Positions 1 through 64,000 of a stretch of DNA of 64,000 nt are shown one piece after another. Each line of letters begins with the position of its first letter. Position 1 is the first letter of the stretch. Position numbers and translations under genes: made by a program. The stretch is from positions 1 through 64,000 of the forward strand of contig JAAXHH010000032.1 of the NCBI GenBank assembly GCA_012270975.1. The letters run 5' to 3'. The notes below the pieces were generated by a model that was not told where the DNA came from, did no database searches, and saw nothing but the letters and a program-made list of their open reading frames with translations. The stretch comes from Candidatus Latescibacterota bacterium. Its GTDB lineage: Bacteria > JAAXHH01.

Positions 1-113
<113 letters not shown>

Positions 114-164
114 TTAGGTGAACGAAAACGATGAAAGCATAAAGTCAGTAAAAGCCAGAGCCAA

Positions 165-237
165 AGCCCTCGGCCGGACTTGAACCGGCGACCTACACCT
201 TACCATGGTGTTGCTCTACCAACTGAGCTACAAGGGC
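165..237 (-). tRNA. tRNA-Thr (anticodon GGU)
   Basis: On the minus strand a full cloverleaf can be folded: acceptor GCCCTTG/CGAGGGC, an ACACC/GGTGT anticodon stem around loop ATGGTAA (anticodon GGT) and TTCAAGT in the T loop. The CCA end is not encoded. It corresponds to thrT, directly upstream of tuf. Confidence 0.96.
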
Positions 238-323
238 GCTTTCGTTCAAGGTTCAGATAAACTCTTACCATTTAACGGCCGAAACCTTCAGTTTTTCCGA
301 ACCCCGGACGCGGGACTTCAAAG

Positions 324-397
324 AGCGGGAAACGGGACTCGAACCCGCGACCCTCAGCTTGGAAGGCTGATGCTCTAGCCAACTGAGCTATTCCCGC
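324..397 (-). tRNA. tRNA-Gly (anticodon UCC)
   Basis: Cloverleaf on the minus strand with acceptor GCGGGAA/TTCCCGC, anticodon TCC in loop CTTCCAA and T loop TTCGAGT. CCA is not encoded. It occupies the glyT position of the classical tRNA-tuf operon. Confidence 0.95.
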
Positions 398-417
398 CGG
401 TCTTCATTCTGATGCTG

Positions 418-453
418 CCCGCCTGGTCCGCCTGATCCGTCCGGTCTGCCTCG
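418..453. repeat. Degenerate 9-bp repeat (TCCGCCTGG type) between tRNA-Gly and tRNA-Tyr
   Basis: About four degenerate copies of a GGTCCGCCT-like nonamer fill the spacer between two tRNA genes. The same nonamer family recurs inside topA (51451-51495) and in a DUF2064 gene (58246-58285 and 58519-58560). Confidence 0.6.
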
Positions 454-474
454 TCGGCCCTCTGCGGTTGAACA

Positions 475-556
475 TGGGGAGGGCAGGATTCGAACCTGCG
501 AAGGCTGAGCCAACGGATTTACAGTCCGTCCCATTTGACCGCTCTGGAACCTCCCC
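475..556 (-). tRNA. tRNA-Tyr (anticodon GUA)
   Basis: An 82-nt class II tRNA on the minus strand with acceptor GGGGAGG/CCTCCCC, anticodon GTA in loop CTGTAAA, a long variable arm and T loop TTCGAAT. Discriminator base A. CCA is not encoded. It corresponds to tyrU. Confidence 0.96.
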
Positions 557-568
557 TGGCTGCCAGGA

Positions 569-641
569 AGCCACCACTCGGATTCGAACCGAGAACCTAC
601 TGATTACAAATCAGCCGCTCTGCCATTGGAGCTATGGTGGC
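569..641 (-). tRNA. tRNA-Thr (anticodon UGU)
   Basis: Cloverleaf on the minus strand with acceptor GCCACCA/TGGTGGC, anticodon TGT in loop TTTGTAA and T loop TTCGAAT. It is the first gene of the tRNA-tuf transcript and starts about 50 nt after the predicted transcription start. Confidence 0.95.
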
Positions 642-696
642 CCATTATAATCAGTACGGATCCGCGTCTGAAGCAGCTCAAGAACACAGACAGGTA

Positions 697-725
697 AATA
701 TAATCAACATCCCCGTCCATGTCAA
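697..725 (-). promoter_or_regulatory. Promoter of the tRNA(Thr-Tyr-Gly-Thr)-tuf operon
   Basis: On the minus strand: TTGACA (725-720), a 17-bp spacer and TATATT (702-697). Predicted start is near 690, about 50 nt before the first tRNA. Box match and spacing are near consensus, as expected for a stable-RNA operon. Confidence 0.85.
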
Positions 726-732
726 GGGTGTA

Positions 733-771
733 ATGTAAAATAATAATGAAGGCGGGGCCGGGCGGTCCCGC
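733..771 (-). terminator. Possible weak terminator of aspS
   Basis: Right after the aspS stop, on the minus strand, GCGGG/CCCGC (771-767 with 756-752) can pair around a 10-nt loop. It is followed by the T-rich run CTTCATTATTATTTT. The stem is only 5 bp, so this is tentative. Confidence 0.4.
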
Positions 772-772
772 A

Positions 773-2545
773 TTACCGCCGCAGGCGGATGTGGAGTTCC
801 CGGAGTTGTTTTTCGCTGACTTCGCCCGGCGCTCCCATGAGCAGGTCCTGGGCGTTCTGGTTCAGGGGAAAGGCGATGACTTCCCGGAGATTGGTCTCGT
901 CGGTGAGGAGCATGACGATGCGGTCGATCCCCGGGGCGATGCCGCCGTGGGGCGGCGCGCCGTACTTCAGCGCGCTGATCATCCCGCCGAATTCCGCGTC
1001 GACCTCGCCGGTGGAGTAACCGGCGATTTCGAAGGCCCGGTACATGATGTCGGGACGGTGGTTCCGGATGGCGCCGCTGGACAGTTCCGTACCGTTGCAG
1101 ACGATGTCGTACTGGTAGGCCAGGACTTCGAGGGGCGGCGTGGTCTCCAGGGCTTCGAGTCCGCCCTGCGGCATGGAGAAGGGATTGTGGGAGAAGATCA
1201 CCTTGCCCGATTCGGCGTCGTACTCGTACATGGGGAAATCGACGATCCAGCAGAACCGGTAGGCCTTGGGTTCCCTGAGATCGAGCAGGTCGGCGAAATG
1301 CAGCCTGAGCCGGCCCGCCACGTCGACGGCCCGCTCCTCCGTGTCGGCCACGAAGAACCACGATGCCCCCGTTTCGGGTTCGATGACGGTTTTCAGTCGT
1401 TCGAGGGTCTGTTCGTCCAGTACACGGGCGATGGAGCCCTTGACCCCGTCCTCGGTAAAGGAGATGTAGGCCGCGCCCCGTCCCCCGAATTCCTCCTTCA
1501 CGGTCCGGTCCAGGTTGTCGAAGAAGCTGCGGGGCCGATCGGCCACGCCAGGGACGGCCAGGACCCGGACGATGCCTCCCTTCTCCACGATCTGGCGGAA
1601 GGCGTTGAATTCCGACTCCCGGAAGGCTTCGGTGACGTCCTCGATCTCCAGGCCGAACCGTAGGTCGGGTTTGTCGGTCCCGTACCGGAGCATGGCGTCG
1701 CGATAGGGGATGCGCGGGAAGGGCGGCGGGGTGACCTCCCAGTCGCTGAACTCGGTGAACAGGCCGTAAAACATGGTTTCCAGCGCTTTGAAGACGTCGT
1801 CCTGCTCGACGAAGGACATCTCCACGTCCAGCTGGTAGAACTCGCCCGGCGACCGGTCGGCCCGGGCGTCTTCATCCCGGAAGCACGGGGCGATCTGGAA
1901 ATACCGGTCGAACCCCGAGATCATCAGGAGTTGCTTGAACTGCTGGGGCGCCTGGGGCAGGGCGTAGAACTTGCCCGGGTGCACGCGGCTCGGGACCAGA
2001 TAGTCGCGGGCGCCCTCGGGCGAACTGCTGGTGAGGATGGGCGTGTTGAACTCGTTGAAGCCCAGGTCCGTCATGCGGCGCCGAATGCTCGCGATGATGC
2101 GCGACCGCATGATGATGTTGTGGTGCAGCCGCTGCCTCCGGAGATCAAGCATGCGGTAGGTCAACCGGGTGGCCTCCGGGTACTCCCGCTCGTCCGCGAC
2201 GGACAGGGGCAGGGGATCCGCGGCGCTGAGCACCGTCATGGAATCGGCCTTCACTTCGATGTGCCCGGTAGGCAGGTTGGCGTTGATCGCATCGTCAGCC
2301 CGCAGGATCACCTCGCCGGTAAAGGTGGCGACGCTCTCCGACCGCAGGTCCCCCGCCTCCTCGTGGAATCCGCTTTCCGGGGTGATGACGACCTGCGTGA
2401 TCCCGTAATGGTCTCTCAGGTCGATGAAGAGCAGGCCGCCGTGGTCCCGCTTGCGGTGAACCCAGCCGGCGATCCGCACCCGCGTTCCCTCGTCGGTCTG
2501 CTTCAATGCGCCGCAGGTGTGTGTCCTGTACGGGTGGTCTTTCAT
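773..2545 (-). CDS. aspS: Aspartyl-tRNA synthetase
   Basis: Charges tRNA-Asp in the cytoplasm. The 590 aa match the bacterial family length: N-terminal OB-fold anticodon domain ([20 protein letters not shown]), then a class II catalytic core with motif 2 ([19 protein letters not shown]), a GAD insertion domain and motif 3 ([13 protein letters not shown]) near the C-terminus. The [10 protein letters not shown] form and the [14 protein letters not shown] stretch recall alphaproteobacterial AspRS more than the E. coli form; this is from memory, not an alignment. ATG at 2545, with AAAGGA upstream. Confidence 0.97.
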
Positions 2546-2605
2546 CTAAGGGTCCTTTCTTCCCTTTCCGGTTGAACCGCTACGCGGATCGGTGCGCTAC
2601 GCGGG

Positions 2606-3490
2606 TCAGGCGGACCGGTCCACGCCCAGTTCGGCCAGGAGTTCCAGCGTGTTCCGCATGCATACCCTGGAGGCCGCTTCCCCTGCCTCCGAAAACTGTT
2701 TTCCCCCGGGCAATTCAAGCAGGGTCTGTTCGATCTGCTCCGGTCCGACGCGCCAATGGGTCTCGAGTGATACGCAACCCTCGTAGCCCTGCTCGACCAG
2801 GTCGGCGAACTGACCGCGGTAGTCTATTTCGCCTTCGCACATGGGCACGTTGACATACGCCCCGTCCGTGCCCCGTGCCCCATCCTTGATGTGCATGTGA
2901 TACATGTCCGACCGGATGTGATCGTAGCCGTCGGGATAAGGCGCGTGACCGTCGTCGTCGAACAGCTCGTTGCAGGGATCCCAGAGGGGTTTGACGACCG
3001 GTGTATCCAGGACGTCGATCAAACGCCGGGTTTCCGCGCCGGTGCCGATCATGGTGGACATTTCGTTTTCCAGTCCCAGCACGACGCCCTCGCCCTCGGC
3101 GATACGGACAGGTTCAAGGAACCGGTCGACAATTCGGTCCCAGTATTTATCGAGGGGATCCTGTTTCCAGAAGGCGAAGACGCGGACCAGCGGCGTGTCC
3201 AATCCCCGGGCGACCCGAATGCTCCTGCGTAGGATATCGAGATGTTCGCTGCAGGAGGCGTCGTCGTCTATGTCGCACTTGTAGAATGGTGGCGCCACTC
3301 CGACGACCGCAAGTCCGGCTTCACCGGTCCGGTCCCTGATCCGGGCGATCTCGTCGTCGTCAAGATCCTGGGGCGGCTTATCCCAGATCGATCGGATCTC
3401 GATCCCGTCCAGGTTGAAATCACGGGCGAATGCGATGACCCTGTCCAGGTCCTGGGACACTTCGTCGGTGATTACGGCGATCGTGAACAT
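2606..3490 (-). CDS. Sugar phosphate isomerase/epimerase family TIM barrel (AP endonuclease 2 fold)
   Basis: The 294 aa form a xylose-isomerase-like TIM barrel. Candidate metal ligands lie at the barrel strand ends: LENE (about residue 146), WDPCN (about 174), HMHIKD (about 203) and SLETH (about 250). Members isomerise or epimerise sugars or inositols and the substrate cannot be read from sequence. It is co-directional with aspS, 60 bp upstream of it. Confidence is high for the fold and low for the reaction. Confidence 0.85.
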   Translation of the reverse strand: MFTIAVITDEVSQDLDRVIAFARDFNLDGIEIRSIWDKPPQDLDDDEIARIRDRTGEAGLAVVGVAPPFYKCDIDDDASCSEHLDILRRSIRVARGLDTPLVRVFAFWKQDPLDKYWDRIVDRFLEPVRIAEGEGVVLGLENEMSTMIGTGAETRRLIDVLDTPVVKPLWDPCNELFDDDGHAPYPDGYDHIRSDMYHMHIKDGARGTDGAYVNVPMCEGEIDYRGQFADLVEQGYEGCVSLETHWRVGPEQIEQTLLELPGGKQFSEAGEAASRVCMRNTLELLAELGVDRSA

Positions 3491-3533
3491 GGGGCTGGTT
3501 GCCTCCCTGGCGCGTCTTTTCCTACGCGCGTTT

Positions 3534-4028
3534 TTACGCTTCGTGCTCGGCCATGGACTCGGCGAATCGAAAGATCGACGATTCCTGGTCGAAGGTCTCC
3601 ACTGATCCGGGACGGCCGTTGCGGATTTCTTCGATGGCGGCTTCCGGCGTGTATCCCCGCCAGACGAGATACCCGGCCAATACGGTCCCGGTCCGGCCTA
3701 TGCCCGCCATGCAATGCACGACCACGCCGCCCGTCTCTATATGTTCATCTATATATACAGCGGCCCGGCGAATCTGTTCCGGTGAAGGCGCGGTCATGTC
3801 TTCCACCGGGAGATGCAGGCGCCGGAATCCGCAGCGATCGAGGGTCTTCTCGTGGAGCGGCTCGCGCGTCAGGGAAACCACGGCGTTCACCCCCATCGAT
3901 TTCAGGTTCATCAGGTCCCGTTCAAGAGCCGGGTCCGCAGGACCACCCGCGCGTGTCCGATAGGCGCTCGTGGGCAGGGCCATGCCGGCCAGCCGCCGGG
4001 GTATGACCCAGGTAAAGTTTCTCAGCAT
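3534..4028 (-). CDS. Dual-specificity / tyrosine protein phosphatase
   Basis: The 164 aa carry the CX5R phosphatase P-loop in VVHCMAGIGRTGTV (about residues 100-113) and a candidate general-acid Asp in VEDMTAP about 25 residues before it. This is the arrangement of cysteine-dependent dual-specificity phosphatases. No signal peptide is seen, so it is probably cytoplasmic. It lies between a small membrane protein and the TIM-barrel isomerase; no partner kinase is nearby. Confidence 0.88.
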   Translation of the reverse strand: MLRNFTWVIPRRLAGMALPTSAYRTRAGGPADPALERDLMNLKSMGVNAVVSLTREPLHEKTLDRCGFRRLHLPVEDMTAPSPEQIRRAAVYIDEHIETGGVVVHCMAGIGRTGTVLAGYLVWRGYTPEAAIEEIRNGRPGSVETFDQESSIFRFAESMAEHEA

Positions 4029-4043
4029 CCGATGCTCACGGTG

Positions 4044-4256
4044 TCACTTCCCGGGGATGTCCTCGAACTTGCCTTCCTCTATGTTCTTCGGATCGATGGT
4101 CGTCTTTGGTTTCTTCGGCGTCCTGGATCTCGGTTCGGGCACCGGCCGTGGACGACGGGGGGGACGGGTAATCATGCCGGCCAGGAACCGGAGCGCCTGT
4201 TGAATCAGGATCCCCGCCAGAAACCTCATCACGAACCTGAAAAGGTATGTCAGCAT
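4044..4256 (-). CDS. Small hypothetical protein with an N-terminal hydrophobic helix
   Basis: The 70-aa product is not recognised. Residues about 3-28 (LTYLFRFVMRFLAGILIQQA and on) could form one membrane helix. A Pro/Arg-rich linker and an acidic tail ending FEDIPGK follow. The gene starts 5 bp after the tmk stop and ends 16 bp before the phosphatase, so it fits the operon. No clear ribosome site was found. It may be a membrane-tethered peptide; the function is unknown. Confidence 0.65.
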   Translation of the reverse strand: MLTYLFRFVMRFLAGILIQQALRFLAGMITRPPRRPRPVPEPRSRTPKKPKTTIDPKNIEEGKFEDIPGK

Positions 4257-4260
4257 GGCT

Positions 4261-4923
4261 TTATCCGTCGCTGTAGGGTTGCATGACCGTTTCCACCCGC
4301 TCGCGCACGGCCTGCTGCACCTCGCCGGGCGCGTGCGCGCCGTCGATGATCTCTATGCGATCCACGTCTTTTCTCCGGCGCGCCAACTCCAGGTAATTCT
4401 CCCGGATGGCGCGGAGCGTTACCAGATCCTCGAACAGTTCGGTATCCGAACGCGCCCGGCGTATGCGGTCCATGCAGACCTCGGCGGGCGCATCGATCAG
4501 CAGGGTCAGGTGGGGGTGTATCGCCCTCGCGTTGATCGACTCTATCCAGTCCAGCTCGCCGGGCATCTCCCGCCACTGGTAGGCGAAGGACGAGAGAAAG
4601 TAACGATCGCACAGCACGGGGATTCCCCGTTGGATGTTGGACTCTATTTCCGTCTTGACGTGGTCGATCCGGTCGGCGGCGAATAGCAGCGCGTGGCAGA
4701 TGCCGTCGAGTTCCACCCGGCGTTGAAGGGCTTCTTTCAACAGCCTGCCGATGGGGCGGTTGGTGGGTTCCCCGGTGGTATGCACGGGGCATCCGTAACG
4801 CGCCTCCATCCACTGGTGAAGCTGCTTCAGCTGGGTCGTCTTGCCCGCGCCGTCGATCCCTTCGATCACGATGAATGGCGCGGTGGCGTCGCCGCCATCA
4901 CCGCGGACCTCCTTCCCCGTCAT
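4261..4923 (-). CDS. tmk: Thymidylate kinase
   Basis: Phosphorylates dTMP to dTDP. The 220 aa show the P-loop IEGIDGAGKTTQLKQL (about residues 20-35), the DR(Y/x) motif in VLCDRYFLSSFAYQ and a LID-type region rich in Arg. The start ATG at 4923 overlaps the stop of the upstream DUF624 gene as ATGA, implying translational coupling. An open frame runs further upstream, but that is the shadow of the neighbouring gene. Confidence 0.95.
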   Translation of the reverse strand: MTGKEVRGDGGDATAPFIVIEGIDGAGKTTQLKQLHQWMEARYGCPVHTTGEPTNRPIGRLLKEALQRRVELDGICHALLFAADRIDHVKTEIESNIQRGIPVLCDRYFLSSFAYQWREMPGELDWIESINARAIHPHLTLLIDAPAEVCMDRIRRARSDTELFEDLVTLRAIRENYLELARRRKDVDRIEIIDGAHAPGEVQQAVRERVETVMQPYSDG

Positions 4924-5600
4924 GAATACCCCCATGGGCGGAGCAGGTCCCGCCATCCCCGCGCTTCTTCCAGCACGTTCCCGTCCGCTGAATCGTATCG
5001 CTTCAGCGTCTCTCTCAGTCCGGTGCTGCACAGCACGCCGACGGCCCCGATGCCCAGGAAGAGCAGGCCGACGCCGCTGGCCAGGCTGAAGGCCATGGTG
5101 AGGGATCCGCATAACAACAGCATGAAGGCATGCCGCGGGTTGTCTACGGCCAGGTATACACCCGACCGGACGATCTGCCAAACGGGGGTCTCGCTGCGCA
5201 GCATGAGCGGCAGTACGTAAACGGCCGTCATGCAGACGAACACGATCAGCCACATCATCACGCCGCCCAGGATCGCGCCCACCCACGGCCATTCGTCCAT
5301 GAGCCGCACGTAGAATAGCACATTGGCGGCAAGAAGCAACAGAACGCCCGCGTACAGACCGCAGATACAGAAACTCCGGGTCAGGTCGGCCCGCGTATGG
5401 GCGAAGAAATCCCGTATGCCGGTTTCTTCGTAGGCGGCGATCCGTCCGGTGACGCGGAACAGTCCGGCGAAGGCGAAAGGAAGGGTAACCAGCGGCAGGG
5501 CAAACAAAAGCCACAGGATGTTGATCACGATCAGCGTTCCCAGGTAGTCATAGGTATTCCAGAACCACTTTCTGAACAGTCCGGGTTCCTTGTCCGGCAT
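4920..5600 (-). CDS. DUF624 (YesL-like) integral membrane protein
   Basis: The 226 aa have about five hydrophobic segments (about residues 18-48, 76-97, 104-130, 150-172 and 173-190). The N-terminus FWNTYDYLGTLIVINILWLL resembles the DUF624/YesL family often found with sugar-uptake genes. The function is unknown. It is the first gene of the unit leading into tmk, with an ATGA overlap. Confidence 0.8.
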   Translation of the reverse strand: MPDKEPGLFRKWFWNTYDYLGTLIVINILWLLFALPLVTLPFAFAGLFRVTGRIAAYEETGIRDFFAHTRADLTRSFCICGLYAGVLLLLAANVLFYVRLMDEWPWVGAILGGVMMWLIVFVCMTAVYVLPLMLRSETPVWQIVRSGVYLAVDNPRHAFMLLLCGSLTMAFSLASGVGLLFLGIGAVGVLCSTGLRETLKRYDSADGNVLEEARGWRDLLRPWGYS

Positions 5601-5653
5601 AAACGGCGTACCCTGTCACGCGGCTATCGGCCGCGCGCCTTCGGCTTGTAAAA

Positions 5654-5723
5654 CCCGATTCCACAGGCCGACTCGGACTGCCGCAATGGTACACGAAGCC
5701 CGATTCCACAGGCCGACTCGGAC
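5654..5723. repeat. Two 25-bp direct repeats upstream of the aromatic operon promoter
   Basis: An identical 25-mer beginning CCCGATTCCACAGGCCGACT occurs at 5654-5678 and 5699-5723 (period 45 bp). ATGGTACA also recurs after each copy (near 5686 and 5741). The block sits between the DUF624 start and the operon promoter (5794). No gene is visible there. It may be a binding site or a simple duplication. Confidence 0.8.
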
Positions 5724-5793
5724 CGCTCGACAACGCCTGCATGGTACAGGCACCCCCTTGAAATCGCAACTGTTTTCTTGGTAACAAAAAACC

Positions 5794-5822
5794 TTGACTT
5801 TAACGGCAGACCGCTCTATATT
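5794..5822 (+). promoter_or_regulatory. Promoter of the aromatic amino acid supraoperon
   Basis: TTGACT (5794-5799), a 17-bp spacer and TATATT (5817-5822). Predicted transcription start is near 5829, about 48 nt before the leader peptide ATG. It is the only strong promoter seen before trpEG. Confidence 0.88.
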
Positions 5823-5876
5823 AGCGCAATCTATAATTGGCAGTCGAAGTGGTTCCACATCAGACACCGGACCGAA

Positions 5877-5996
5877 ATGACATCCGTTAACTCCTCCCGG
5901 TCATCCCGATTCTACTATTGGCGGAAGCAGAGCGATCTGTTTACCTGGTGGCCTTTTTATGGGACGAGGCGGCATGTCATGCGAAGCGGCGCCTGA
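5877..5996 (+). CDS. Aromatic leader peptide (39 aa) of a transcription attenuator
   Basis: Starting at ATG 5877 the peptide reads MTSVNSSRSSR then FYYW (residues 12-15), RKQSDL, FTWWPFY (22-28), and ends at TGA 5994-5996. Nine of 17 consecutive residues are Phe, Tyr or Trp, so ribosome stalling could report charging of all three aromatic tRNAs. It lies between a consensus promoter and an intrinsic terminator directly before trpEG, the architecture of trp/phe attenuators. No strong Shine-Dalgarno was found, and the start is chosen as the only ATG in frame after the predicted transcription start. Confidence 0.78.
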   Translation: MTSVNSSRSSRFYYWRKQSDLFTWWPFYGTRRHVMRSGA

Positions 5997-6034
5997 TTGA
6001 AGTAGATTCATCCTTCGTTGATTTGACCGGCCTC
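5966..6034 (+). promoter_or_regulatory. Candidate antiterminator pairing in the aromatic leader
   Basis: GAGGCGG (5966-5972), just after the WWPFY codons, can pair with CCGGCCTC (6027-6034), which contains the 5' arm of the terminator. A ribosome stalled at the Trp25 codon (5949-5951) would leave 5966-5972 free. One that reaches the stop at 5994 would cover it. This matches the classical attenuation model, but the pairing is short and was judged by eye. Confidence 0.5.
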
Positions 6035-6061
6035 TACCCTCAAAAGGTAGCGGCCTTTTTT
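6029..6061 (+). terminator. Intrinsic (attenuator) terminator before trpEG
   Basis: GGCC-T-CTACC (6029-6038) pairs with GGTAG-C-GGCC (6046-6055) around a 7-nt loop, with one internal mismatch, followed by six T (6056-6061). It is the clearest intrinsic terminator in the window and lies 33 nt after the leader peptide stop. Confidence 0.9.
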
Positions 6062-6137
6062 GTTTTATAGGGTTGATCAGCGGCCGCACAGGGTTGGGGA
6101 TGCTTCATCACCGAACCATGGAGAATGGGATTTGACG

Positions 6138-8354
6138 ATGCGTGTTACCCACATACATCTCGAAGCCATCGAATACCAGACCGATGGCGGCCTTTCTGTC
6201 AAGCGTTACGCGCAACACCTCTCGCCGGACGAAGCCATCGAGCCGGTGATCGACGACCTCGATTCGCATCCGGGCGCCTTGTTCGCGTCCGGATATGAGT
6301 ATCCCGGAAGGTATACCCGGTGGGACATGGGGTTCGTCGATCCGCCGATCCGGATCGAAACCCGCGAGAACGTGTTTCACATCCTGGCGTTGAACGCGCG
6401 GGGAAAGGTGTTGCTGCCTGCGATTCATGCGCGGATAGAAGGGATGCAGGTGACGGATTCCCTTTCTCGCCAGGAAGACCGCGTCAGCGGCGAAGTGCTT
6501 CTGCCCGGCGCGTATTTTCCGGAGGAACAGCGCAGCCGGCAACCCTCGGTATTCTCGATCCTGCGCGGAATCATCGGTCTGTTCTCCTGCCCGGACGAGC
6601 ATCACCTCGGCCTTTACGGCGCCTTCGGTTACGATCTCGCTTTTCAGTTCGAACCGATGGACTACCGCCAGCGCCGGCCGGCGGACCAGCGGGACCTGGT
6701 GCTGTACCTGCCCGACCGGCTGGTGACGGTCGATCACAATCGCGAGTCGGGCATCCGGTACGATTACGAATTCGACACGGGCGACGGATCTACGCAGGAC
6801 CTGCCCCGGGAGGGTGACGTTCAACCCTATCGCGGCGGTCGCGCCCCGACGGGCAGGGAATTCGAGAAGGGCGCGTATGGGGATGTCGTGCGAAAGGCGC
6901 ACGAATACTTCCGGAGAGGCGATCTGTTCGAGGTCGTCCCCAGCCAGACCTTTTACGAATCATGCCCCGACCCGCCTTCGGAGATCTTCCGGCGCCTCAG
7001 GGAACGAAACCCCGCGCCGTACGCCACGCTCATCAACCTGGGACAGCGGGAATACCTGGTGGGCGCTTCGCCCGAGATGTTCGTCCGGGGCGAGGGAATC
7101 CGCATCGAGACCTGTCCCATTGCAGGCACGGTAAGCCGGGGGAACGACGCGCTGAGCGATGCCGACCAGATCCTCAAGCTGCTGAGTTCGGAGAAAGAGG
7201 ACTCGGAACTGACCATGTGTACGGACGTGGACCGGAACGACAAGTCGCGGGTATGCGTGCCCGGAAGCGTCCGCGTCATCGGCCGGCGTCAGATCGAGAT
7301 GTACTCGCGGGTCATTCACACGGTCGACCACGTGGAAGGCATTCTGCGGCCGGAGTATGACGCGCTGGACGCTTTCCTCTCCCACGCCTGGGCGGTCACC
7401 GTTACGGGTGCGCCTAAAATCTGGGCCATGCGGTTCATCGAAGAAAACGAAAGGTCCTGCCGCGCGTGGTACGGCGGGGCGATAGGCTTCCTCGGTTTCG
7501 ACGGGAACATGAACACGGGGCTCACGCTCAGGACCATACGCATCAAGGACGGTATTGCCGAGGTAAGAGCCGGAAGCACGCTGCTGATGGACTCCAGCCC
7601 CGAGGACGAGGAACGCGAGACGGAACTCAAGGCCATGGCCTTCATCGACGCGATCCGTCGCCCCCGGGGATCGGGCGGGGGTTCGCAGCATCCCGGTTCC
7701 GCGGAAGACTCGGGCGCGGGGAAACGGGTGTTTCTGGTGGACTACGAGGACTCTTTCGTGCATACCCTGGCCAACTACCTTCGTCAGACCGGCGCCGAAG
7801 TAATGACGGTACGAACCGGGTTCACGCGGTCCCGTCTGGCGGAACTCATGGATGCCTGCGGCCCGGACCTGGTGTTTCTGTCGCCCGGCCCCGGCCGGCC
7901 GGCGGACTTCGACGTGGCGCTGGCCATCGACGTCGCGCTTGAACGGGCGCTGCCCGTATTCGGCGTCTGCCTCGGGCTTCAGGGCATCGTCGAGTATTTT
8001 GGCGGAACGCTGGGGGAACTGCCTTATCCCATGCACGGGAAAGAATCGCGCGTGATCGTTCGGGGCGGGGAGCTGTTCGAAGGAATCCCACCATCGTTCA
8101 CGGTAGGCCGCTATCATTCGCTGTTCGCCGAGCGGGAACAACTGCCGCTGGATCTTTCGGTCACGGCGGAGTCGGAAGACGGGATCGTCATGGCCGTCGA
8201 ACACCGCTCGCTGCCGGTAGCCGCGGTTCAGTTTCATCCCGAATCCATTATGACGCTCAAGGACAGAATCGGCCTTCGTCTTATCGGCAACCTCTTCAGA
8301 AAGCTGGTCCCCGTGGCCGATACGGTAGACGCCGGCAGGGAGGACGGCCCGTGA
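6138..8354 (+). CDS. trpE(G): Anthranilate synthase, fused TrpE-TrpG
   Basis: Converts chorismate and glutamine to anthranilate, the first Trp-specific step. Of 738 aa, residues 1 to about 515 are the TrpE chorismate-binding part (SPEMFVRGEG, CPIAGTVSRG, DRNDKSRVC, GGAIGFLGF). A Gly/Ser-rich linker leads to a class I glutamine amidotransferase (about 528-738) with nucleophile Cys in GVCLGLQ (about 611) and the His-Glu pair in QFHPES (about 699). The single-chain form resembles rhizobial TrpE(G). ATG 6138 is preferred because an upstream TTG lies inside the terminator. It is the first structural gene after the attenuator. Confidence 0.96.
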   Translation: MRVTHIHLEAIEYQTDGGLSVKRYAQHLSPDEAIEPVIDDLDSHPGALFASGYEYPGRYTRWDMGFVDPPIRIETRENVFHILALNARGKVLLPAIHARIEGMQVTDSLSRQEDRVSGEVLLPGAYFPEEQRSRQPSVFSILRGIIGLFSCPDEHHLGLYGAFGYDLAFQFEPMDYRQRRPADQRDLVLYLPDRLVTVDHNRESGIRYDYEFDTGDGSTQDLPREGDVQPYRGGRAPTGREFEKGAYGDVVRKAHEYFRRGDLFEVVPSQTFYESCPDPPSEIFRRLRERNPAPYATLINLGQREYLVGASPEMFVRGEGIRIETCPIAGTVSRGNDALSDADQILKLLSSEKEDSELTMCTDVDRNDKSRVCVPGSVRVIGRRQIEMYSRVIHTVDHVEGILRPEYDALDAFLSHAWAVTVTGAPKIWAMRFIEENERSCRAWYGGAIGFLGFDGNMNTGLTLRTIRIKDGIAEVRAGSTLLMDSSPEDEERETELKAMAFIDAIRRPRGSGGGSQHPGSAEDSGAGKRVFLVDYEDSFVHTLANYLRQTGAEVMTVRTGFTRSRLAELMDACGPDLVFLSPGPGRPADFDVALAIDVALERALPVFGVCLGLQGIVEYFGGTLGELPYPMHGKESRVIVRGGELFEGIPPSFTVGRYHSLFAEREQLPLDLSVTAESEDGIVMAVEHRSLPVAAVQFHPESIMTLKDRIGLRLIGNLFRKLVPVADTVDAGREDGP

Positions 8355-9358
8355 ACCGGACTGATGTCATCCTGACCGGAATCAAGCCGACGGGCAGTCC
8401 GCACCTTGGAAACTACGTCGGCGCCATCAAGCCCGCGCTGGATCTTGCGAGGGGATCCCCCGACGCGAACGCCATGTACTTCCTGGCGGACTTCCACGCC
8501 CTCACGCTCATCAAGGATCCCACGCTTTTCAGAGACCGGTGCCACGAACTTGCCGCCACCTGGATCGCCTGCGGCCTGGATCCCGACCGGCAGGTCTTTT
8601 ACCGCCAGTCGGATGTGCCCGAGGTGTTCGAACTGTCCTGGATCCTGTCCTGCTCCACGTCAAAGGGATGGATGAACCGCGCCCACGCGTACAAGGCTCA
8701 TGTCGATCAGAACACGCGGAGCGGTGACGGGGACCCGGACGCGGGCGTGAACATGGGGGTGTACTCCTACCCCATACTCATGGCGGCGGACATCCTGTTG
8801 TTCCAGGCGAAATACGTACCGGTCGGACGGGACCAGGAACAGCACATCGAGATAGCCAGGGACATCGCCGCCCGTTTCAACCGGAGCTACGGAGAGGTTT
8901 TCACGCTTCCCCTGTTCATATCGGATCCGTCGACTGCCGAGATTCCGGGTACGGACGGCAGGAAGATGAGCAAGGCCTACGACAACACCATCCCGCTTTT
9001 CGGACCGCGGGAAGCGTTGCGCAGGGCTATTTTCGGGATCAGGACGGATTCCAGCGCGCCAGGCGCACCCAAGGATCCCGACGCGTCGCTCGTCTTCCGG
9101 ATCTTCAGGCAGTTCGCGGACCGGGAGCGGACGGAGGCGATGCGGGATGGACTCCGGCAGGGCCGTATCACCTGGAAGGAAGCGAAGGAAGCGCTGTTTG
9201 ACCTCGTCGACGGCTTCCTGGACCGCCCGAGGGCGATGTACGACGATTTGATGTCCGACCGGCCCCGGATCGATCGCATATTGGAAGCGGGCGCCGGCCG
9301 GGCGCGGGAACTGGCCCGTCCGACCCTGGAAAAGGTGCGGCAGGCTGTAGGAAGATAG
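8351..9358 (+). CDS. trpS: Tryptophanyl-tRNA synthetase
   Basis: Class I synthetase that charges tRNA-Trp. The 335 aa show the HIGH-type motif PTGSPHLGNY (residues 13-22) and the KMSKS-type motif DGRKMSKAYDN (about 203). The GTG start overlaps the trpEG stop (GTGA), so the two are coupled. Its place inside the biosynthetic operon puts Trp-tRNA charging under the same attenuator that reads it. Confidence 0.96.
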   Translation: MNRTDVILTGIKPTGSPHLGNYVGAIKPALDLARGSPDANAMYFLADFHALTLIKDPTLFRDRCHELAATWIACGLDPDRQVFYRQSDVPEVFELSWILSCSTSKGWMNRAHAYKAHVDQNTRSGDGDPDAGVNMGVYSYPILMAADILLFQAKYVPVGRDQEQHIEIARDIAARFNRSYGEVFTLPLFISDPSTAEIPGTDGRKMSKAYDNTIPLFGPREALRRAIFGIRTDSSAPGAPKDPDASLVFRIFRQFADRERTEAMRDGLRQGRITWKEAKEALFDLVDGFLDRPRAMYDDLMSDRPRIDRILEAGAGRARELARPTLEKVRQAVGR

Positions 9359-9404
9359 CGGAGGAACGGCTTCAGGAAACGCAACGGAGAAAGGCAAGGC
9401 ATTC

Positions 9405-10415
9405 GTGATACAACAGGCCATTTCGAAAACCATCGAAGGGAACTCGCTGACCGAAGCGGAAGCGATGGAGGTCATGGAAGGCATCATGTCCGGAAACGCG
9501 ACGCCTGCGCAGATCGGCGCCTTGCTGGTCGCCTTCCGGCTGAAGGGCGAGACGATCGAGGAAGTCACCGGCTTCGCCAGGGTCATGCGCGCCAGGGCCA
9601 CCCGGATCGACTGCCGGGCGTACCCCATCGTGGACACCTGCGGTACGGGGGGAGACGGCAAGCATACCTTCAACATATCGACGGCGGCGGCCTTCGTGGC
9701 CGCGGCCGGCGGCGCCTTCATCGCCAAGCACGGCGGCCGGGCGGCATCGAGCAAGGCGGGCAGTGCCGACGTGCTGACGGCCCTGGGCGTGCATATCGAG
9801 ACGCCGCCGGAAAGGGTCTCGGCGTGCATCGACGAGATTGGCATCGGCTTCATGTTCGCCCCCGCTCTCCACTCGGCCATGCGGTTCGCGAGCGGTCCGC
9901 GCAGGGAACTCGGCGTGCGGACGGTGCTCAACCTCCTGGGACCGCTGACCAATCCGGCCGGCACGACGGCGCAGGTCATGGGCGTGTACGACGGAAGCGT
10001 CGTCCAGACCGCGGCGCACGTACTGAACAATCTGGGGGCGGAACGCGCCTTCGTGGTGCACAGCGCGGACGGGCTGGACGAGATCACGACCACGGCCTCC
10101 ACCCACGTGGCGGAAGTCAGGGACGGCACGGTCAGGACCTACGATGTCGCGCCGGAAGACTTCGGTCTGCCGCGGGCTTCCATCAAGGATTTGAAAGGCG
10201 GCGAGGTGGATGAGAACGCAGCGATCATCCGGTCCGTCCTGGCCGGAGAAGAGGGTCCCCGCAGGGACATCGTACTGTTGAATGCCGCCGCGGCGATCGT
10301 TGCCGGCGGGCGTGCGGAGGATTTCGACGAAGGTATCGCCCGGGCGGCCCGGGCGATCGACTCCGGCGCGGCCCGGGAAAAGCTCGACGCGTTGATCAGG
10401 ATGACCAACGAGTAG
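9405..10415 (+). CDS. trpD: Anthranilate phosphoribosyltransferase
   Basis: Transfers phosphoribose from PRPP to anthranilate. The 336 aa contain the PRPP-binding loop DTCGTGGDGKHTFNIST (from about residue 77), KHGGRAASSKAGSAD and RRELGVRTVLNLLGPLTNPA. The start is GTG 9405. It is preceded by a 46-bp gap after trpS without a terminator. Confidence 0.97.
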   Translation: MIQQAISKTIEGNSLTEAEAMEVMEGIMSGNATPAQIGALLVAFRLKGETIEEVTGFARVMRARATRIDCRAYPIVDTCGTGGDGKHTFNISTAAAFVAAAGGAFIAKHGGRAASSKAGSADVLTALGVHIETPPERVSACIDEIGIGFMFAPALHSAMRFASGPRRELGVRTVLNLLGPLTNPAGTTAQVMGVYDGSVVQTAAHVLNNLGAERAFVVHSADGLDEITTTASTHVAEVRDGTVRTYDVAPEDFGLPRASIKDLKGGEVDENAAIIRSVLAGEEGPRRDIVLLNAAAAIVAGGRAEDFDEGIARAARAIDSGAAREKLDALIRMTNE

Positions 10416-10467
10416 GTACCTGGAGACCGGCGGGAGACAGGAGCATGACGGGTAAAGCGTGGCAGCC

Positions 10468-11268
10468 ATGAATATCCTGGACCAGATCGTAAAGCACAAG
10501 ACAGGTGAAGTCGAGGACCGAAAGAGCCGGAATCCGCTGCCTCTTGTCGAGCCCGGACACCGCGTGGGCCTCCGCCCCTTCGACCAGGCGTTGAAGCAGG
10601 GGGACGGCGTCGGGGTCATTGCCGAATTCAAGAAGGCTTCGCCGTCTAAAGGCGCGATACGTCCCGACGCGGTACCCGATGAGATCGGACCGGTATACGC
10701 GGCTCACGGGGCCTCGGCCATTTCGGTGTTGACCGACAGGCGGTTCTTCCAGGGGTGCGGCGAGGACCTGGTGGCGCTTCGCCGGAGCGTGCCGGTGCCC
10801 GTACTGCGCAAGGAGTTCATTATAGACGAATACCAGGTCCACGAGACCGCGGCCATGGGCGCGGACGCCATGCTGCTGATCGTTGCGGTCCTGGACGACG
10901 CCCGCCTGGCGGCCCTGCAGCAGGCCGCGGCGGCATACGGTCTGCACTGTCTGGTGGAAGTACACGACGAGCGGGAGCTGGACCGGGCCCTGGAAGCCGG
11001 CAGCCGCATCATCGGCGTCAACAACCGGGACCTGCTGGATTTCACGGTTTCGCTGGATACTTCCCTGAGACTGAGACCACGCATTCCCGATGGTATCGTC
11101 ACTGTCAGCGAGAGCGGGATCCATACGCGTGAGGACGTCCTGCTCCTGCAGCAGGCGGGATTCGACGCCGTACTCGTGGGCGAGTCCCTGATGGCGGCGG
11201 ACGAGATAGGCAGCCAACTGGACGCCCTGCTGGGCCGGGCGCCTGTGCGTACAGGAAGCGGGGCTTGA
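10468..11268 (+). CDS. trpC: Indole-3-glycerol phosphate synthase
   Basis: Closes the indole ring from CdRP. The 266-aa TIM barrel shows IAEFKKASPSKG (catalytic Lys), VLRKEFIIDEYQ, LVEVHDERELDRAL, GVNNRDL and SESGI. ATG 10468 (MNILDQIV) matches the usual N-terminus. GTG 10459, nine bases upstream, is the alternative. It is a separate protein from TrpF, which overlaps its end. Confidence 0.96.
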   Translation: MNILDQIVKHKTGEVEDRKSRNPLPLVEPGHRVGLRPFDQALKQGDGVGVIAEFKKASPSKGAIRPDAVPDEIGPVYAAHGASAISVLTDRRFFQGCGEDLVALRRSVPVPVLRKEFIIDEYQVHETAAMGADAMLLIVAVLDDARLAALQQAAAAYGLHCLVEVHDERELDRALEAGSRIIGVNNRDLLDFTVSLDTSLRLRPRIPDGIVTVSESGIHTREDVLLLQQAGFDAVLVGESLMAADEIGSQLDALLGRAPVRTGSGA

Positions 11269-11291
11269 GTTACCTCCCCGCGGATAGAACC

Positions 11292-11906
11292 ATGAACACG
11301 GTCAAGATCAAGATTTGCGGCATCACGAACGCCGCGGACGCCGCCGCGGCCGTCCACGCGGGCGCGGACGCACTGGGCTTTATATTCTACGCAGGCAGCC
11401 CCCGATGCGTGGAGCCGGAGCGGGCCGCGGAAATCGTGGCCGGCCTGCCGCCGCTCGTCGTCCCGGTGGGCGTATTCGTGAACGCGACGGTCGACGAGGT
11501 CGACGAAGTCTGCGGGAACACGGGCATCCAGGTCGCACAGCTCCACGGCGACGAATCGCCGGGCTTTTGCAGCAAACTGGACCGGCCCGTCATCAAGGCC
11601 CTTCGCGTCAGGGACGAATCCTGGAAGTCCGATGCCGCGGCCTATGCCGTCGGTGCGGTGTTGCTCGATACTTTCGCCGAAGACCGGTACGGCGGTACGG
11701 GCGTTCCGTTCGACTGGCGCCTCGTGGAAGGCAGTCCCCACCGCATCATACTGAGCGGCGGGCTGAACCCCCGCAACGTGGCCGGGGCCGTGCGGAGCGT
11801 GCGGCCCTACGCCGTGGACACGGGAAGCGGCGTGGAACGGGAACCGGGCCTGAAGGACCACGGTAAGATCCGGGCCTTCGTGGGGGCCGCGAGGGGCGCG
11901 ACATGA
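11292..11906 (+). CDS. trpF: Phosphoribosylanthranilate isomerase
   Basis: Isomerises PRA to CdRP. About 204 aa from ATG 11292, with KICGITN (catalytic Cys) at the N-terminus, ALGFIFY, VGVFVNA, QLHGDE, LLDT and a C-terminal VDTGSGVE phosphate loop. A TTG at 11265 overlaps the trpC stop and could start a 213-aa form, but the extra nine residues do not look like the family. It ends in an ATGA overlap with aroE. Confidence 0.95.
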   Translation: MNTVKIKICGITNAADAAAAVHAGADALGFIFYAGSPRCVEPERAAEIVAGLPPLVVPVGVFVNATVDEVDEVCGNTGIQVAQLHGDESPGFCSKLDRPVIKALRVRDESWKSDAAAYAVGAVLLDTFAEDRYGGTGVPFDWRLVEGSPHRIILSGGLNPRNVAGAVRSVRPYAVDTGSGVEREPGLKDHGKIRAFVGAARGAT

Positions 11907-12796
11907 CCACTTCGAGAGAAGCAGGATCCCCGGGACCCGCTGTTTCCGGTTCGACCCGCGTGGTCGGCGTATGCGGCCAGGGGATCGGATACACCCTTTC
12001 GCCGGCCATGCACAACGCCGCCTTTCGACATTGCGGCCTGGATTACGTGTATGTAACCTTTGAAGTCGCGACAACCGCCGTTCGGCAGGCGGTAGACGGG
12101 ATCCGGGGACTCGGACTGGCGGGCGTCAACGTGACCAAGCCGCTCAAGACGGACGTGCTGCCCTACCTGGACGAGGTGTCCGACGAGGCCCGGAGGATCG
12201 GTTCGGTCAATACCATCGTCAATCGTTCGGGCCGGCTCGCCGGCGCTTCGACGGATGGCGCGGGACTGTTGCGGGCGCTCGGGGAAAAGGGGGTATCCGT
12301 CGAAGGTTCCAGGGTGCTGATCCTGGGCGCGGGCGGTGCGGCCCGCGCGGCCTGCGATCTGGCGAAGCAGGCGGGCGCCGGTTCGATTGCCATAGCCGCG
12401 CGCAACGCGTCACGGGCCCGTGACACCGCGCAGGTGGGAGACGCTTCGGTGGTCTCTCTGGCGTCGTACGAACTGGGTCCGGCGCTCGGGAACGCCGACC
12501 TGGTCATCAACGCGATCCCCACGGATCTGACCCTGGACGGGGACTGGTTCAAAGCGGACCAGTTCGTCTACGACACACGTTACGACCAGGAGGAAACCGC
12601 GTTGATCAGGTGCGCCCGGTCCCGGGGTGCGGGCGCGTCGAACGGCATCGATATGCTGCTGTTTCAAGGCGCGGCGTCCTTTGAAATCTGGACCGGCCGG
12701 CCGGCACCCGTCGAGGTGATGAGAAGCGCCCTGGAAGACCAGTTGCGGCGCCGGGCAGGCCGGGAAGAAAACGGTCATACGGGGCAACCGCTATAG
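11903..12796 (+). CDS. aroE: Shikimate dehydrogenase
   Basis: NADPH-dependent reduction of 3-dehydroshikimate. The 297 aa have substrate residues in YTLSPAMHNAAF, the catalytic Lys in NVTKPLKTDVL, ASTDGAG and the Rossmann loop ILGAGGAARAA. The start ATG overlaps the trpF stop. The N-terminal 20 residues before GVCGQGIGYTLSP are longer than usual. Confidence 0.95.
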   Translation: MTTSREAGSPGPAVSGSTRVVGVCGQGIGYTLSPAMHNAAFRHCGLDYVYVTFEVATTAVRQAVDGIRGLGLAGVNVTKPLKTDVLPYLDEVSDEARRIGSVNTIVNRSGRLAGASTDGAGLLRALGEKGVSVEGSRVLILGAGGAARAACDLAKQAGAGSIAIAARNASRARDTAQVGDASVVSLASYELGPALGNADLVINAIPTDLTLDGDWFKADQFVYDTRYDQEETALIRCARSRGAGASNGIDMLLFQGAASFEIWTGRPAPVEVMRSALEDQLRRRAGREENGHTGQPL

Positions 12797-12907
12797 CGAT
12801 CGAGCGGAGGCCCGGAGGCCGCCCACCCGGATACACCGGCCGGCGGCGTTGAAAAGCGTGACGGTCCGGCGCTGATCGGACCGGGAACCTCGAAATCTGG
12901 AGACGGC

Positions 12908-14065
12908 ATGTTACGATACCTGACCGCAGGAGAATCTCACGGACCGGCGATATCCGCTATCCTCGAAGGACTGCCCGCGGGGGTCCCGGTCGCGGCGGAC
13001 GAGATCAACCGCGACCTGAAACGGCGCCAGGGCGGATATGGACGGGGCCGCAGAATGCAGATCGAGACCGATACGATCGAAATCCGGGGCGGCGTGCGCC
13101 ACGGAAAGACCATGGGCGGCCCGGTTTCCCTGGTCGTGCAGAACCGGGACTGGAAGAACTGGACGGACGTAATGTCGATCGAGGAGGCCGACGGTCCGGT
13201 GAGGCGCCAGGTGACGCGGCCCCGGCCGGGACATGCCGACCTGGCGGGCGGACTGAAATACGACCGCCGCGACCTGCGGGATATCCTGGAGCGGGCCAGC
13301 GCCCGGGAAACGACCATGCGGGTGGCCGTCGGCGCGATCGCCCGTTCGTTGCTGTCGGAGTTCGACATCCAGGTGCTCAGCCACGTCGTCCGCATCGGAC
13401 GGGTGGACGCGGATGTGAGCGGTCTTTCGAACGAAGAAATCCGGGATAGGGCCGAGGCGTCGCCCGTGCGTTGCGCCGATACGGATGCCGCGCAGAAGAT
13501 GATCGGAGAAATCGACCGCGCGAAGTCCCTCAAGGACACGATCGGCGGCGTCTTCGAGGTCAAGGTGCTGAACGTGTCCCCCGGCCTGGGCAGCCACGTG
13601 CAGTGGGACCGCAAGCTCGACGGACGACTGGCCCAGGCGGTCATGAGCATCCAGGCCGTGAAGGGCGTCGAGATCGGATTGGGCTTCGGGGTGACCCGGG
13701 TCCTCGGTTCCGAGGTCCATGACGAGATCTTCTACGGCGACGGCCGCTTCTACCGTAAGACGAACCGGGCCGGCGGCATCGAGGGCGGCATGACCGAAGG
13801 CGAGGAAATCGTCGTTCGCGGCGCCCTCAAGCCCATCGCGACCCTGATGCGTACCATCATGTCTGTGGATATAGAGACCAAGGAAGCCTTCGATTCCGCC
13901 AAGGAGCGATCGGACGTCTGCACCGTACCGGCCGCCGGCGTGATCGGGGAAGCGGTGGTGGCCTTCGTCATCGCCGACGCCATGCAGGAGAAATTCGGCG
14001 GTGACAGCCTGGAGGAAATGAAGCGAAACTACCTGGGCTACAAGGACCAGTTGGACCGGTACTAG
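12908..14065 (+). CDS. aroC: Chorismate synthase
   Basis: Converts EPSP to chorismate with reduced FMN. The 385 aa carry the three family signatures: GESHGPAISAILEGLPAG at the N-terminus, RPGHADLAGGLKYDRRDLRD and ERASARETTMRVAVGA in the middle, and TGGV/EGGMTEGEEIVVRGALKPI-type residues later. It is preceded by 111 bp without a recognisable gene or terminator. Confidence 0.97.
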   Translation: MLRYLTAGESHGPAISAILEGLPAGVPVAADEINRDLKRRQGGYGRGRRMQIETDTIEIRGGVRHGKTMGGPVSLVVQNRDWKNWTDVMSIEEADGPVRRQVTRPRPGHADLAGGLKYDRRDLRDILERASARETTMRVAVGAIARSLLSEFDIQVLSHVVRIGRVDADVSGLSNEEIRDRAEASPVRCADTDAAQKMIGEIDRAKSLKDTIGGVFEVKVLNVSPGLGSHVQWDRKLDGRLAQAVMSIQAVKGVEIGLGFGVTRVLGSEVHDEIFYGDGRFYRKTNRAGGIEGGMTEGEEIVVRGALKPIATLMRTIMSVDIETKEAFDSAKERSDVCTVPAAGVIGEAVVAFVIADAMQEKFGGDSLEEMKRNYLGYKDQLDRY

Positions 14066-14144
14066 TGGATAAACCTGATCTCTATGATAGCGCGCGCAAC
14101 CCCGGCTTACACTGATCGAGGCGCGCATGTAAGGCAGGCGGAAC

Positions 14145-15749
14145 GTGGGGAAAACAGAACGCGGTAAAGCAGGCGGTATCGTCCTGATCGGCTTCATGGG
14201 CACCGGGAAGACGGTGGTGGGACGGCGGCTGGCAGGCGCCCTCGGCGTGCCCTTCGTGGATACCGACACCCTGATCGAGGAGAAGACCGCGACGAGTATT
14301 CCGACGCTCTTCAAGACGCGGGGCGAGACCGGCTTCCGGGCGATCGAGAAAGAGGTCATTCACAGCCTCGCCGACGGGGAGCGCCGGGTGATCGCCACGG
14401 GCGGCGGCGCGGTTCTCGATCCGGACAACTTCGATGTGCTCAAATCCTTCGGTTCGGTCATTCACCTGAGTGCGCCGGCGTCGACGATCCTGGCACGCAC
14501 GAAAGGCGACGCCGGGGTGCGGCCCCTGCTGGCCGGCGACGACCCGCTGGAACGGATCCGGTCCCTTCAACGGGAGCGCGCACCGGTCTACGGCCGGGCG
14601 GACCACGAAGTAGATACGTCACGGCATACCGTAGACGAGACCGTGGAGATGGTCATGGCATGGGCTGGAAACACCGAGCGCGTAATCCGGGTGGACCTGG
14701 GGGCCGACGGCTACGATATCGTCATCGGACCCGACTGCCTGGACCGGCTGGGTCCCATGATGAGAAGCTTCGACCTGACCGATCGCGCGCTGGTCGTAAC
14801 CCATCCGGGCATCGCGCAGCTTTATGGAGAACGGACGACCGACTCGCTGCGAGCGGCCGGATACGAACCGGACCTGATCGAGGTGCCGGACGGCGAAGAA
14901 CAGAAATCGCTGCAATGGGCCGACAAGCTCTACGACGCGATGCTGTCCCACCGCATGGACCGCCGCTCACCCGTCATCGCGCTGGGCGGTGGGGTGATCG
15001 GGGACCTGACCGGCTTCGCCGCGGCCACCTTCCTGCGCGGCATACCGTTCATACAGGCGCCCACTTCGCTCCTGGCCCAGGTGGACGCCAGCGTGGGCGG
15101 CAAGGTCGCCGTGGACCACCGTCACGGGAAGAACCTGATCGGCGCGTTCTACCAGCCCCTGCTCGTACTGGCCAGCCTGGATACGCTCGACAGCCTGCCC
15201 GACCGGGAACTGCGCGCGGGCATGGCGGAAGTGATCAAGTATGGGGTCATTGCAGACGCCACCTTTTTCGCCTATATTGAGGGTCGCCTCGACGAGATAC
15301 TCAGGCGCGACTACGGCGTGCTGGCGCACCTGGTGGCCCGGTCCTGCGAGATCAAGGCCGACGTCGTCGCCGGGGACGAACGCGAGCACGGACGGCGGGC
15401 CATTCTCAATTTCGGCCACACCATGGGACATGCCATCGAGACGCGGACCGGCATGCTGCACGGGGAGGCCATTGCGATCGGCATGGTCTACGCGGCCCGC
15501 GTGGCGGAACGCTTGGGCATGCTGGACGGCGGGAGCGTCCAAAGGCTGAGCGAACTGCTGAGACGTACGGGACTGCCGCAACGTTGCGAGAGGCTGGACG
15601 TCTCCGGTACAATCGAAACCATGAAGTTCGACAAGAAGTCGGTCGGGGGCCGCCTGCGATTCATCCTGCCGAACCGCATCGGCGAAGTGGCCATCCGCGA
15701 CGACGTTCCCGACGAGTACATCAGGACTGTCCTGACCTCGGGAACCTGA
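14145..15749 (+). CDS. aroKB: Fused shikimate kinase / 3-dehydroquinate synthase
   Basis: Two pathway steps on one 534-aa chain. Residues about 1-170 are shikimate kinase (Walker [28 protein letters not shown]). Residues about 180-534 are 3-dehydroquinate synthase ([56 protein letters not shown]). The start is GTG 14145. The two enzymes are non-consecutive in the pathway (step 2 and step 5). No internal stop or shift was seen, so it is a true fusion. Confidence 0.95.
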
Positions 15750-15784
15750 ACAAAGGCGTTTTCACGCGTAAACGGTACGGGATC

Positions 15785-16231
15785 ATGGAAATACTCGTGT
15801 TGCACGGTCCGAACCTGAACATGCTGGGTGTACGGGAGCCGGAGGTCTACGGTACCGATACGCTGGATGACATCAACCGGTCCCTCCAGTCGGCCGCGGC
15901 GGATCGGGGGGTCGCATTGCGTATTCTTCAGTCCAATCACGAAGGCGTGCTGGTGGACGAGATCCAGCAGGCCCTCGAATGGGCGGATGGTATTCTGATC
16001 AACCCCGGCGCGTACACCCACACGAGCATCGCCCTGCGCGATGCCATCGTCGCCGTGGGCCTGCCCGTCGTGGAAGTCCACATGTCCGATATCCACACCC
16101 GGGAGAAGTTCCGGCACCATTCCTATATCGAGGCTGTGGCGATCGGTCAGATCTGCGGACACGGCAGCGACAGCTATCGGCTGGGCCTGGAAGCCCTGGT
16201 GAATCACGTCGCGAACAGGAGCGAAGCGTGA
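15785..16231 (+). CDS. aroQ: 3-Dehydroquinate dehydratase, type II
   Basis: Dehydrates 3-dehydroquinate. From ATG 15785 the 148 aa begin [20 protein letters not shown] with the family signature, followed by [21 protein letters not shown] and [15 protein letters not shown]. The size is that of the small dodecameric enzyme. A longer open frame upstream overlaps aroKB and is rejected. The stop overlaps the trpB GTG (GTGA). Confidence 0.95.
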
Positions 16232-17433
16232 CAGCAACCGTACTGCCCGACGAAAGAGGGCATTTCGGGGTCTTCGGTGGCCGCTACGTCCCGGAAACGC
16301 TGATGACGGCCCTGGACGAGCTTCTCGACGTGTATGAAGCGGCAAAGCGGGATCCGGCCTTCGAGGACGAATTTCGCTATTACCTGGGAGACTACGTAGG
16401 CCGTCCTTCCCCGCTCTACTACGCGGAACGGCTGACGGAGACCCTCGGCGGCGCGCGAGTTTATCTCAAGCGGGAAGACCTGAACCACACGGGCGCCCAC
16501 AAGATCAACAACACCATCGGCCAGATCCTGCTGACCCGGCGCATGGAGAAGCCCCGGATCATCGCCGAGACCGGGGCCGGACAGCACGGCGTGGCCACGG
16601 CGACGGTGGCGGCACGTTTCGGCCTGGAATGCGATGTCTACATGGGGTCCGAGGACATGGAACGCCAGGCGCTGAATGTATTCCGCATGCGCCTGATGGG
16701 GAGCCGGGTCATCGGCGTCGACGCGGGAAGCCGTACGCTGAAGGACGCGCTGAACGAGACTCTGCGCGACTGGGCGACGAACGTCCGCCATACCCATTAC
16801 ATTATCGGATCGGTGGCGGGGCCTCATCCCTTCCCCATGATGGTACGTGATTTCCAGTCGGTCATCGGCCGCGAAGCACGCGAGCAGATCCTCGAAAAGG
16901 AAGGCCGGCTGCCGGATGCGCTCGTCGCCTGCGTGGGAGGAGGCAGCAACGCCATAGGGCTCTTTCATCCCTTTCTCGACGACGACGTTCGACTGGTCGG
17001 CGTGGAAGGCGCGGGGCACGGGCTCGATACGGGTATGCACGCGGCGACGCTCGGCGCGGGATCGCCGGGCGTGCTTCACGGCGCCATGAGCTATACGGGA
17101 CAGGACGCCAACGGCCAGATCCAGGTCGCCCATTCCATTTCCGCAGGACTGGATTATCCCGGTGTGGGGCCCGAGCACAGCTACCTGAAGGACTCCGGCC
17201 GGGCGGAATACGTCAGCGTGACCGACGGCGAGGCGCTGGAGGCCTTCGGCCTGCTGTCCAGGGTCGAAGGCATCATACCCGCCCTGGAAAGTGCCCACGC
17301 CGTCGCCCATATCGCCCGGATCGCTCCGGAAATGGGCCGGGAGGAGGTCATCGTCGCCGGGCTGTCGGGCCGCGGGGACAAGGATGTCCAGCAGGTGTAC
17401 GGATTTATGGACCGGGAGCGGATGGGGTGCTGA
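16228..17433 (+). CDS. trpB: Tryptophan synthase beta chain
   Basis: Condenses indole and serine using PLP. About 401 aa from GTG 16228, which overlaps the aroQ stop. N-terminal [15 protein letters not shown], the PLP lysine in [31 protein letters not shown], the phosphate loop [10 protein letters not shown] and [13 protein letters not shown] near the end. It is followed directly by trpA. Confidence 0.97.
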
Positions 17434-18255
17434 ATGAATCGCATTGAAGAGACTTTCGCATCGCTTAAGTCCTCGGATCGCAAAGCGCTGATCCCTTATA
17501 TCATGGCCGGGGATCCGGACCTGGAGACGACCGCCGCGCTGGTCGTGGAACTGGATCGCCGCGGCGCCGACCTGGTCGAACTGGGCGTGCCTTTTTCCGA
17601 TCCCATCGCGGACGGCCCCACGATACAGCGCGCCGGGCTGAGGGCCCTGGACCAGGGTACGACCCTTCGGGACATCGTCGATACGGTCGGAGCCATCCGG
17701 GATCGGTCCGGTATACCGATCGTCCTGATGACCTATTACAACCCGGTGCTCGCGTACGGGATCGAGGACCTCTGCCGGGATGCTGCCCGCGCTGGCGTGG
17801 ACGGTCTGATCGTGCCCGACCTTCCTCCGGAAGAGGGCGCCGAACTGTCCGACGCCTGCCGGCGGCACGGACTTACCGTCGTCTTCCTGGTGGCGCCCAC
17901 GAGCACGTCGACCCGGATCGAGCTGGTGAACCGCCACACCACGGGATTCGTCTACTGCGTATCCCTGACCGGCGTCACGGGGGCCCGGGGAAAACTGGCG
18001 GACGGAGTGGACGGGTTTATGGCGCTGGTTCGGTCCCACACGGACCGGTCCCTTGGCCTGGGATTCGGCATATCTTCGCCGGAACAGGCCGGTGAGGCGT
18101 CGCGGCTGGCCGACGGGGTCATCGTGGGCAGCGCCATCATCAACGTAATGGAAGAACACGCCGGCGAGCCGGAACTGCTCCGGATCGTGGGCGAATACGT
18201 GGCTTCTTTGAGAGACGGCATCGACGGAAAGACTCCGGTCACCTTGCCGGGGTAA
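17434..18255 (+). CDS. trpA: Tryptophan synthase alpha chain
   Basis: Cleaves indole-3-glycerol phosphate to indole for TrpB. The 273-aa TIM barrel includes PYIMAGDPDLE, the catalytic Glu/Asp region in LVELGVPFSDPIADGPTIQRA (split here as LVELGVPFSDPIADGP), VPDLPPEE and VSLTGVTGAR. The ATG abuts the trpB stop (TGAATG). Confidence 0.97.
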   Translation: MNRIEETFASLKSSDRKALIPYIMAGDPDLETTAALVVELDRRGADLVELGVPFSDPIADGPTIQRAGLRALDQGTTLRDIVDTVGAIRDRSGIPIVLMTYYNPVLAYGIEDLCRDAARAGVDGLIVPDLPPEEGAELSDACRRHGLTVVFLVAPTSTSTRIELVNRHTTGFVYCVSLTGVTGARGKLADGVDGFMALVRSHTDRSLGLGFGISSPEQAGEASRLADGVIVGSAIINVMEEHAGEPELLRIVGEYVASLRDGIDGKTPVTLPG

Positions 18256-18299
18256 CCGCGGCGCGTGCGGATCCCGTCCGTCGCAGGAGAGCTCGGGGA

Positions 18300-18416
18300 A
18301 TGACGATGATAGAGATTTCAGCCAAACCGGGGGATGCGTGTGGGAGTCCAGGAGGCCGTACCGGTCTTCGCGACTCCCACGTATTTCACCTCCCGTTTCA
18401 TGCTTTCGCCTGGTAA
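18300..18416 (+). CDS. Possible second leader peptide (38 aa) before aroH
   Basis: ATG 18300 has AGGAGA nine bases upstream and opens a 38-codon ORF. It ends VFHLPFHAFAW and then TAA. Three Phe codons and a terminal Trp codon directly before the stop, just upstream of the chorismate mutase / DAHP synthase / tyrA / pheA block, suggest a stalling leader. No terminator with a T-run follows. It may also be chance, as the protein resembles nothing known. Confidence 0.35.
   Translation: MTMIEISAKPGDACGSPGGRTGLRDSHVFHLPFHAFAW
18340..18380 (+). repeat. Inverted repeat (hairpin) in the trpA-aroH gap
   Basis: GTGGGAGTC (18340-18348) is perfectly complementary to GACTCCCAC (18372-18380), with a 23-nt loop and possible wobble extension. 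No poly-T follows. It lies inside the short ORF at 18300-18416 and could be an RNA control or processing element. Confidence 0.6.
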
Positions 18417-18446
18417 AGTCCGGCATCCACTATCCCTGGAGGGATC

Positions 18447-18812
18447 ATGGTACGAGGCGTTCGTGGCGCGATAACCGTTGAATCGAACACTTCCGAAGCT
18501 ATTTGCGAGGCATCGCGCCGGTTGCTTACAACGATCGTCGAACGAAACCGCATCGAATTGGAACAGATCATCAGCGTGTTTTTTTCATCGACGAAGGATC
18601 TCGATGCGCAGACCCCCGCTTTCGGCGTACGCCAGATGGGCTGGACATCGATTCCCCTGTTCTGCACGCAGGAGATGGAGGTCCCCGGAAGTCTTCCCGG
18701 ATGCATACGGGTGCTGGTTCATGTAAACACGGAAAAACCGCAGGGTGAAATACGGCATGTGTACCTGGACGGCGCCGTCGTGCTCCGGCCGGACATTGTC
18801 GAGGGAGGTTGA
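18447..18812 (+). CDS. aroH: Chorismate mutase, AroH type
   Basis: Converts chorismate to prephenate, the branch to Phe and Tyr. The 121 aa match the monofunctional Bacillus-type trimeric enzyme: [19 protein letters not shown] at the N-terminus, [16 protein letters not shown] in the middle and [13 protein letters not shown] at the end. A GGAGGG ribosome site is present. The stop is one base before the DAHP synthase ATG. Confidence 0.95.
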
Positions 18813-18813
18813 A

Positions 18814-19830
18814 ATGGTGGTTGTAATGAAACTCGGGGCTACGGAAGAACAGAAGGAGCACGTCCGGGAAACAATCCGGGCATTCGGCTGTAAACCACGG
18901 GACATACAGGGTGACGAGATGTCCATCATCTGTGTCATCGGCGATACCCTGAGCCTGTCACCGGAACAGTTTGAAATCCTGGACGGGGTGGACCGCGTCC
19001 AGCGTATCCAGCGGCCGTACAAGCTGGTGAGCCGGGAGGTGCAGCCGCACAAGACCAGGTTCCAGGTGGGCAACGTGACCATCGGCGGCGACGGCATCAC
19101 CATCATCGCAGGGCCCTGCTCCGTGGAATCCTACGAGCAGTTTCAGACCGCTGCGCAGCACGCCCGGGCAGGAGGAGCGCACATCATCCGGGGCGGAGCG
19201 TTCAAGCCGAGGACTTCCCCTTATAGCTTCCAGGGTCTCGGAGAGGAAGGTCTCAAGATCATGGCCCGGGTCAGCGAGGAAACGGGTCTGCCGACCATCT
19301 CGGAGGTAATGGAACCGGAGACGGAACCCATGGTCTCGGAGTACGTGGACATGTTGCAGATCGGCGCCAGGAACATGCAGAACTATCCGCTGCTGAATGC
19401 AGTGGGACAGAGTTCCAGGCCCGTAATGCTCAAGCGGGGGATGTCCGCCACGCTCGAGGAGATGTTGCTGGCGGCCGAGTACATCCTGGCGGCGGGGAAC
19501 CACAACGTCGTCCTGTGCGAACGGGGCATACGGACGTTTGAAACGTGGACGCGGAATACGCTGGACATCTCCGCCGTTCCCGTGTTGCAGAAATACACCC
19601 ACCTGCCCGTGTTCATCGACCCGAGCCACGGGACCGGCAACGCGGATTTCGTGGGACCGGCGTCACGGGCGGCCGTCGCGGTCGGCGCGGACGGGCTCAT
19701 GATCGAGATGCATCCCAGTCCCGAGCGCGCGATGTCGGACGGAGACCAGTCCCTGACCCCCGAAGCGTTTACCTCGTTGGTCCCGGAACTGCAGGCGGTC
19801 GCGGCGGCAGTGAACCGTACCATCGGCTGA
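18814..19830 (+). CDS. aroF: 3-Deoxy-7-phosphoheptulonate (DAHP) synthase, type I-beta with N-terminal regulatory domain
   Basis: First committed step of the shikimate pathway. The 338 aa have a ferredoxin-like domain at residues 1 to about 70 ([22 protein letters not shown]), the kind that gives feedback control in the Thermotoga-type enzyme. The barrel follows with [44 protein letters not shown] and IDPSHGTG. The start was placed at ATG 18814, after GGGAGG and next to the aroH stop. Confidence 0.95.
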
Positions 19831-19838
19831 GTTCGGTT

Positions 19839-20702
19839 ATGCGAATCTCCATCATCGGCGTGGGCCTGCTGGGCGGATCTTTCGGCATGGCGGTCCGGAA
19901 GGCGGGAGTGGCGGATCGCGTCGCGGGTGTCGACCTCGACCCGGTCACGCTGGAACGGGCCCGTGAGCGCGGCGCCATAGACGAGGGCTTTCTCGATCTG
20001 GCCGAGGGCGTGGCCGCGGCCGATGTGGTCGTCCTCGCCACGCCGGTGCGGTCCATTCTGGAGATGCTGCCCGTCCTGACACCGGTACTCGGCCGGGAGA
20101 CGATCCTCTTCGACCTGGGCAGCACGAAGGAAGCCATCGTCTGCGCCGCCGCCGGTCTGGCCGGCATCACGAGGTACGTCGGCGGCCATCCCATGGCGGG
20201 CACTGAGCATTCCGGCATCGAACACGCCGATGACGGGTTGCTGCGCGGGGCGACTTTCGCCCTGGTTCCGCCGCCCGAGGTGGATGACGGGGCGGTCGAT
20301 CTGCTCACGGACCTGGTTCGCCGGATCGGAGCCCATCCCGTCGTGATTTCGGCCGAGCGCCACGACCGTATAGTCTCTGTCACAAGCCATCTTCCCTACC
20401 TGTTGTCCGTCGTGCTGGCGCTCGCCGCGGAAAGCATGGCACGCGGGGAAGACCGGCTGGGTGCGTTTACCGCCTCCGGATTCCGGGACACCACCCGCCT
20501 GGCCGCGTCCAACGTGCGCGTCATGGCCGACATCTGCCTGACCAACAGGCGGCCCTTGCTGCGTGCCGTCGAGGAAGCCCGGCGGCTGCTGGACGACCTG
20601 GCGGCGCAGATCGAACAGGGAAACGAAACGGAACTGGTGAGGATGCTGACGCGGGCGAAGGACGGCCGGGCCTCGGTGTCCGGTGAAAGGAGAACCGATT
20701 GA
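19839..20702 (+). CDS. tyrA: Prephenate dehydrogenase
   Basis: Oxidatively decarboxylates prephenate to 4-hydroxyphenylpyruvate. The 287 aa begin with the NAD loop IIGVGLLGGSFGMAV and contain LGSTKEAI, GGHPMAGTEHSGI and SHLPYLLSVVLAL. There is no ACT domain, so feedback control is probably elsewhere. ATG 19839 lies eight bases after the DAHP synthase stop. The end overlaps the pheA TTG. Confidence 0.95.
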   Translation: MRISIIGVGLLGGSFGMAVRKAGVADRVAGVDLDPVTLERARERGAIDEGFLDLAEGVAAADVVVLATPVRSILEMLPVLTPVLGRETILFDLGSTKEAIVCAAAGLAGITRYVGGHPMAGTEHSGIEHADDGLLRGATFALVPPPEVDDGAVDLLTDLVRRIGAHPVVISAERHDRIVSVTSHLPYLLSVVLALAAESMARGEDRLGAFTASGFRDTTRLAASNVRVMADICLTNRRPLLRAVEEARRLLDDLAAQIEQGNETELVRMLTRAKDGRASVSGERRTD

Positions 20703-21541
20703 AGAAGTACAGGACCGGCTTCCAGGGCGAACTGGGAGCCTTCAGCGAGATGGCGGTGCTCGAGTATTTCGGCGGCGCGGCGGAACCAGTGCCCCACGGG
20801 TGGTTCGACGACGTTTTCCGCGCCGTGGAGCAGGGCCGCTGCGACTACGGGATGCTGCCTATCGAAAACACGCTGGCGGGCAGCATTCACGTCAATTACG
20901 ATCTCATGCAGGAACACGATCTGCAGATCGTCGGCGAGATCGTACTGCGCATTGTCCACAATCTGATGGCGAAGCCGGGTGTCCGGCGGGAGGAACTCCG
21001 GACGGTGAAGTCCCATCCCAAGGCGCTGGAACAATGCGTGCGGTTCTTCCGGGAGCATCCTTCGTTGAAACCCGAAACCGTATACGATACCGGCGGCGCG
21101 GCCAAGATGCTGTGTGAAGGAGAGGCCGGGGATGTCGGCGTCATCGCGAGTACCCGGGCCGCGGAGCGCTACGGCCTGGAAATCCTGGAGCGCGGGGTCG
21201 AGGACAACACCCAGAATTACACCCGTTTCCTGGTCCTGGCCCGGGACGCGGAACCATCGGAAGGCGAGCGCTTGAAGACATCCATCGTCTTCTCGGTTCC
21301 CCACGAGCCCGGCATGCTGTTCAAGGCCATGAGCGTCTTTGCGCTGCGGGATATCTCCATCAACAAGATCGAATCACGTCCCTTGGTCGGATCCCCCTGG
21401 GAATATCTGTTCTACCTGGATTTCGAAGGCCATGCGGAAAGCCTGCTCTGCAGCCGGGCGCTCAACCATCTCCGGGAGATCGCCACCAACTTCAAGCTGC
21501 TGGGATCTTACGCGGAAGGCAGGATCGTGGATCGGGGCTGA
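20699..21541 (+). CDS. pheA: Prephenate dehydratase with C-terminal ACT domain
   Basis: Converts prephenate to phenylpyruvate. The 280 aa comprise a catalytic part (GELGAFSEMAV, YGMLPIENTLAGSIHVNYDL, NYTRFLVLAR with the essential Thr-Arg-Phe) and an ACT domain from about residue 190. That domain carries the Phe-binding ESRP motif in NKIESRPLVGSPWEY. The TTG start overlaps the tyrA stop (TTGA). It is the last gene of the supraoperon and meets rqcH tail to tail with only nine bases between. Confidence 0.95.
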   Translation: MKKYRTGFQGELGAFSEMAVLEYFGGAAEPVPHGWFDDVFRAVEQGRCDYGMLPIENTLAGSIHVNYDLMQEHDLQIVGEIVLRIVHNLMAKPGVRREELRTVKSHPKALEQCVRFFREHPSLKPETVYDTGGAAKMLCEGEAGDVGVIASTRAAERYGLEILERGVEDNTQNYTRFLVLARDAEPSEGERLKTSIVFSVPHEPGMLFKAMSVFALRDISINKIESRPLVGSPWEYLFYLDFEGHAESLLCSRALNHLREIATNFKLLGSYAEGRIVDRG

Positions 21542-21550
21542 AGGATCGGA

Positions 21551-23326
21551 TCATCCGCGGTCAGCGGCTCCGGACGATTCGGCTTGCCTCAGTTCCAGTT
21601 TGGGTTCTACGAAGAGCGTTTTCTCCCGGGTGAATATGACCTGTCCGGGCGCGCCGTTCTTCATCTTGCGAACGTAGCGGCGCTCCGTGTAGTCCACCGG
21701 CACCGTGGTGGATCCCCGGCCCCTGCTGAAATAGGCCGTCAGGCAGGCCGCCTCATAAAGCGTCCGCCGGCTCGGCATCTGCGTTTTATCCACCCGCCGC
21801 AGAATCACGTGGGAACCGCCGAGGTCCCGCGCATGGAGCCAGATGTCGTCCGGCGCCGCCGATTTGGTGAGCGCTTCGTTTTCCCGGCTGTTTCGGCCCA
21901 CGAGCAGCAGGTGCCCGCTGGAGGTCAGGTACCTCCTCGGGTGAATGTCCACCCTGGCCTTTTTGCCCCGTCGTTTCGCGGCCTCGGGTTTGCGTGGCGC
22001 CTTGACCAGGTCCAGCTTGATACAGGCCCTGTGGACCTGCTCCAGCGTTTTGCCGTCCGTGTCGCGCTCCAGCATATCGCGGATGCCCGTAACTTCTTCC
22101 AGGCGTTTTCGCGCCCGGGCGATCCGGTGCTCCACCGACTTCCGGCCGTCTCTGGCTTTTCGCGCCTGCCGGAAGTACCACCGGGCGTTTTCCGAAGGGG
22201 ACAGGCCGGGCTTCAACGGTATGGCGACTTCCTCCCGGCTACCGCTGAAATAGTCTTCGACAACGGCTTCCGTCAGGCCCGCTTTCAGCCGGCCCATGTG
22301 AGACGTGATCAAATCACCGTATCTGCGGTATTCCTCCTCCCGCTCCACGTGTTCCTGGTCGCGTGCCAGGTTTCCCGTCAGCCGTTCCAGGCGCCGTATT
22401 TCGTCCCGCAAGGCGCGCCGGACCCTCGTCTCAAGCTGCTTCGCCGCTTCGTCGGCCATCCGCTCTTCGTAGAACCGGACTACGGCGGCGCTGATGGATT
22501 CGTGGCGTTCGACCAGATTCTCTGGCAGCGAATGGATCGGGACCGCAGAAAGAAAACGTACTCGGCCGTCCGGCGATCTGCCGAGGCAGGGTGTCCAGTC
22601 CCTGGACTGAACACGGTGGACAAGGTCCTGCAGGCTGCGCCAGATGCGGCTGACGCGGGCATCCGCGTCCGAACCGGCAAGGTCCGACGGTCCCGTCAGG
22701 CCCGCGTGGGCCAGGACCTCCAGGGCCATTTCCCTGGAAAGCCCCGCGAACGTGCCGGCCAGATGCCGTGCCAGATCTTCCGGAGTCGACAGGTCACCCG
22801 TTCCAGCCAACTGTTCGCGCGCGGCTTCGCTCAGCGGCGTTTTCTTCATGGGCGGCGGAAACGTATAGGTCTCGCCCGGGACCAGCGACCTGCCGGTGTC
22901 GCGGATGCGTCTGAGGGTCTCCAGAATAACCCGGTCCGGTTCGGAAAGGAACACCAGGATACCCCGGTTTCCGATGAGTTCGGCGATCAGCCGGTAGCCG
23001 CGAGATCCGGACGAAGATCGGCCCCGGCAGCGAATGTCCACCACCCGTTCGAAGGGCGCCGCCGCGATCTTCTCCAGCTTTCCGGGGATGAGGTGATCAC
23101 GCAGCGCCGTAAGCAGAGCGGACGAAGCCGCGCTCTTCTTCTCAGGATCCGACAAATGTATCCGGGCGAAACCCGGTTGCACGGAGAGAGACAGCAGCCG
23201 CCTGTCCGCGCCGTTCTTCAGCACGAGACCTATTTCCATGGGCCCGTACTGGTCGATGGCCACGATACGCGCGCCTTCGAGGTCCCTGCATTCATCCATC
23301 ACGGCCTGTAAGGCCAGGGCGTCCAT
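21551..23326 (-). CDS. rqcH: NFACT-family ribosome quality control protein RqcH (Rqc2/FbpA-like)
   Basis: Bacterial RqcH binds split 50S subunits with stalled nascent chains and adds alanine tails. The 591 aa have an NFACT-N domain (MDALALQAVMDECRDLEGAR and on), a helix-rich Arg/Glu coiled-coil middle (about residues 285-440) and an NFACT-R domain with DIWLHARDLGGSHVILR (about 505). The length is typical. It converges on pheA. Confidence 0.92.
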   Translation of the reverse strand: MDALALQAVMDECRDLEGARIVAIDQYGPMEIGLVLKNGADRRLLSLSVQPGFARIHLSDPEKKSAASSALLTALRDHLIPGKLEKIAAAPFERVVDIRCRGRSSSGSRGYRLIAELIGNRGILVFLSEPDRVILETLRRIRDTGRSLVPGETYTFPPPMKKTPLSEAAREQLAGTGDLSTPEDLARHLAGTFAGLSREMALEVLAHAGLTGPSDLAGSDADARVSRIWRSLQDLVHRVQSRDWTPCLGRSPDGRVRFLSAVPIHSLPENLVERHESISAAVVRFYEERMADEAAKQLETRVRRALRDEIRRLERLTGNLARDQEHVEREEEYRRYGDLITSHMGRLKAGLTEAVVEDYFSGSREEVAIPLKPGLSPSENARWYFRQARKARDGRKSVEHRIARARKRLEEVTGIRDMLERDTDGKTLEQVHRACIKLDLVKAPRKPEAAKRRGKKARVDIHPRRYLTSSGHLLLVGRNSRENEALTKSAAPDDIWLHARDLGGSHVILRRVDKTQMPSRRTLYEAACLTAYFSRGRGSTTVPVDYTERRYVRKMKNGAPGQVIFTREKTLFVEPKLELRQAESSGAADRG

Positions 23327-23510
23327 GACGATTCAATCCTTTGTTCCGGTGTCCGGTTGTTCCGGGTTCAACGGCGTTCCACGACGCGGAGCTATCCGTG
23401 TTTCTCTCTTTTGCATAATATAACCGGACCGGCGCGTCAAGCGTCGTGAATCTTCGATTCGGCGTACCTGAAAGTAGCAAAACCACCACCGGACAGACCC
23501 CAATATGTTA

Positions 23511-23539
23511 TTGACAAATCGTTGCTTAGCGTGTATTTT
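23511..23539 (+). promoter_or_regulatory. Promoter of the yicC-gmk-rpoZ-coaBC run
   Basis: TTGACA (23511-23516), a 17-bp spacer and TATTTT (23534-23539). The predicted start near 23546 is 40 nt before the yicC ATG. It lies in the AT-richer divergent gap between rqcH and yicC. Confidence 0.85.
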
Positions 23540-23585
23540 CATGTTTCTTGAAAATGGGCTGAAACCGGGGGTTCAGGGGCTTCGA

Positions 23586-24464
23586 ATGATAAGCAGCATG
23601 ACCGGCTATGGCGCCGGGGAATCGGACCGCGCCGGCGTCCGCACCGTCGCCGAACTGCGCTCAGTGAACGGCAGATTCTGCGACATCGCGGTAAGGTTGC
23701 CCAGGTCTCTGGGGTCGCTGGAGGGCCGCGTGCGGGCCTATGTGCAGGAACACGTGACCAGGGGCAACGTTTCCGTCTCCATTCGCTGCGACGACGGCGA
23801 AACGGGCGCGCATGGGGTGCGGATCGATGTGGAGGCCGGGAAGAAGTACTGCGACGCACTGAGGAATCTCAAGGAGCAACTCGGCGTTTCGGGCGACGTG
23901 TCCCTCGATATGGTCGCCTCATTTCCGGGTCTGGTGACGCCGGAAAACGAAGAAGTCGATCCGGCCGAGCGTTGGACGGGGATGGAAGCCGCCCTGGTGA
24001 AAGCGCTGGCCGCCTTCAAGGACATGAAGAGAAGCGAGGGAAGGGCCCTCGAAACAGACCTGCGTACCAGGATCGAAGCCATACTGGCCATACTGCGCGC
24101 GATCGAGGGCAGGGCGCCGGACCGGGTGATCGAGTACCGGGAACGCTTGAACAACCGGCTCGTCGACTTGCTGGATGAGCCACGGGTCGACCCGCAGCGG
24201 GTGGCCGCGGAGATTACCCTGCTTGCGGAGCGCATCGACGTGACCGAAGAATGCGTCCGCCTGAAAGCGCACTGCGATGCGTTCATGGAAGCGCTCGATG
24301 CCGATGGGAGTCCGGGAAGACGTCTCAACTTCCTTATACAGGAGATGAACCGGGAGATCAACACCATCGGGTCGAAGGGGAATGACACGGAGATCAGTCA
24401 TTCCGTCATACAGGCCAAGGAAGAACTCGAGAAGGTCCGTGAGCAGGTGCAGAATATTGAGTGA
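23586..24464 (+). CDS. yicC: YicC-family endoribonuclease-type protein
   Basis: The 292 aa begin MISSMTGYGAGESDRAGVRT, the hallmark YicC N-terminus, with SVNGRFCDIAVRLP next. The C-terminus is DUF1732 (EEITLLAERIDVTEE-like, LNFLIQEMNREINTIGSKGN). E. coli YicC is an RNase acting on small RNAs. ATG 23586 is downstream of the predicted transcription start; the longer open frame begins upstream of that start. Adjacent gmk and rpoZ form a very common gene neighbourhood. Confidence 0.93.
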   Translation: MISSMTGYGAGESDRAGVRTVAELRSVNGRFCDIAVRLPRSLGSLEGRVRAYVQEHVTRGNVSVSIRCDDGETGAHGVRIDVEAGKKYCDALRNLKEQLGVSGDVSLDMVASFPGLVTPENEEVDPAERWTGMEAALVKALAAFKDMKRSEGRALETDLRTRIEAILAILRAIEGRAPDRVIEYRERLNNRLVDLLDEPRVDPQRVAAEITLLAERIDVTEECVRLKAHCDAFMEALDADGSPGRRLNFLIQEMNREINTIGSKGNDTEISHSVIQAKEELEKVREQVQNIE

Positions 24465-25080
24465 TTCCGTTCCGCTTCGCCCTGTGGCTTCCAGGGGGTT
24501 CTGCCTGGTTCTTTCCGCGCCGTCGGGCACGGGAAAAACCACGGTTGGCGAATTGCTCACCGCCGGGGATTCGACCATCGTACGGTCGGTGTCCATGACG
24601 ACCCGGACGAAGCGGCCGAACGAAGAGGACGGAGTAGATTACCATTTTGTCGGTACCGACGAATTCAAGGCGAAGATCCGCCAGGGCGCCTTTCTCGAAT
24701 GGGCGGAAGTATACGACGGCGTACTGTACGGCACTCCGCGGGAGGCCGTAGAGCGGGTCATTCGATCCGGGGACGTGGCCCTGCTGGTCATTGACGTTCA
24801 GGGCGGCCGGGCCGTCAAGGCCATATTCCCCGAAGCCGTCCTCGTCTTTCTTGTGCCGCCTTCCCTCGACAGCCTGTCGACGCGGTTGAAACGACGGGGC
24901 CTGGAAACGGATGAAGAGATACAAAAGAGGCTGAGCAAAGCGCGTACCGAAATGAAGTACCTGCCCGCATATGATTACGGGGTGGAGAACGACGAAGGGA
25001 AGCAGCAGTCAACCGTTGACGCCATACGGGGGATCATAGCCGCCGAACGGCGTCGCATCAGTCGATGGGAGCCGCAATGA
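24457..25080 (+). CDS. gmk: Guanylate kinase
   Basis: Phosphorylates GMP to GDP. About 207 aa with the P-loop VLSAPSGTGKTTVGEL (about residues 18-33), SVSMTTRTKRPNEEDGVDYHF and VLLVIDVQGGRAVK-type sequence. TTG 24457 overlaps the yicC stop and has AGGTG about eight bases upstream. GTG 24484 is the alternative. It ends in an ATGA overlap with rpoZ. Confidence 0.95.
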   Translation: MSDSVPLRPVASRGFCLVLSAPSGTGKTTVGELLTAGDSTIVRSVSMTTRTKRPNEEDGVDYHFVGTDEFKAKIRQGAFLEWAEVYDGVLYGTPREAVERVIRSGDVALLVIDVQGGRAVKAIFPEAVLVFLVPPSLDSLSTRLKRRGLETDEEIQKRLSKARTEMKYLPAYDYGVENDEGKQQSTVDAIRGIIAAERRRISRWEPQ

Positions 25081-25319
25081 ATACCAGAAAATCAACGCAG
25101 TACATATCCCAGGAACGCATGAGGGACGTCGCCGAGAACATCTACGAAGCCGTCATGATTACCGCACTGGAAGCCCGTCGGATCAATCTCCACAACAAGA
25201 TGCTGGGTACCCAGGAAGACCGTGCCGAAAAGGTGACGACCATCGCGCTGGACCGCTTGCTCGGCGACGAGCTGCACTATGATTACCAGTCGCCCCCAAG
25301 TGACGAGGTCGAAGAATAA
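25077..25319 (+). CDS. rpoZ: RNA polymerase omega subunit
   Basis: The 80-aa protein helps assemble beta-prime. It has the omega core YEAVMITALEARRINLHNK and an acidic C-terminal tail (PPSDEVEE). ATG 25077 overlaps the gmk stop. The gmk-rpoZ-coaBC order is widespread in bacteria. Confidence 0.92.
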   Translation: MNTRKSTQYISQERMRDVAENIYEAVMITALEARRINLHNKMLGTQEDRAEKVTTIALDRLLGDELHYDYQSPPSDEVEE

Positions 25320-25334
25320 AAACAGGGGTTTCCG

Positions 25335-26552
25335 ATGTCCAGGTTGAAAGGTCGCCGGATCGCCCTCGGGGTGACGGGCAGTATTTCGGCCTACAAGGCG
25401 GCGGAAGTGGTCCGCGGGCTCGTTCAGGAGAATGCGGACGTCCGCGTGGTCATGACACGCGAAGCCGGCGCCTTCGTAGGGGCCGTAACGTTCAGCGCCC
25501 TGACCGCGCATCCCGTGGCCATCGAGCAGTTTCCCGAAGCCGGCGCGTCCGGTGAAGAGCACATCGATCTCGCGGTCTGGGCCGATGCGGTGGCCATCGT
25601 GCCCGCCACGGCCAATATCATCGGCAAGATGGCGAACGGCCTGGGGGACGATCTGCTCTCCACCGTGATGCTGGCCTGCGAAGCCCCCTGCTGCCTGGCG
25701 CCGGCCATGAATTTCCGCATGTGGAGGAACGAGGCCGTCCAGGCGAATCTCGAACGGCTCAGAAGCCGGGGTGTTCACGTCATCGAACCGGAATTCGGCA
25801 TGCTGGCCAACGGCGAAATGGGTGAGGGGAGGCTGGCGGCCCCGGACCGTATCGTGGAAGCGATCGCCATCCTGGCCGATCCCGACCCGGACCTGGCCGG
25901 ATGCAACGTACTGGTGAGCGCGGGACCCACCGAGGAAGATATCGACCCGGTCCGTTGCGTTACGAACCGATCCAGCGGAAAGATGGGTTTCGCCGTCGCG
26001 CGGGCCGCGGCGCGCCGCGGCGCGTCGGTCACGCTGGTCTCGGGACCGACGAGTCTCCAGGATCCGTACGGGGTCACCGTGGAACACGTCCGGTCCGCCG
26101 ATGAAATGCACGAAGCCGTCCTGCGGAACCGCGAAGGACAGGATGCCGTGATCATGGCGGCGGCGGTGGCGGATTACCGGCCCGGCGTCCAGGGCCGGAG
26201 GAAGATGAAGAAGTCGGACGAACGCCTTACCCTGGAGATGACGCGGACCGCGGATATACTGAAGGAAGTGGCCGCCGACAGACCACCCGTGCTGGTCGGC
26301 TTTGCGGCCGAAACCCATGACGGCCTCGATTTCGCGCGCGGAAAGCGGGCGGAGAAGGACCTGGACCTGGTGGTTTATAATGACATCACGATGGAAGGCG
26401 CCGGATTCGGTACGGATACCAACATCGTCACCCTCATCCACCGCGACGGCCGGGAGGAGACGCTGCCCAAACAGGCCAAGTCCGGCGTGGCGGACCGTAT
26501 CATGGACGAGGTCGCCGCGCTGCTGAGAAACCGGGAAGGCGTTCCCGCATGA
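25335..26552 (+). CDS. coaBC: Bifunctional phosphopantothenoylcysteine decarboxylase / phosphopantothenate-cysteine ligase
   Basis: Two coenzyme A steps on 405 aa. The N-terminal flavoprotein CoaC (about residues 1-190) shows GVTGSISAYKAAE, the catalytic His in EEHIDLAVWADA and APAMNFRMW. CoaB follows with SAGPTEEDIDPVRCVTNRSSGKMGFAVA in two parts (SAGPTEEDIDPVR and NRSSGKMGFAVA) and AAAVADYRP. The substrate-clamp motif that is ACG in E. coli reads LANGEMGEGR here, so the usual Cys is Asn. It ends overlapping the UDG start (ATGA). Confidence 0.94.
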   Translation: MSRLKGRRIALGVTGSISAYKAAEVVRGLVQENADVRVVMTREAGAFVGAVTFSALTAHPVAIEQFPEAGASGEEHIDLAVWADAVAIVPATANIIGKMANGLGDDLLSTVMLACEAPCCLAPAMNFRMWRNEAVQANLERLRSRGVHVIEPEFGMLANGEMGEGRLAAPDRIVEAIAILADPDPDLAGCNVLVSAGPTEEDIDPVRCVTNRSSGKMGFAVARAAARRGASVTLVSGPTSLQDPYGVTVEHVRSADEMHEAVLRNREGQDAVIMAAAVADYRPGVQGRRKMKKSDERLTLEMTRTADILKEVAADRPPVLVGFAAETHDGLDFARGKRAEKDLDLVVYNDITMEGAGFGTDTNIVTLIHRDGREETLPKQAKSGVADRIMDEVAALLRNREGVPA

Positions 26553-27304
26553 GCCGACAAGCGCTGCTGGCCGACCTGATACGAAAGACCGCCGAGGTCG
26601 TGAAACAGGAGGGGGAGCAGGGGCTGGAGTCGCTCTACATGCCGGCAGGACTGGAAGCGTCGCTCCCGATGCCGGAGCGGGATCGCCGGTCCGATCCGGA
26701 TGCCCGGGCCGGATCTCTCGACGTCCGGGCCGGATCTCTCGACGCCCTGTATGAAAAGTACCACCGGTGTACGGCCTGCGCCCTCGGATACAAGCGAAAA
26801 CACTTCGTATTCGGCTCCGGCAACGAAAGCGCCGACGTGATGTTCGTGGGCGAAGCGCCCGGAGCCCATGAAGACGAACAGGGCCAGCCCTTCGTGGGGG
26901 CGGCGGGCAAACTGCTGACCCGCATACTCAACGCCATCGACTTTTCCCGGGACGAGGTGTACATCACCAACATCCTGAAATGCCGTCCGCCGAACAACCG
27001 GGACCCGCAGCCCGATGAGATCGACGCCTGCGACGCCATTCTCAAGGAACAGATCCGTCTCGTCCAGCCCCGGCTGATCTGTGCACTCGGACGGGTCGCC
27101 GCCCAGGCCCTGCTCAAGCAGAACGGCTCGATTCGATCCCTGCGCGGCAGGTTTCACGACTATCACGGCGTGAAGCTCCTGGTGACGTACCACCCGTCCG
27201 GCCTCCTGCACAATCCGGCCTATAAGCGGCCGACCTGGGAGGATGTGCAGATGTTGCGGAAGGAATACGACCGCATCGTCCAGTCTGATGTGAAGGCGAC
27301 CTAG
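26549..27304 (+). CDS. Type-4 (Fe-S) uracil-DNA glycosylase
   Basis: Removes uracil from DNA. The 251 aa have a disordered-looking N-terminus (about 1-68) and a catalytic domain with [20 protein letters not shown] and the HPSGLLHNP motif. Four Cys suit a 4Fe-4S cluster: the CTAC pair near 72-75, then LKCRPP and EIDAC. The linker contains a seven-residue in-frame duplication ([14 protein letters not shown]). The start overlaps the coaBC stop. Confidence 0.93.
26704..26744. repeat. 21-bp in-frame tandem duplication in the UDG linker
   Basis: A 20-bp core CCGGGCCGGATCTCTCGACG occurs at 26704-26723 and again at 26725-26744. The 21-bp period keeps the frame and doubles the peptide RAGSLD(V/A). 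The identity suggests a recent slippage event. Confidence 0.9.
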
Positions 27305-27316
27305 GAGCGAGAGCCC

Positions 27317-28678
27317 ATGAATAGCCGGAGCGACGGGGCGGAACGACTTCCGCCGCAGGCCGTGGAAGCCGAGGCGGCCGTTCTGGGGGCCATGCTGCTG
27401 GAACAGGACGCCATTTCGATCGCCCTCGAGCTCCTCGACGATACGGCGTTCTACCGGGAAGCGCACCGCAAGATCTACAACGCCATCATCGCCCTGTACG
27501 ACCGGAACGAACCTCCCGACATGATCACGCTGAGCGAAGAGCTGGAGAAGCGGCAGGAACTGGGCTCCGTGGGGGGATCCTTCTACCTGGCCGGGTTGGT
27601 GGACAGCATTTCGACGGCGGCCAACGTGGAATACCATGCCCGGATCGTGCTCGAGAAATCCCAGGCCCGCAAGCTGATCAACGTGTCCACCCAGATCGCT
27701 TCCCGGGCGTATGAATCGTCGGAAGACACCGCGGACCTGCTGGATGAGGCCGAGCAGATGGTGTTTGCCCTGTCCCAGCGTAACGCCCGCAGCGGGTTCA
27801 CCCAGCTCAATCCCATCCTGCACGACACCTTCGAGAACATCGAAAAGCTTCATGAGCAGGACAGCACCGTGACCGGGGTTCCCACGGGGTTTACCCGGCT
27901 GGATGAAATGACCGCGGGTTTTCAACGCGGGGACCTGGTCATCATCGCAGCCCGGCCGGCCATGGGGAAGACGGCCCTCTGCCTGAATATCATCCGCCAT
28001 GTCGCGGTGGAAGCCCAGGTCGGCGTCGGCCTGTTCAGCCTCGAGATGACCAGCCACCAGCTCGCCCAGCGAATGTTGTGCAGCGAAGCGCGGGTGGATT
28101 CCCACCTGATGCGTACCGGCCGGCTGCCGGGAGACGCCTGGTCGAACCTGAGCATCGCGGTGGGGGCCCTCGCCACCGCACCCGTGTATATCGACGAAAC
28201 GCCGGCGCTGTCGGTTACCGAAATGCGTTCCCGGGCGCGTAGACTCATGTCCGAGCACAAGGACATCGGCCTGCTGGCCGTCGACTACATGCAGCTGATG
28301 CGGGGCCCGAATAACGCGGAGAACAGGCAGCAGGAGATCTCCGCCATTTCCAGAAACCTGAAGGCCCTGGCAAAGGAGTTGAATGTACCCATCGTCGCCC
28401 TCTCGCAGCTTTCCCGGGCGGTGGAGACCCGCGGCGGGGACGGCCGGCCGCAGCTGTCGGATCTCAGGGAATCGGGCGCGATCGAGCAGGACGCCGACGT
28501 GGTGCTGTTCATCTACCGGCCCGCCCGTTACGGGGAAGGAGAGGAACACGAGGAGAACCACGCGGAAGTCATCATCGGCAAACAACGCAACGGCCCCGTA
28601 GGTACGGTGAACCTGGTTTTCGTGGATCGATTCGCCCGCTTTGAAAACCCCGATCTGTTCCACGAAGACTCGGATTGA
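27317..28678 (+). CDS. dnaB: Replicative DNA helicase
   Basis: Hexameric helicase that opens the replication fork. The 453 aa comprise an N-terminal domain (PPQAVEAEAAVLGAMLLEQ) and a RecA-like core. The core has Walker A in AARPAMGKTALCLN (about 212-225), LLAVDYMQLM and the C-terminal QLSDLRESGAIEQDADVVLF motif. No intein is present. The length is typical. Confidence 0.97.
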   Translation: MNSRSDGAERLPPQAVEAEAAVLGAMLLEQDAISIALELLDDTAFYREAHRKIYNAIIALYDRNEPPDMITLSEELEKRQELGSVGGSFYLAGLVDSISTAANVEYHARIVLEKSQARKLINVSTQIASRAYESSEDTADLLDEAEQMVFALSQRNARSGFTQLNPILHDTFENIEKLHEQDSTVTGVPTGFTRLDEMTAGFQRGDLVIIAARPAMGKTALCLNIIRHVAVEAQVGVGLFSLEMTSHQLAQRMLCSEARVDSHLMRTGRLPGDAWSNLSIAVGALATAPVYIDETPALSVTEMRSRARRLMSEHKDIGLLAVDYMQLMRGPNNAENRQQEISAISRNLKALAKELNVPIVALSQLSRAVETRGGDGRPQLSDLRESGAIEQDADVVLFIYRPARYGEGEEHEENHAEVIIGKQRNGPVGTVNLVFVDRFARFENPDLFHEDSD

Positions 28679-28711
28679 CCGGTTCCTGCGCCGTACGTCC
28701 GTTACCCACAC

Positions 28712-29458
28712 ATGATCGAAATCATCCACCTGAGAAAGGCCTTCGGAAAATCGGTATTGACGGATGTCAATCTGACCATCGAATCCGGAGAGACCATGGT
28801 CATCATCGGCCGCAGCGGGTGTGGCAAGAGCGTGTTGCTCAAGCACATCACGGGATTGCTGCATCCGGACGGCGGCACGCTGCTGGTGGACGGCAGGGAC
28901 GTGACCAGGCTGTACGGAACGGAACTGGACGAAGTCCGGAAGCGGTTCGGTTTCCTGTTCCAGGGCGGCGCCCTCTTCGATTCCATGACCGTGGGCGAGA
29001 ACGTGGGGATCGGCCTGAAGGTACACACCGACCGGACCGAGGAGGAGATCGGCGAACGGGTGCGGACCTGCCTCCAGATGGTCGGCCTGTCCGACGTGGA
29101 GGAACAGAAGCCGGCGGAGCTTTCGGGCGGCATGCGCAAGAGAGTGGGACTCGCCAGGGCGATCGCCATGAATCCGGAATACATTCTCTATGACGAGCCC
29201 ACCACGGGCCTGGATCCCATCATGGCGGACATCATCAACGACCTGATCCTGGACATGAACCAGCGGCTGTCGGTAACGGCGATCGCAGTGACCCACGACA
29301 TGATCAGCGCGTACAAGATCGCGGACCGGATCGCTATGCTGCATGACGGGGTGATTCACATGGTGGGGACGCCGGATGAAATCAGAAACTGCGACGATCC
29401 GCTGGTCCAGCAGTTCATTCTCGGCCGCGGCGAGGGTCCCATAAAATCACTGGAATAG
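28712..29458 (+). CDS. ABC transporter ATPase, MlaF/Ttg2A type
   Basis: The 248 aa have Walker A GRSGCGKSVLLKH, the signature LSGGMRKRVGLARAI, Walker B YILYDEPTTGLDP and a switch His (AVTHDM). GGMRKR in the signature is typical of the MlaF-type lipid-transport ATPases. No MlaE permease or MlaD/MCE gene is adjacent; it sits between dnaB and tgt. Its partners are presumably elsewhere. Confidence 0.88.
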   Translation: MIEIIHLRKAFGKSVLTDVNLTIESGETMVIIGRSGCGKSVLLKHITGLLHPDGGTLLVDGRDVTRLYGTELDEVRKRFGFLFQGGALFDSMTVGENVGIGLKVHTDRTEEEIGERVRTCLQMVGLSDVEEQKPAELSGGMRKRVGLARAIAMNPEYILYDEPTTGLDPIMADIINDLILDMNQRLSVTAIAVTHDMISAYKIADRIAMLHDGVIHMVGTPDEIRNCDDPLVQQFILGRGEGPIKSLE

Positions 29459-30987
<1,529 letters not shown>

Positions 30988-30996
30988 GAAGCGGGT

Positions 30997-31551
30997 ATGG
31001 CGGTCAGATCCATACGTATTTACGGCGATCCGGTCCTCAGGGAGAAAACGCGTCCGGTAGGGGAGGTAACCGCGGCGCTTCGCCGTCTCGCCGAGGACAT
31101 GGTCGACACCATGGTCGACGCGGAGGGTATCGGGCTCGCCGCTCCGCAGGTCGGCGAGCCCGTCCGCGTTTACGTAGTCAACCTCGGGGCCATGCGTCCG
31201 GAACTCTTTCGGCACCGCGGGGGGCCTTCCCTGGAGGGAGACCCGGACCACCTGGTGCTGGTGAATCCGCGCGTCGTAAAGCAGGAGGGCGAGCAGACGG
31301 GCGACGAGGGCTGCCTGAGCTTTCCGGACCTGTATGACAAGGTGACGCGGCCCGACGTCGTGCGCGTCGAGGCTACGGACCTGGACGGCCGTCTCCTGGA
31401 AATCGAGGGCAGCGGACTGCTGGCCCGGGTCCTGGTCCACGAATACGACCACCTGGAAGGCATCCTCTTCATCGATCACCTCAGCAAGTTCCGCCTCCAG
31501 TTCCTCCGCGGCAAATTGAGGAAACTGAAGGAGGGCGGTCAGGCGGACTGA
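30997..31551 (+). CDS. def: Peptide deformylase
   Basis: Removes the N-formyl group from new proteins. The 184 aa show the three motifs: GIGLAAPQVG, EGCLSFPD with the metal Cys, and HEYDHLEG with the two metal His and catalytic Glu. It lies one base before fmt, the partner enzyme that adds the formyl group to Met-tRNA. Confidence 0.96.
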   Translation: MAVRSIRIYGDPVLREKTRPVGEVTAALRRLAEDMVDTMVDAEGIGLAAPQVGEPVRVYVVNLGAMRPELFRHRGGPSLEGDPDHLVLVNPRVVKQEGEQTGDEGCLSFPDLYDKVTRPDVVRVEATDLDGRLLEIEGSGLLARVLVHEYDHLEGILFIDHLSKFRLQFLRGKLRKLKEGGQAD

Positions 31552-31552
31552 C

Positions 31553-32509
31553 ATGCGCGTGGTCTACATGGGTACGCCCGATTTCGCCCTGCCGAGCCTG
31601 GAAGCGCTGATCGGGCGGCCAGGACACGAGGTGGCCGGCATCGTCACCGGGCCCGACCGGCCGAAGGGCCGCGGGTTGAAGACCGTTCCGTCGCCGGTGA
31701 AAGACGCGGCCCTGCGGCATGGCATTTCGCTCTGGCAGCCGGAGAAGCTGCGCGATCCGGAATTCCTGGACGCCCTGCGCGCCCTGGAGGCCGATCTTTT
31801 TGTGGTCGTGGCCTTTCGCATCCTGCCCACCATACTGCTGGATATACCTCCGAAGGGCACGGTCAATCTGCATCCTTCCCTGCTTCCCAGGTACCGCGGC
31901 GCGGCGCCCATCCAGTGGGCGGTGATGAATGGGGACGAGGAAACGGGCGTCACCACGTTCCTGGTGGAAAGGAAGGTGGACGCGGGGGATATCCTCTGCC
32001 AGGAGACCGTACCGATCGGACCGGAAGAAACCGCGGGCGAACTGCACGATCGCCTGTCCCGCATCGGCGCGGATCTGCTCTTGCGTACGCTGGACCTGAT
32101 GGCGGCCGACGGCGTCAGGCCGCGGTCCCAGGCGGCCGATGCGACGCCAGCGCCAAGGATTGCCAGGGAGGACGGCCGCATAGACTGGCGGTTGGCGGCC
32201 CGTGTCATAAACAACAGGGTGCGGGGCCTGAACCCGGTTCCCATGGCCTTCACCACCTGGCGGGGGAAGCACCTCCGCGTCATTACAAGCCGGCCCGTGT
32301 GCCTCGAAGGGGAAAGTGGATGTGAACCGGGCGGGATCGTCTACGCCGACGAACGACGGGGCGTCACCGTTCAGACCGGAGACGGTGGCCTGGAACTGGT
32401 CAGGGTACAACCCGAGGGACGAAGCCGGATCGACGGATCGGATTTCCTGCGGGGTTACCGTCCCGCGGTCGGAGACCGGTTCGGCGATCCGGACGCGGAG
32501 TCCGGTTGA
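31553..32509 (+). CDS. fmt: Methionyl-tRNA formyltransferase
   Basis: Formylates initiator Met-tRNA. The 318 aa begin MRVVYMGTPDFALPSLEAL and contain HPSLLPRYRGAAPIQWAV with the catalytic His. The C-terminal OB-like domain starts near residue 205. It is coupled to def with one base between. Confidence 0.96.
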   Translation: MRVVYMGTPDFALPSLEALIGRPGHEVAGIVTGPDRPKGRGLKTVPSPVKDAALRHGISLWQPEKLRDPEFLDALRALEADLFVVVAFRILPTILLDIPPKGTVNLHPSLLPRYRGAAPIQWAVMNGDEETGVTTFLVERKVDAGDILCQETVPIGPEETAGELHDRLSRIGADLLLRTLDLMAADGVRPRSQAADATPAPRIAREDGRIDWRLAARVINNRVRGLNPVPMAFTTWRGKHLRVITSRPVCLEGESGCEPGGIVYADERRGVTVQTGDGGLELVRVQPEGRSRIDGSDFLRGYRPAVGDRFGDPDAESG

Positions 32510-32602
32510 CGGGCACGGTCTGACGCGGTTGGTCGCCGACCGCGTGCCGGGCCGCGCACGGGTGATGAGACCATGGTTCAATTACAAGAGGAATCGGCTG
32601 CC

Positions 32603-33955
32603 ATGCCGGACAGGAATACGCCCGGTGCCCGCGAGATCGCCCTGAAGGCGCTGTACCACGCGGACACCGGGGACGTCCCGCCGCGCAGCGCCCTCGACGC
32701 CCTCTTCCGGCGGTACGCATGCGGCGACCGGGACCGGGCCCTGGCGACCGAGTTGGTATACGGCACGATCCGCTGGCGGCGGCGCCTGGACTGGATGCTC
32801 GGTCAGTTGCTGCGCGGAGACCCGGAGTCGCTGACGGCGTGGATTCGTCATATCCTCCGCATGGGCCTGTACCAGTTGATGATGCTGGACCAGGTCACCG
32901 ATGCCGCCGCCACCCATGAGTCCGTGCAGCTGGCCAGGCGGTACGGACACGCGGGCACTGTCCGGCTGACCAACGCCATCCTCCGGACGGCCATCCGCAA
33001 GCGGGACCTGCTGGAGCGGCCGGTACGCGGAGAAGACCCCGTCACGGAACTCGGCGTCACGCATTCCTACCCGGCGTGGATGGCGAAGCGTTGGATCGAG
33101 CGTTACGGCGTGGAGGACGCCGCCGCCCTCATGAAGGCCGGGAACCGGCCGCCCCCCCTTACCATCCGGGTCAACACATCGCGGTCCGCGCCGCTGGATC
33201 TCGCCGCAACGTTGAAACGCCATGGAATCCTCGTGGAACCGGGCCGCTGGCTGGATGATTACCTGTCGATCCGGCACGCGGGCGACCTCCGCCGTCTGCC
33301 CGCCCACGCAGCGGGTCTGTTCCAGGTACAGGACGAGAGCGGGGGCCTCGCGGTGCGGCTGCTCGACCCGAAGCAGGGCGAGACCATTGTCGATTTATGT
33401 TGCGCTCCGGGGGGAAAAACAACATATATTGCGCAAATTGTCGGCGCGGGCGGCAGGGTAATCGCCTGCGATACGTCACCGCATCGACTCCGCCGGGTGG
33501 AGGAAAACCGGCGGCGATTGGGGTTGGGGCAGGTGCGTCTCGTCGGCATGGATGGCCGGTCGCCCGGAGTGGATTTAGCGGCCGACCGCGTCCTGGTGGA
33601 CGCCCCGTGTTCGGGACTCGGTACCATTGCGCGCCGGCCCGATCTGCGATGGCGGCGCAAGGCGGAGGACATGGACCGGCTCCGCGGCGAACAACTTGCG
33701 CTGCTGGAAGGCGGCGCCGGGCTCGTGAAGCCGGGCGGCGTCCTGGTGTACAGCACGTGCACCATCGAGCCGGAAGAGAATGAAGAGATTGTGGCCGCGT
33801 TTTGCGGCAGGCATCCCGGGTTCCGGCTGGAGAAACCCGGAGACTGGCCCGGAGACCTTGCCGGGGTGCTGGACGGGGCGGGAAGGATCGCCACGCTGCC
33901 GTCCACGCACGGCGTCGACGGGAGTTTCGCGGCGAGGCTGAGAAGAGACGGCTGA
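32603..33955 (+). CDS. rsmB: 16S rRNA (cytosine-967) C5-methyltransferase
   Basis: The 450 aa have an N-terminal NusB-like domain (about 1-145: REIALKALYHADTGD, ELVYGTIRWRRRLDWML). The SAM methyltransferase domain follows with VDLCCAPGGKTTYIAQI, the catalytic DAPCSGLGTIARRPD and YSTCTIEPEENEEI. ATG 32603 is preferred because GAGGA lies about 12 bases upstream. ATG 32573 is in frame and would add ten residues. Confidence 0.94.
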   Translation: MPDRNTPGAREIALKALYHADTGDVPPRSALDALFRRYACGDRDRALATELVYGTIRWRRRLDWMLGQLLRGDPESLTAWIRHILRMGLYQLMMLDQVTDAAATHESVQLARRYGHAGTVRLTNAILRTAIRKRDLLERPVRGEDPVTELGVTHSYPAWMAKRWIERYGVEDAAALMKAGNRPPPLTIRVNTSRSAPLDLAATLKRHGILVEPGRWLDDYLSIRHAGDLRRLPAHAAGLFQVQDESGGLAVRLLDPKQGETIVDLCCAPGGKTTYIAQIVGAGGRVIACDTSPHRLRRVEENRRRLGLGQVRLVGMDGRSPGVDLAADRVLVDAPCSGLGTIARRPDLRWRRKAEDMDRLRGEQLALLEGGAGLVKPGGVLVYSTCTIEPEENEEIVAAFCGRHPGFRLEKPGDWPGDLAGVLDGAGRIATLPSTHGVDGSFAARLRRDG

Positions 33956-33972
33956 CCGCATCGGAGGGGACC

Positions 33973-35307
33973 TTGTTTGAAGAACTTTCCGGCCGCATGG
34001 AGGGGATCGTCAGAAAACTCCGCGGCCAGGGGAAACTGACGGAAACGAACATCGACGACAGTCTCCGGCAGGTGCGCCGCGCCTTGCTGGAAGCCGATGT
34101 GAATTTCAAGGTGGCCCGTACCTTCATCGACACGGTCAAGGAGAAGGCGCTCGGGCAGGGCGTGTTGAGAAACCTGTCCCCGGGACAGCAGATGGTGGGG
34201 ATCGTCCACCAGGAACTGGTGTCCCTGATGGGAGAGGAGGCTGTCGGGATCGCCTTCGCGGAAACGCCCCCGACCATCGTCATGATGGCCGGTCTGCAGG
34301 GATCCGGAAAGACGACGGCCACGGGGAAGCTGGCCCATCACTTCCTCAAGTCGGGCCGCCGTCCCATGCTGGCCGCGGCCGACGTCTACCGTCCCGCGGC
34401 GGTAAAACAGTTGCAAGTGCTGGGCGAAGAGCTTGGCGTGCCGGTCGTATCCCTCGGGGACGGCCGGTCTCCCGAGACGATCTGCAGAGTTGCCGTGGAC
34501 CGGGCCGGGCGGGAGGACTGCGACGTGGTCATCCTGGATACGGCGGGCCGCCTGCACGTCGACGACGAGATGATGGACGAGTTGTGCGGCATTCGCGGAA
34601 CGGTCCATCCCCACGAGATCCTGCTGGTGGTGGACGGTATGACGGGCCAGGACGCGGTAAACGTGGCGGAGGCTTTCGATCGGCGCCTGGACATTGATGG
34701 TTGCATCCTGACGAAGATGGACGGGGACGCCCGGGGCGGCGCGGCGCTGTCCATCCGGCAGATTACCCGCAAGCCCATCAAGTTCGTGGGGGTCGGCGAG
34801 AAGCTGGACGCCCTGGAAGTGTTCCATCCCGAACGGATGGCGTCCCGCATCCTGGGGATGGGCGACGTGGTGTCCCTGGTCGAACGCGCGCAGGCCGCCA
34901 TAGACGTGGAGGAAGCGCGCAAGCTGGAGTCGAAGCTGCGCAAGCAGACCTTCGACCTCGAAGATTTCCGGTCGCAACTCCAGCAGTTGGGGAAAATGGG
35001 TTCCATGCAGGAATTGGTCGAGATGATGCCCGGGGTCAACAAGAAGGCGTTGAAGGGCATGGATATGGATGAGAAAGCGCTCGTGCGCATGGACGCCATT
35101 CTGAGTTCCATGACCAGGCACGAAAGGGCGCGTCCCGTGGTGATCAACGGCAGCAGGCGCCGGCGTATCGCACGGGGAAGCGGAACGAGCGTGCAGGAGG
35201 TGAATCAGTTACTGAAACAATACAACATGATGCAGAAAATGATGAAACAGTTGAACCGGCCGGGCGCCCTCGAGCAGCTCGGCCACAGGATGTTGCCGTT
35301 CAGGTAG
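33973..35307 (+). CDS. ffh: Signal recognition particle protein Ffh
   Basis: SRP GTPase that delivers membrane proteins to FtsY. About 444 aa: N domain (MFEELSGRMEGIVRKLRGQG), G domain with GLQGSGKTTATGKLA, DTAGRLHVD, TKMDGDARGGAAL, and a Met-rich M domain ending NMMQKMMKQLNR. TTG 33973 follows GGAGGGG at a five-base spacing, which decides this start. The longer open frame upstream overlaps rsmB. Confidence 0.95.
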   Translation: MFEELSGRMEGIVRKLRGQGKLTETNIDDSLRQVRRALLEADVNFKVARTFIDTVKEKALGQGVLRNLSPGQQMVGIVHQELVSLMGEEAVGIAFAETPPTIVMMAGLQGSGKTTATGKLAHHFLKSGRRPMLAAADVYRPAAVKQLQVLGEELGVPVVSLGDGRSPETICRVAVDRAGREDCDVVILDTAGRLHVDDEMMDELCGIRGTVHPHEILLVVDGMTGQDAVNVAEAFDRRLDIDGCILTKMDGDARGGAALSIRQITRKPIKFVGVGEKLDALEVFHPERMASRILGMGDVVSLVERAQAAIDVEEARKLESKLRKQTFDLEDFRSQLQQLGKMGSMQELVEMMPGVNKKALKGMDMDEKALVRMDAILSSMTRHERARPVVINGSRRRRIARGSGTSVQEVNQLLKQYNMMQKMMKQLNRPGALEQLGHRMLPFR

Positions 35308-35322
35308 CTAAAGGAGCGAAAC

Positions 35323-35607
35323 ATGGCAGTGGCCATTCGGCTTCGCCGCACGGGAGCGAAGAAAAGACCTTTTTACCGTATCGTCGTGACGGACGACAGA
35401 ACCCGCCTGGGCGGCAAGTATATCGAAAGCCTGGGTTACTACAATCCCATATCGCCGGAACAGCTGGAGATGGACGTGGACAAGGCCGTCGACTGGCTCA
35501 ACCGCGGCGCCCAGCCGAGCGACACGGTCCGGTCGCTGCTGGTGAAGAGCGGCGCGATACAGAAGTGGCGCGGCGACGATCAGGCGGCGTCCGAAGCGGA
35601 CGAGTAG
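35323..35607 (+). CDS. rpsP: 30S ribosomal protein S16
   Basis: The 94 aa begin MAVAIRLRRTGAKKRPFYRI and contain GKYIESLGYYNP, the bS16 signature. An AAGGAG ribosome site precedes it. The C-terminal acidic end (AASEADE) lies in the first copy of an 18-bp repeat. The KH-domain gene that often follows rpsP is absent. Confidence 0.97.
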   Translation: MAVAIRLRRTGAKKRPFYRIVVTDDRTRLGGKYIESLGYYNPISPEQLEMDVDKAVDWLNRGAQPSDTVRSLLVKSGAIQKWRGDDQAASEADE

Positions 35608-35640
35608 ACCGAAGCGGACGAGTGTACTGAAGCGGACCGG
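35591..35640. repeat. 18-bp tandem repeat spanning the rpsP stop codon
   Basis: CCGAAGCGGACGAGTAGA (35591-35608) is followed by CCGAAGCGGACGAGTGTA (35609-35626) and a partial third copy to 35640. The first unit encodes the last S16 residues and the stop, so the repeat copies the gene end into the rpsP-rimM spacer. Confidence 0.9.
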
Positions 35641-35666
35641 CCGCCGGCGTGCGGGGCGGGGTGTAC

Positions 35667-36179
35667 GTGAGCGCAGACTGGATCAATATCGGATTCATCC
35701 GCAAACCCCACGGCCTCAAAGGCTACGTGCGGGTGGAAGGATTGTCGGACGCCCCGGACCGGTTCGGGGGCCTGGACCGGATCGGCGTGGAGCTCAGGGA
35801 CGGCCGCCGGGAGTCGCTGGAGATCGAACGTTGCAGCCAGGACGGGAACAGTTGGCTGATGAAGTTCCTTGGTATCGACTCGACGGAAAACGCGGAACGC
35901 CTTCGCAGCGCGTACATCCAGGTGCCCGAAGAAGCCGTCGCCCCGCTGCCCGAGGACGCGTACTACGTATTTGAGCTCGAGGGCTGCGCGATCGTATCAG
36001 AGGAGGGCGATGAGATCGGGACGGTCCGGGAAGTGATGTCCATGCCGGCGAATGACGTGTTCGTCGTGGATACTCCGGCCGGGGAGGCGATGATCCCGGT
36101 GGTCCGGGACATCGTGGTGGAACTCAATCCCGAGGAATCGAGAATCGTCATACGAAAGATCCCGGGGTTGATCACTTAG
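35667..36179 (+). CDS. rimM: Ribosome maturation factor RimM
   Basis: Assists 30S head assembly. About 170 aa: N-terminal RimM domain (INIGFIRKPHGLKGYVRVEG) and a PRC-barrel C-terminus (YYVFELEGCAIVSEEGDEIG, PANDVFVV, MIPVVRDIVVELN). GTG 35667 is chosen from the position of the family start. GTG 35649 is an alternative. Neither has a strong ribosome site. Confidence 0.92.
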   Translation: MSADWINIGFIRKPHGLKGYVRVEGLSDAPDRFGGLDRIGVELRDGRRESLEIERCSQDGNSWLMKFLGIDSTENAERLRSAYIQVPEEAVAPLPEDAYYVFELEGCAIVSEEGDEIGTVREVMSMPANDVFVVDTPAGEAMIPVVRDIVVELNPEESRIVIRKIPGLIT

Positions 36180-36190
36180 CGGTATAGACT

Positions 36191-36952
36191 ATGCGTATCG
36201 ACATTCTAACGGCTTTTCCGGGTGTGTTCGCGGGTCCTTTCGGCGAGAGCATCGTGGGCCGGGCGTGCAGGCGGGACGTGGTGGACCTCTTCATCCACGA
36301 CCTCCGGGCGTTTACGATGGACCGGCACAAGACCATCGACGATTACGCCTACGGCGGGAGCCCGGGCATGGTGCTCAAACCGGAGCCCATATTCCGGGGC
36401 GTAAGGCACATTCGGCGGCAGGCGGGTCCTTCTTCCGAGAAGGACCGGTCGCGAACCGTGCTGCTTTCGGCCCGGGGCAGGCCGTTTGTGCAGGAGACCG
36501 CCGGATCCTTCGCGGAACTCGACCAACTGGTCCTCATCTGTGGGCACTACAAGGGTGTCGACGAACGGGTGGCGACGGGCCTGGGCGCCGAGGAGTATTC
36601 CGTGGGTGATTTCGTCGTCACCGGCGGTGAGATTCCGGCCATGATGATCGCGGACGCCGTGATCCGCCTCCTTCCCGGGGCCCTGGGCGAAATGGCCTCC
36701 GCCGTCACGGATTCGCACTACGAAGGACTGCTGGGCAACGCCGTGTACACGCGACCGGAGAACTACCAGGAATGGAGCGTGCCCGAGGTACTGCTTTCCG
36801 GGCACCATGAGCGCATCGTAAGATGGGAGAGGCAGGACGCCCTGAAGAAGACGTACCAGCACCGTCCCGAGTTGCTGGAAACCGTGGAATTGACCGGAGA
36901 GGATCTGACTTATCTGAAAACCCTACAACGGAACGGGAACGGGCAGCGCTAA
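36191..36952 (+). CDS. trmD: tRNA (guanine-37-N1) methyltransferase
   Basis: SPOUT enzyme making m1G37. The 253 aa show MRIDILTAFPGVFAGPF, the YGGSPGMVLKPEP loop, CGHYKGVDERV and the knot region SVGDFVVTGGEIPAMMIADA. It is part of the conserved rpsP-rimM-trmD-rplS order. Confidence 0.96.
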   Translation: MRIDILTAFPGVFAGPFGESIVGRACRRDVVDLFIHDLRAFTMDRHKTIDDYAYGGSPGMVLKPEPIFRGVRHIRRQAGPSSEKDRSRTVLLSARGRPFVQETAGSFAELDQLVLICGHYKGVDERVATGLGAEEYSVGDFVVTGGEIPAMMIADAVIRLLPGALGEMASAVTDSHYEGLLGNAVYTRPENYQEWSVPEVLLSGHHERIVRWERQDALKKTYQHRPELLETVELTGEDLTYLKTLQRNGNGQR

Positions 36953-36988
36953 GGCCCGCGATCGTTCGAAAGGACGGAAGCTTAAAAC

Positions 36989-37333
36989 ATGAACGCATTA
37001 GACACGATCACCCAGGACCAGCTGCGGACCGACCTGCCGGAATTCCGCGCCGGTGACACCATCCGCATGGAGGTCAAGGTCCGCGAAGGCGACAAGGAAC
37101 GCGTACAGCTGTTCCAGGGCGTCGTCATCCAGCGGTCCGGCCACGGCATTGGCGAGACGGTCACGGTCCGCAAGATTTCGCAGGGAATTGGCGTCGAGCG
37201 CATCTTCCCGCTGCATTCGCCTTCGGTTGGAAAAATCCAGGTGTTGCGCCGGGGCAAGGTACGGCAGTCGCGGATCTATTATCTGAGGAAGCTGAAGGGC
37301 AAGGCCGCCCGCATAGCCGAGCGGCGCAATTGA
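36989..37333 (+). CDS. rplS: 50S ribosomal protein L19
   Basis: The 114 aa include [20 protein letters not shown], the FQGVVIQR strand, [13 protein letters not shown] and [13 protein letters not shown], all typical of bL19. It ends next to rnhB. Confidence 0.97.
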
Positions 37334-37335
37334 GC

Positions 37336-37980
37336 ATGGCGACGGGCGATGCGGAGCGGGAAAGACTCCGCTCCCTGGCCGTCCTCGAACGATCCCTGCG
37401 TGACCGCGGCGTACGATACGCGGCCGGGGTCGACGAGGCTGGGCGAGGCGCCCTGGCCGGTCCGGTGGTCGCGGCGGCCGTGATTCTGCCTGATGATGCG
37501 CTGATACCGGGCCTCGATGATTCGAAACGCCTCACTCCCGCGAAACGGGACACGCTCTACGGCGTAATCACAAGCATGGCCACGGCAATCGGAGTCGGCC
37601 GTTCCGAGGCGGTCGTGATCGACACGGTCAACATCCGCCGCGCGAATCTCCTCGCCATGAAGGAAGCCGTGGAAGCCCTTGCACCGGCTCCAGGACATCT
37701 GCTCATCGACGGGATCGACACAATCGACTGGCAGGGTCCCCAGACCACCGTGGTGGGAGGAGACGCGCGCAGCCTCTGCATCGCCGCCGCGTCCGTCATA
37801 GCGAAAGTTACCCGTGACCGCATCATGATCGCGTGCGACCCGGATTATCCGGAATACGGATTCGCCAGGCACAAAGGCTACGGCACGGCGGCGCACCTGG
37901 CCGCGCTCGAAATCCATGGTCCGTCCGACGTGCATCGCCGGTCCTTCCTCCGCAAGAGACGCCGGATCGCCACGGCCTGA
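37336..37980 (+). CDS. rnhB: Ribonuclease HII
   Basis: Cuts RNA in RNA-DNA hybrids and single ribonucleotides. About 214 aa with the catalytic DE in GVDEAGRGALAGPVV, LDDSKRLTPAKR, LIDGID and the C-terminal HKGYGTAAHLAAL. ATG 37336 is listed. A TTG at 37330 overlapping the rplS stop would add two residues. Confidence 0.95.
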   Translation: MATGDAERERLRSLAVLERSLRDRGVRYAAGVDEAGRGALAGPVVAAAVILPDDALIPGLDDSKRLTPAKRDTLYGVITSMATAIGVGRSEAVVIDTVNIRRANLLAMKEAVEALAPAPGHLLIDGIDTIDWQGPQTTVVGGDARSLCIAAASVIAKVTRDRIMIACDPDYPEYGFARHKGYGTAAHLAALEIHGPSDVHRRSFLRKRRRIATA

Positions 37981-38053
37981 AAACCGATCAACCCCTGTTC
38001 TTTTTGCCGGCGGACCAATCCGCATTTATCCTGGGCAGCAATCCTGAAGCGCC

Positions 38054-38428
38054 ATGTCAGAATCCACGCATACCCGCGGTTCACGGGGCGAATCCATCGC
38101 GGAAGCGTTTCTCCGCCGGAAGGGCCATGCCATTCTCGCCAGGAACTACCGGGATGCCGTATCCCGGTATGAAATCGATATCGTGACCCGGGATGGAGAG
38201 GAGCTCGTCTTCGTGGAAGTCAAGGCCGGGACGGGCCGGCGGTTCGGCGATCCGCAGTCCTGGGTCGATGCGCGGAAACAACAGCATGTCACCCGGGCCG
38301 CCCGTCGTTTTCTGCAGGAACGCAACTGGCACGAGTTTCCGTGCCGGTTCGATGTCATCGGGATCGACCTGTCGGGGAATCCACCCCGGATAACCCATAT
38401 AGAGCGCGCATTCTGGAGTACGGTGTGA
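38054..38428 (+). CDS. yraN: UPF0102 (YraN-like) endonuclease-fold protein
   Basis: The 124 aa have the restriction-endonuclease-like core of the YraN family: GESIAEAFLRRKGHAILARN, YEIDIVTRDGEELVFVEVK (catalytic D and ExK) and the partner region RFDVIGID. The role in the cell is poorly known. The rnhB-yraN pairing is common. Confidence 0.9.
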   Translation: MSESTHTRGSRGESIAEAFLRRKGHAILARNYRDAVSRYEIDIVTRDGEELVFVEVKAGTGRRFGDPQSWVDARKQQHVTRAARRFLQERNWHEFPCRFDVIGIDLSGNPPRITHIERAFWSTV

Positions 38429-38513
38429 TGCGGTACGCTCCTTTCCCGGCGAGCGCTGGTTTTCGGCGCGCGGCCCGTAGCCGCACGGGCAAGCACGCGC
38501 CAGGCGGCACGTC

Positions 38514-39713
38514 ATGCTGAAGTTCCGAAACACGTTGAAAGTCCTGGCAGCTGCCTGCTTCCTCCTCTGGATAGTCGATGGTTGCCTGCTCATTCAGTCT
38601 GAATCCCCCCGTTCCGCGGCGCCCACTGCTGCCGGGTCCGCTCCGGTTCCGGGTCCCGAACTCCCGCCGCGCTATTCCGGCGCCATACATGTTCATTCCA
38701 CCTACTCCGACGGGGGCGGCACGGTCGCGGAGATCGTCCGGGCGGGACAGCACGCCGGACTGGATTTTCTGTTCCTGACCGATCACGACACCTTGCAGCC
38801 CCGGTTCGACGGCCACCAGGGGTATCATGACGGCCTGCTGCTGCTCGTCGGCGAGGAAGTCAACACCAGCGCGGGCCATCTGCTGGCTCTCGGCGTGGGG
38901 AAGGACGTGGATCAGGACGGCCCTCTGGGGCTGCCCGCGCTGATCGAAGAGATTTCGGAAGCGGGCGGGGTCTCCATCGCGGCTCATCCCACGGGCAGGC
39001 GTCCCTGGACCGACTGGACCGTTGAAAAGATGGATGGCCTGGAACTGCTCAACGCGAACAGCGACTGGCGCGACGACGGCGTGCTTGAACTGCTGCGGGC
39101 CCTGGTCTTCCTGCCTTTCCTGCCCGACGGGGTCTTCAACAGCCTCGTCGACCGTCCCGAAGAAGCCATCCGCCTCTGGATGCATCGCGCGCGGCGTCAG
39201 CCGGTGACCGTGATCGGCAGCGTGGACGCCCACGAGCGCATACCACTCTGGGGTGAGCGCCACCTGTCCTTCCCCACCTATGAGCGTATGTTCGGATTGA
39301 TCCGTACCTACGTGATCACCGGTACGGAACTGACCGGCGACGCCGGGGCCGACGAAGCGGCCCTGGTGGAAGCGCTCCGCCGCGGCAGTTGCTACGTGGT
39401 GCTGGAAGGGTACGAACCGGCTCCCGGTTTTTCCTTCGAGCTTACCATGGGGCCGGATAGAGTCTCCATGGGGTCCAGCGTAGGTTTCAAGGCAGGAGAA
39501 CGGTTGCACGTGACCGCGCCGTCATCGGGCCCGGTGCGCATTCGATTGTACAGAGACGAGGTGCCGCTGATCGAGACCGAAGGTCATGAACTGTTCGTGG
39601 AGATTCCCGGTCCGGGGGTCTATCACACCGAAGTCTACCAGATGCGCAGCACACTGCTGCGCGGCGAGCGTCAGAGACTCTGGATCATCTCGAACGCCAT
39701 CCGGGTGGAGTAG
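38514..39713 (+). CDS. PHP-domain phosphoesterase, probably exported or lipid-anchored
   Basis: The 399 aa begin with a basic-hydrophobic signal (LKFRNTLKVLAAACFLLWIVDGC). Cys23 may be a lipobox Cys, although Asp at -2 is unusual. The PHP metal-binding domain starts with GAIHVHSTYSDGGG (about residue 59) and FLTDHDT, then AAHPTG and SVDAHERI. A beta-rich tail follows (about 300-399). The substrate is unknown. Export sets it apart from cytoplasmic PHP enzymes such as histidinol phosphatase. Confidence 0.82.
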   Translation: MLKFRNTLKVLAAACFLLWIVDGCLLIQSESPRSAAPTAAGSAPVPGPELPPRYSGAIHVHSTYSDGGGTVAEIVRAGQHAGLDFLFLTDHDTLQPRFDGHQGYHDGLLLLVGEEVNTSAGHLLALGVGKDVDQDGPLGLPALIEEISEAGGVSIAAHPTGRRPWTDWTVEKMDGLELLNANSDWRDDGVLELLRALVFLPFLPDGVFNSLVDRPEEAIRLWMHRARRQPVTVIGSVDAHERIPLWGERHLSFPTYERMFGLIRTYVITGTELTGDAGADEAALVEALRRGSCYVVLEGYEPAPGFSFELTMGPDRVSMGSSVGFKAGERLHVTAPSSGPVRIRLYRDEVPLIETEGHELFVEIPGPGVYHTEVYQMRSTLLRGERQRLWIISNAIRVE

Positions 39714-39758
39714 GTCCGCAACCCGGCGGCGACCGTTCCGGTCTACCCTACCTCCGCC

Positions 39759-40766
39759 CTACCTTACCTCTGCCACTTTCCAGGCCAATTCCCGGCCGGG
39801 ATACATGGGGATGACGTCGCCGTACCGCTCTGGGATAACTGCGCCGGTCTTCTCGAAGACAACGGTTTTTTCCGGGGGCGCGACCCCGTAGATCCGCTTC
39901 GCGTTGTCCGAGACGAAGGCCTGCAGCCGGTCCAGCGCGCCGTGTTCTTCGAAGAGTTCGACGAGCATCTGCAAGGCGATGGGGGCAGTGAAGACCCCCG
40001 CGGCGCATCCGGCGGACTCTTTTTTATCGACCGGGTGGGGCGCGGAATCGCTGCCGAAGACGAGCCTTGGGTGGGCTGCGAGTGCGAGGGAGAGGAGCGC
40101 GTCGCGGTCTTCCGGCCGCTTGGCGATGGGCTTGCAGAAGAGGTGGGGATTGAACAGGCCGCCCGCCACGTCGTCCAGGGTGATAATCAGGTGCTGCAGG
40201 GTGACGGTCGCGGACAGGTTCTCGTAGCGGTCCAGGAGCGCGGCAGCCTCTCGGGTCGTGATGTGTTCCATGACGATGGCCAGCCGGGGGAAGCGCGTGG
40301 CCAGGTCTTCGTAGACGGGAAGAAACGCGCGCTCGCGGTCCATGACGAAATCCGTCGTTTCGCCGTGCACCATCAGCCGGATGCCCAGGTCCTGCATCAG
40401 GGCCAGGGTGTCCTCCACGTCGCGAAGTTCACCGACCCCCTCATCGCTGTGAGTCGTGACGCCCTCCGGGTACAGCTTGACGCCGATGATGCGGTCCTTC
40501 ATCGAAGCCAGTTCGCTTTCGGTGTAGGGCCGCATGAACAGGGTCATGTAGGGTTCGAAGGCATGGCCGTCCACGGCTTCCCTGATTTCCCGCTCGTACC
40601 GTTCCAGCCGGTCGAGGTTGTCCACGGGGGGCACCAGGTTGGGCATGATCACGCCGCCCGCGAAGGTCTCCGCGCTCAGCGGCGCCACGCGCCTGAGCAT
40701 GGCGTCTTCGCGGAAATGGATGTGCATGTCCAGGGGGGAATGCAGGGAAATGGTAGTGTTCGACAT
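39759..40766 (-). CDS. pyrC: Dihydroorotase (E. coli PyrC type)
   Basis: Pyrimidine synthesis: cyclises carbamoyl aspartate. The 335 aa have the metal motif [11 protein letters not shown], the metal-bridging Lys region [28 protein letters not shown] and the C-terminal FGSDSAPHP. Other pyr genes are not nearby. It converges with the PHP gene and precedes no terminator that can be seen. Confidence 0.95.
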
Positions 40767-40821
40767 GAGATGAGCAGGGTTCGAAACAACGCCTTCTGAC
40801 GTTAAGTGCCGGGGTCGTACA

Positions 40822-41901
40822 TCAAGAGCCGGGATCGACGAAAGGCAGATCCACGATTTCGGCGCCGGCCAGGCCGCCGTCCACCGCTACACCCACAGGT
40901 CCGCCCGACTCCCTGTACCTCCGCCGGACGAATCCCAGCGCGATGATGCCACGCACCGCCCGTCCATGGACCGCCGTGGTGATCCAGCCCGCGTCCTTGC
41001 CGTCCTTCTGAATCAAGGCATCCCGTTCGGGCAGCATTTCCCCGTTTATGGTAAGGCCCGACAGCATTCGGTTGGGGCGTCCCCGGTGCTCCATCATCAC
41101 GACCGGTTCCTGGCCGATGTAGCACCCCTTGGTAAAACTGACCGCCCGGTCCTTCACCGCTTCGTTGGGAATGATGCGATCGTCCAGTTCCGCTGTGCAG
41201 CGGGGGATGCCCGCTTCCACGCGAAGCACTTCGAGCGCATCGAAACCGATTGGGACGCAGGAGGCATCTCCCTCGCCGCCGAGCAGCGCCTTCCAGATCT
41301 CGTCCGCGCTTTCGGCGGGGACGTACACGTCAAAGTCCCGTTCGCCCGTCCGGTGGGACCGCGCCACGGTCACGGCCAGGCCGTTCCATGCTATCTCGGC
41401 ATGTCCGCAGGGGGGAAGCGGGTCCATGGGGCCGGTCACGCGCTGGAGGCAGGCCTCCGCGTTCCTGCCGTACACGCCGATCAATCCGTACTGCGTGGTG
41501 ACCTCCTCGAATTCGACGTCGTCGATGAGGGCGTAACGGTCGAGCGTGTCCCGCAGGACACCCGCCATTCCGGGTTCCACGTCGATGAGCAGGTCCTCCT
41601 CGCGTACATAGACCGTCATGTCCGAGATGATTTTTCCCTGGGGCGTCAGCATGCAGGCATAGACGCCCTCGCCGGGGCCTAGCTGCGCCACGTCGTTGGT
41701 CACCACGCGGTGCAGGAAGTTCTGACGGTCTCCGCCCGTCATGCGCAGTTTGCCGCGGTGGGAAAGGTCACACGCGCCGGCGGCGGTCCGGACCGACCGG
41801 TATTCGGCGGCGGCGTCCCCGTAGTGAAGCACGGCCGGCCGGCCGTGGAAGTCGCCCGCGACCGCGCCGAGATCGTCGTGGCTTATGGTCGTTTCAAGCA
41901 T
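40822..41901 (-). CDS. ygfZ: Folate-binding protein YgfZ / GcvT-like
   Basis: The 359 aa belong to the aminomethyltransferase superfamily. The YgfZ signature [10 protein letters not shown] (about 255-264) is present, as are [23 protein letters not shown]-type N-terminal residues. In E. coli YgfZ uses folate to support Fe-S cluster enzymes. The KGCYIGQE motif favours YgfZ over the glycine-cleavage T protein. Confidence 0.9.
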
Positions 41902-42026
41902 CTGTGCACCGGGTGTTGAATCAGGGTCCCGAAAGAAAGGAATGCACCGTGAAAACGCTATGTATCAATGCGCGGGGCCCCCGCTCCTGTCAATCTATAT
42001 TTTCGGCGTGGCAGGGGCCTTTAAGG

Positions 42027-42055
42027 TTGACACTTCGCCGGGTTTTCGTTATGCT
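42027..42055 (+). promoter_or_regulatory. Promoter of glyS
   Basis: TTGACA (42027-42032), a 17-bp spacer and TATGCT (42050-42055). The start is expected near 42062, about 70 nt before the glyS GTG. No T-box or other riboswitch was recognised in this leader. Confidence 0.82.
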
Positions 42056-42132
42056 GAACGCGTTGTGCGCGGCACGCCGGAAGTGCCGCGTTATCCGATA
42101 TCTCCCCTTCATCAAGATCGGAAAGGACCGCG

Positions 42133-43731
42133 GTGCCCGCCGTCTCGCTGGAACAACTCGTATCGCTCTGCAAGCGCCGCGGAATCATCTACCCGGGCTC
42201 CGAAATCTACGGTGGGCTGCAGGGACTGTACGACTACGGCCCGGTGGGCGTCGAACTGAAGAACAACATCGTGGATTCCTGGTGGCGGAGGAACGTCTAT
42301 GAACGGGATGACATGGAGGGACTCGACAGCGCCATCCTGATGAATCCGCTGACCTGGAAGTATTCGGGCCACGAGGAAACCTTCGTCGACCCCCTGGTGG
42401 ACTGCCGGAAGTGCCAGGGCCGTTGGCGCGCCGACCAGGTTGGGGGAAGCTGCCCCGCGTGCGGTTCCACGGACCTGACCGAACCGCGGCCCTTCAACCT
42501 GATGTTCAAGACCCAGGTGGGTCCGGTCTCTGAAGAGGACGCCTACGCGTACCTGCGTCCGGAAACGGCCCAGGGCATATTCGTCAATTTCAACAACGTA
42601 CTGACCACCACGGCGCGCAAGCTGCCCTTCGGCATCGCCCAGGTGGGCAAGGGGTTCCGCAACGAGATCAATCCCCGCAACTTCCTGTTCCGCGTCCGCG
42701 AGTTCGACATGCTGGAGATCGAGTTCTTCGTCCATCCCGGTACCGAGGACGAATGGCAGGACCGTTGGCTGGAGGACCGCCTCGCCTGGTGGGAACACAT
42801 CGGCGTCAGCGGGGACAACATCCAGATCCTTGACGTTCCGCGGGAGGATCTCGCCCACTACTCCAAGAAGACCTACGACCTGATGTACCGGTATCCCTCC
42901 CTAGGTTTCGAGGAACTGGAGGGCATTGCGAGCCGGACGGACTTCGACCTGGGCGCCCACACGCGGTACCAGGAGCAGTACGACCTCACGGCGCAGGTCC
43001 CGGAAAACCCATCCAGCACGACGCGGCTCTCCTATTTCGATCCGCAGGCGAACCGCCACGTGATCCCCTTCGTGGTCGAGCCGTCGGCGGGGGTCGGCCG
43101 CTGCCTGCTGGCCGTGCTCAGCGAAGCCTACGACGAATCCATGGTGAAGGCACCGCCGGAGGACAAGGCCTCCGGGATCGCCAGCGGGCTCGACGCGTTC
43201 AACGCCGCCGTCTCGGGGAACACCAAGCTGCCGGCCGACGCGCGGGACGCCCTGCTTGCCTTCGGTGAGTCCATTTCGAGCGAACTGCCCGAAAGCATGC
43301 CGCGCATCGACGCGCTCCTGGCCATGCCGGGCGCCGACCGGATCAAGGAGGGCAAGACGCTGAGGAACCTGTCCCAGAAGGTCATCGGCGACCACTACCG
43401 GACGGTGCTGCGGCTCAAGCCCCACCTGGCCCCGGTCAAGGTGGCGGTCTTTCCCCTGAAGCGGACCGACGACCGGATCGCGTCCACGGCCCGGGACATC
43501 CGCAAGTCGCTGCAGTCCGGGGGCAGGATACGCACGGTATACGACGACACGGGCGCCATTGGAAAACTCTACCGTCGCCAGGACGAAATCGGCACCCCCC
43601 TGTGCGTCACGGTCGATTTCCAGACGATCGACGACCGGACGGTGACGGTCCGCGACCGGGATACCATGGCGCAGGACCGGGTGGCCATCGACGAGTTGAA
43701 GGTATACGTGGAAGAAAAGCTCGCTTCGTGA
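42133..43731 (+). CDS. glyS: Glycyl-tRNA synthetase, single-chain (alpha2) type
   Basis: Class II synthetase, 532 aa. The core shows GGLQGLYDYGPVGVELKNNI, motif 2 GKGFRNEINPRNFLFRVREF, RPETAQGIFVNFNNVL and motif 3 VGRCLLAVLSEAYDE. A C4 zinc-like element (CRKCQ with CPACG) lies near residue 96. The anticodon domain starts at LAPVKVAVFPLK. About 80 residues (about 335-415) are inserted between motif 3 and the anticodon domain. GTG 42133 has AAAGGA upstream. Confidence 0.95.
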   Translation: MPAVSLEQLVSLCKRRGIIYPGSEIYGGLQGLYDYGPVGVELKNNIVDSWWRRNVYERDDMEGLDSAILMNPLTWKYSGHEETFVDPLVDCRKCQGRWRADQVGGSCPACGSTDLTEPRPFNLMFKTQVGPVSEEDAYAYLRPETAQGIFVNFNNVLTTTARKLPFGIAQVGKGFRNEINPRNFLFRVREFDMLEIEFFVHPGTEDEWQDRWLEDRLAWWEHIGVSGDNIQILDVPREDLAHYSKKTYDLMYRYPSLGFEELEGIASRTDFDLGAHTRYQEQYDLTAQVPENPSSTTRLSYFDPQANRHVIPFVVEPSAGVGRCLLAVLSEAYDESMVKAPPEDKASGIASGLDAFNAAVSGNTKLPADARDALLAFGESISSELPESMPRIDALLAMPGADRIKEGKTLRNLSQKVIGDHYRTVLRLKPHLAPVKVAVFPLKRTDDRIASTARDIRKSLQSGGRIRTVYDDTGAIGKLYRRQDEIGTPLCVTVDFQTIDDRTVTVRDRDTMAQDRVAIDELKVYVEEKLAS

Positions 43732-43740
43732 GCCGTACCG

Positions 43741-43810
43741 CCCCGGCGGTTAACGGACCGCCTCGGCGGTAAACGGACTGCCCCGGCGGTAAACGGACCG
43801 CCCCGGCGGC
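43741..43810. repeat. 20-bp tandem repeat (3.5 copies) after the glyS stop
   Basis: Units CCCCGGCGGTTAACGGACCG, CCTCGGCGGTAAACGGACTG, CCCCGGCGGTAAACGGACCG and a half copy run head to tail from 43741 to 43810, with one to three differences. They fill the spacer to the next gene. Confidence 0.92.
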
Positions 43811-43835
43811 GCTAGAGATGAGAAAGGAGTACTAC

Positions 43836-45008
43836 ATGGCACGCAACATCAACGTGGGTCTGGTGGGTTATTCGTTCATGGGCAAGGCGCACAGCCACGC
43901 CTTCAAGGACATGTCCTTCTTCTTTCCGGATGCGGCCGGCGTGCCGGTCATGAAGGCCATTTGCGGCCGGAACGAGGAGAATGTCAGGGGCGCGGCCGCC
44001 GAGTTCGGCTGGGAAGGATACGAGACCGACTGGAAGACGCTGATCGCCCGGGACGACATCGACCTCATCGACGTTTCGACGCCGGGCGACAGCCACGCGG
44101 AGATCGCCATCGCCGCCGCAGAGGCGGGCAAGCACGTATTCTGCGAGAAACCGTTGGCCAACAGCCTGGCGGAGGCCCGCGCCATGGCCGAAGCCGTCAA
44201 CCGGGCGGGCGTGAAGAGCATGGTAGCCTATAATTACCGCCGGGTGCCCGCCGTCGCGCTGGCCAAGCGGCTCATCGAAGAAGGGCGCATCGGCGAGGTA
44301 TACCACTGGCGCGCCGTCTACCTGCAGGACTGGATCATGGACCCCGATTTCCCACTGGTGTGGCGTCTGCAGAAGGAAAAGGCCGGCTCAGGGCCCCACG
44401 GCGACCTGAACGCCCACATCATCGACCTGGCCCGGTATCTCATCGGCGAGATCACCGAGGTGACCGGCATGCAGGAGACCTTCATCAAGGAGCGCCCCAT
44501 TGTCGATGAGATCGATTCGGCCCTCGGCGCCAGCGCCGGGACTTCCACGCGGACGGGACCGGTGACCGTGGATGACACGACCCTGGCGCTCGCCCGGTTC
44601 GAGAACGGCGCCGTGGGCTCCTTCGAAGCCACGCGGTTCGCCGGCGGACGCCGCAACGGAAACCGTTTCGAGATCAACGGCAGCAAGGGTTCCATCGCCT
44701 TCAACCTGGAGAAGATGAACGAGCTTCAGTACTACAACCGGGAAGACGAGGACCACGTTCAGGGCTTCCGCGAGATCATCGTGACCGAAGGCGTCCACCC
44801 CTACATGGACCGGTGGTGGCCGCCCGGGCACATCATCGGCTGGGAACACACCTTCATCCACGAGGTGTACGATCTCATGCAGGCCATCGCCGGCGCCGAC
44901 GACAACCTCCATCCGGACTTCGACGAAGGCGTCCGGGATCAGGCCGTGCTGGAAGCCGTTTCGCTATCGGCGGAAAACGGCGCCTGGGTCAGGATCGCCG
45001 ACCTTTAG
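43836..45008 (+). CDS. Gfo/Idh/MocA family oxidoreductase
   Basis: NAD(P)-dependent dehydrogenase family acting on sugars or inositols. The 390 aa start with the Rossmann loop NVGLVGYSFMGKAHSHAF and contain the family motif EKPLANSLAEA (about residue 103) and the catalytic-type region GPHGDLNAHIIDLARYL. The ATG at 43836 is preferred over one 18 bases upstream because AAAGGAGT lies just before it. It begins a cluster with an isomerase, a solute-binding lipoprotein and a PhyH protein. The substrate is unknown. Confidence 0.92.
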   Translation: MARNINVGLVGYSFMGKAHSHAFKDMSFFFPDAAGVPVMKAICGRNEENVRGAAAEFGWEGYETDWKTLIARDDIDLIDVSTPGDSHAEIAIAAAEAGKHVFCEKPLANSLAEARAMAEAVNRAGVKSMVAYNYRRVPAVALAKRLIEEGRIGEVYHWRAVYLQDWIMDPDFPLVWRLQKEKAGSGPHGDLNAHIIDLARYLIGEITEVTGMQETFIKERPIVDEIDSALGASAGTSTRTGPVTVDDTTLALARFENGAVGSFEATRFAGGRRNGNRFEINGSKGSIAFNLEKMNELQYYNREDEDHVQGFREIIVTEGVHPYMDRWWPPGHIIGWEHTFIHEVYDLMQAIAGADDNLHPDFDEGVRDQAVLEAVSLSAENGAWVRIADL

Positions 45009-45095
45009 ACAAGATGCCGGCGCGGGGAGCTCGTCGTCAACCGGTGGCGCCCGCGCCGTACGTGCCGAACATGAAACCGAAAGGAGCAAGCAACC

Positions 45096-46097
45096 ATGTC
45101 CCGTCCCGTAACGCTATTTACCGGCCAGTGGGCGGACCTCACGCTGGACACCCTCGCCGGGAAGGCGGCGAGCTGGGGATTCGACGGTCTCGAGCTGGCC
45201 TGCTGGGGTGACCATTTCGACGTGCGACAGGGCGCCGAAAGCAGGGCGTACTGCGAAGACCGAAGGGCACTGCTCGACAGGCACGGCCTGCAGATATTCT
45301 CCATCAGCAACCATCTCGCCGGGCAGGCGGTCTGCGACCTGATCGATTCCCGCCACGAGGCGATTCTCCCGCCGCATGTCTGGGGGGATGGGGATCCGGA
45401 AGGCGTGCGGCAGCGCGCGGCCGAAGAGATGAAACTGACCGCACGGGCCGCGGCCAACATGGGCCTCAGCGTGGTCAACGGGTTCACCGGCTCGTCGATC
45501 TGGCACCTGCTCTACTCCTTCCCGCCCGTGGATTCCGCATCGATCGACGCGGGGTACGAGGACTTCGCGGCGCGCTGGAATCCGATCCTGGACGTGTTCG
45601 ACGAGGTCGGCGTGAAGTTCGGCCTGGAAGTGCATCCAACGGAAATCGCCTTCGATATCTCCTCCGCCGGACGAGCGCTGGACGCCCTGGACAACCGTGA
45701 AGCCTTCGGCTTCAACTACGATCCCAGCCACTTCGGCTACCAGGGGGTGGACTACGTCGAGTTCATCCGGACCTTCAGGGACCGGATTTACCACGTCCAC
45801 ATGAAAGACGTCTGGTGGTCGGAACGTCCGACCCGTGCGGGTGTATTCGGCGGCCACGTCAACTTCGGCCATTCCGACCGGTACTGGGATTTCCGGTCCC
45901 TCGGCCGCGGCAGCATCGATTTCGAGGAGATCATCCGAGCGCTCAACGAGATCGGGTACCAGGGTCCGCTCTCCATCGAGTGGGAGGACAGCGGCATGGA
46001 CCGCGAGCACGGCGCCGAGGAGGCCTGTGCCTTCACGAAGGGTGTAGACTTTCCGCCTTCCGACGTGGCCTTCGACGCCGCCTTCGCGGAAGAATGA
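45096..46097 (+). CDS. Sugar phosphate isomerase/epimerase (AP endonuclease 2 family)
   Basis: The 333-aa TIM barrel shows likely metal ligands in [26 protein letters not shown] and SIEWED. The pairing with a Gfo/Idh/MocA oxidoreductase is typical of inositol or uronate catabolic modules. A good ribosome site (AAAGGAG) precedes ATG 45096. The precise reaction cannot be read. Confidence 0.9.
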
Positions 46098-46152
46098 CCG
46101 AACGGCAGGATAGCGTCGCGGCGTAGTGGCTCACGGTAGACAAGAGGGTTCG

Positions 46153-47862
46153 ATGCGTCGATGGATACACGCCCTTATCGGTATCGCCGCGTTCTTCGCC
46201 GGGGCCTGCGGGTCGCCAGGTGACGGAGCCGGCACCGGAACCCAGGCGTCGCGCGTCAACGCGGTGGACCGGGAACTGCCGGCCGACGCCGCCCCGCTCA
46301 GCGAGCAGTTCATCCGGCTGAGCATGCTGGAGCCGTCCACCCTGGACGTGGGCATCTCCCTCTTCGACGCCCAGTTCAACGCCTTCCTCTTCGAATCCCT
46401 GCTGGTCTTCGACGAAGACATGGAGATCCGGGGCGCGGCGGCCGAGTCCTGGTCCGTGGCGGACGACCACGTGACCTGGACATTCAGGATCCGCGCCGGC
46501 GCGAAGTGGAGCGACGGCCGGCCGGTGACCGCCCACGATTTCGAATGGTCCTTCCGCCGGCTGCTCGATCCCGCTCACGCCAACATCTTCGCCTACTTCT
46601 ACTACCCGATCAAGGGCGCCCGGGCTTTCAACACGGGGCTGACGAGCGATGCATCGACCGTCGGCGTCCGGGCGGTGGACGACCGCACGCTGGTGATCGA
46701 AACCGAAGAGCCCTGTTCCTATTTCCCCTACATACTCACCTTTTTCACTTCCGTTCCGGCGCCCCGGTGGCAGGTTGAAAAGTACGGGATCCAGTGGTCC
46801 GAACCGGAATACTGCGTGTCGAATTCCACCTGGCGCCTGGCGACCTGGGACAAGAGCGTCGGCATGACGTATACGCTCAATCCCCACTACAACGGACCGT
46901 GGAAGGGATATCTCGAGCGCATCGAGTTCACTTTCATCCTGCCGGGCTGGCGCGGGCTGCCCGCCTACGAAAACAGCGAATTCGACCGGATCGCAGTCCT
47001 GGGTCCCGATTACCATCACGCGCGCATGGATCCCGTCCTGAGCCGTGAATTGATCACCTATCCCAACTTCGGAACGTACTATACGATTTTCAAGACCACT
47101 GAGCCTCCCTACAACAACATCCGGCTGCGCCAGGCCCTCGCCCACGCCATCGACCGCGAGGCCATCTGCGACGTCGTCCTGGGCGGCGGCGCCACGCCGG
47201 CCTACGGCATGCTGCCGAAAGGGTTTCCCGGGTACCAGGTGGAGCGGATCCGTGAGTTTCAGGCGTTTGACCCGGAACTAGCCCGGCGGAGACTGGCGGA
47301 AGCGGGTTATCCCGACGGAAAGGGACTTCCCCCGCTCGAACTCTGGGTGCGGGGACAGCCGCCGACGCCGGACGAATGGAACGTGGTGGTCGCCATGCAG
47401 CAGATGTTCCAGGAGCACCTGGGGATCAAAGTGAATCTCCGCCAGCAGTCCACCAACGCCTTCAACGCCTTCATGCGCGACCACGAGATCCCGTGGGGAT
47501 TTCTCTGGTTCAACATGGACTACCCGGATCCCAGCGACATGATCGCCGTGCCCTGGCGCTCCCAGCCCGCGGGATCGGGCCGGCAGGACTGGAAACACGA
47601 TGGTTTCGACCGTCTGGTAGATGCCGCCGCGCGGGAATTCGACGAGGAAAAACGCGTGGCCATGTACCAGGACGCCGAGGTGATCCTGGCCGAGGAAGCG
47701 GCGGGCGTGTTCCTGCACAACATGGTCAATGCGACCCTGGTCAAGCCCTGGGTCATGGGCATCGGGGAGAACCGGTACGGCGACCGAAGGTGGAGCGGTT
47801 TCGCGCCGTCCTTCGCAACGCTGTACATCGGAGAACAGGGGCAGGATTCGGGCCGGCGTTAG
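46153..47862 (+). CDS. Extracellular solute-binding lipoprotein, family 5 (OppA/DppA-like)
   Basis: From ATG 46153 (AAGAGGG upstream) the 569 aa begin MRRWIHALIGIAAFFAGACG, a lipoprotein signal with Cys19. The SBP_bac_5 fold follows: AAESWSVADDHVTWTFRIR, GAKWSDGRPVTAHDFEWSF and the C-terminal LFWFNMDYPDPSDM-like region. It would bind peptides or other oligomers for an ABC importer, but no permease or ATPase gene is adjacent. It forms a cluster with the two upstream genes. Confidence 0.9.
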   Translation: MRRWIHALIGIAAFFAGACGSPGDGAGTGTQASRVNAVDRELPADAAPLSEQFIRLSMLEPSTLDVGISLFDAQFNAFLFESLLVFDEDMEIRGAAAESWSVADDHVTWTFRIRAGAKWSDGRPVTAHDFEWSFRRLLDPAHANIFAYFYYPIKGARAFNTGLTSDASTVGVRAVDDRTLVIETEEPCSYFPYILTFFTSVPAPRWQVEKYGIQWSEPEYCVSNSTWRLATWDKSVGMTYTLNPHYNGPWKGYLERIEFTFILPGWRGLPAYENSEFDRIAVLGPDYHHARMDPVLSRELITYPNFGTYYTIFKTTEPPYNNIRLRQALAHAIDREAICDVVLGGGATPAYGMLPKGFPGYQVERIREFQAFDPELARRRLAEAGYPDGKGLPPLELWVRGQPPTPDEWNVVVAMQQMFQEHLGIKVNLRQQSTNAFNAFMRDHEIPWGFLWFNMDYPDPSDMIAVPWRSQPAGSGRQDWKHDGFDRLVDAAAREFDEEKRVAMYQDAEVILAEEAAGVFLHNMVNATLVKPWVMGIGENRYGDRRWSGFAPSFATLYIGEQGQDSGRR

Positions 47863-47883
47863 GGTTCTGGTTGCCGGCAGCGA

Positions 47884-48783
47884 TCAGGCAAAGGGATCCA
47901 GGTCGAAGCCGGATTCCGGCCGGATCCGTTCCGCGCCTTCCGGCCAGTCCACGGGCCATTTCCATCCTGGAATCTCCAGGCTTTCGGCCCGAACCCGGTG
48001 CGCGGCGGCCCGGCGGTGCTCGCCCGGCGGCGCCGTGCTGACCTCCGAGCTGTGGAGCATGGTGGGGTAGTAGAAGGTGACGCTTCCCTCGCCCGCCGTG
48101 CAGTCGATGGCCTCGTGTTCGTGGGAGGCGACATAGTCCGCCAGTCCGCCCGGACCGCCTTGGCCGTCCTCGACGGCCGCCAGTTCGAGTGGCCCTTCGA
48201 GATAGGAGCCGGGGAGGACCTTCATGGCGCCGTTCTCGATGGTCTGCGGGTCCACGTTGATGCGGACGATGATGGTCTTCCTGAAATAGTCTTCCTTCCA
48301 TTCGATATCGCCGGGTCGGACGTGCACGTGGCCGAACTGGGTCCAGTATCCCGTGAGGTCGGTGTCCCCGTCGTCCGGCGGGTCTACGATGAAAAAGGTA
48401 TCCTGGTGCCAGCCGATCTCGGCATCCCCGCCGGCCACCTTGTCGAACATCGTGCCGATACTGGCGTGCCTGACCGGTTCGCCCAGCGCGCGTTCCAGCA
48501 CACGGACGATGGCGGGATGCCGCGAGAACCGGAGTCCGCCTTCGCACACGGCGTAGAGTTCCCACAACAGCCAGACCGTATCTCCTGATTTGCCCAGGAG
48601 CTTGTCGGTCGGCCGCCCCTTGTACGTCGCGACGCGGCTCGCTTCTTCTATGGTCCGGTCCAGGTGGGTCCGGAACTCCGCCATTTCTTCCGGCGAAAAC
48701 ACGCCTTCGACGGTCACGATGCCCTGGGTCTTCAGGACATCCACGGCGTCCTGCAAAGTAAGGACGGTGTCGCTCAGGTTCAC
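47884..48783 (-). CDS. Phytanoyl-CoA dioxygenase (PhyH) family protein
   Basis: Fe(II)/2-oxoglutarate oxygenase family, 299 aa. The HxD metal motif lies in IGWHQDTFFIVDP (about residue 128). The distal His is in YYPTMLHSSEVSTAP, followed by Arg for 2-oxoglutarate. The start is GTG 48783, with AAGGAG upstream. Such genes are abundant in Latescibacterota- and Poribacteria-like genomes. The substrate is unknown. It is convergent with the solute-binding gene. Confidence 0.9.
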   Translation of the reverse strand: MNLSDTVLTLQDAVDVLKTQGIVTVEGVFSPEEMAEFRTHLDRTIEEASRVATYKGRPTDKLLGKSGDTVWLLWELYAVCEGGLRFSRHPAIVRVLERALGEPVRHASIGTMFDKVAGGDAEIGWHQDTFFIVDPPDDGDTDLTGYWTQFGHVHVRPGDIEWKEDYFRKTIIVRINVDPQTIENGAMKVLPGSYLEGPLELAAVEDGQGGPGGLADYVASHEHEAIDCTAGEGSVTFYYPTMLHSSEVSTAPPGEHRRAAAHRVRAESLEIPGWKWPVDWPEGAERIRPESGFDLDPFA

Positions 48784-48814
48784 GGGCAGCTCCTTCTTGT
48801 GATGCGTCGGGGTG

Positions 48815-50527
48815 CTAACGGTTCAGCCTGAGCGTTACGTCTTCCGTCTCCCACCCCGTTCGTATCTCTACAGTATCCGGGTGGACCATGGACCGCTCGG
48901 CGGGAATGAATGGCATCGCGGATCCGAAGTCATATCGTCCGTTTCCGTTCGCGTCGCGATAGGCCTGCAGGATGTACCGGCCGGGCAGGACCTGGTCGAA
49001 TCGGAATCCGCCGGGGCCGGCCAGCCTGATTTCCGACACGGCGTCCGAGTTCCGCTCGCGGTAAAGGCTAATCTCCACCGGTCCCGCCATCTCCACGTCT
49101 TCATCTTCGAACCGGCCTGACAACGAACCGTATTCCGCGGGATCGATGGTGGAGAAGGTGTATGCCAGCGTATCGGGACGGTCGCCCGTGGTCTGCAGCG
49201 ACTGGCCGAACACGTTGCTGACCAGGTCGGCCAGTACGAGGATCTCGTACTCGGCACTGGGCCATAGCAGGGTATCGGGCCGCATTGCGGCGACCGTGGG
49301 AGAAAGCCAGCGAAGATCCCCGCCGACCTCCTGGTCCGTGGAGTCCCGGAGGACCACGGCGTGCTCCTCCAGGGTAACGGGTTCGCTGAAAGAAAACCGG
49401 ATTTCGGAAGACTGCGCGATATCCCGCGAACGGTCGCCCGGATGCACTTCCAGCAGCCTGGGCGGGGCGGGGTTCTCAGTGGACGATCCGGTGAACTCGG
49501 TGGAGTTCTCCGTCGAGTCGATAGGTTCCGCCCAGGTGTTTTCGAGCCCGGCCACGGTCAGTAGATACACCTTGTCGCGGACCTGGGGCGCCGTGATCAG
49601 CACGATGGTCGCCGGATCGGCCGGGTCCTGATACGCGGACTCGACCGCGAGGCTTTCTTCGTCCTCCACGCCGCTTATGACGTAGGAATCCACGTCCCGG
49701 ACCAGGTCCCCGCTGGGCGCCTCGCTCAGGAAAACACTCAGTTCACGCATATGGGACGTCCGGGCGGAAACCACGTGCATGGCCGAGGTATCGTTTACGG
49801 CCATCCGAAACGACAGGGGACCGTCATCCATTTTTTCTTCCGAGAGGACAACGTCCCGGGCGGGTACCCCGACGGGGTCCACGTCCGCATCGTACAGGCG
49901 GTCTCTGCCCTGGTCCAAAAAGGCGAAAAAACGGTAACGGTCGGCCGAGAGATGGGTGAACGTGAACGTACCGTCTCTGCCGGCCTGGGTCAGGTAGTCC
50001 GGGGCCATGCGGGCCGGATCGGGTTCGGGCTTTCCGGTAAGGCTGTAGGCCCAGATGTAGGCGCTCCTGGCGGGAAGGCCGTCATGGACCGCCATGCCCT
50101 TGACCTCCCCCTGCTCGATGGTCGGGCCGGTCGACAGCGCATATACATAGGTGGAATCCATGCGGTTTCCTCCCACGTCCCTGATGCCGGTTCCCACCGT
50201 GATGATGTAGGTCCTTTCGCTTTGAATGGGCTCCTCGAACCGGACCGTGATCTCGTTGCCCCGCCAGTTTGCTTCGGCTTCGAATTCGACGATGGGTGCG
50301 ATGAAGAGGTTGCCCTCGATGGAACGGGGTTCGATGCGTTCGTTGAAGGTAAGCTTCGGGGAAACGTCCAGCGGTACCTGGGTCGAGCCCGATGGCGGCT
50401 CGGTTTCTACTACGTAGGGCGGCAAACGGTCCCGGGGACCGCCGCGCGGCGGCCCTTCGCGCGCGCAGGCCAGTACGGTCATGCCGACCGAGAGCATCAA
50501 AGCGAGAATGACCGGGGTCCGGTTCAT
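48815..50527 (-). CDS. Lipoprotein with bacterial Ig-like (Big_5/SbsA) domains
   Basis: The 570 aa start with a lipoprotein signal (LALMLSVGMTVLACAREG, Cys21). A first Ig-like domain opens PPYVVETEPPSGSTQVPLDV. A carboxypeptidase-like insert (YIWAYSLTGKPEPD) and a second Ig-like domain with RLLEVHPGDRSRDIAQSSEI follow. The C-terminus (GRFEDEDVEMAGPVEISLYRE in part, YRDANGNGRYDFG) resembles an EF-like or CnaB element. It is likely an outer-surface structural lipoprotein. It follows xerC by three bases. Confidence 0.85.
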   Translation of the reverse strand: MNRTPVILALMLSVGMTVLACAREGPPRGGPRDRLPPYVVETEPPSGSTQVPLDVSPKLTFNERIEPRSIEGNLFIAPIVEFEAEANWRGNEITVRFEEPIQSERTYIITVGTGIRDVGGNRMDSTYVYALSTGPTIEQGEVKGMAVHDGLPARSAYIWAYSLTGKPEPDPARMAPDYLTQAGRDGTFTFTHLSADRYRFFAFLDQGRDRLYDADVDPVGVPARDVVLSEEKMDDGPLSFRMAVNDTSAMHVVSARTSHMRELSVFLSEAPSGDLVRDVDSYVISGVEDEESLAVESAYQDPADPATIVLITAPQVRDKVYLLTVAGLENTWAEPIDSTENSTEFTGSSTENPAPPRLLEVHPGDRSRDIAQSSEIRFSFSEPVTLEEHAVVLRDSTDQEVGGDLRWLSPTVAAMRPDTLLWPSAEYEILVLADLVSNVFGQSLQTTGDRPDTLAYTFSTIDPAEYGSLSGRFEDEDVEMAGPVEISLYRERNSDAVSEIRLAGPGGFRFDQVLPGRYILQAYRDANGNGRYDFGSAMPFIPAERSMVHPDTVEIRTGWETEDVTLRLNR

Positions 50528-50530
50528 AAA

Positions 50531-51427
50531 TCAGGCGCGGGGATGCGCTTCTTCGTACGCTTTCTTGAGGCGGTCGAGGGCGACGTGGGTATAGACCTGC
50601 GTGGTAGATAGCCGTTCGTGGCCGAGGAGTTCCTTGACGGCCAGCAGATCCGCTCCGGCGTCAAGCAAGTGTGTGGCGGTCGTATGACGGAGCACGTGAG
50701 GCGTAAGCCCCTGTTGGCTGATCCTGAGTCCGTATCTTCCCAGGATATACTGGACTCCGCGGCCCGTCAGCCTGCGGCCGTGTTGATTCAGCAGCAGCGC
50801 GGCCGTATCTTCCCGTTCCCTTTTTATCAGCAGGGGACGGGCTTCCAAATAGGATGCCAGTGCGGACAGGGCCTGCCCGCCCAGCGGTACGATACGTTCC
50901 TTGTCCCCCTTCCCGATCACCCGGATTCGTTCTTCCGTCAGTTCGATCGCGCCGAGGTCGAGTCCGACGAGTTCCGACAGCCGCATGCCTGCCCCGTAGA
51001 GCAGCTCCAGGATGACCGCGTCCCGCAGTCCGAGCACCTGGCCGCGGTCGGGCTGGCCCAGCAGCGCTTCCACCTGGCTCCGGTCCAGAAACCGGGGCAG
51101 GTGACGGTCCCATTTCGGCGTGGTCAGATAGACGCACGGATTCGAGGTAACGATCCCTTCCCGGCAGAGGAAGTGGAAGAAGGACCGCACGGCCGCGAAA
51201 CGGCGCGCGATGGTCCGCCTGCTGAACCCTTCCCGGTGCAGATGGTGGAGGAATGCCCGCACATCGGACTTGCCGATGGTTTCCGGCGCCGGCGCGGAGG
51301 TGCCGGTATGGTCGGAGAGGAAAGACTGGAACCGGGCCAGGTCTCCGCCATAGGCCGACCGGGTATGCCGGGAGTAATTTCGCTCGATCTCGAGATGCTC
51401 GAGGAATTCGCCGACCTCTTTGTCCAT
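50531..51427 (-). CDS. xerC: Tyrosine recombinase XerC/XerD type
   Basis: Resolves chromosome dimers at dif. The 298 aa have an N-terminal SAM-like domain (FLEHLEIERNYSRHTRSAYG) and the catalytic set: Arg in GAGMRLSEL, Lys in RVIGKGDKER, HxxR in HVLRHTTATH, His in GHERLSTT and Tyr in VYTHV. It lies between topA and an Ig lipoprotein. The topA-xerC order is a common housekeeping one, so this is not a mobile element. Confidence 0.93.
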   Translation of the reverse strand: MDKEVGEFLEHLEIERNYSRHTRSAYGGDLARFQSFLSDHTGTSAPAPETIGKSDVRAFLHHLHREGFSRRTIARRFAAVRSFFHFLCREGIVTSNPCVYLTTPKWDRHLPRFLDRSQVEALLGQPDRGQVLGLRDAVILELLYGAGMRLSELVGLDLGAIELTEERIRVIGKGDKERIVPLGGQALSALASYLEARPLLIKREREDTAALLLNQHGRRLTGRGVQYILGRYGLRISQQGLTPHVLRHTTATHLLDAGADLLAVKELLGHERLSTTQVYTHVALDRLKKAYEEAHPRA

Positions 51428-51433
51428 GATCGG

Positions 51434-53737
51434 TTACGCCTCCTGGAACGTCTGGTCCGCATGGTCCGCCTGGTCTGCCTGGTCCGCCTGGCTCGAACCG
51501 GCAACCGCCGGCTCGGCGGACCGGGTCCGGTGCTTGCATTTCGGACATTGCAGGGCCGACCGGCCGGACCTTTCCTGTTTTTCGACCATGAGGGGATAGT
51601 CGCAGCGGGGACAGCGGTGATTGACCGGGGAGTCCCACACCACGAACCGGCACTTCGGGTAGTTGCTGCAACCGAAGAAACTGCGGCCCTTCTGCGAGCG
51701 GCGGGCCGTCAGGAAACCCTCGCAACCTTCTTCCGGGCAGTCGACGCCGATGTTGACCGGCCGCGTCTGCCTGCAGCGCGGATATCCGCTGCACGCGAGA
51801 AACGGACCGTACCGTCCGGTTTTCACGACCATTTTCTGACCGCATTTGTCGCATTCTTCGTCGGAGTTCAGAACGGCGTTCTCGCCTTCGTTAATCGGTT
51901 TGGTGTTCCTGCACGCGGGAAATCCGCCGCATGCCATGAAACGGCCGTTGCGGCCCCACCTGATAATCATGGGCTTTCCGCACTTCTCGCAGGTCTCGTC
52001 CGTTTCCTCCGTCAGCGTGCTTTTCAGTTCCGATCGCTGGGCGTTTACGGACTGAAGCCGCTCATTGAAGGGTTGGTAGAAATCCACCAGGGTACCGGTC
52101 CAGTCCAGCTCTCCCGTTTCAATGCGGTCCAGGGCGTCTTCCATTTTGGCCGTGAAGGCCACGTCGAACAGGTCCGGGAAGGCCATGACCAGGATACGGT
52201 TTACGGCCATGCCCAGGTCCGTGGGCGTGAATCGGCCCTGCTTCATGGCCGCGTACTTGCGCATCCGCAGCGTGCTGATGATCTGGGCATACGTGCTGGG
52301 CCGGCCGATCTGCCGGACCTCGAGCTCCTTGACGAGGCTCGCTTCCGTATACCTGGGCGGAGGCTGGGTGAAATGCTGCCTGGGCTCGAGTTTCTCCAGG
52401 GCGAGATTATCGTCTTTCCGCAGCTCGGGCAGGGATTTCTCGTCATCCTTCTGTTCAGCGTCTTCGTCGACGGGTTCTTCGTACGCCTTCAGGAACCCCG
52501 CGAAGGTCGGCACGGTACCCGTGGCGCGAAAGAGGTACTTCCCGGCCTGTATGTCCACGGTAGTCACGTCGAAACGGGCCGCCCGCATCTGGGAGGCCAC
52601 GAAGCGCAGCCAGATCAGTTCGTACAGCCTGTGCTGGTCGGGCGTCAGGAAGGGCTTCATTTTTTCCGGGCTGCGGTCCGCCGCCGTGGGCCGGATCGCT
52701 TCGTGGGCGTCCTGGACGCCCGGCTTGGTCTTGAATCTCCGGGGCTTGGGGGGTACGTAATCGGCACCGTAGAATTCGGCGATCAGGCCTCGTACGGCTT
52801 CCACCGCTTCATCCACGATACGGGTCGAGTCTGTCCTCATGTAGGTAATCAACCCGATGGCCCCCTCGTCCCCCAGTTCGATGCCCTCGTAGAGTTGCTG
52901 GGCAATCATCATGGTTTTCTGGGTGGTGAACCGAAGGCGCCTGGCCGCGTCCTGCTGCAGGGTGCTGGTGATGAAGGGCGGATATGGATTTCGCTGCGTG
53001 TGCTTCCTGGTGATGCCCTCGATCCCGAAGGTTTTCCCGCGCAGGTCGTCCATCAGGCCCCGGGCCGACTTTTCGTCGGGTATATGGACCTTCTCCCCGT
53101 CGATTCGGATCAGTTTCACCGGGAAAACGTCGTCCCGCTCCGATCGGAGGTGGGCCGTTATGGACCAGTACTCTTCGACCTCGAATTTCTCGATTTCCGT
53201 TTCCCGCTCGCAAATCAGCCGCAGCGCCACCGATTGCACCCGGCCCGCGCTCAGTCCTCCGGTGATCGTCTTCCAGAGAAAGGGGCTGACCTGGTATCCG
53301 ACGAGACGGTCCATGACCCGGCGCGCCTGCTGGGCGTTGACTTTCTGCATGTCGATGGGGACGGGCTTGTCGATCGCCGTCCGCACCGCCTGGGGCGTTA
53401 CTTCGTGGAAGAGGACCCGTCCGACTTCTTTCTTGCTGTTGCCCAGCTGGCTGGCCACGTGCCAGGCTATGGCTTCGCCTTCCCGGTCGGGGTCCGTCGC
53501 GAGGAAGATGTGATCGGCCGACCGCGCCGCGCTGCGCAGGTTCTTTACGACCTTTTCCTTCCCCGGGATCGTGGCGTATTCGGGCTTGAAGTCGTTGTGG
53601 ACGTCGACCCCCAGGCTCTTGGGCGGCAGGTCCCTGACATGGCCCACGGAGGCCATGATCTCGAAATCCTTGCCCAGGTACTTTTTAATCGTACGGGCCT
53701 TGGCCGGAGATTCCACGATAACAAGTGATTTGGACAT
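51434..53737 (-). CDS. topA: DNA topoisomerase I
   Basis: Relaxes negative supercoils. The 767 aa have a Toprim domain (VIVESPAKARTIKKYLG, ATDPDREGEAIAWH), the active-site Tyr in GLITYMRTDSTRI, and four C-terminal zinc fingers of the C4 type (CEKCGKP, CDKCGQK, CPEEGCEG and CPRCDYP). The last 20 residues are a low-complexity QADQADHADQ tail made by a 9-bp repeat. It follows smg on the same strand. Confidence 0.97.
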   Translation of the reverse strand: MSKSLVIVESPAKARTIKKYLGKDFEIMASVGHVRDLPPKSLGVDVHNDFKPEYATIPGKEKVVKNLRSAARSADHIFLATDPDREGEAIAWHVASQLGNSKKEVGRVLFHEVTPQAVRTAIDKPVPIDMQKVNAQQARRVMDRLVGYQVSPFLWKTITGGLSAGRVQSVALRLICERETEIEKFEVEEYWSITAHLRSERDDVFPVKLIRIDGEKVHIPDEKSARGLMDDLRGKTFGIEGITRKHTQRNPYPPFITSTLQQDAARRLRFTTQKTMMIAQQLYEGIELGDEGAIGLITYMRTDSTRIVDEAVEAVRGLIAEFYGADYVPPKPRRFKTKPGVQDAHEAIRPTAADRSPEKMKPFLTPDQHRLYELIWLRFVASQMRAARFDVTTVDIQAGKYLFRATGTVPTFAGFLKAYEEPVDEDAEQKDDEKSLPELRKDDNLALEKLEPRQHFTQPPPRYTEASLVKELEVRQIGRPSTYAQIISTLRMRKYAAMKQGRFTPTDLGMAVNRILVMAFPDLFDVAFTAKMEDALDRIETGELDWTGTLVDFYQPFNERLQSVNAQRSELKSTLTEETDETCEKCGKPMIIRWGRNGRFMACGGFPACRNTKPINEGENAVLNSDEECDKCGQKMVVKTGRYGPFLACSGYPRCRQTRPVNIGVDCPEEGCEGFLTARRSQKGRSFFGCSNYPKCRFVVWDSPVNHRCPRCDYPLMVEKQERSGRSALQCPKCKHRTRSAEPAVAGSSQADQADQADHADQTFQEA
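51451..51495. repeat. 9-bp repeat encoding the topA QAD tail
   Basis: Five near-copies of GGTCCGCCT (plus-strand reading) occupy the topA 3' end and encode (A/H)DQ triplets. The same nonamer family appears at 418-453 and in the DUF2064 gene in another reading frame. Confidence 0.85.
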
Positions 53738-53777
53738 GTCTGTGCGTAGTCGCGCTGGGGATGAGGGAGGGACGGCG

Positions 53778-54248
53778 TCAGTTCCCGATCAAGCCGTCTT
53801 CGAAGTCGTCGGGCAACCAGATCATGACCTGGCCGGATTCCGATTCGAGCAGGATCGGGGCGGCAATGGTCTTGATGTCTTCCCGGGTGACGGAACGGGC
53901 GCCCGTCAGCATGGCCCGTTCGATGATCAGCTCGGTCTGCGTATCGTTGATCAGGCCCAGTTCGCGGAGTTCCAGCAGGTAGCCGTACGCGTCCGGCTGG
54001 ATCATAAGCTGTTCCACCGCGTGCAGGATCCGGTTGGGTTTGGGCTGGAGCGGCTTGGTCGGATCGACCACGACTTCCGCCTGGGCCTGGAGGCGGTCGA
54101 ACAGCCAGGCGAAGGCCGTGTTGACCTCCTGCTGGGTGTAGCCGTGACCGACCAGTGTCTGGGAAACATCGGCGATGTCGTTGAAGCGGCCTTTTTCATC
54201 CTGCATGTGCTTCATGAGGAAAACGATGATTTCCATCACTTTTTCCAT
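53778..54248 (-). CDS. smg: Smg family protein (DUF494)
   Basis: The 156 aa begin MEKVMEIIVFLMKHMQDEKG and contain QRL-like DRLQAQAEV and the C-terminal ETIKTIAAPILLESESGQVM-type region, the DUF494/Smg signature. The ATG at 54248 follows AGGAGA. A longer open frame upstream is rejected. Smg next to topA is a frequent arrangement (dprA-smg-topA). The molecular role is unknown. Confidence 0.88.
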   Translation of the reverse strand: MEKVMEIIVFLMKHMQDEKGRFNDIADVSQTLVGHGYTQQEVNTAFAWLFDRLQAQAEVVVDPTKPLQPKPNRILHAVEQLMIQPDAYGYLLELRELGLINDTQTELIIERAMLTGARSVTREDIKTIAAPILLESESGQVMIWLPDDFEDGLIGN

Positions 54249-54340
54249 GATTTTCTCCTGAAGGAATGCGAAGATGTGATCAGTACCGGGCCGAAGAACG
54301 ACCCCTGGCCGTACACCGTACTTCCGGTTTTCGATGTCCA

Positions 54341-54369
54341 AATCTAATCTTCCGGGGGGTTGCATGCAA
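54341..54369 (-). promoter_or_regulatory. Promoter of the smg-topA-xerC unit
   Basis: Minus strand: TTGCAT (54369-54364), a 17-bp spacer and TAGATT (54346-54341). The start is near 54334, about 85 nt before the smg ATG. This also argues against the longer smg ORF. Confidence 0.72.
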
Positions 54370-54394
54370 GTGTTTTTCCCGGAGCGGGATGCGG

Positions 54395-55417
54395 TTACGA
54401 GGCCTCGAATACCTTGCCGATTTCGTCCCGGTCGAAGGCCGGAAGATCGACAAGCGACCCCTTTCTTCTGAGTCGAATTCCGAAATCGGGAGGCCGTACG
54501 GACCCGATCACGGCGACCGGAATCCCGGCTTCCGAAAGGCGGGCGACGACAGGCTCCGCCTGGTCTGGGTCCACCACGATGAGCAGGGCGCCCGACGCGA
54601 TGACTCCGAGGGGATCCAGGCCGTAGAACGCGCAAAGGGCGTCCGATTCGGGCAGCAGGGGCAGCCGGTCCTCCTCGATGAGCATGCCGACCCCGGAGGC
54701 AACGGCGATTTCCCGCAGGCCGGAGGCGAGTCCGCCCTCCGTCGGATCGTGCATGGCGTGGACGCCTCCGGTTTCCATCGCGATGCGGGCTTCCCTGACT
54801 ACGCTGAGGCCGGGCCGCCTGAGGTACCGGCGGCAGGTCTGGAGGAAGTCGTCGGAAAAGCGGTTCCTGATCTCGTCACCCCTTTCCATGGCAATCAGCG
54901 CCGTCGCCTCGATAGCGATCCCCTTGGTCAGCAGGATCCGGTCGCCCGCCCGGGCGCCGGAACCGGAAACGTAGCCGTCGGGAGTCGTTTCCCCCAGCAT
55001 CTGCCCGATCAGCAGCGGCCGGTCCAGGCCGTGAGTAATCTCGGTATGGCCCCCGCAAAGGGTCACGCCGAGTTCCTCGCAGGCGTCGGACAGCCCGGAG
55101 AATATCCGGTCCACCATCTCGGGGCTCGTTTTCGCTTCCGGGAGCAGTATGGTCGTCAGGAACCACCGGGGCGCAGCGCCCATGGCGGCGACGTCGTTGG
55201 CGTTTATGTTGACGGCGTACCAGCCGATCTCTTCGGTGGCGAAGGTGATGGGGTCTGTTTTCGTAACGAGTACGCTGGAGCCGAATGAGATGACCGCCGC
55301 GTCCCGGCCGATCCCCGGGCCCACGAGCACTCTCGGGTCGGTTCCGGTAGCATGGCGGCGCAGTATTCGGTCCAGATCTTCCGCGGGCAGCTTGCCGACC
55401 GGGTAATAGGGAGGCAT
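54395..55417 (-). CDS. AIR synthase-related protein (HypE/ThiL-like fold)
   Basis: The 340 aa show the PurM/HypE pattern: GPGIGRDAAVISFG (ATP-Mg), NINANDVAAMGAAPRWFL, CGGHTEITHG and MHDPTEGGLASGL. True HypE ends with a PRIC Cys that is thiocarbamoylated; this protein ends DEIGKVFEAS, with no C-terminal Cys. SelD needs a Cys/Sec near the N-terminus, also absent. It may use another small substrate. No hydrogenase genes are nearby. Confidence 0.85.
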   Translation of the reverse strand: MPPYYPVGKLPAEDLDRILRRHATGTDPRVLVGPGIGRDAAVISFGSSVLVTKTDPITFATEEIGWYAVNINANDVAAMGAAPRWFLTTILLPEAKTSPEMVDRIFSGLSDACEELGVTLCGGHTEITHGLDRPLLIGQMLGETTPDGYVSGSGARAGDRILLTKGIAIEATALIAMERGDEIRNRFSDDFLQTCRRYLRRPGLSVVREARIAMETGGVHAMHDPTEGGLASGLREIAVASGVGMLIEEDRLPLLPESDALCAFYGLDPLGVIASGALLIVVDPDQAEPVVARLSEAGIPVAVIGSVRPPDFGIRLRRKGSLVDLPAFDRDEIGKVFEAS

Positions 55418-55497
55418 GTTTCGCTGATTGGAGTGGAGGGGTCGATGCTGAGCGCGCCTTGTGCGGTTCAGATGGCCGCGGCCGGGATCGGCCGGGT

Positions 55498-55800
55498 TTA
55501 ATCCCGTCGCTTCCTCTGGGCGCGCAAGGCTTCTTTCAATATCTTTCCGGGCTTGAACTTGGCTTTTCGCCGGGCCGGAACCTCGATGGTGTACCCGGTC
55601 CGCGGATTGCGGGCCGCCGGCTTCGGGCGGGTATTCTTGATCTCCAGCGCGCCGAATCCCCTGATCTCGATCCGGTTGCCTTCAACCAGGTTTTCCCGCA
55701 TGATCTCAAAGAGCGCGTCGATCACGGGATAGATCTGCGTCTTCTTCAGACCCAGCGTCTCGCTGATTTCATTGACCAGTTCTCTACGCGTCGTCGTCAT
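55498..55800 (-). CDS. HU/IHF family DNA-binding protein
   Basis: The 100 aa start TTTRRELVNEISETLGLKK and include VEGNRIEIRGFGALEIKNTR, RPKPAARNPRTG (beta-arm) and PARRKAKFKPGK, the HU/IHF signature. A GAGGA ribosome site precedes ATG 55800. The basic C-terminal end (RAQRKRRD) is a short extension. It may act as an IHF-like architectural protein. Confidence 0.93.
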   Translation of the reverse strand: MTTTRRELVNEISETLGLKKTQIYPVIDALFEIMRENLVEGNRIEIRGFGALEIKNTRPKPAARNPRTGYTIEVPARRKAKFKPGKILKEALRAQRKRRD

Positions 55801-55841
55801 GTGGGTTCCTCAGCCCGGAATCCTTCGATTCCGGCGTGCGA

Positions 55842-56474
55842 TTACGGCCGGCCGTACAGCTGGTGCAACTTGTCCACCCGTTCTTCGTCTATGGTGTTGA
55901 CCCGGCCGAGCATGCGGGCGACGAGGGCGATCCGTGCACAGTGTTCCATGGTTTCCATCTTGTGGTATGCCGCGACGATGTCCGGTCCCAGGGTCAGCGC
56001 GCCATGGTTTTCCAGCAGGACCGCGTCGTAGTCCCGTACGTATTGCCTGAGTGATTCGACGAGTTCCATCGTTCCCGGCGTCCCGTACGGCGCAATGGGC
56101 ACGAACCCCAGGGAGACGATCACCTCGGGCAACAGGGTATCGGGCAGATTCTCGCCAGCCACGGCAAACCCCGTCGCCGTCGGTGGATGGGCATGGGCCA
56201 CGGCGTGTACGTCCGGACGCTCACGGTACACCATCAGGTGCATTTTCATTTCGGACGACGGCGCGTAATTTCCGGAGATCACCCTTCCGTCATAGTCGAC
56301 GACGATTAACTTTTCGGGGGTCAGGAACCCCTTGCTGACCCCGGTCATCGTAATCAGCAGCCGGTCTTCTGACAGCCTTACGCTGAGGTTTCCGTCATTC
56401 GAGGCTACGTACCCCCGGTCATACATCCGCTTGCCGACATGAATCACGTCGGAGATGGCTTGCTCAGAGTGCAA
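55842..56474 (-). CDS. Class II aldolase (L-fuculose-phosphate aldolase-like)
   Basis: Cleaves a keto-sugar phosphate using zinc. The 210 aa show GNLSVRL, TGVSKG, PSSEMKMHLMVYRERPD, the zinc ligands AHAHPPTATGFA and the third His in ENHGALTLG. The start is TTG 56474, the only start codon in frame near the promoter. The substrate (fuculose-, rhamnulose- or methylthioribulose-phosphate) cannot be fixed by sequence. Confidence 0.9.
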   Translation of the reverse strand: MHSEQAISDVIHVGKRMYDRGYVASNDGNLSVRLSEDRLLITMTGVSKGFLTPEKLIVVDYDGRVISGNYAPSSEMKMHLMVYRERPDVHAVAHAHPPTATGFAVAGENLPDTLLPEVIVSLGFVPIAPYGTPGTMELVESLRQYVRDYDAVLLENHGALTLGPDIVAAYHKMETMEHCARIALVARMLGRVNTIDEERVDKLHQLYGRP

Positions 56475-56525
56475 GATAGTTCATTTCCAGGTAAATGATT
56501 ACAGAACTTCAGCGGTACGATTTCG

Positions 56526-56554
56526 AATATATTCGGCCCGCCGTTCCCGTACAA
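56526..56554 (-). promoter_or_regulatory. Promoter of the class II aldolase gene
   Basis: Minus strand: TTGTAC (56554-56549), a 17-bp spacer and TATATT (56531-56526). The start lies near 56519, about 45 nt before the TTG start codon. It separates aldolase transcription from the selA-like gene. Confidence 0.75.
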
Positions 56555-56573
56555 GTATTATTATTTCCATAAG

Positions 56574-57980
56574 TTATAAGTCGGACCTCACGATACGCGC
56601 CACATCAGGAACCCGGCGTTTTTCCACACCGCGCAGGTCGATCCGGATCCGGTCCCGGCAGCAGTCGACCAGCAGCGCAGGCGTCGCTTTCAGCCAGCGG
56701 GCCGCCAGGTCTTCGGGCCGAACCCCCACCGGCCGGACCGATACCGCGAAACTGGGCATGCCGTCGCCGGGGAGGCGGTACGTCGTAAGATGCGCCTGTC
56801 CTTCGACCAGGGAACAGTCCGCGCGGTGCCGGCCGTTTTCCGACAGACGATCCAGAAGCTGCCGTGCCCGGAAGCCTACCTCCTCGAGTGACGCGGCCAG
56901 CATGTGGGCCGCCGGATGGCTTTCGAGGTCGCAGGAGCTGTCGGCCAGTTCCGCCAGTCTCGCGTCGAGCCCCGCCCGCACGTGCCTGGAAGCCCGCACC
57001 GCGGGCCACAGGCCGTGCCTTCTGATGCGCGCAATGACGGTGTGGCTTCCGATCAATAGGCCGCAGGGCGGTCCGCCGGCCAGGCCGCCGCCGGCCGCGA
57101 CGATCAGTTGCGTGCCGTATCGCACGGCTTCCGCGACGGACCTCGTGGACGCATACCCGGCGGACCGGACCGGACGCAACGTCGTATCGCCGGCCAGGTG
57201 AAGTACCGTGGCGCCGGCTTCCGCGCCGGTCCGAGCGATCTCTTCCTGTCCGGCTTCCTCGATGAAACCCCGAAGGGCGTAGGTTGACGGACGGACCGTG
57301 ATGATCAGCGCCGTCCGTTCGCCCAGGACGGAACGGTAGTCGGACAACCGGGTCTTGTTGGTTGCGCCCGTCTCGACCACCCTGGCACCCGCGAGCCGGC
57401 AGACCGCCACCGGATTCACGGGCCGTTCGTCGTAAGGCGCGTCGATCAATCCCGACTGGCCGCGGTTGATGACGACTTCCGCTCCTTCCGCGAGAGACCG
57501 GACCGCCAGCAGGAAGGCGGCGGAGACGGAACGGGCCACCAGCACGTCTTCGGCGCCGGTCAATTCGCGCACCAGCCTGGCGGTGCGGCCGTCGTCCTCG
57601 TATGCCGCGAGCGTGAGCGCCAGCCTCGAAGCCCTCCGGGCAGCCGTACCGGCGTACCGGTCCCGCGTCCGTGGATGAAAGAGGATGCCGGAGGCATTGA
57701 TCAGATCCCCGTCCGCCGAGCGGACTTCGTCCTCCAGGAGCGCGGCGACCCCCGCGGCGAGGTCATACGGCGACAGCGAGGCCGACCGAAACGCTTCCGC
57801 TTCCTGTGGACGGAACCGGAGCCTGTTCCGCGTGTCGCGCAGCACCTTGCGGATCGCGCCATCGATCTGTACGTCCTCGAAGCGGTCGCGCAGTTCACTG
57901 ATGCCGGGCTGTTGTTGCAGCGCGTGCACGGAGGGCAGGCGGGCGAGCAGGAGCCTCAGGTCTTCCCGGCCGGGTTTCAT
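56574..57980 (-). CDS. SelA-like protein (L-seryl-tRNA(Sec) selenium transferase family) lacking the PLP lysine
   Basis: The 468 aa match SelA in length and layout: LLARLPSVHALQQQPGI, NASGILFHPRTRD, GATNKTRLSDY and VRPSTYALRGF. In SelA the PLP lysine sits in SGDKLLGGPQAG. Here the aligned stretch is AAGGGLAGGPPCG, so the lysine is Gly (codon GGC). The protein is therefore unlikely to be a standard selenocysteine synthase. No selB, selC or SelD with Cys/Sec was seen in this window. The ATG overlaps the DUF2064 stop (ATGA). Confidence 0.82.
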   Translation of the reverse strand: MKPGREDLRLLLARLPSVHALQQQPGISELRDRFEDVQIDGAIRKVLRDTRNRLRFRPQEAEAFRSASLSPYDLAAGVAALLEDEVRSADGDLINASGILFHPRTRDRYAGTAARRASRLALTLAAYEDDGRTARLVRELTGAEDVLVARSVSAAFLLAVRSLAEGAEVVINRGQSGLIDAPYDERPVNPVAVCRLAGARVVETGATNKTRLSDYRSVLGERTALIITVRPSTYALRGFIEEAGQEEIARTGAEAGATVLHLAGDTTLRPVRSAGYASTRSVAEAVRYGTQLIVAAGGGLAGGPPCGLLIGSHTVIARIRRHGLWPAVRASRHVRAGLDARLAELADSSCDLESHPAAHMLAASLEEVGFRARQLLDRLSENGRHRADCSLVEGQAHLTTYRLPGDGMPSFAVSVRPVGVRPEDLAARWLKATPALLVDCCRDRIRIDLRGVEKRRVPDVARIVRSDL

Positions 57981-58768
57981 GCAGGATTCCTTCCCCGGAT
58001 TACAGCCTTCAGCGCGGATTCCGTGTGGCGCCCCGTTTCCTGGTCGCCGCCGGCGCGAAGCGATCGTATTTCACGGGCGATCCGGTCCAGATCGCCGGGA
58101 CGGTCCACGTCGTGACAGGTCGGAAGCTCGTGGCAGGACAGCCCGCATGCCCGGATTGCCGCCCGGGTCTGCCGCAAAACACGGTCCGTGCCCCAGTGGA
58201 TGGATTCGAACAGGCGGGTGTAATGGCCGGCGGCGCTCCCCCCGCGTCCGGGTCCGCCCGGTCCGCCCGGTCCGCCCGGTCCAGGCGGTTCGCTCAGTCC
58301 GATCAGGTAGTATCCTCCGTCGGCGGCGGGACCCAGAACGACGTCGTGGCGGTCCAGCGAATCAAAGGCTTCTTCCACGAAAGCGTGGGGGAGGAGGGGG
58401 CTGTCGCCACCCAGCACGACCGTTTTGTCCCATTTCTTTCGCTGGAATACCGAGAAGGCGTTCGACAACCGTTCCCCGAGATGGCCGCCTCGCTGGCGGA
58501 ACCACTTCACGTCGGAACCGCTTGGACCGCCCGGACCGCTTGGACCGTCCGGACCGCCCAGGGCGGACTGGAGTTCCGCCAGCCCGTCATCGGGCGTCCA
58601 GGCCACGAAGAGGGACGCGCCGGAGACCCTTTGGGCAAGATGAAGCGTGTCGAGGATGAAGGCCGAGTAGAGTTCCGCCGCCTCGCCCGTCGAAACCCGC
58701 GGAGTCAAGCGGGTCTTCACCGTCCCGGGCCTCGGGGCTTTCATGAACAGGACGAGTGCGTTCGACAT
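57977..58768 (-). CDS. DUF2064 / TIGR04282 family glycosyltransferase
   Basis: A nucleotide-sugar transferase fold (263 aa): LVLFMKAPRPGTVKTRLTP, WDKTVVLGGDSPLLPHAFVEEAF and GPAADGGYYLIGLSEP. Two low-complexity insertions break the domain: GGPDGPSGPGGPSGSD (about residue 86) and PPGPGGPGGPGGPGRGG (about 160), both made by 9-bp repeats. ATG 58768 is downstream of the promoter start. It is the first gene of the unit with the SelA-like protein. The physiological substrate is unknown. Confidence 0.85.
   Translation of the reverse strand: MSNALVLFMKAPRPGTVKTRLTPRVSTGEAAELYSAFILDTLHLAQRVSGASLFVAWTPDDGLAELQSALGGPDGPSGPGGPSGSDVKWFRQRGGHLGERLSNAFSVFQRKKWDKTVVLGGDSPLLPHAFVEEAFDSLDRHDVVLGPAADGGYYLIGLSEPPGPGGPGGPGGPGRGGSAAGHYTRLFESIHWGTDRVLRQTRAAIRACGLSCHELPTCHDVDRPGDLDRIAREIRSLRAGGDQETGRHTESALKAVIRGRNPA
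58246..58285. repeat. 9-bp GGTCCGCCC repeat in DUF2064
   Basis: About four near-perfect copies of GGTCCGCCC. They encode the GPG-rich loop at about residue 160. The unit is related to the topA and tRNA-spacer nonamer. Confidence 0.88.
58519..58560. repeat. Second 9-bp GGACCGCCC-type repeat in DUF2064
   Basis: Copies of GGACCG(C/T)CC or GGACCGCTT encode GPDGPSGPGGPSG at about residue 86. The phase relative to the codons is the same as in the other DUF2064 repeat. Confidence 0.8.
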
Positions 58769-58858
58769 GGGCACGTGCCGGACAGGAGGCTGAAGGGTAG
58801 GCCGGATCCGCGGAAGGCGGCAAGGCGTTGAAACCATGGGCTTATGCAGGTTTCATGC

Positions 58859-58887
58859 ATACTACGCGGCGGACCGCGGGGTGTCAA
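58859..58887 (-). promoter_or_regulatory. Promoter of the DUF2064 / SelA-like unit
   Basis: Minus strand: TTGACA (58887-58882), a 17-bp spacer and TAGTAT (58864-58859). The start is near 58852, about 85 nt before ATG 58768. It is one of two divergent promoters in the 313-bp gap 58769-59081, which holds no gene. Confidence 0.82.
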
Positions 58888-58950
58888 TTAAAACACTTAT
58901 TTATCAATCATTTAACCTGTTCCCGATCTGCTTCAGACCAACGATTGGCC

Positions 58951-58979
58951 TTGACACGGAGGGCGATTGGAAGTTATTT
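58951..58979 (+). promoter_or_regulatory. Promoter of nrnA and the downstream genes
   Basis: TTGACA (58951-58956), a 17-bp spacer and TTATTT (58974-58979). The start is near 58986, which rules out the longer nrnA open frame beginning at 58836. Confidence 0.8.
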
Positions 58980-59081
58980 TCGGCGTTTCTTACCGGTCGC
59001 CAGGTCCTCCGATTCATCGGACCGGAGTTCGGCAACGACGCGTCACGCGGCGTCGCCAGGTCCGACCCATGGAAAGTGGCC

Positions 59082-60053
59082 ATGTGGGATGAAGTCAAGT
59101 CAGTCATCGAAGCGAACCAGTCCTTCGTAATCTCCAGTCACGTCAATCCAGACGGGGACTCGATCGGGTCCGCCCTGGGGGTTTACGACTGTCTGAAGGC
59201 CCTGGGGAAGGACGCCGTCGTCGCCATGAACGACGCCATCCCCGATGCCTACACCTGGCTGGACCCCGACGGGGATATCCTCGCGCCCGCCTCGGATGCG
59301 GACATCGCGCGCCTGGGTGCCGCGGATGTCGTCGTCGTCGTGGACGCCAACGGTTGGGACCGGCTGGGCCGTCTGCGGAAACCGCTCGAGGAATCGGCGG
59401 CGGCCAAGGTCGTGATCGACCACCATCCCTACAGCGAACTGATTACGCCGGTCTCGGTGATCGACACGAAGGCTTCGTCGACGGCCGAACTCGTCTACGA
59501 TCTGATCGACTCCATGGGCGCGCCGCTTACGGCACGGGCGGCGGACGCGCTGTACACGGGCATACTGACCGACACCGTGTCCTTCCGTTTCGCCCGGAGC
59601 GCGCCGTGCGCCCATATCGTGGCGGCCCGGCTTCTGTCCACCGGCGTCGATCCGTCCCGGGTCTACGACCAGATATACAATCGCAATACGGGCGCCCGTA
59701 CCCGTCTCATGGGCCGCGCGCTTTCGGATATCCGGTTCACCGGGTGCGGCCGCGTCGCCTGGCTGACGGTAACGCGGGCCATGATCGAGGAAACCGGCGC
59801 GTTGTCATCGGATACCAGCGGTTTCGTGGACGTGACCATGACCATCGCCGGAATCGGAATCGGGATCATTTTCGTCGAAGCCAAAGACGGGTCGGTCCAG
59901 ATCAGCTTGCGGTCCCGACCGGAAATCGACGTCAACCAGGTCGCCGTAGGCCTGGGGGGCGGCGGCCACAAGAACGCCGCGGGCGCCGTGTTCGACGGTA
60001 CGCTCGAGCAGGCCGTCAAGACCGTCACGGCGGCGGCGGTCGCCGCGCTCTAG
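59082..60053 (+). CDS. nrnA: DHH/DHHA1 phosphoesterase, NrnA-like (nanoRNase / pAp phosphatase)
   Basis: Degrades very short RNAs and 3'-phosphoadenosine-5'-phosphate. About 323 aa with SSHVNPDGDSIGSALG, the second metal motif VVVVDAN, DHHPYS and the DHHA1 motif GGGGHKNAAGA at the C-terminus. The start ATG 59082 (MWDEVKSVIE) is the first in frame after the promoter that fits the family. Confidence 0.92.
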   Translation: MWDEVKSVIEANQSFVISSHVNPDGDSIGSALGVYDCLKALGKDAVVAMNDAIPDAYTWLDPDGDILAPASDADIARLGAADVVVVVDANGWDRLGRLRKPLEESAAAKVVIDHHPYSELITPVSVIDTKASSTAELVYDLIDSMGAPLTARAADALYTGILTDTVSFRFARSAPCAHIVAARLLSTGVDPSRVYDQIYNRNTGARTRLMGRALSDIRFTGCGRVAWLTVTRAMIEETGALSSDTSGFVDVTMTIAGIGIGIIFVEAKDGSVQISLRSRPEIDVNQVAVGLGGGGHKNAAGAVFDGTLEQAVKTVTAAAVAAL

Positions 60054-60110
60054 CGCGTAGTTCCCCGTAGGGGCCCCGCCGGTCCACCGTCCGTCCGAGT
60101 CCTTCTAAAT

Positions 60111-60935
60111 ATGATGCTCCTCACCCGAAAAGCCCGGTTCTCTGCGGCGCACCAGTGCCGTATCCCGGAGTGGCCGGAAGCCAGGAACAGGCGGGTATAC
60201 GGTACCTGCGCCAACGGCAGCGGCCACGGCCACGACTACGTGGCGGAATTCACCTTCGGGGGGCAGGTCGATCCCCGGACCGGCGTCGTTCTGAACCTGA
60301 CCGATGTCAAGCGGCGACTGGGCGAGGTGATCGAACCGCTGGACCTGAGCCACCTGAACCATGACCACGGGGTTCTGGAAGGTCCGGCGCCAACCAGCGA
60401 AAGACTGGCCCGGCATCTCTGGCATGCGCTCGGAAGCGGGACCGGGCGGTGCAGGCTTATGAGCATCCGGCTTCACGAAAGCCGAACCAGAAACATCGAA
60501 TACACCGGAGACGACAGCATGGTCCATGTCACGAGAAGCGTCGAGTTCAACGCCGCCCACCGTCTGCACAGTATAAGGTTGAGCGACGAAGAGAACGTGC
60601 GTATATTCGGTAAGTGCAACAATCCGCACGGCCACGGCCACAACTACGAGCTGGCCGTGACGGTCCGCGGACCGGTGGACGAAGCGACGGGGACAGTCAT
60701 CGACATGGGGCGTTTCGATGACATCCTTCAGAAGGAAGTGGTGGATCGTTACGATCATCGGCATCTGAACCACGACCTGGAGGAATTCCGGACGGTAAAC
60801 CCGACCTCGGAGGAGCTGCTCAGAGCGATCTGGAAGCGGCTTCTGCCGTTTTTCGAGCATCCCCCGCTGTACAGGCTCCGCCTGGTGGAGACATCCAAGA
60901 ACGCTTTCGAGTACTTCGGCGAAGAGGAGCGGTAG
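60111..60935 (+). CDS. Tandem 6-pyruvoyl-tetrahydropterin synthase / QueD-like protein (two domains)
   Basis: The 274 aa hold two PTPS-type domains. Domain 1 (about 1-135): [42 protein letters not shown]. Domain 2 (about 140-274): [46 protein letters not shown]. Both keep the zinc His and candidate Cys. The enzyme would act on dihydroneopterin triphosphate made by FolE, which is encoded next. The product may be 6-carboxy- or 6-pyruvoyl-tetrahydropterin. ATG 60111, or 60114. Confidence 0.9.
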
Positions 60936-60940
60936 CCACG

Positions 60941-61504
60941 ATGGACCCTATCGAGGGATTGACGAGGTCGCTGCTCGCGGAAATCGGCGAGGACCCGGAC
61001 CGGGACGGCCTGAGGCGGACTCCCCACCGCGTGGCCCAGTCCCTGCGGTTCCTGACCCAGGGCTATCAAAAAAGCATTGAAACCGTCATAAATAACGCTA
61101 TTTATGAGGAAGACTACGATGAGATGGTGCTGGTGAAGGACATCGAGTTCTTTTCGCTGTGCGAGCATCATCTGCTGCCGTTTTTCGGCCAGTGCCATAT
61201 CGCTTACATTCCCAACGGCAAGATCATCGGACTGGGCAAGATCCCCCGCATCGTGGACGTATTCTCGCGGCGTCTCCAGCTTCAGGAACGCCTGACCTCC
61301 CAGATCGCCCAGACCCTGCAGACCTGTCTCGATCCCCTGGGGGTGGCCGTTGTCATGGAAGCGGGCCATCTCTGCATGATGATGCGCGGCGTGGAGAAAC
61401 AGCACTCCAAGGCGACGACGAGCGCCATGCTCGGCGTGTTCCGGGACGATCGCAGTACCCGGATGGAATTCCTCGACCTGACCAGATCGAAACAGAGCGG
61501 GTAG
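60941..61504 (+). CDS. folE: GTP cyclohydrolase I
   Basis: Converts GTP to dihydroneopterin triphosphate. The 187 aa have [10 protein letters not shown], the zinc motif [33 protein letters not shown] and [20 protein letters not shown] is the ribosome site. It is five bases after the double-PTPS gene, which should use its product. Confidence 0.96.
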
Positions 61505-61559
61505 CGCCACGCCCGGCGGCGCTTGTCTCCCGGACCGCTCAGACCGACAGGGTGCCCTG

Positions 61560-63005
61560 ATGGACAAAGACCAACTCGTGGATCGACTCGCGGACGCGCT
61601 GGGCCGGGAGAACGTCATCGACGCCCCGGACCAGTTGATCGTCTACGAATGCGACGGGCTGACCATTGACCGGAACGCCCCCCACGCCGTGGTCTACCCG
61701 ACCACGACGGAGGAGGTGGCGTCCGTGGTCCGGATACTCCACGAAGCGAGGGTTCCCTTCGTGGCGCGCGGCGCGGGCACCGGGCTGAGCGGCGGGAGCC
61801 TGCCGCCGGACGGCGGGGTCATGATCGCGCTGACCAAAATGACACGCATCGTAGAGGTCGACTTCCGGAACCAGCGGGCGCTCGTGGAGGCCGGGGTGGT
61901 CAACCTGCACCTGTCGAAGGAAGTCGGACCGCGGGGATATCATTTCGTGCCCGACCCCTCGAGCCAGTACGCCTGTACCATCGGCGGGAACATCGCCGAG
62001 AACTCGGGCGGTCCCCACACCTTGAAATACGGCGTGACGACCAACCACACCCTGGGCGTGGAAGTGGTGCTGCCGGACGGGCGGGTCACGTGGTTCGGCG
62101 GCAAGGCGGACGACGCCGTGGGGTACGACCTGCGCGGGCTCCTGATCGGCTCCGAGGGCATGCTGGGCATCGTCACGCGGGCCTGGGTCAAGCTGACCCG
62201 CCTTCCGCAGGCCTGGCGGACTTTCCTGGCGGTTTTCGACACGGTGGAGGACGCGTCCCGCGCGGTCGCCGGTGTCGTGGCCCGCGGGATCGTCCCATCG
62301 GCCCTCGAGATGATCGACAAGGTCGCCATCGGCGCCATCGAGGCGGCTTACCACTTCGGTTTTCCCCTGGACGCGGAAGCCGTGCTCATCATCGAACTCG
62401 AGGGACACGAAGCCGGCCTGGACACCCAGGCCGAGGCGGTGACCGCAGTCTGCCGGGAGAACCGGGCCAGCGATATCCGCACCGCGGAAGACGAGAAGGA
62501 ACGCGCCCTGCTGTGGATGAGCCGCAAGCGGGCCTTCGGCGCCATGGGGCGCCTGAGTCCCAGCTACTACGTGCAGGACGGCGTGGTCCCCCGAACGAAG
62601 ATTCCGGACATCATGCGGGTCATCCAGACGACGGCGGAAAAATACGAACTGCTGATCGGCAACGTATTCCACGCCGGCGACGGAAACATCCATCCCTGTA
62701 TCGCCTATGACGACCGGGACGAGGAACAGGCGCGGAAGACCGTGGAAGCCAGCAATGAGATCCTGCGGGCCTGCGTCGACCTCGGGGGGTCCATCACCGG
62801 GGAACACGGGATCGGATACGAAAAGGTCGACCTGATGCCCCTGATTTTCGACGAACCGGATATCCAGGCCATGGAAACGGTCAAAGAGGTGTTCGACGAG
62901 AACAACCTCAGCAATCCCGGCAAGATGTTCCCCACGAACCGCTCCTGCATCGGATGCGGCACGGCGGAACTGAAATACACCAATCGACAGGCCGCATTGC
63001 TTTAG
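61560..63005 (+). CDS. glcD: FAD-linked oxidase, glycolate oxidase GlcD type
   Basis: Oxidises glycolate or D-lactate-like 2-hydroxy acids. The 481 aa show the FAD motif ARGAGTGLSGGSLPP, PSSQYACTIGGNIAENSGG, EVVLPDG and the C-terminal GEHGIGYEKVDLM. glcE follows, as in glc operons; glcF probably lies beyond the window. A ribosome site was not obvious (GACAGGGTG). Confidence 0.93.
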   Translation: MDKDQLVDRLADALGRENVIDAPDQLIVYECDGLTIDRNAPHAVVYPTTTEEVASVVRILHEARVPFVARGAGTGLSGGSLPPDGGVMIALTKMTRIVEVDFRNQRALVEAGVVNLHLSKEVGPRGYHFVPDPSSQYACTIGGNIAENSGGPHTLKYGVTTNHTLGVEVVLPDGRVTWFGGKADDAVGYDLRGLLIGSEGMLGIVTRAWVKLTRLPQAWRTFLAVFDTVEDASRAVAGVVARGIVPSALEMIDKVAIGAIEAAYHFGFPLDAEAVLIIELEGHEAGLDTQAEAVTAVCRENRASDIRTAEDEKERALLWMSRKRAFGAMGRLSPSYYVQDGVVPRTKIPDIMRVIQTTAEKYELLIGNVFHAGDGNIHPCIAYDDRDEEQARKTVEASNEILRACVDLGGSITGEHGIGYEKVDLMPLIFDEPDIQAMETVKEVFDENNLSNPGKMFPTNRSCIGCGTAELKYTNRQAALL

Positions 63006-63040
63006 ATTCGACGGAACAGCTTTAGATTCGATGGAACACA
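63001..63040. repeat. 20-bp tandem repeat spanning the glcD stop
   Basis: TTTAGATTCGACGGAACAGC (63001-63020) is followed by TTTAGATTCGATGGAACACA (63021-63040), 17 of 20 identical. The first copy contains the glcD stop codon (63003-63005). The repeat fills most of the glcD-glcE gap. Confidence 0.9.
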
Positions 63041-63049
63041 GGTCCACCC

Positions 63050-64000
63050 ATGCCCGATGAGGTGCTGCACAGCAGGCTCGGTTCCCTCGTGGAAGGCTAT
63101 GCGCCCGCGAGCGGAGAAGCCCTGGCCGCCCATGCCGTGGACGGGGTCGTTCCCTCGGCCGTCGTGGCCCCGGACAGCGTGGAATCCCTCTCGGCCATCG
63201 TGAAAATGGCCTCGGAACGGGGTTACACCGTGATTCCGCGGGGAGGCGGCACCAAGATGGACTTCGGCCAGCCGCCCTCCCGGGCGGATATCGTAGTTTC
63301 ACTGGCGCGTCTGAACCGGATCGTCTCCCACGAACCCGCGGACCAGACGGCCACCGCGGAGGCGGGCATTACCATGGCCGGGCTGCAGGCCGGCCTCGGC
63401 GAAAGGGGGCAGTATCTTCCCCTGGACCCGCCCCACGGCGACGCGGGCACCCTCGGAGGAGTGCTTGCCACCAACGCCTCCGGCGTGCTGCGGACCGCCT
63501 TCGGTACGGCCCGGGACATGGTCATCGGGATCCGGGTGGTCCAGGCGGACGGCACGATCGTCAAATCCGGCGGCCGGGTCGTCAAGAACGTGGCGGGCTA
63601 TGACCTGAACAAGCTGTACATCGGTTCTCTCGGCACACTCGGCATTCTGGCGGAGGTGAACCTCAAGCTCCAGCCCCTTCCTGTATCGGGAAGGATGATC
63701 GTCGGGCGCCTGCCGGGGATATCGGCGGCGGCGGAATGTGCCTTCCGCGTCATGGATTCGGAGATTATGCCGTCCTTCCTGGAACTGGCCGATCCAGTAA
63801 CCTGTTCCCTGCTCGCTCGGGAGCAAGGCGGGAAGCCGGGCAACGGCGTCCGCGGCGGCGAGGACCGGGACGATCCGGGCTTTGCGCTCATCGCGGGCAT
63901 GTTCGGTCCGGAAGAGACGGTCGAGTGGCAGATCGGGGAATGCGAACGGCTCCTGCAGGGGGCGGGAGCGGCCGGCGTCACGCACTTGGACGGGGACGCG
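63050..64000 (+). CDS. glcE: Glycolate oxidase FAD-binding subunit GlcE, 3' end beyond window
   Basis: The visible 317 codons have no stop. The start MPDEVLHSRLGSLVEGYAP leads to an FAD_binding_4 domain with VIPRGGGTKMDFG, GTLGGVLATNASG, VVQADGTIVKSGGRVVKNVA and GYDLNKLYIGSLGTLGILAE. These match the GlcE-type subunit of glycolate dehydrogenase. The reading frame is open to the last base. Confidence 0.93.
   Translation, partial: MPDEVLHSRLGSLVEGYAPASGEALAAHAVDGVVPSAVVAPDSVESLSAIVKMASERGYTVIPRGGGTKMDFGQPPSRADIVVSLARLNRIVSHEPADQTATAEAGITMAGLQAGLGERGQYLPLDPPHGDAGTLGGVLATNASGVLRTAFGTARDMVIGIRVVQADGTIVKSGGRVVKNVAGYDLNKLYIGSLGTLGILAEVNLKLQPLPVSGRMIVGRLPGISAAAECAFRVMDSEIMPSFLELADPVTCSLLAREQGGKPGNGVRGGEDRDDPGFALIAGMFGPEETVEWQIGECERLLQGAGAAGVTHLDGDA

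Follow-up and report, generated by a model that had tools for sequence, protein, structure and literature searches.

Can one short leader peptide report on three amino acids at once? The question is raised by a locus in the window, a 64,000-nucleotide (nt) stretch of a Candidatus Latescibacterota genome (contig JAAXHH010000032.1; genome G000, 4.06 Mb in 160 contigs), where an open reading frame (ORF) rich in Phe, Tyr and Trp codons lies between a promoter-like site (5794–5822) and an intrinsic terminator (6029–6061), ahead of a 15-gene aromatic cluster that runs from trpE(G) to pheA. The ORF (5877–5996, plus strand) opens with ATG at 5877–5879, closes with TGA at 5994–5996 and encodes a peptide of 39 codons, MTSVNSSRSSRFYYWRKQSDLFTWWPFYGTRRHVMRSGA. 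ORF reading bears out the initial annotation, which had described F, Y, Y, W followed by F, W, W, F, Y within 17 residues: F12 Y13 Y14 W15 and F22 W24 W25 F27 Y28 together span F12 to Y28. From sequence comparison and folding models, we consider it very likely that the element works as a three-input attenuator of transcription, ribosome-mediated like the trp leaders. Its parts are as follows.

5766–5779, plus strand: conserved box GCAACTGTTTTCTT, upstream of the promoter (pattern search of genus genomes)
5794–5822, plus strand: promoter-like site, −35 TTGACT, 17-nt spacer, −10 TATATT (pattern scan; kept in relatives)
5877–5908, plus strand: segment 1, predicted to pair with the segment 2 region (5961–5981) in the free leader as a protector hairpin (minimum-free-energy fold)
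5877–5996, plus strand: leader peptide ORF of 39 codons, among them codons for Phe, Tyr and Trp (ORF reading; same length in all 12 genus genomes)
5910–5921, plus strand: first aromatic cluster, F12 Y13 Y14 W15 (ORF reading; comparison of positions 13–14)
5940–5960, plus strand: second aromatic cluster, F22 T W24 W25 P F27 Y28 (ORF reading; counterparts in G001, G013, G014 and G015)
5966–5986, plus strand: segment 2, predicted 5′ strand of the antiterminator, GAGGCGGCATGTCATGCGAAG, within the ORF (folding, recoding)
6013–6038, plus strand: segment 3, predicted 3′ strand of the antiterminator and 5′ strand of the terminator (folding, 16-sequence alignment)
6029–6061, plus strand: intrinsic terminator, segments 3 and 4 paired, with a T6 tail (fold; all 16 genomes share the nine stem pairs)

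The leader ORF is the only one of 593 window ORFs of 20–60 amino acids to hold at least seven F, Y or W within 17 residues with all three kinds represented. Aromatic residues make up 9 of its 39 positions, versus 5.8% in 26 window proteins (binomial P 2.6e-4, uncorrected for ORF number); such single-leader P values are modest, and we place no weight on them. Two traits of leader-peptide attenuators can be read from the sequence of this putative leader, namely codons for the products of the pathway in a short upstream ORF and an intrinsic terminator between that ORF and the first gene.

The initial annotation had placed a unit making Phe, Tyr and Trp downstream, and family searches recover genes for all three branches. 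The cluster comprises the following genes.

6138–8354, plus strand: trpE(G), fused anthranilate synthase (NCBIfam TIGR01815, 1099 bits vs a cut-off of 739)
8351–9358, plus strand: trpS, tryptophanyl-tRNA synthetase (TIGR00233)
9405–10415, plus strand: trpD (TIGR01245)
10459–11268, plus strand: trpC (NF001377)
11265–11906, plus strand: trpF (NF002298)
11903–12796, plus strand: aroE, shikimate dehydrogenase (TIGR00507)
12908–14065, plus strand: aroC, chorismate synthase (TIGR00033)
14145–15749, plus strand: aroK-aroB fusion (aroKB), shikimate kinase and 3-dehydroquinate synthase (TIGR01357 over residues 190–527; shikimate kinase models match residues ~12–172 below their cut-offs)
15785–16231, plus strand: aroQ, type II 3-dehydroquinate dehydratase (TIGR01088)
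16228–17433, plus strand: trpB (TIGR00263)
17434–18255, plus strand: trpA (TIGR00262)
18447–18812, plus strand: aroH, chorismate mutase (Pfam CM_1, E 3.6e-47)
18814–19830, plus strand: aroF, DAHP synthase (TIGR01361)
19836–20702, plus strand: tyrA, prephenate dehydrogenase (Pfam PDH_N and PDH_C; NCBIfam models below their cut-offs)
20699–21541, plus strand: pheA, prephenate dehydratase (Pfam PDT, E 2.5e-60)

The sole shikimate-pathway gene absent from the cluster in these searches is aroA (EPSP synthase). Neighbouring genes overlap or are separated by gaps within about 110 nt, except for the 191 nt between trpA and aroH. A promoter-like scan of 5700–21700 returned two sites vs 2.6 expected and thus decides neither for nor against internal promoters. 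Between trpA and aroH lies a strong inverted repeat, GTGGGAGTC...GACTCCCAC (18340–18380), which has no T run and is possibly a processing site or a weak terminator.

Both signals that flank the leader in the initial annotation are present. At the 5′ end, a sigma-70-like scan finds one site, TTGACT-17-TATATT (5794–5822; 0.5 expected in shuffles), and at the 3′ end a terminator-like scan finds one site at 6034–6050 (0.9 expected), the full stem being GGCC(U)CUACC / GGUAG(C)GGCC at 6029–6055 followed by T6 at 6056–6061, with a folding energy of −15.3 kcal/mol (6020–6062). Judged on the scans only, neither the promoter nor the terminator stands out clearly from chance; the case is carried by conservation. 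The nine-pair terminator stem is identical in all 16 genomes sampled from the phylum, of which 12 belong to one genus and four (G001, G013, G014 and G015) represent two further genera of the same family and two further families. The promoter-like sites of all 12 genus genomes have a 17-nt spacer and lie 54 nt from the end of the −10 element to the ATG, with TATAAT as the −10 element in 10 of them. G013 and G014 carry TTGACT-17-TATAAT. The automatic pattern chose another site in G001 and TTGACT-17-TATTTT in G015; by eye the sites read TTGACT-16-TATATT and TTGACT-15-TATATT, respectively. The recurrence of a promoter-like site upstream of the leader in relatives also argues against a transcription start 3′ of the terminator.

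Upstream of this site, the box GCAACTGTTTTCTT occurs exactly once per genome in all 11 genus genomes searched (the reversed-pattern control gave 0), and the same or a similar box is present at other distances in G001, G013, G014 and G015; it is perhaps an operator for some regulator. The leader is adjoined by a divergent gene for a DUF624/MusI-like membrane protein (4920–5600, minus strand; weak family matches below cut-off), which also stands beside the leader in all seven relatives compared. The intergenic stretch at about 5650–5725 holds near-identical copies of CCCGATTCCACAGGCCGACTCGGA, with similar repeats in G008 and G012.

What has selection kept in the leader itself? In all 16 phylum genomes, trpE is preceded by a leader that carries Phe, Tyr and Trp codons and by the shared terminator. 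A BLAST search started from the leader of the window located 15 of these leaders, and the G015 leader was found by reading the intergenic sequence. The alignment in relatives that had been proposed as a check thus finds, in every genome, an ORF that combines the three aromatic codon kinds. Its length is 39 codons in all 12 genus genomes and in G013, 40 in G001, 32 in G014 and 48 in G015. Between genera the peptides diverge, as far apart as MTTVTYFPISFMGYWRQSFLFTWRPFYGKRRDVKRSHEHE and MSFMLPVFFSYSFRPFWQAFRFVWRPFYPAIARRDTTRS, with little in common beyond the aromatic clusters; the second cluster has the counterparts FTWRPFY (G001), FVWRPFY (G013), FTRWFF (G014) and FTPWYFY (G015). Within the genus the peptide is nearly invariant after codon 14, including a basic tail without aromatic residues. 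Across codons 15–39, none of the 10–11 four-fold sites differs from the window in any of the 11 other genus genomes, a pattern expected under constraint on the RNA itself; in seven neighbouring genes, 24–34% of four-fold sites differ (three genus genomes compared). Indels within the ORF are absent from the genus and are multiples of three in G001. The only single-base insertion, in G011, lies 3′ of the leader stop; it breaks a 50-codon frame overlapping the leader (5918–6070), whose end beyond the terminator is variable and which we rejected as coding.

The element appears to belong to the cluster and not to its first gene. The order trpD-trpC-trpF-aroE-aroC-aroKB-aroQ-trpB-trpA is kept, as far as contigs reach, in seven relatives (G007, G008, G012, G001, G013, G014 and G015; the G014 and G015 contigs end early, and that of G013 ends before aroF). 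Six of these seven have a separate trpE, accompanied by a separate trpG in all but G014, the contig of which ends too early. Ten of the 12 genus genomes instead carry fused trpE(G) where the other two have the genes separately, and trpS follows the fusion in nine of these 10 (the window and eight of nine others; in G011 it is not within 1500 nt). The two genus genomes without the fusion, G008 and G012, keep leaders 96% identical to that of the window, which argues that the leader belongs to the cluster and is not part of an imported gene. We therefore rejected a joint import of the leader with trpE(G), given the separate trpE and trpG in these two genomes.

The proposed mechanism can be set out in steps. 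Transcription would start just 3′ of 5794–5822, and RNA polymerase would be trailed by a ribosome translating the 39 leader codons. A shortage of charged Phe-, Tyr- or Trp-tRNA would hold the ribosome at one of the aromatic codons from F12 to W25, leaving segment 2 (5966–5986) free to pair with segment 3 (6013–6034); the terminator would be blocked, and the polymerase would enter the aromatic cluster. If all three tRNAs were plentiful, the ribosome would cover segment 2 as it moved to the stop codon, segment 3 would pair with segment 4, and transcription would stop near 6061. In a leader that is not translated, segments 1 and 2 would pair and the terminator would again form. We infer that the ORF is translated, that shortage of any one of the three charged tRNAs stalls ribosomes on it and that a single transcript spans the 15-gene cluster.

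The antiterminator in this scheme is predicted to pair 5966–5986 with 6013–6034. The arms named in the initial annotation are partly borne out: GAGGC at 5966–5970 can pair with GCCTC at 6030–6034, but the predicted antiterminator is longer. Over the 16-sequence alignment, 94.7% of its cells are paired, falling to 29–51% when the strands are slid by one to three columns, and four pairs have both sides changed; most of these double changes rest on single divergent sequences. None of 500 shuffles was as high in pairing or in double changes, two of the five measures used, whereas the covariation score was reached in 21 and the number of pair types in 43. A second antiterminator register shows 87.2% pairing and five double changes. 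Being invariant, the terminator stem contributes no covariation. The protector pairs between segments 1 and 2 are also present in the alignment consensus.

Folding models give a position-dependent switch. We computed the probability of the terminator, P(terminator), for folded RNA that begins 10, 12 or 14 nt downstream of the first A-site base and extends through the T run. With the 12-nt offset, in all 12 genus genomes the value, given to one decimal, did not exceed 0.2 with the ribosome at any of the aromatic codons F12 to W25 and was 1.0 for positions F27 up to and including the stop codon; G001 folded likewise except at F21 (0.6). With the 10-nt offset P(terminator) was 0.1–0.6 at F22, and with the 14-nt offset 0.4–1.0 at W25. 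In this downstream-only model, antiterminator and terminator would therefore exclude each other according to ribosome position throughout the genus (12 of 12) and, F21 excepted, in G001. Full-leader folds showed no switch in G013 and a partial switch in G014 and G015. In the free leader without a ribosome, P(terminator) was 1.00 in 15 of 16 genomes and 0.34 in G015, which is consistent with a protector hairpin releasing the terminator in an untranslated leader.

The same contrast appears before segment 4 has been made. At this stage the terminator 5′ arm in the genus is engaged in pairing at 0.67–0.71 for stalls from F12 to W25, at 0.37 for F27 and at 0.15–0.16 for Y28, rising again to 0.33–0.63 at S37 and standing at 0.25–0.36 at the stop codon. 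In G001 the values are 0.75–0.80 up to W23, 0.16 at Y27 and 0.38 at the stop; G015 switches clearly (0.71–0.79 up to F31, 0.20 at F34 and 0.33 at the stop), and the contrast is weak in G013 and G014. Overall, the folding proposed as a check of the initial annotation yields a predicted, conserved pairing that excludes the terminator, clean in 13 of 16 genomes and weak or absent in three.

Much of this antiterminator appears to be written into the codons. When the stretch after the last Trp was recoded synonymously (codons 26–39 in G000 and G007, 24–40 in G001), the switch was kept in only 4, 4 and 3 of 200 trials, that is, abolished in 196, 196 and 197, respectively. The antiterminator is thus specified in large part by which synonymous codons the ORF uses. 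A weaker control, in which the spacer behind the stop codon was shuffled, left the switch intact in 87, 49 and 29 of 200 trials (G000, G007 and G001).

The weakest link of the model concerns the RNA upstream of the ribosome. When this RNA was allowed to re-pair with segment 2 around one stalled ribosome, the terminator won at equilibrium in nearly all cases, and kinetics or ribosome queuing would have to favour the local antiterminator. The 69 nt from the ATG to W24 leave room for queued ribosomes. With the upstream part of the ORF blocked by initiating or queued ribosomes, P(terminator) dropped in many genomes; it went under 0.2 in some of them, changed little in others and did not drop in G013. 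An initiating ribosome combined with a leading ribosome at the stop codon also weakened the terminator in some genomes (0.06 in G011, 0.41 in G008).

Comparison with known systems places the mechanism in a classical class. Rfam leader families include Trp_leader and Phe_leader. At gathering score, the window matched Rfam at four tRNAs only, with no leader family and no T-box; the same two kinds were absent from 5780–6137 at E up to 10, and nine relative loci gave nothing at gathering score. Multi-amino-acid leaders are known, as the ilvGMEDA and thr leaders of E. coli read several amino acids, and the statement in the initial annotation that classical leaders sense one amino acid does not hold. 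PMC1183508 lists the ilvGMEDA and thr attenuators, and PMC11109978 describes a Corynebacterium ilvB upstream ORF rich in Ile, Leu and Val codons; as proposed for the element here, these leaders each cover several amino acids of one operon, but those are branched-chain or Thr/Ile and not aromatic. As described in PMC1262725 and PMC1183508, trp operon attenuators in Proteobacteria and Actinobacteria read Trp for Trp-making operons and resemble this leader in that the trp genes are preceded by a short Trp-codon ORF and by hairpins acting as protector, antiterminator and terminator; the actinobacterial ones have a GGCC core (PMC1262725), and a GGCC arm occurs here. The leader here differs in its added Phe and Tyr codons and in a cluster that makes all three aromatics.

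Among aromatic leaders, the closest is AroR of Corynebacterium glutamicum (Neshat et al. 2014, cited through PMC11802643), which likewise precedes a DAHP synthase operon, at aroF, and carries Phe-Tyr-Phe; no Trp codons are mentioned there, the response is to Phe and not to Tyr, and, unlike here, the operon is not a whole-pathway cluster. The E. coli pheA and pheST leaders in the same source use ribosome-mediated attenuation on an aromatic amino acid, as proposed here, with Phe only, and the uORFC-13-1 motif ahead of Acholeplasma aroF (PMC8632094) is a predicted aromatic-pathway upstream-ORF attenuator with a run of Phe codons only. PMC1173090 cites attenuators ahead of tyrA-containing supraoperons from the Merino attenuator database, and PMC4027176 describes a TRAP-regulated leader with 11 (G/U)AG repeats. 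A Phe/Tyr/Trp leader appears in none of the sections available from PMC11802643, PMC8632094, PMC1262725, PMC2965389, PMC1173090, PMC3847290, PMC1183508 and PMC11109978. The matches listed, in which subscription journals are little covered, include Trp-only, Phe-only and Phe-Tyr leaders with no Phe/Tyr/Trp leader, and those on this phylum include no leader-peptide attenuator. The combination, of which the initial annotation knew no description, is thus new as far as our literature search shows, and an earlier prediction of it is possible. When an element model (R1) was run against 384 genomes, matches at E up to 1 per genome came from 14 of the 368 genomes outside the phylum (best 0.0011), which is about chance; all 16 phylum matches are members of the model, making that part circular, and the stricter filters used lose weak matches.

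Are all three amino acids in fact read? Genus positions 13–14 are YY, HY, NY, DY or YA, with at least one Tyr in all 12 genomes. Y13 and Y14 are the only Tyr codons within the predicted sensing zone, Y28 lying past the predicted switch point, and seven of the 12 genus genomes and three others have a single Tyr codon in that zone. Directly after the last Trp cluster, 14 of 16 genomes preserve an F-Y pair, even though its place coincides with the predicted switch point or lies beyond it. An attenuator of the trp type could carry its Tyr codons as passengers and respond in practice to Trp alone, or to Trp and Phe. Short ORFs with adjacent Trp codons precede trpE(G) within 500 nt in 28 of 78 loci from other groups (80 returned, less two from this genus; a few of the 78 have under 500 nt of upstream sequence), and Trp is the rarest of the three residues in window proteins (0.6%), favouring sensitivity to Trp. 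Furthermore, the Tyr codon of the C. glutamicum Phe-Tyr-Phe leader is not sensed according to PMC11802643, and codons thus do not prove sensing. Against this, Tyr is kept in the sensing zone of all 12 genus genomes while positions 13–14 vary, each of the four divergent leaders holds Tyr and several Phe codons, and the cluster also makes Phe and Tyr. A mixed aromatic cluster is found in none of the 78 loci and in all 16 phylum leaders. We regard a Trp-centred response with passenger Tyr codons as rather unlikely, if the most substantial of the alternatives.

Two further readings were weighed. The conserved sequence might be a terminator or other RNA element under protein or small-molecule control, its ORF untranslated; the weak Shine-Dalgarno match (GGA 6–8 nt 5′ of the ATG) and the conserved box upstream fit such an element, but the in-frame aromatic codons in all 16 genomes, the constant ORF length in the genus and the frame-keeping indels speak for translation, and no Rfam riboswitch or T-box family was found at gathering score, which leaves this account very improbable. 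The near-invariance of the genus peptide after codon 14, non-aromatic basic tail included, could instead point to the nascent peptide as the sensor. TnaC is an arrest peptide that binds free Trp, and the leader might act similarly, or in trans like peTrpL, a peptide reported to do so (PMC7298713). The RNA is equally invariant, with no four-fold site differing and the tail coding for segment 2, and across genera the peptide diverges while mainly the aromatic clusters persist; a peptide sensor is the least probable reading that we weighed.

The aromatic trio persists across leader peptides that have otherwise diverged, ahead of a cluster that makes all three amino acids, and the attenuator reading with mixed aromatic input draws support from both comparison and folding; the computable results that would speak against it came out the opposite way. 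On balance, the leader probably works as a three-input OR gate in RNA, one leader sensing charged Phe-, Tyr- and Trp-tRNA and setting transcription of the whole pathway, in all 16 phylum genomes and beyond the replacement of adjoining genes. If this is true, attenuation can match a whole branched pathway and not one end product, a control element can outlast the genes first under its control, and leader-peptide attenuation extends to a little-studied phylum. Natural variants differ in the Tyr or Trp codons that they keep, and would thus allow a clean test of several tRNAs feeding one switch.

A crude scan of the phylum for similar attenuators ahead of ilvB and hisG, 14 loci each, gave no convincing second case, with no His-rich ORF at the hisG loci. 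Two ilvB loci (L161 and L165) have an Ile/Leu/Val-rich short ORF ~400 nt upstream with a weak terminator-like site; its frame shifts across the 11 aligned genus loci, and we rejected it. In those 11 loci (L157–L167), no leader peptide was recognised in the last ~190 nt before ilvB, a stretch that is strongly conserved in all of them and includes TTGACA together with a hairpin-like motif, GACGAAATC..CGGTTTCGT.
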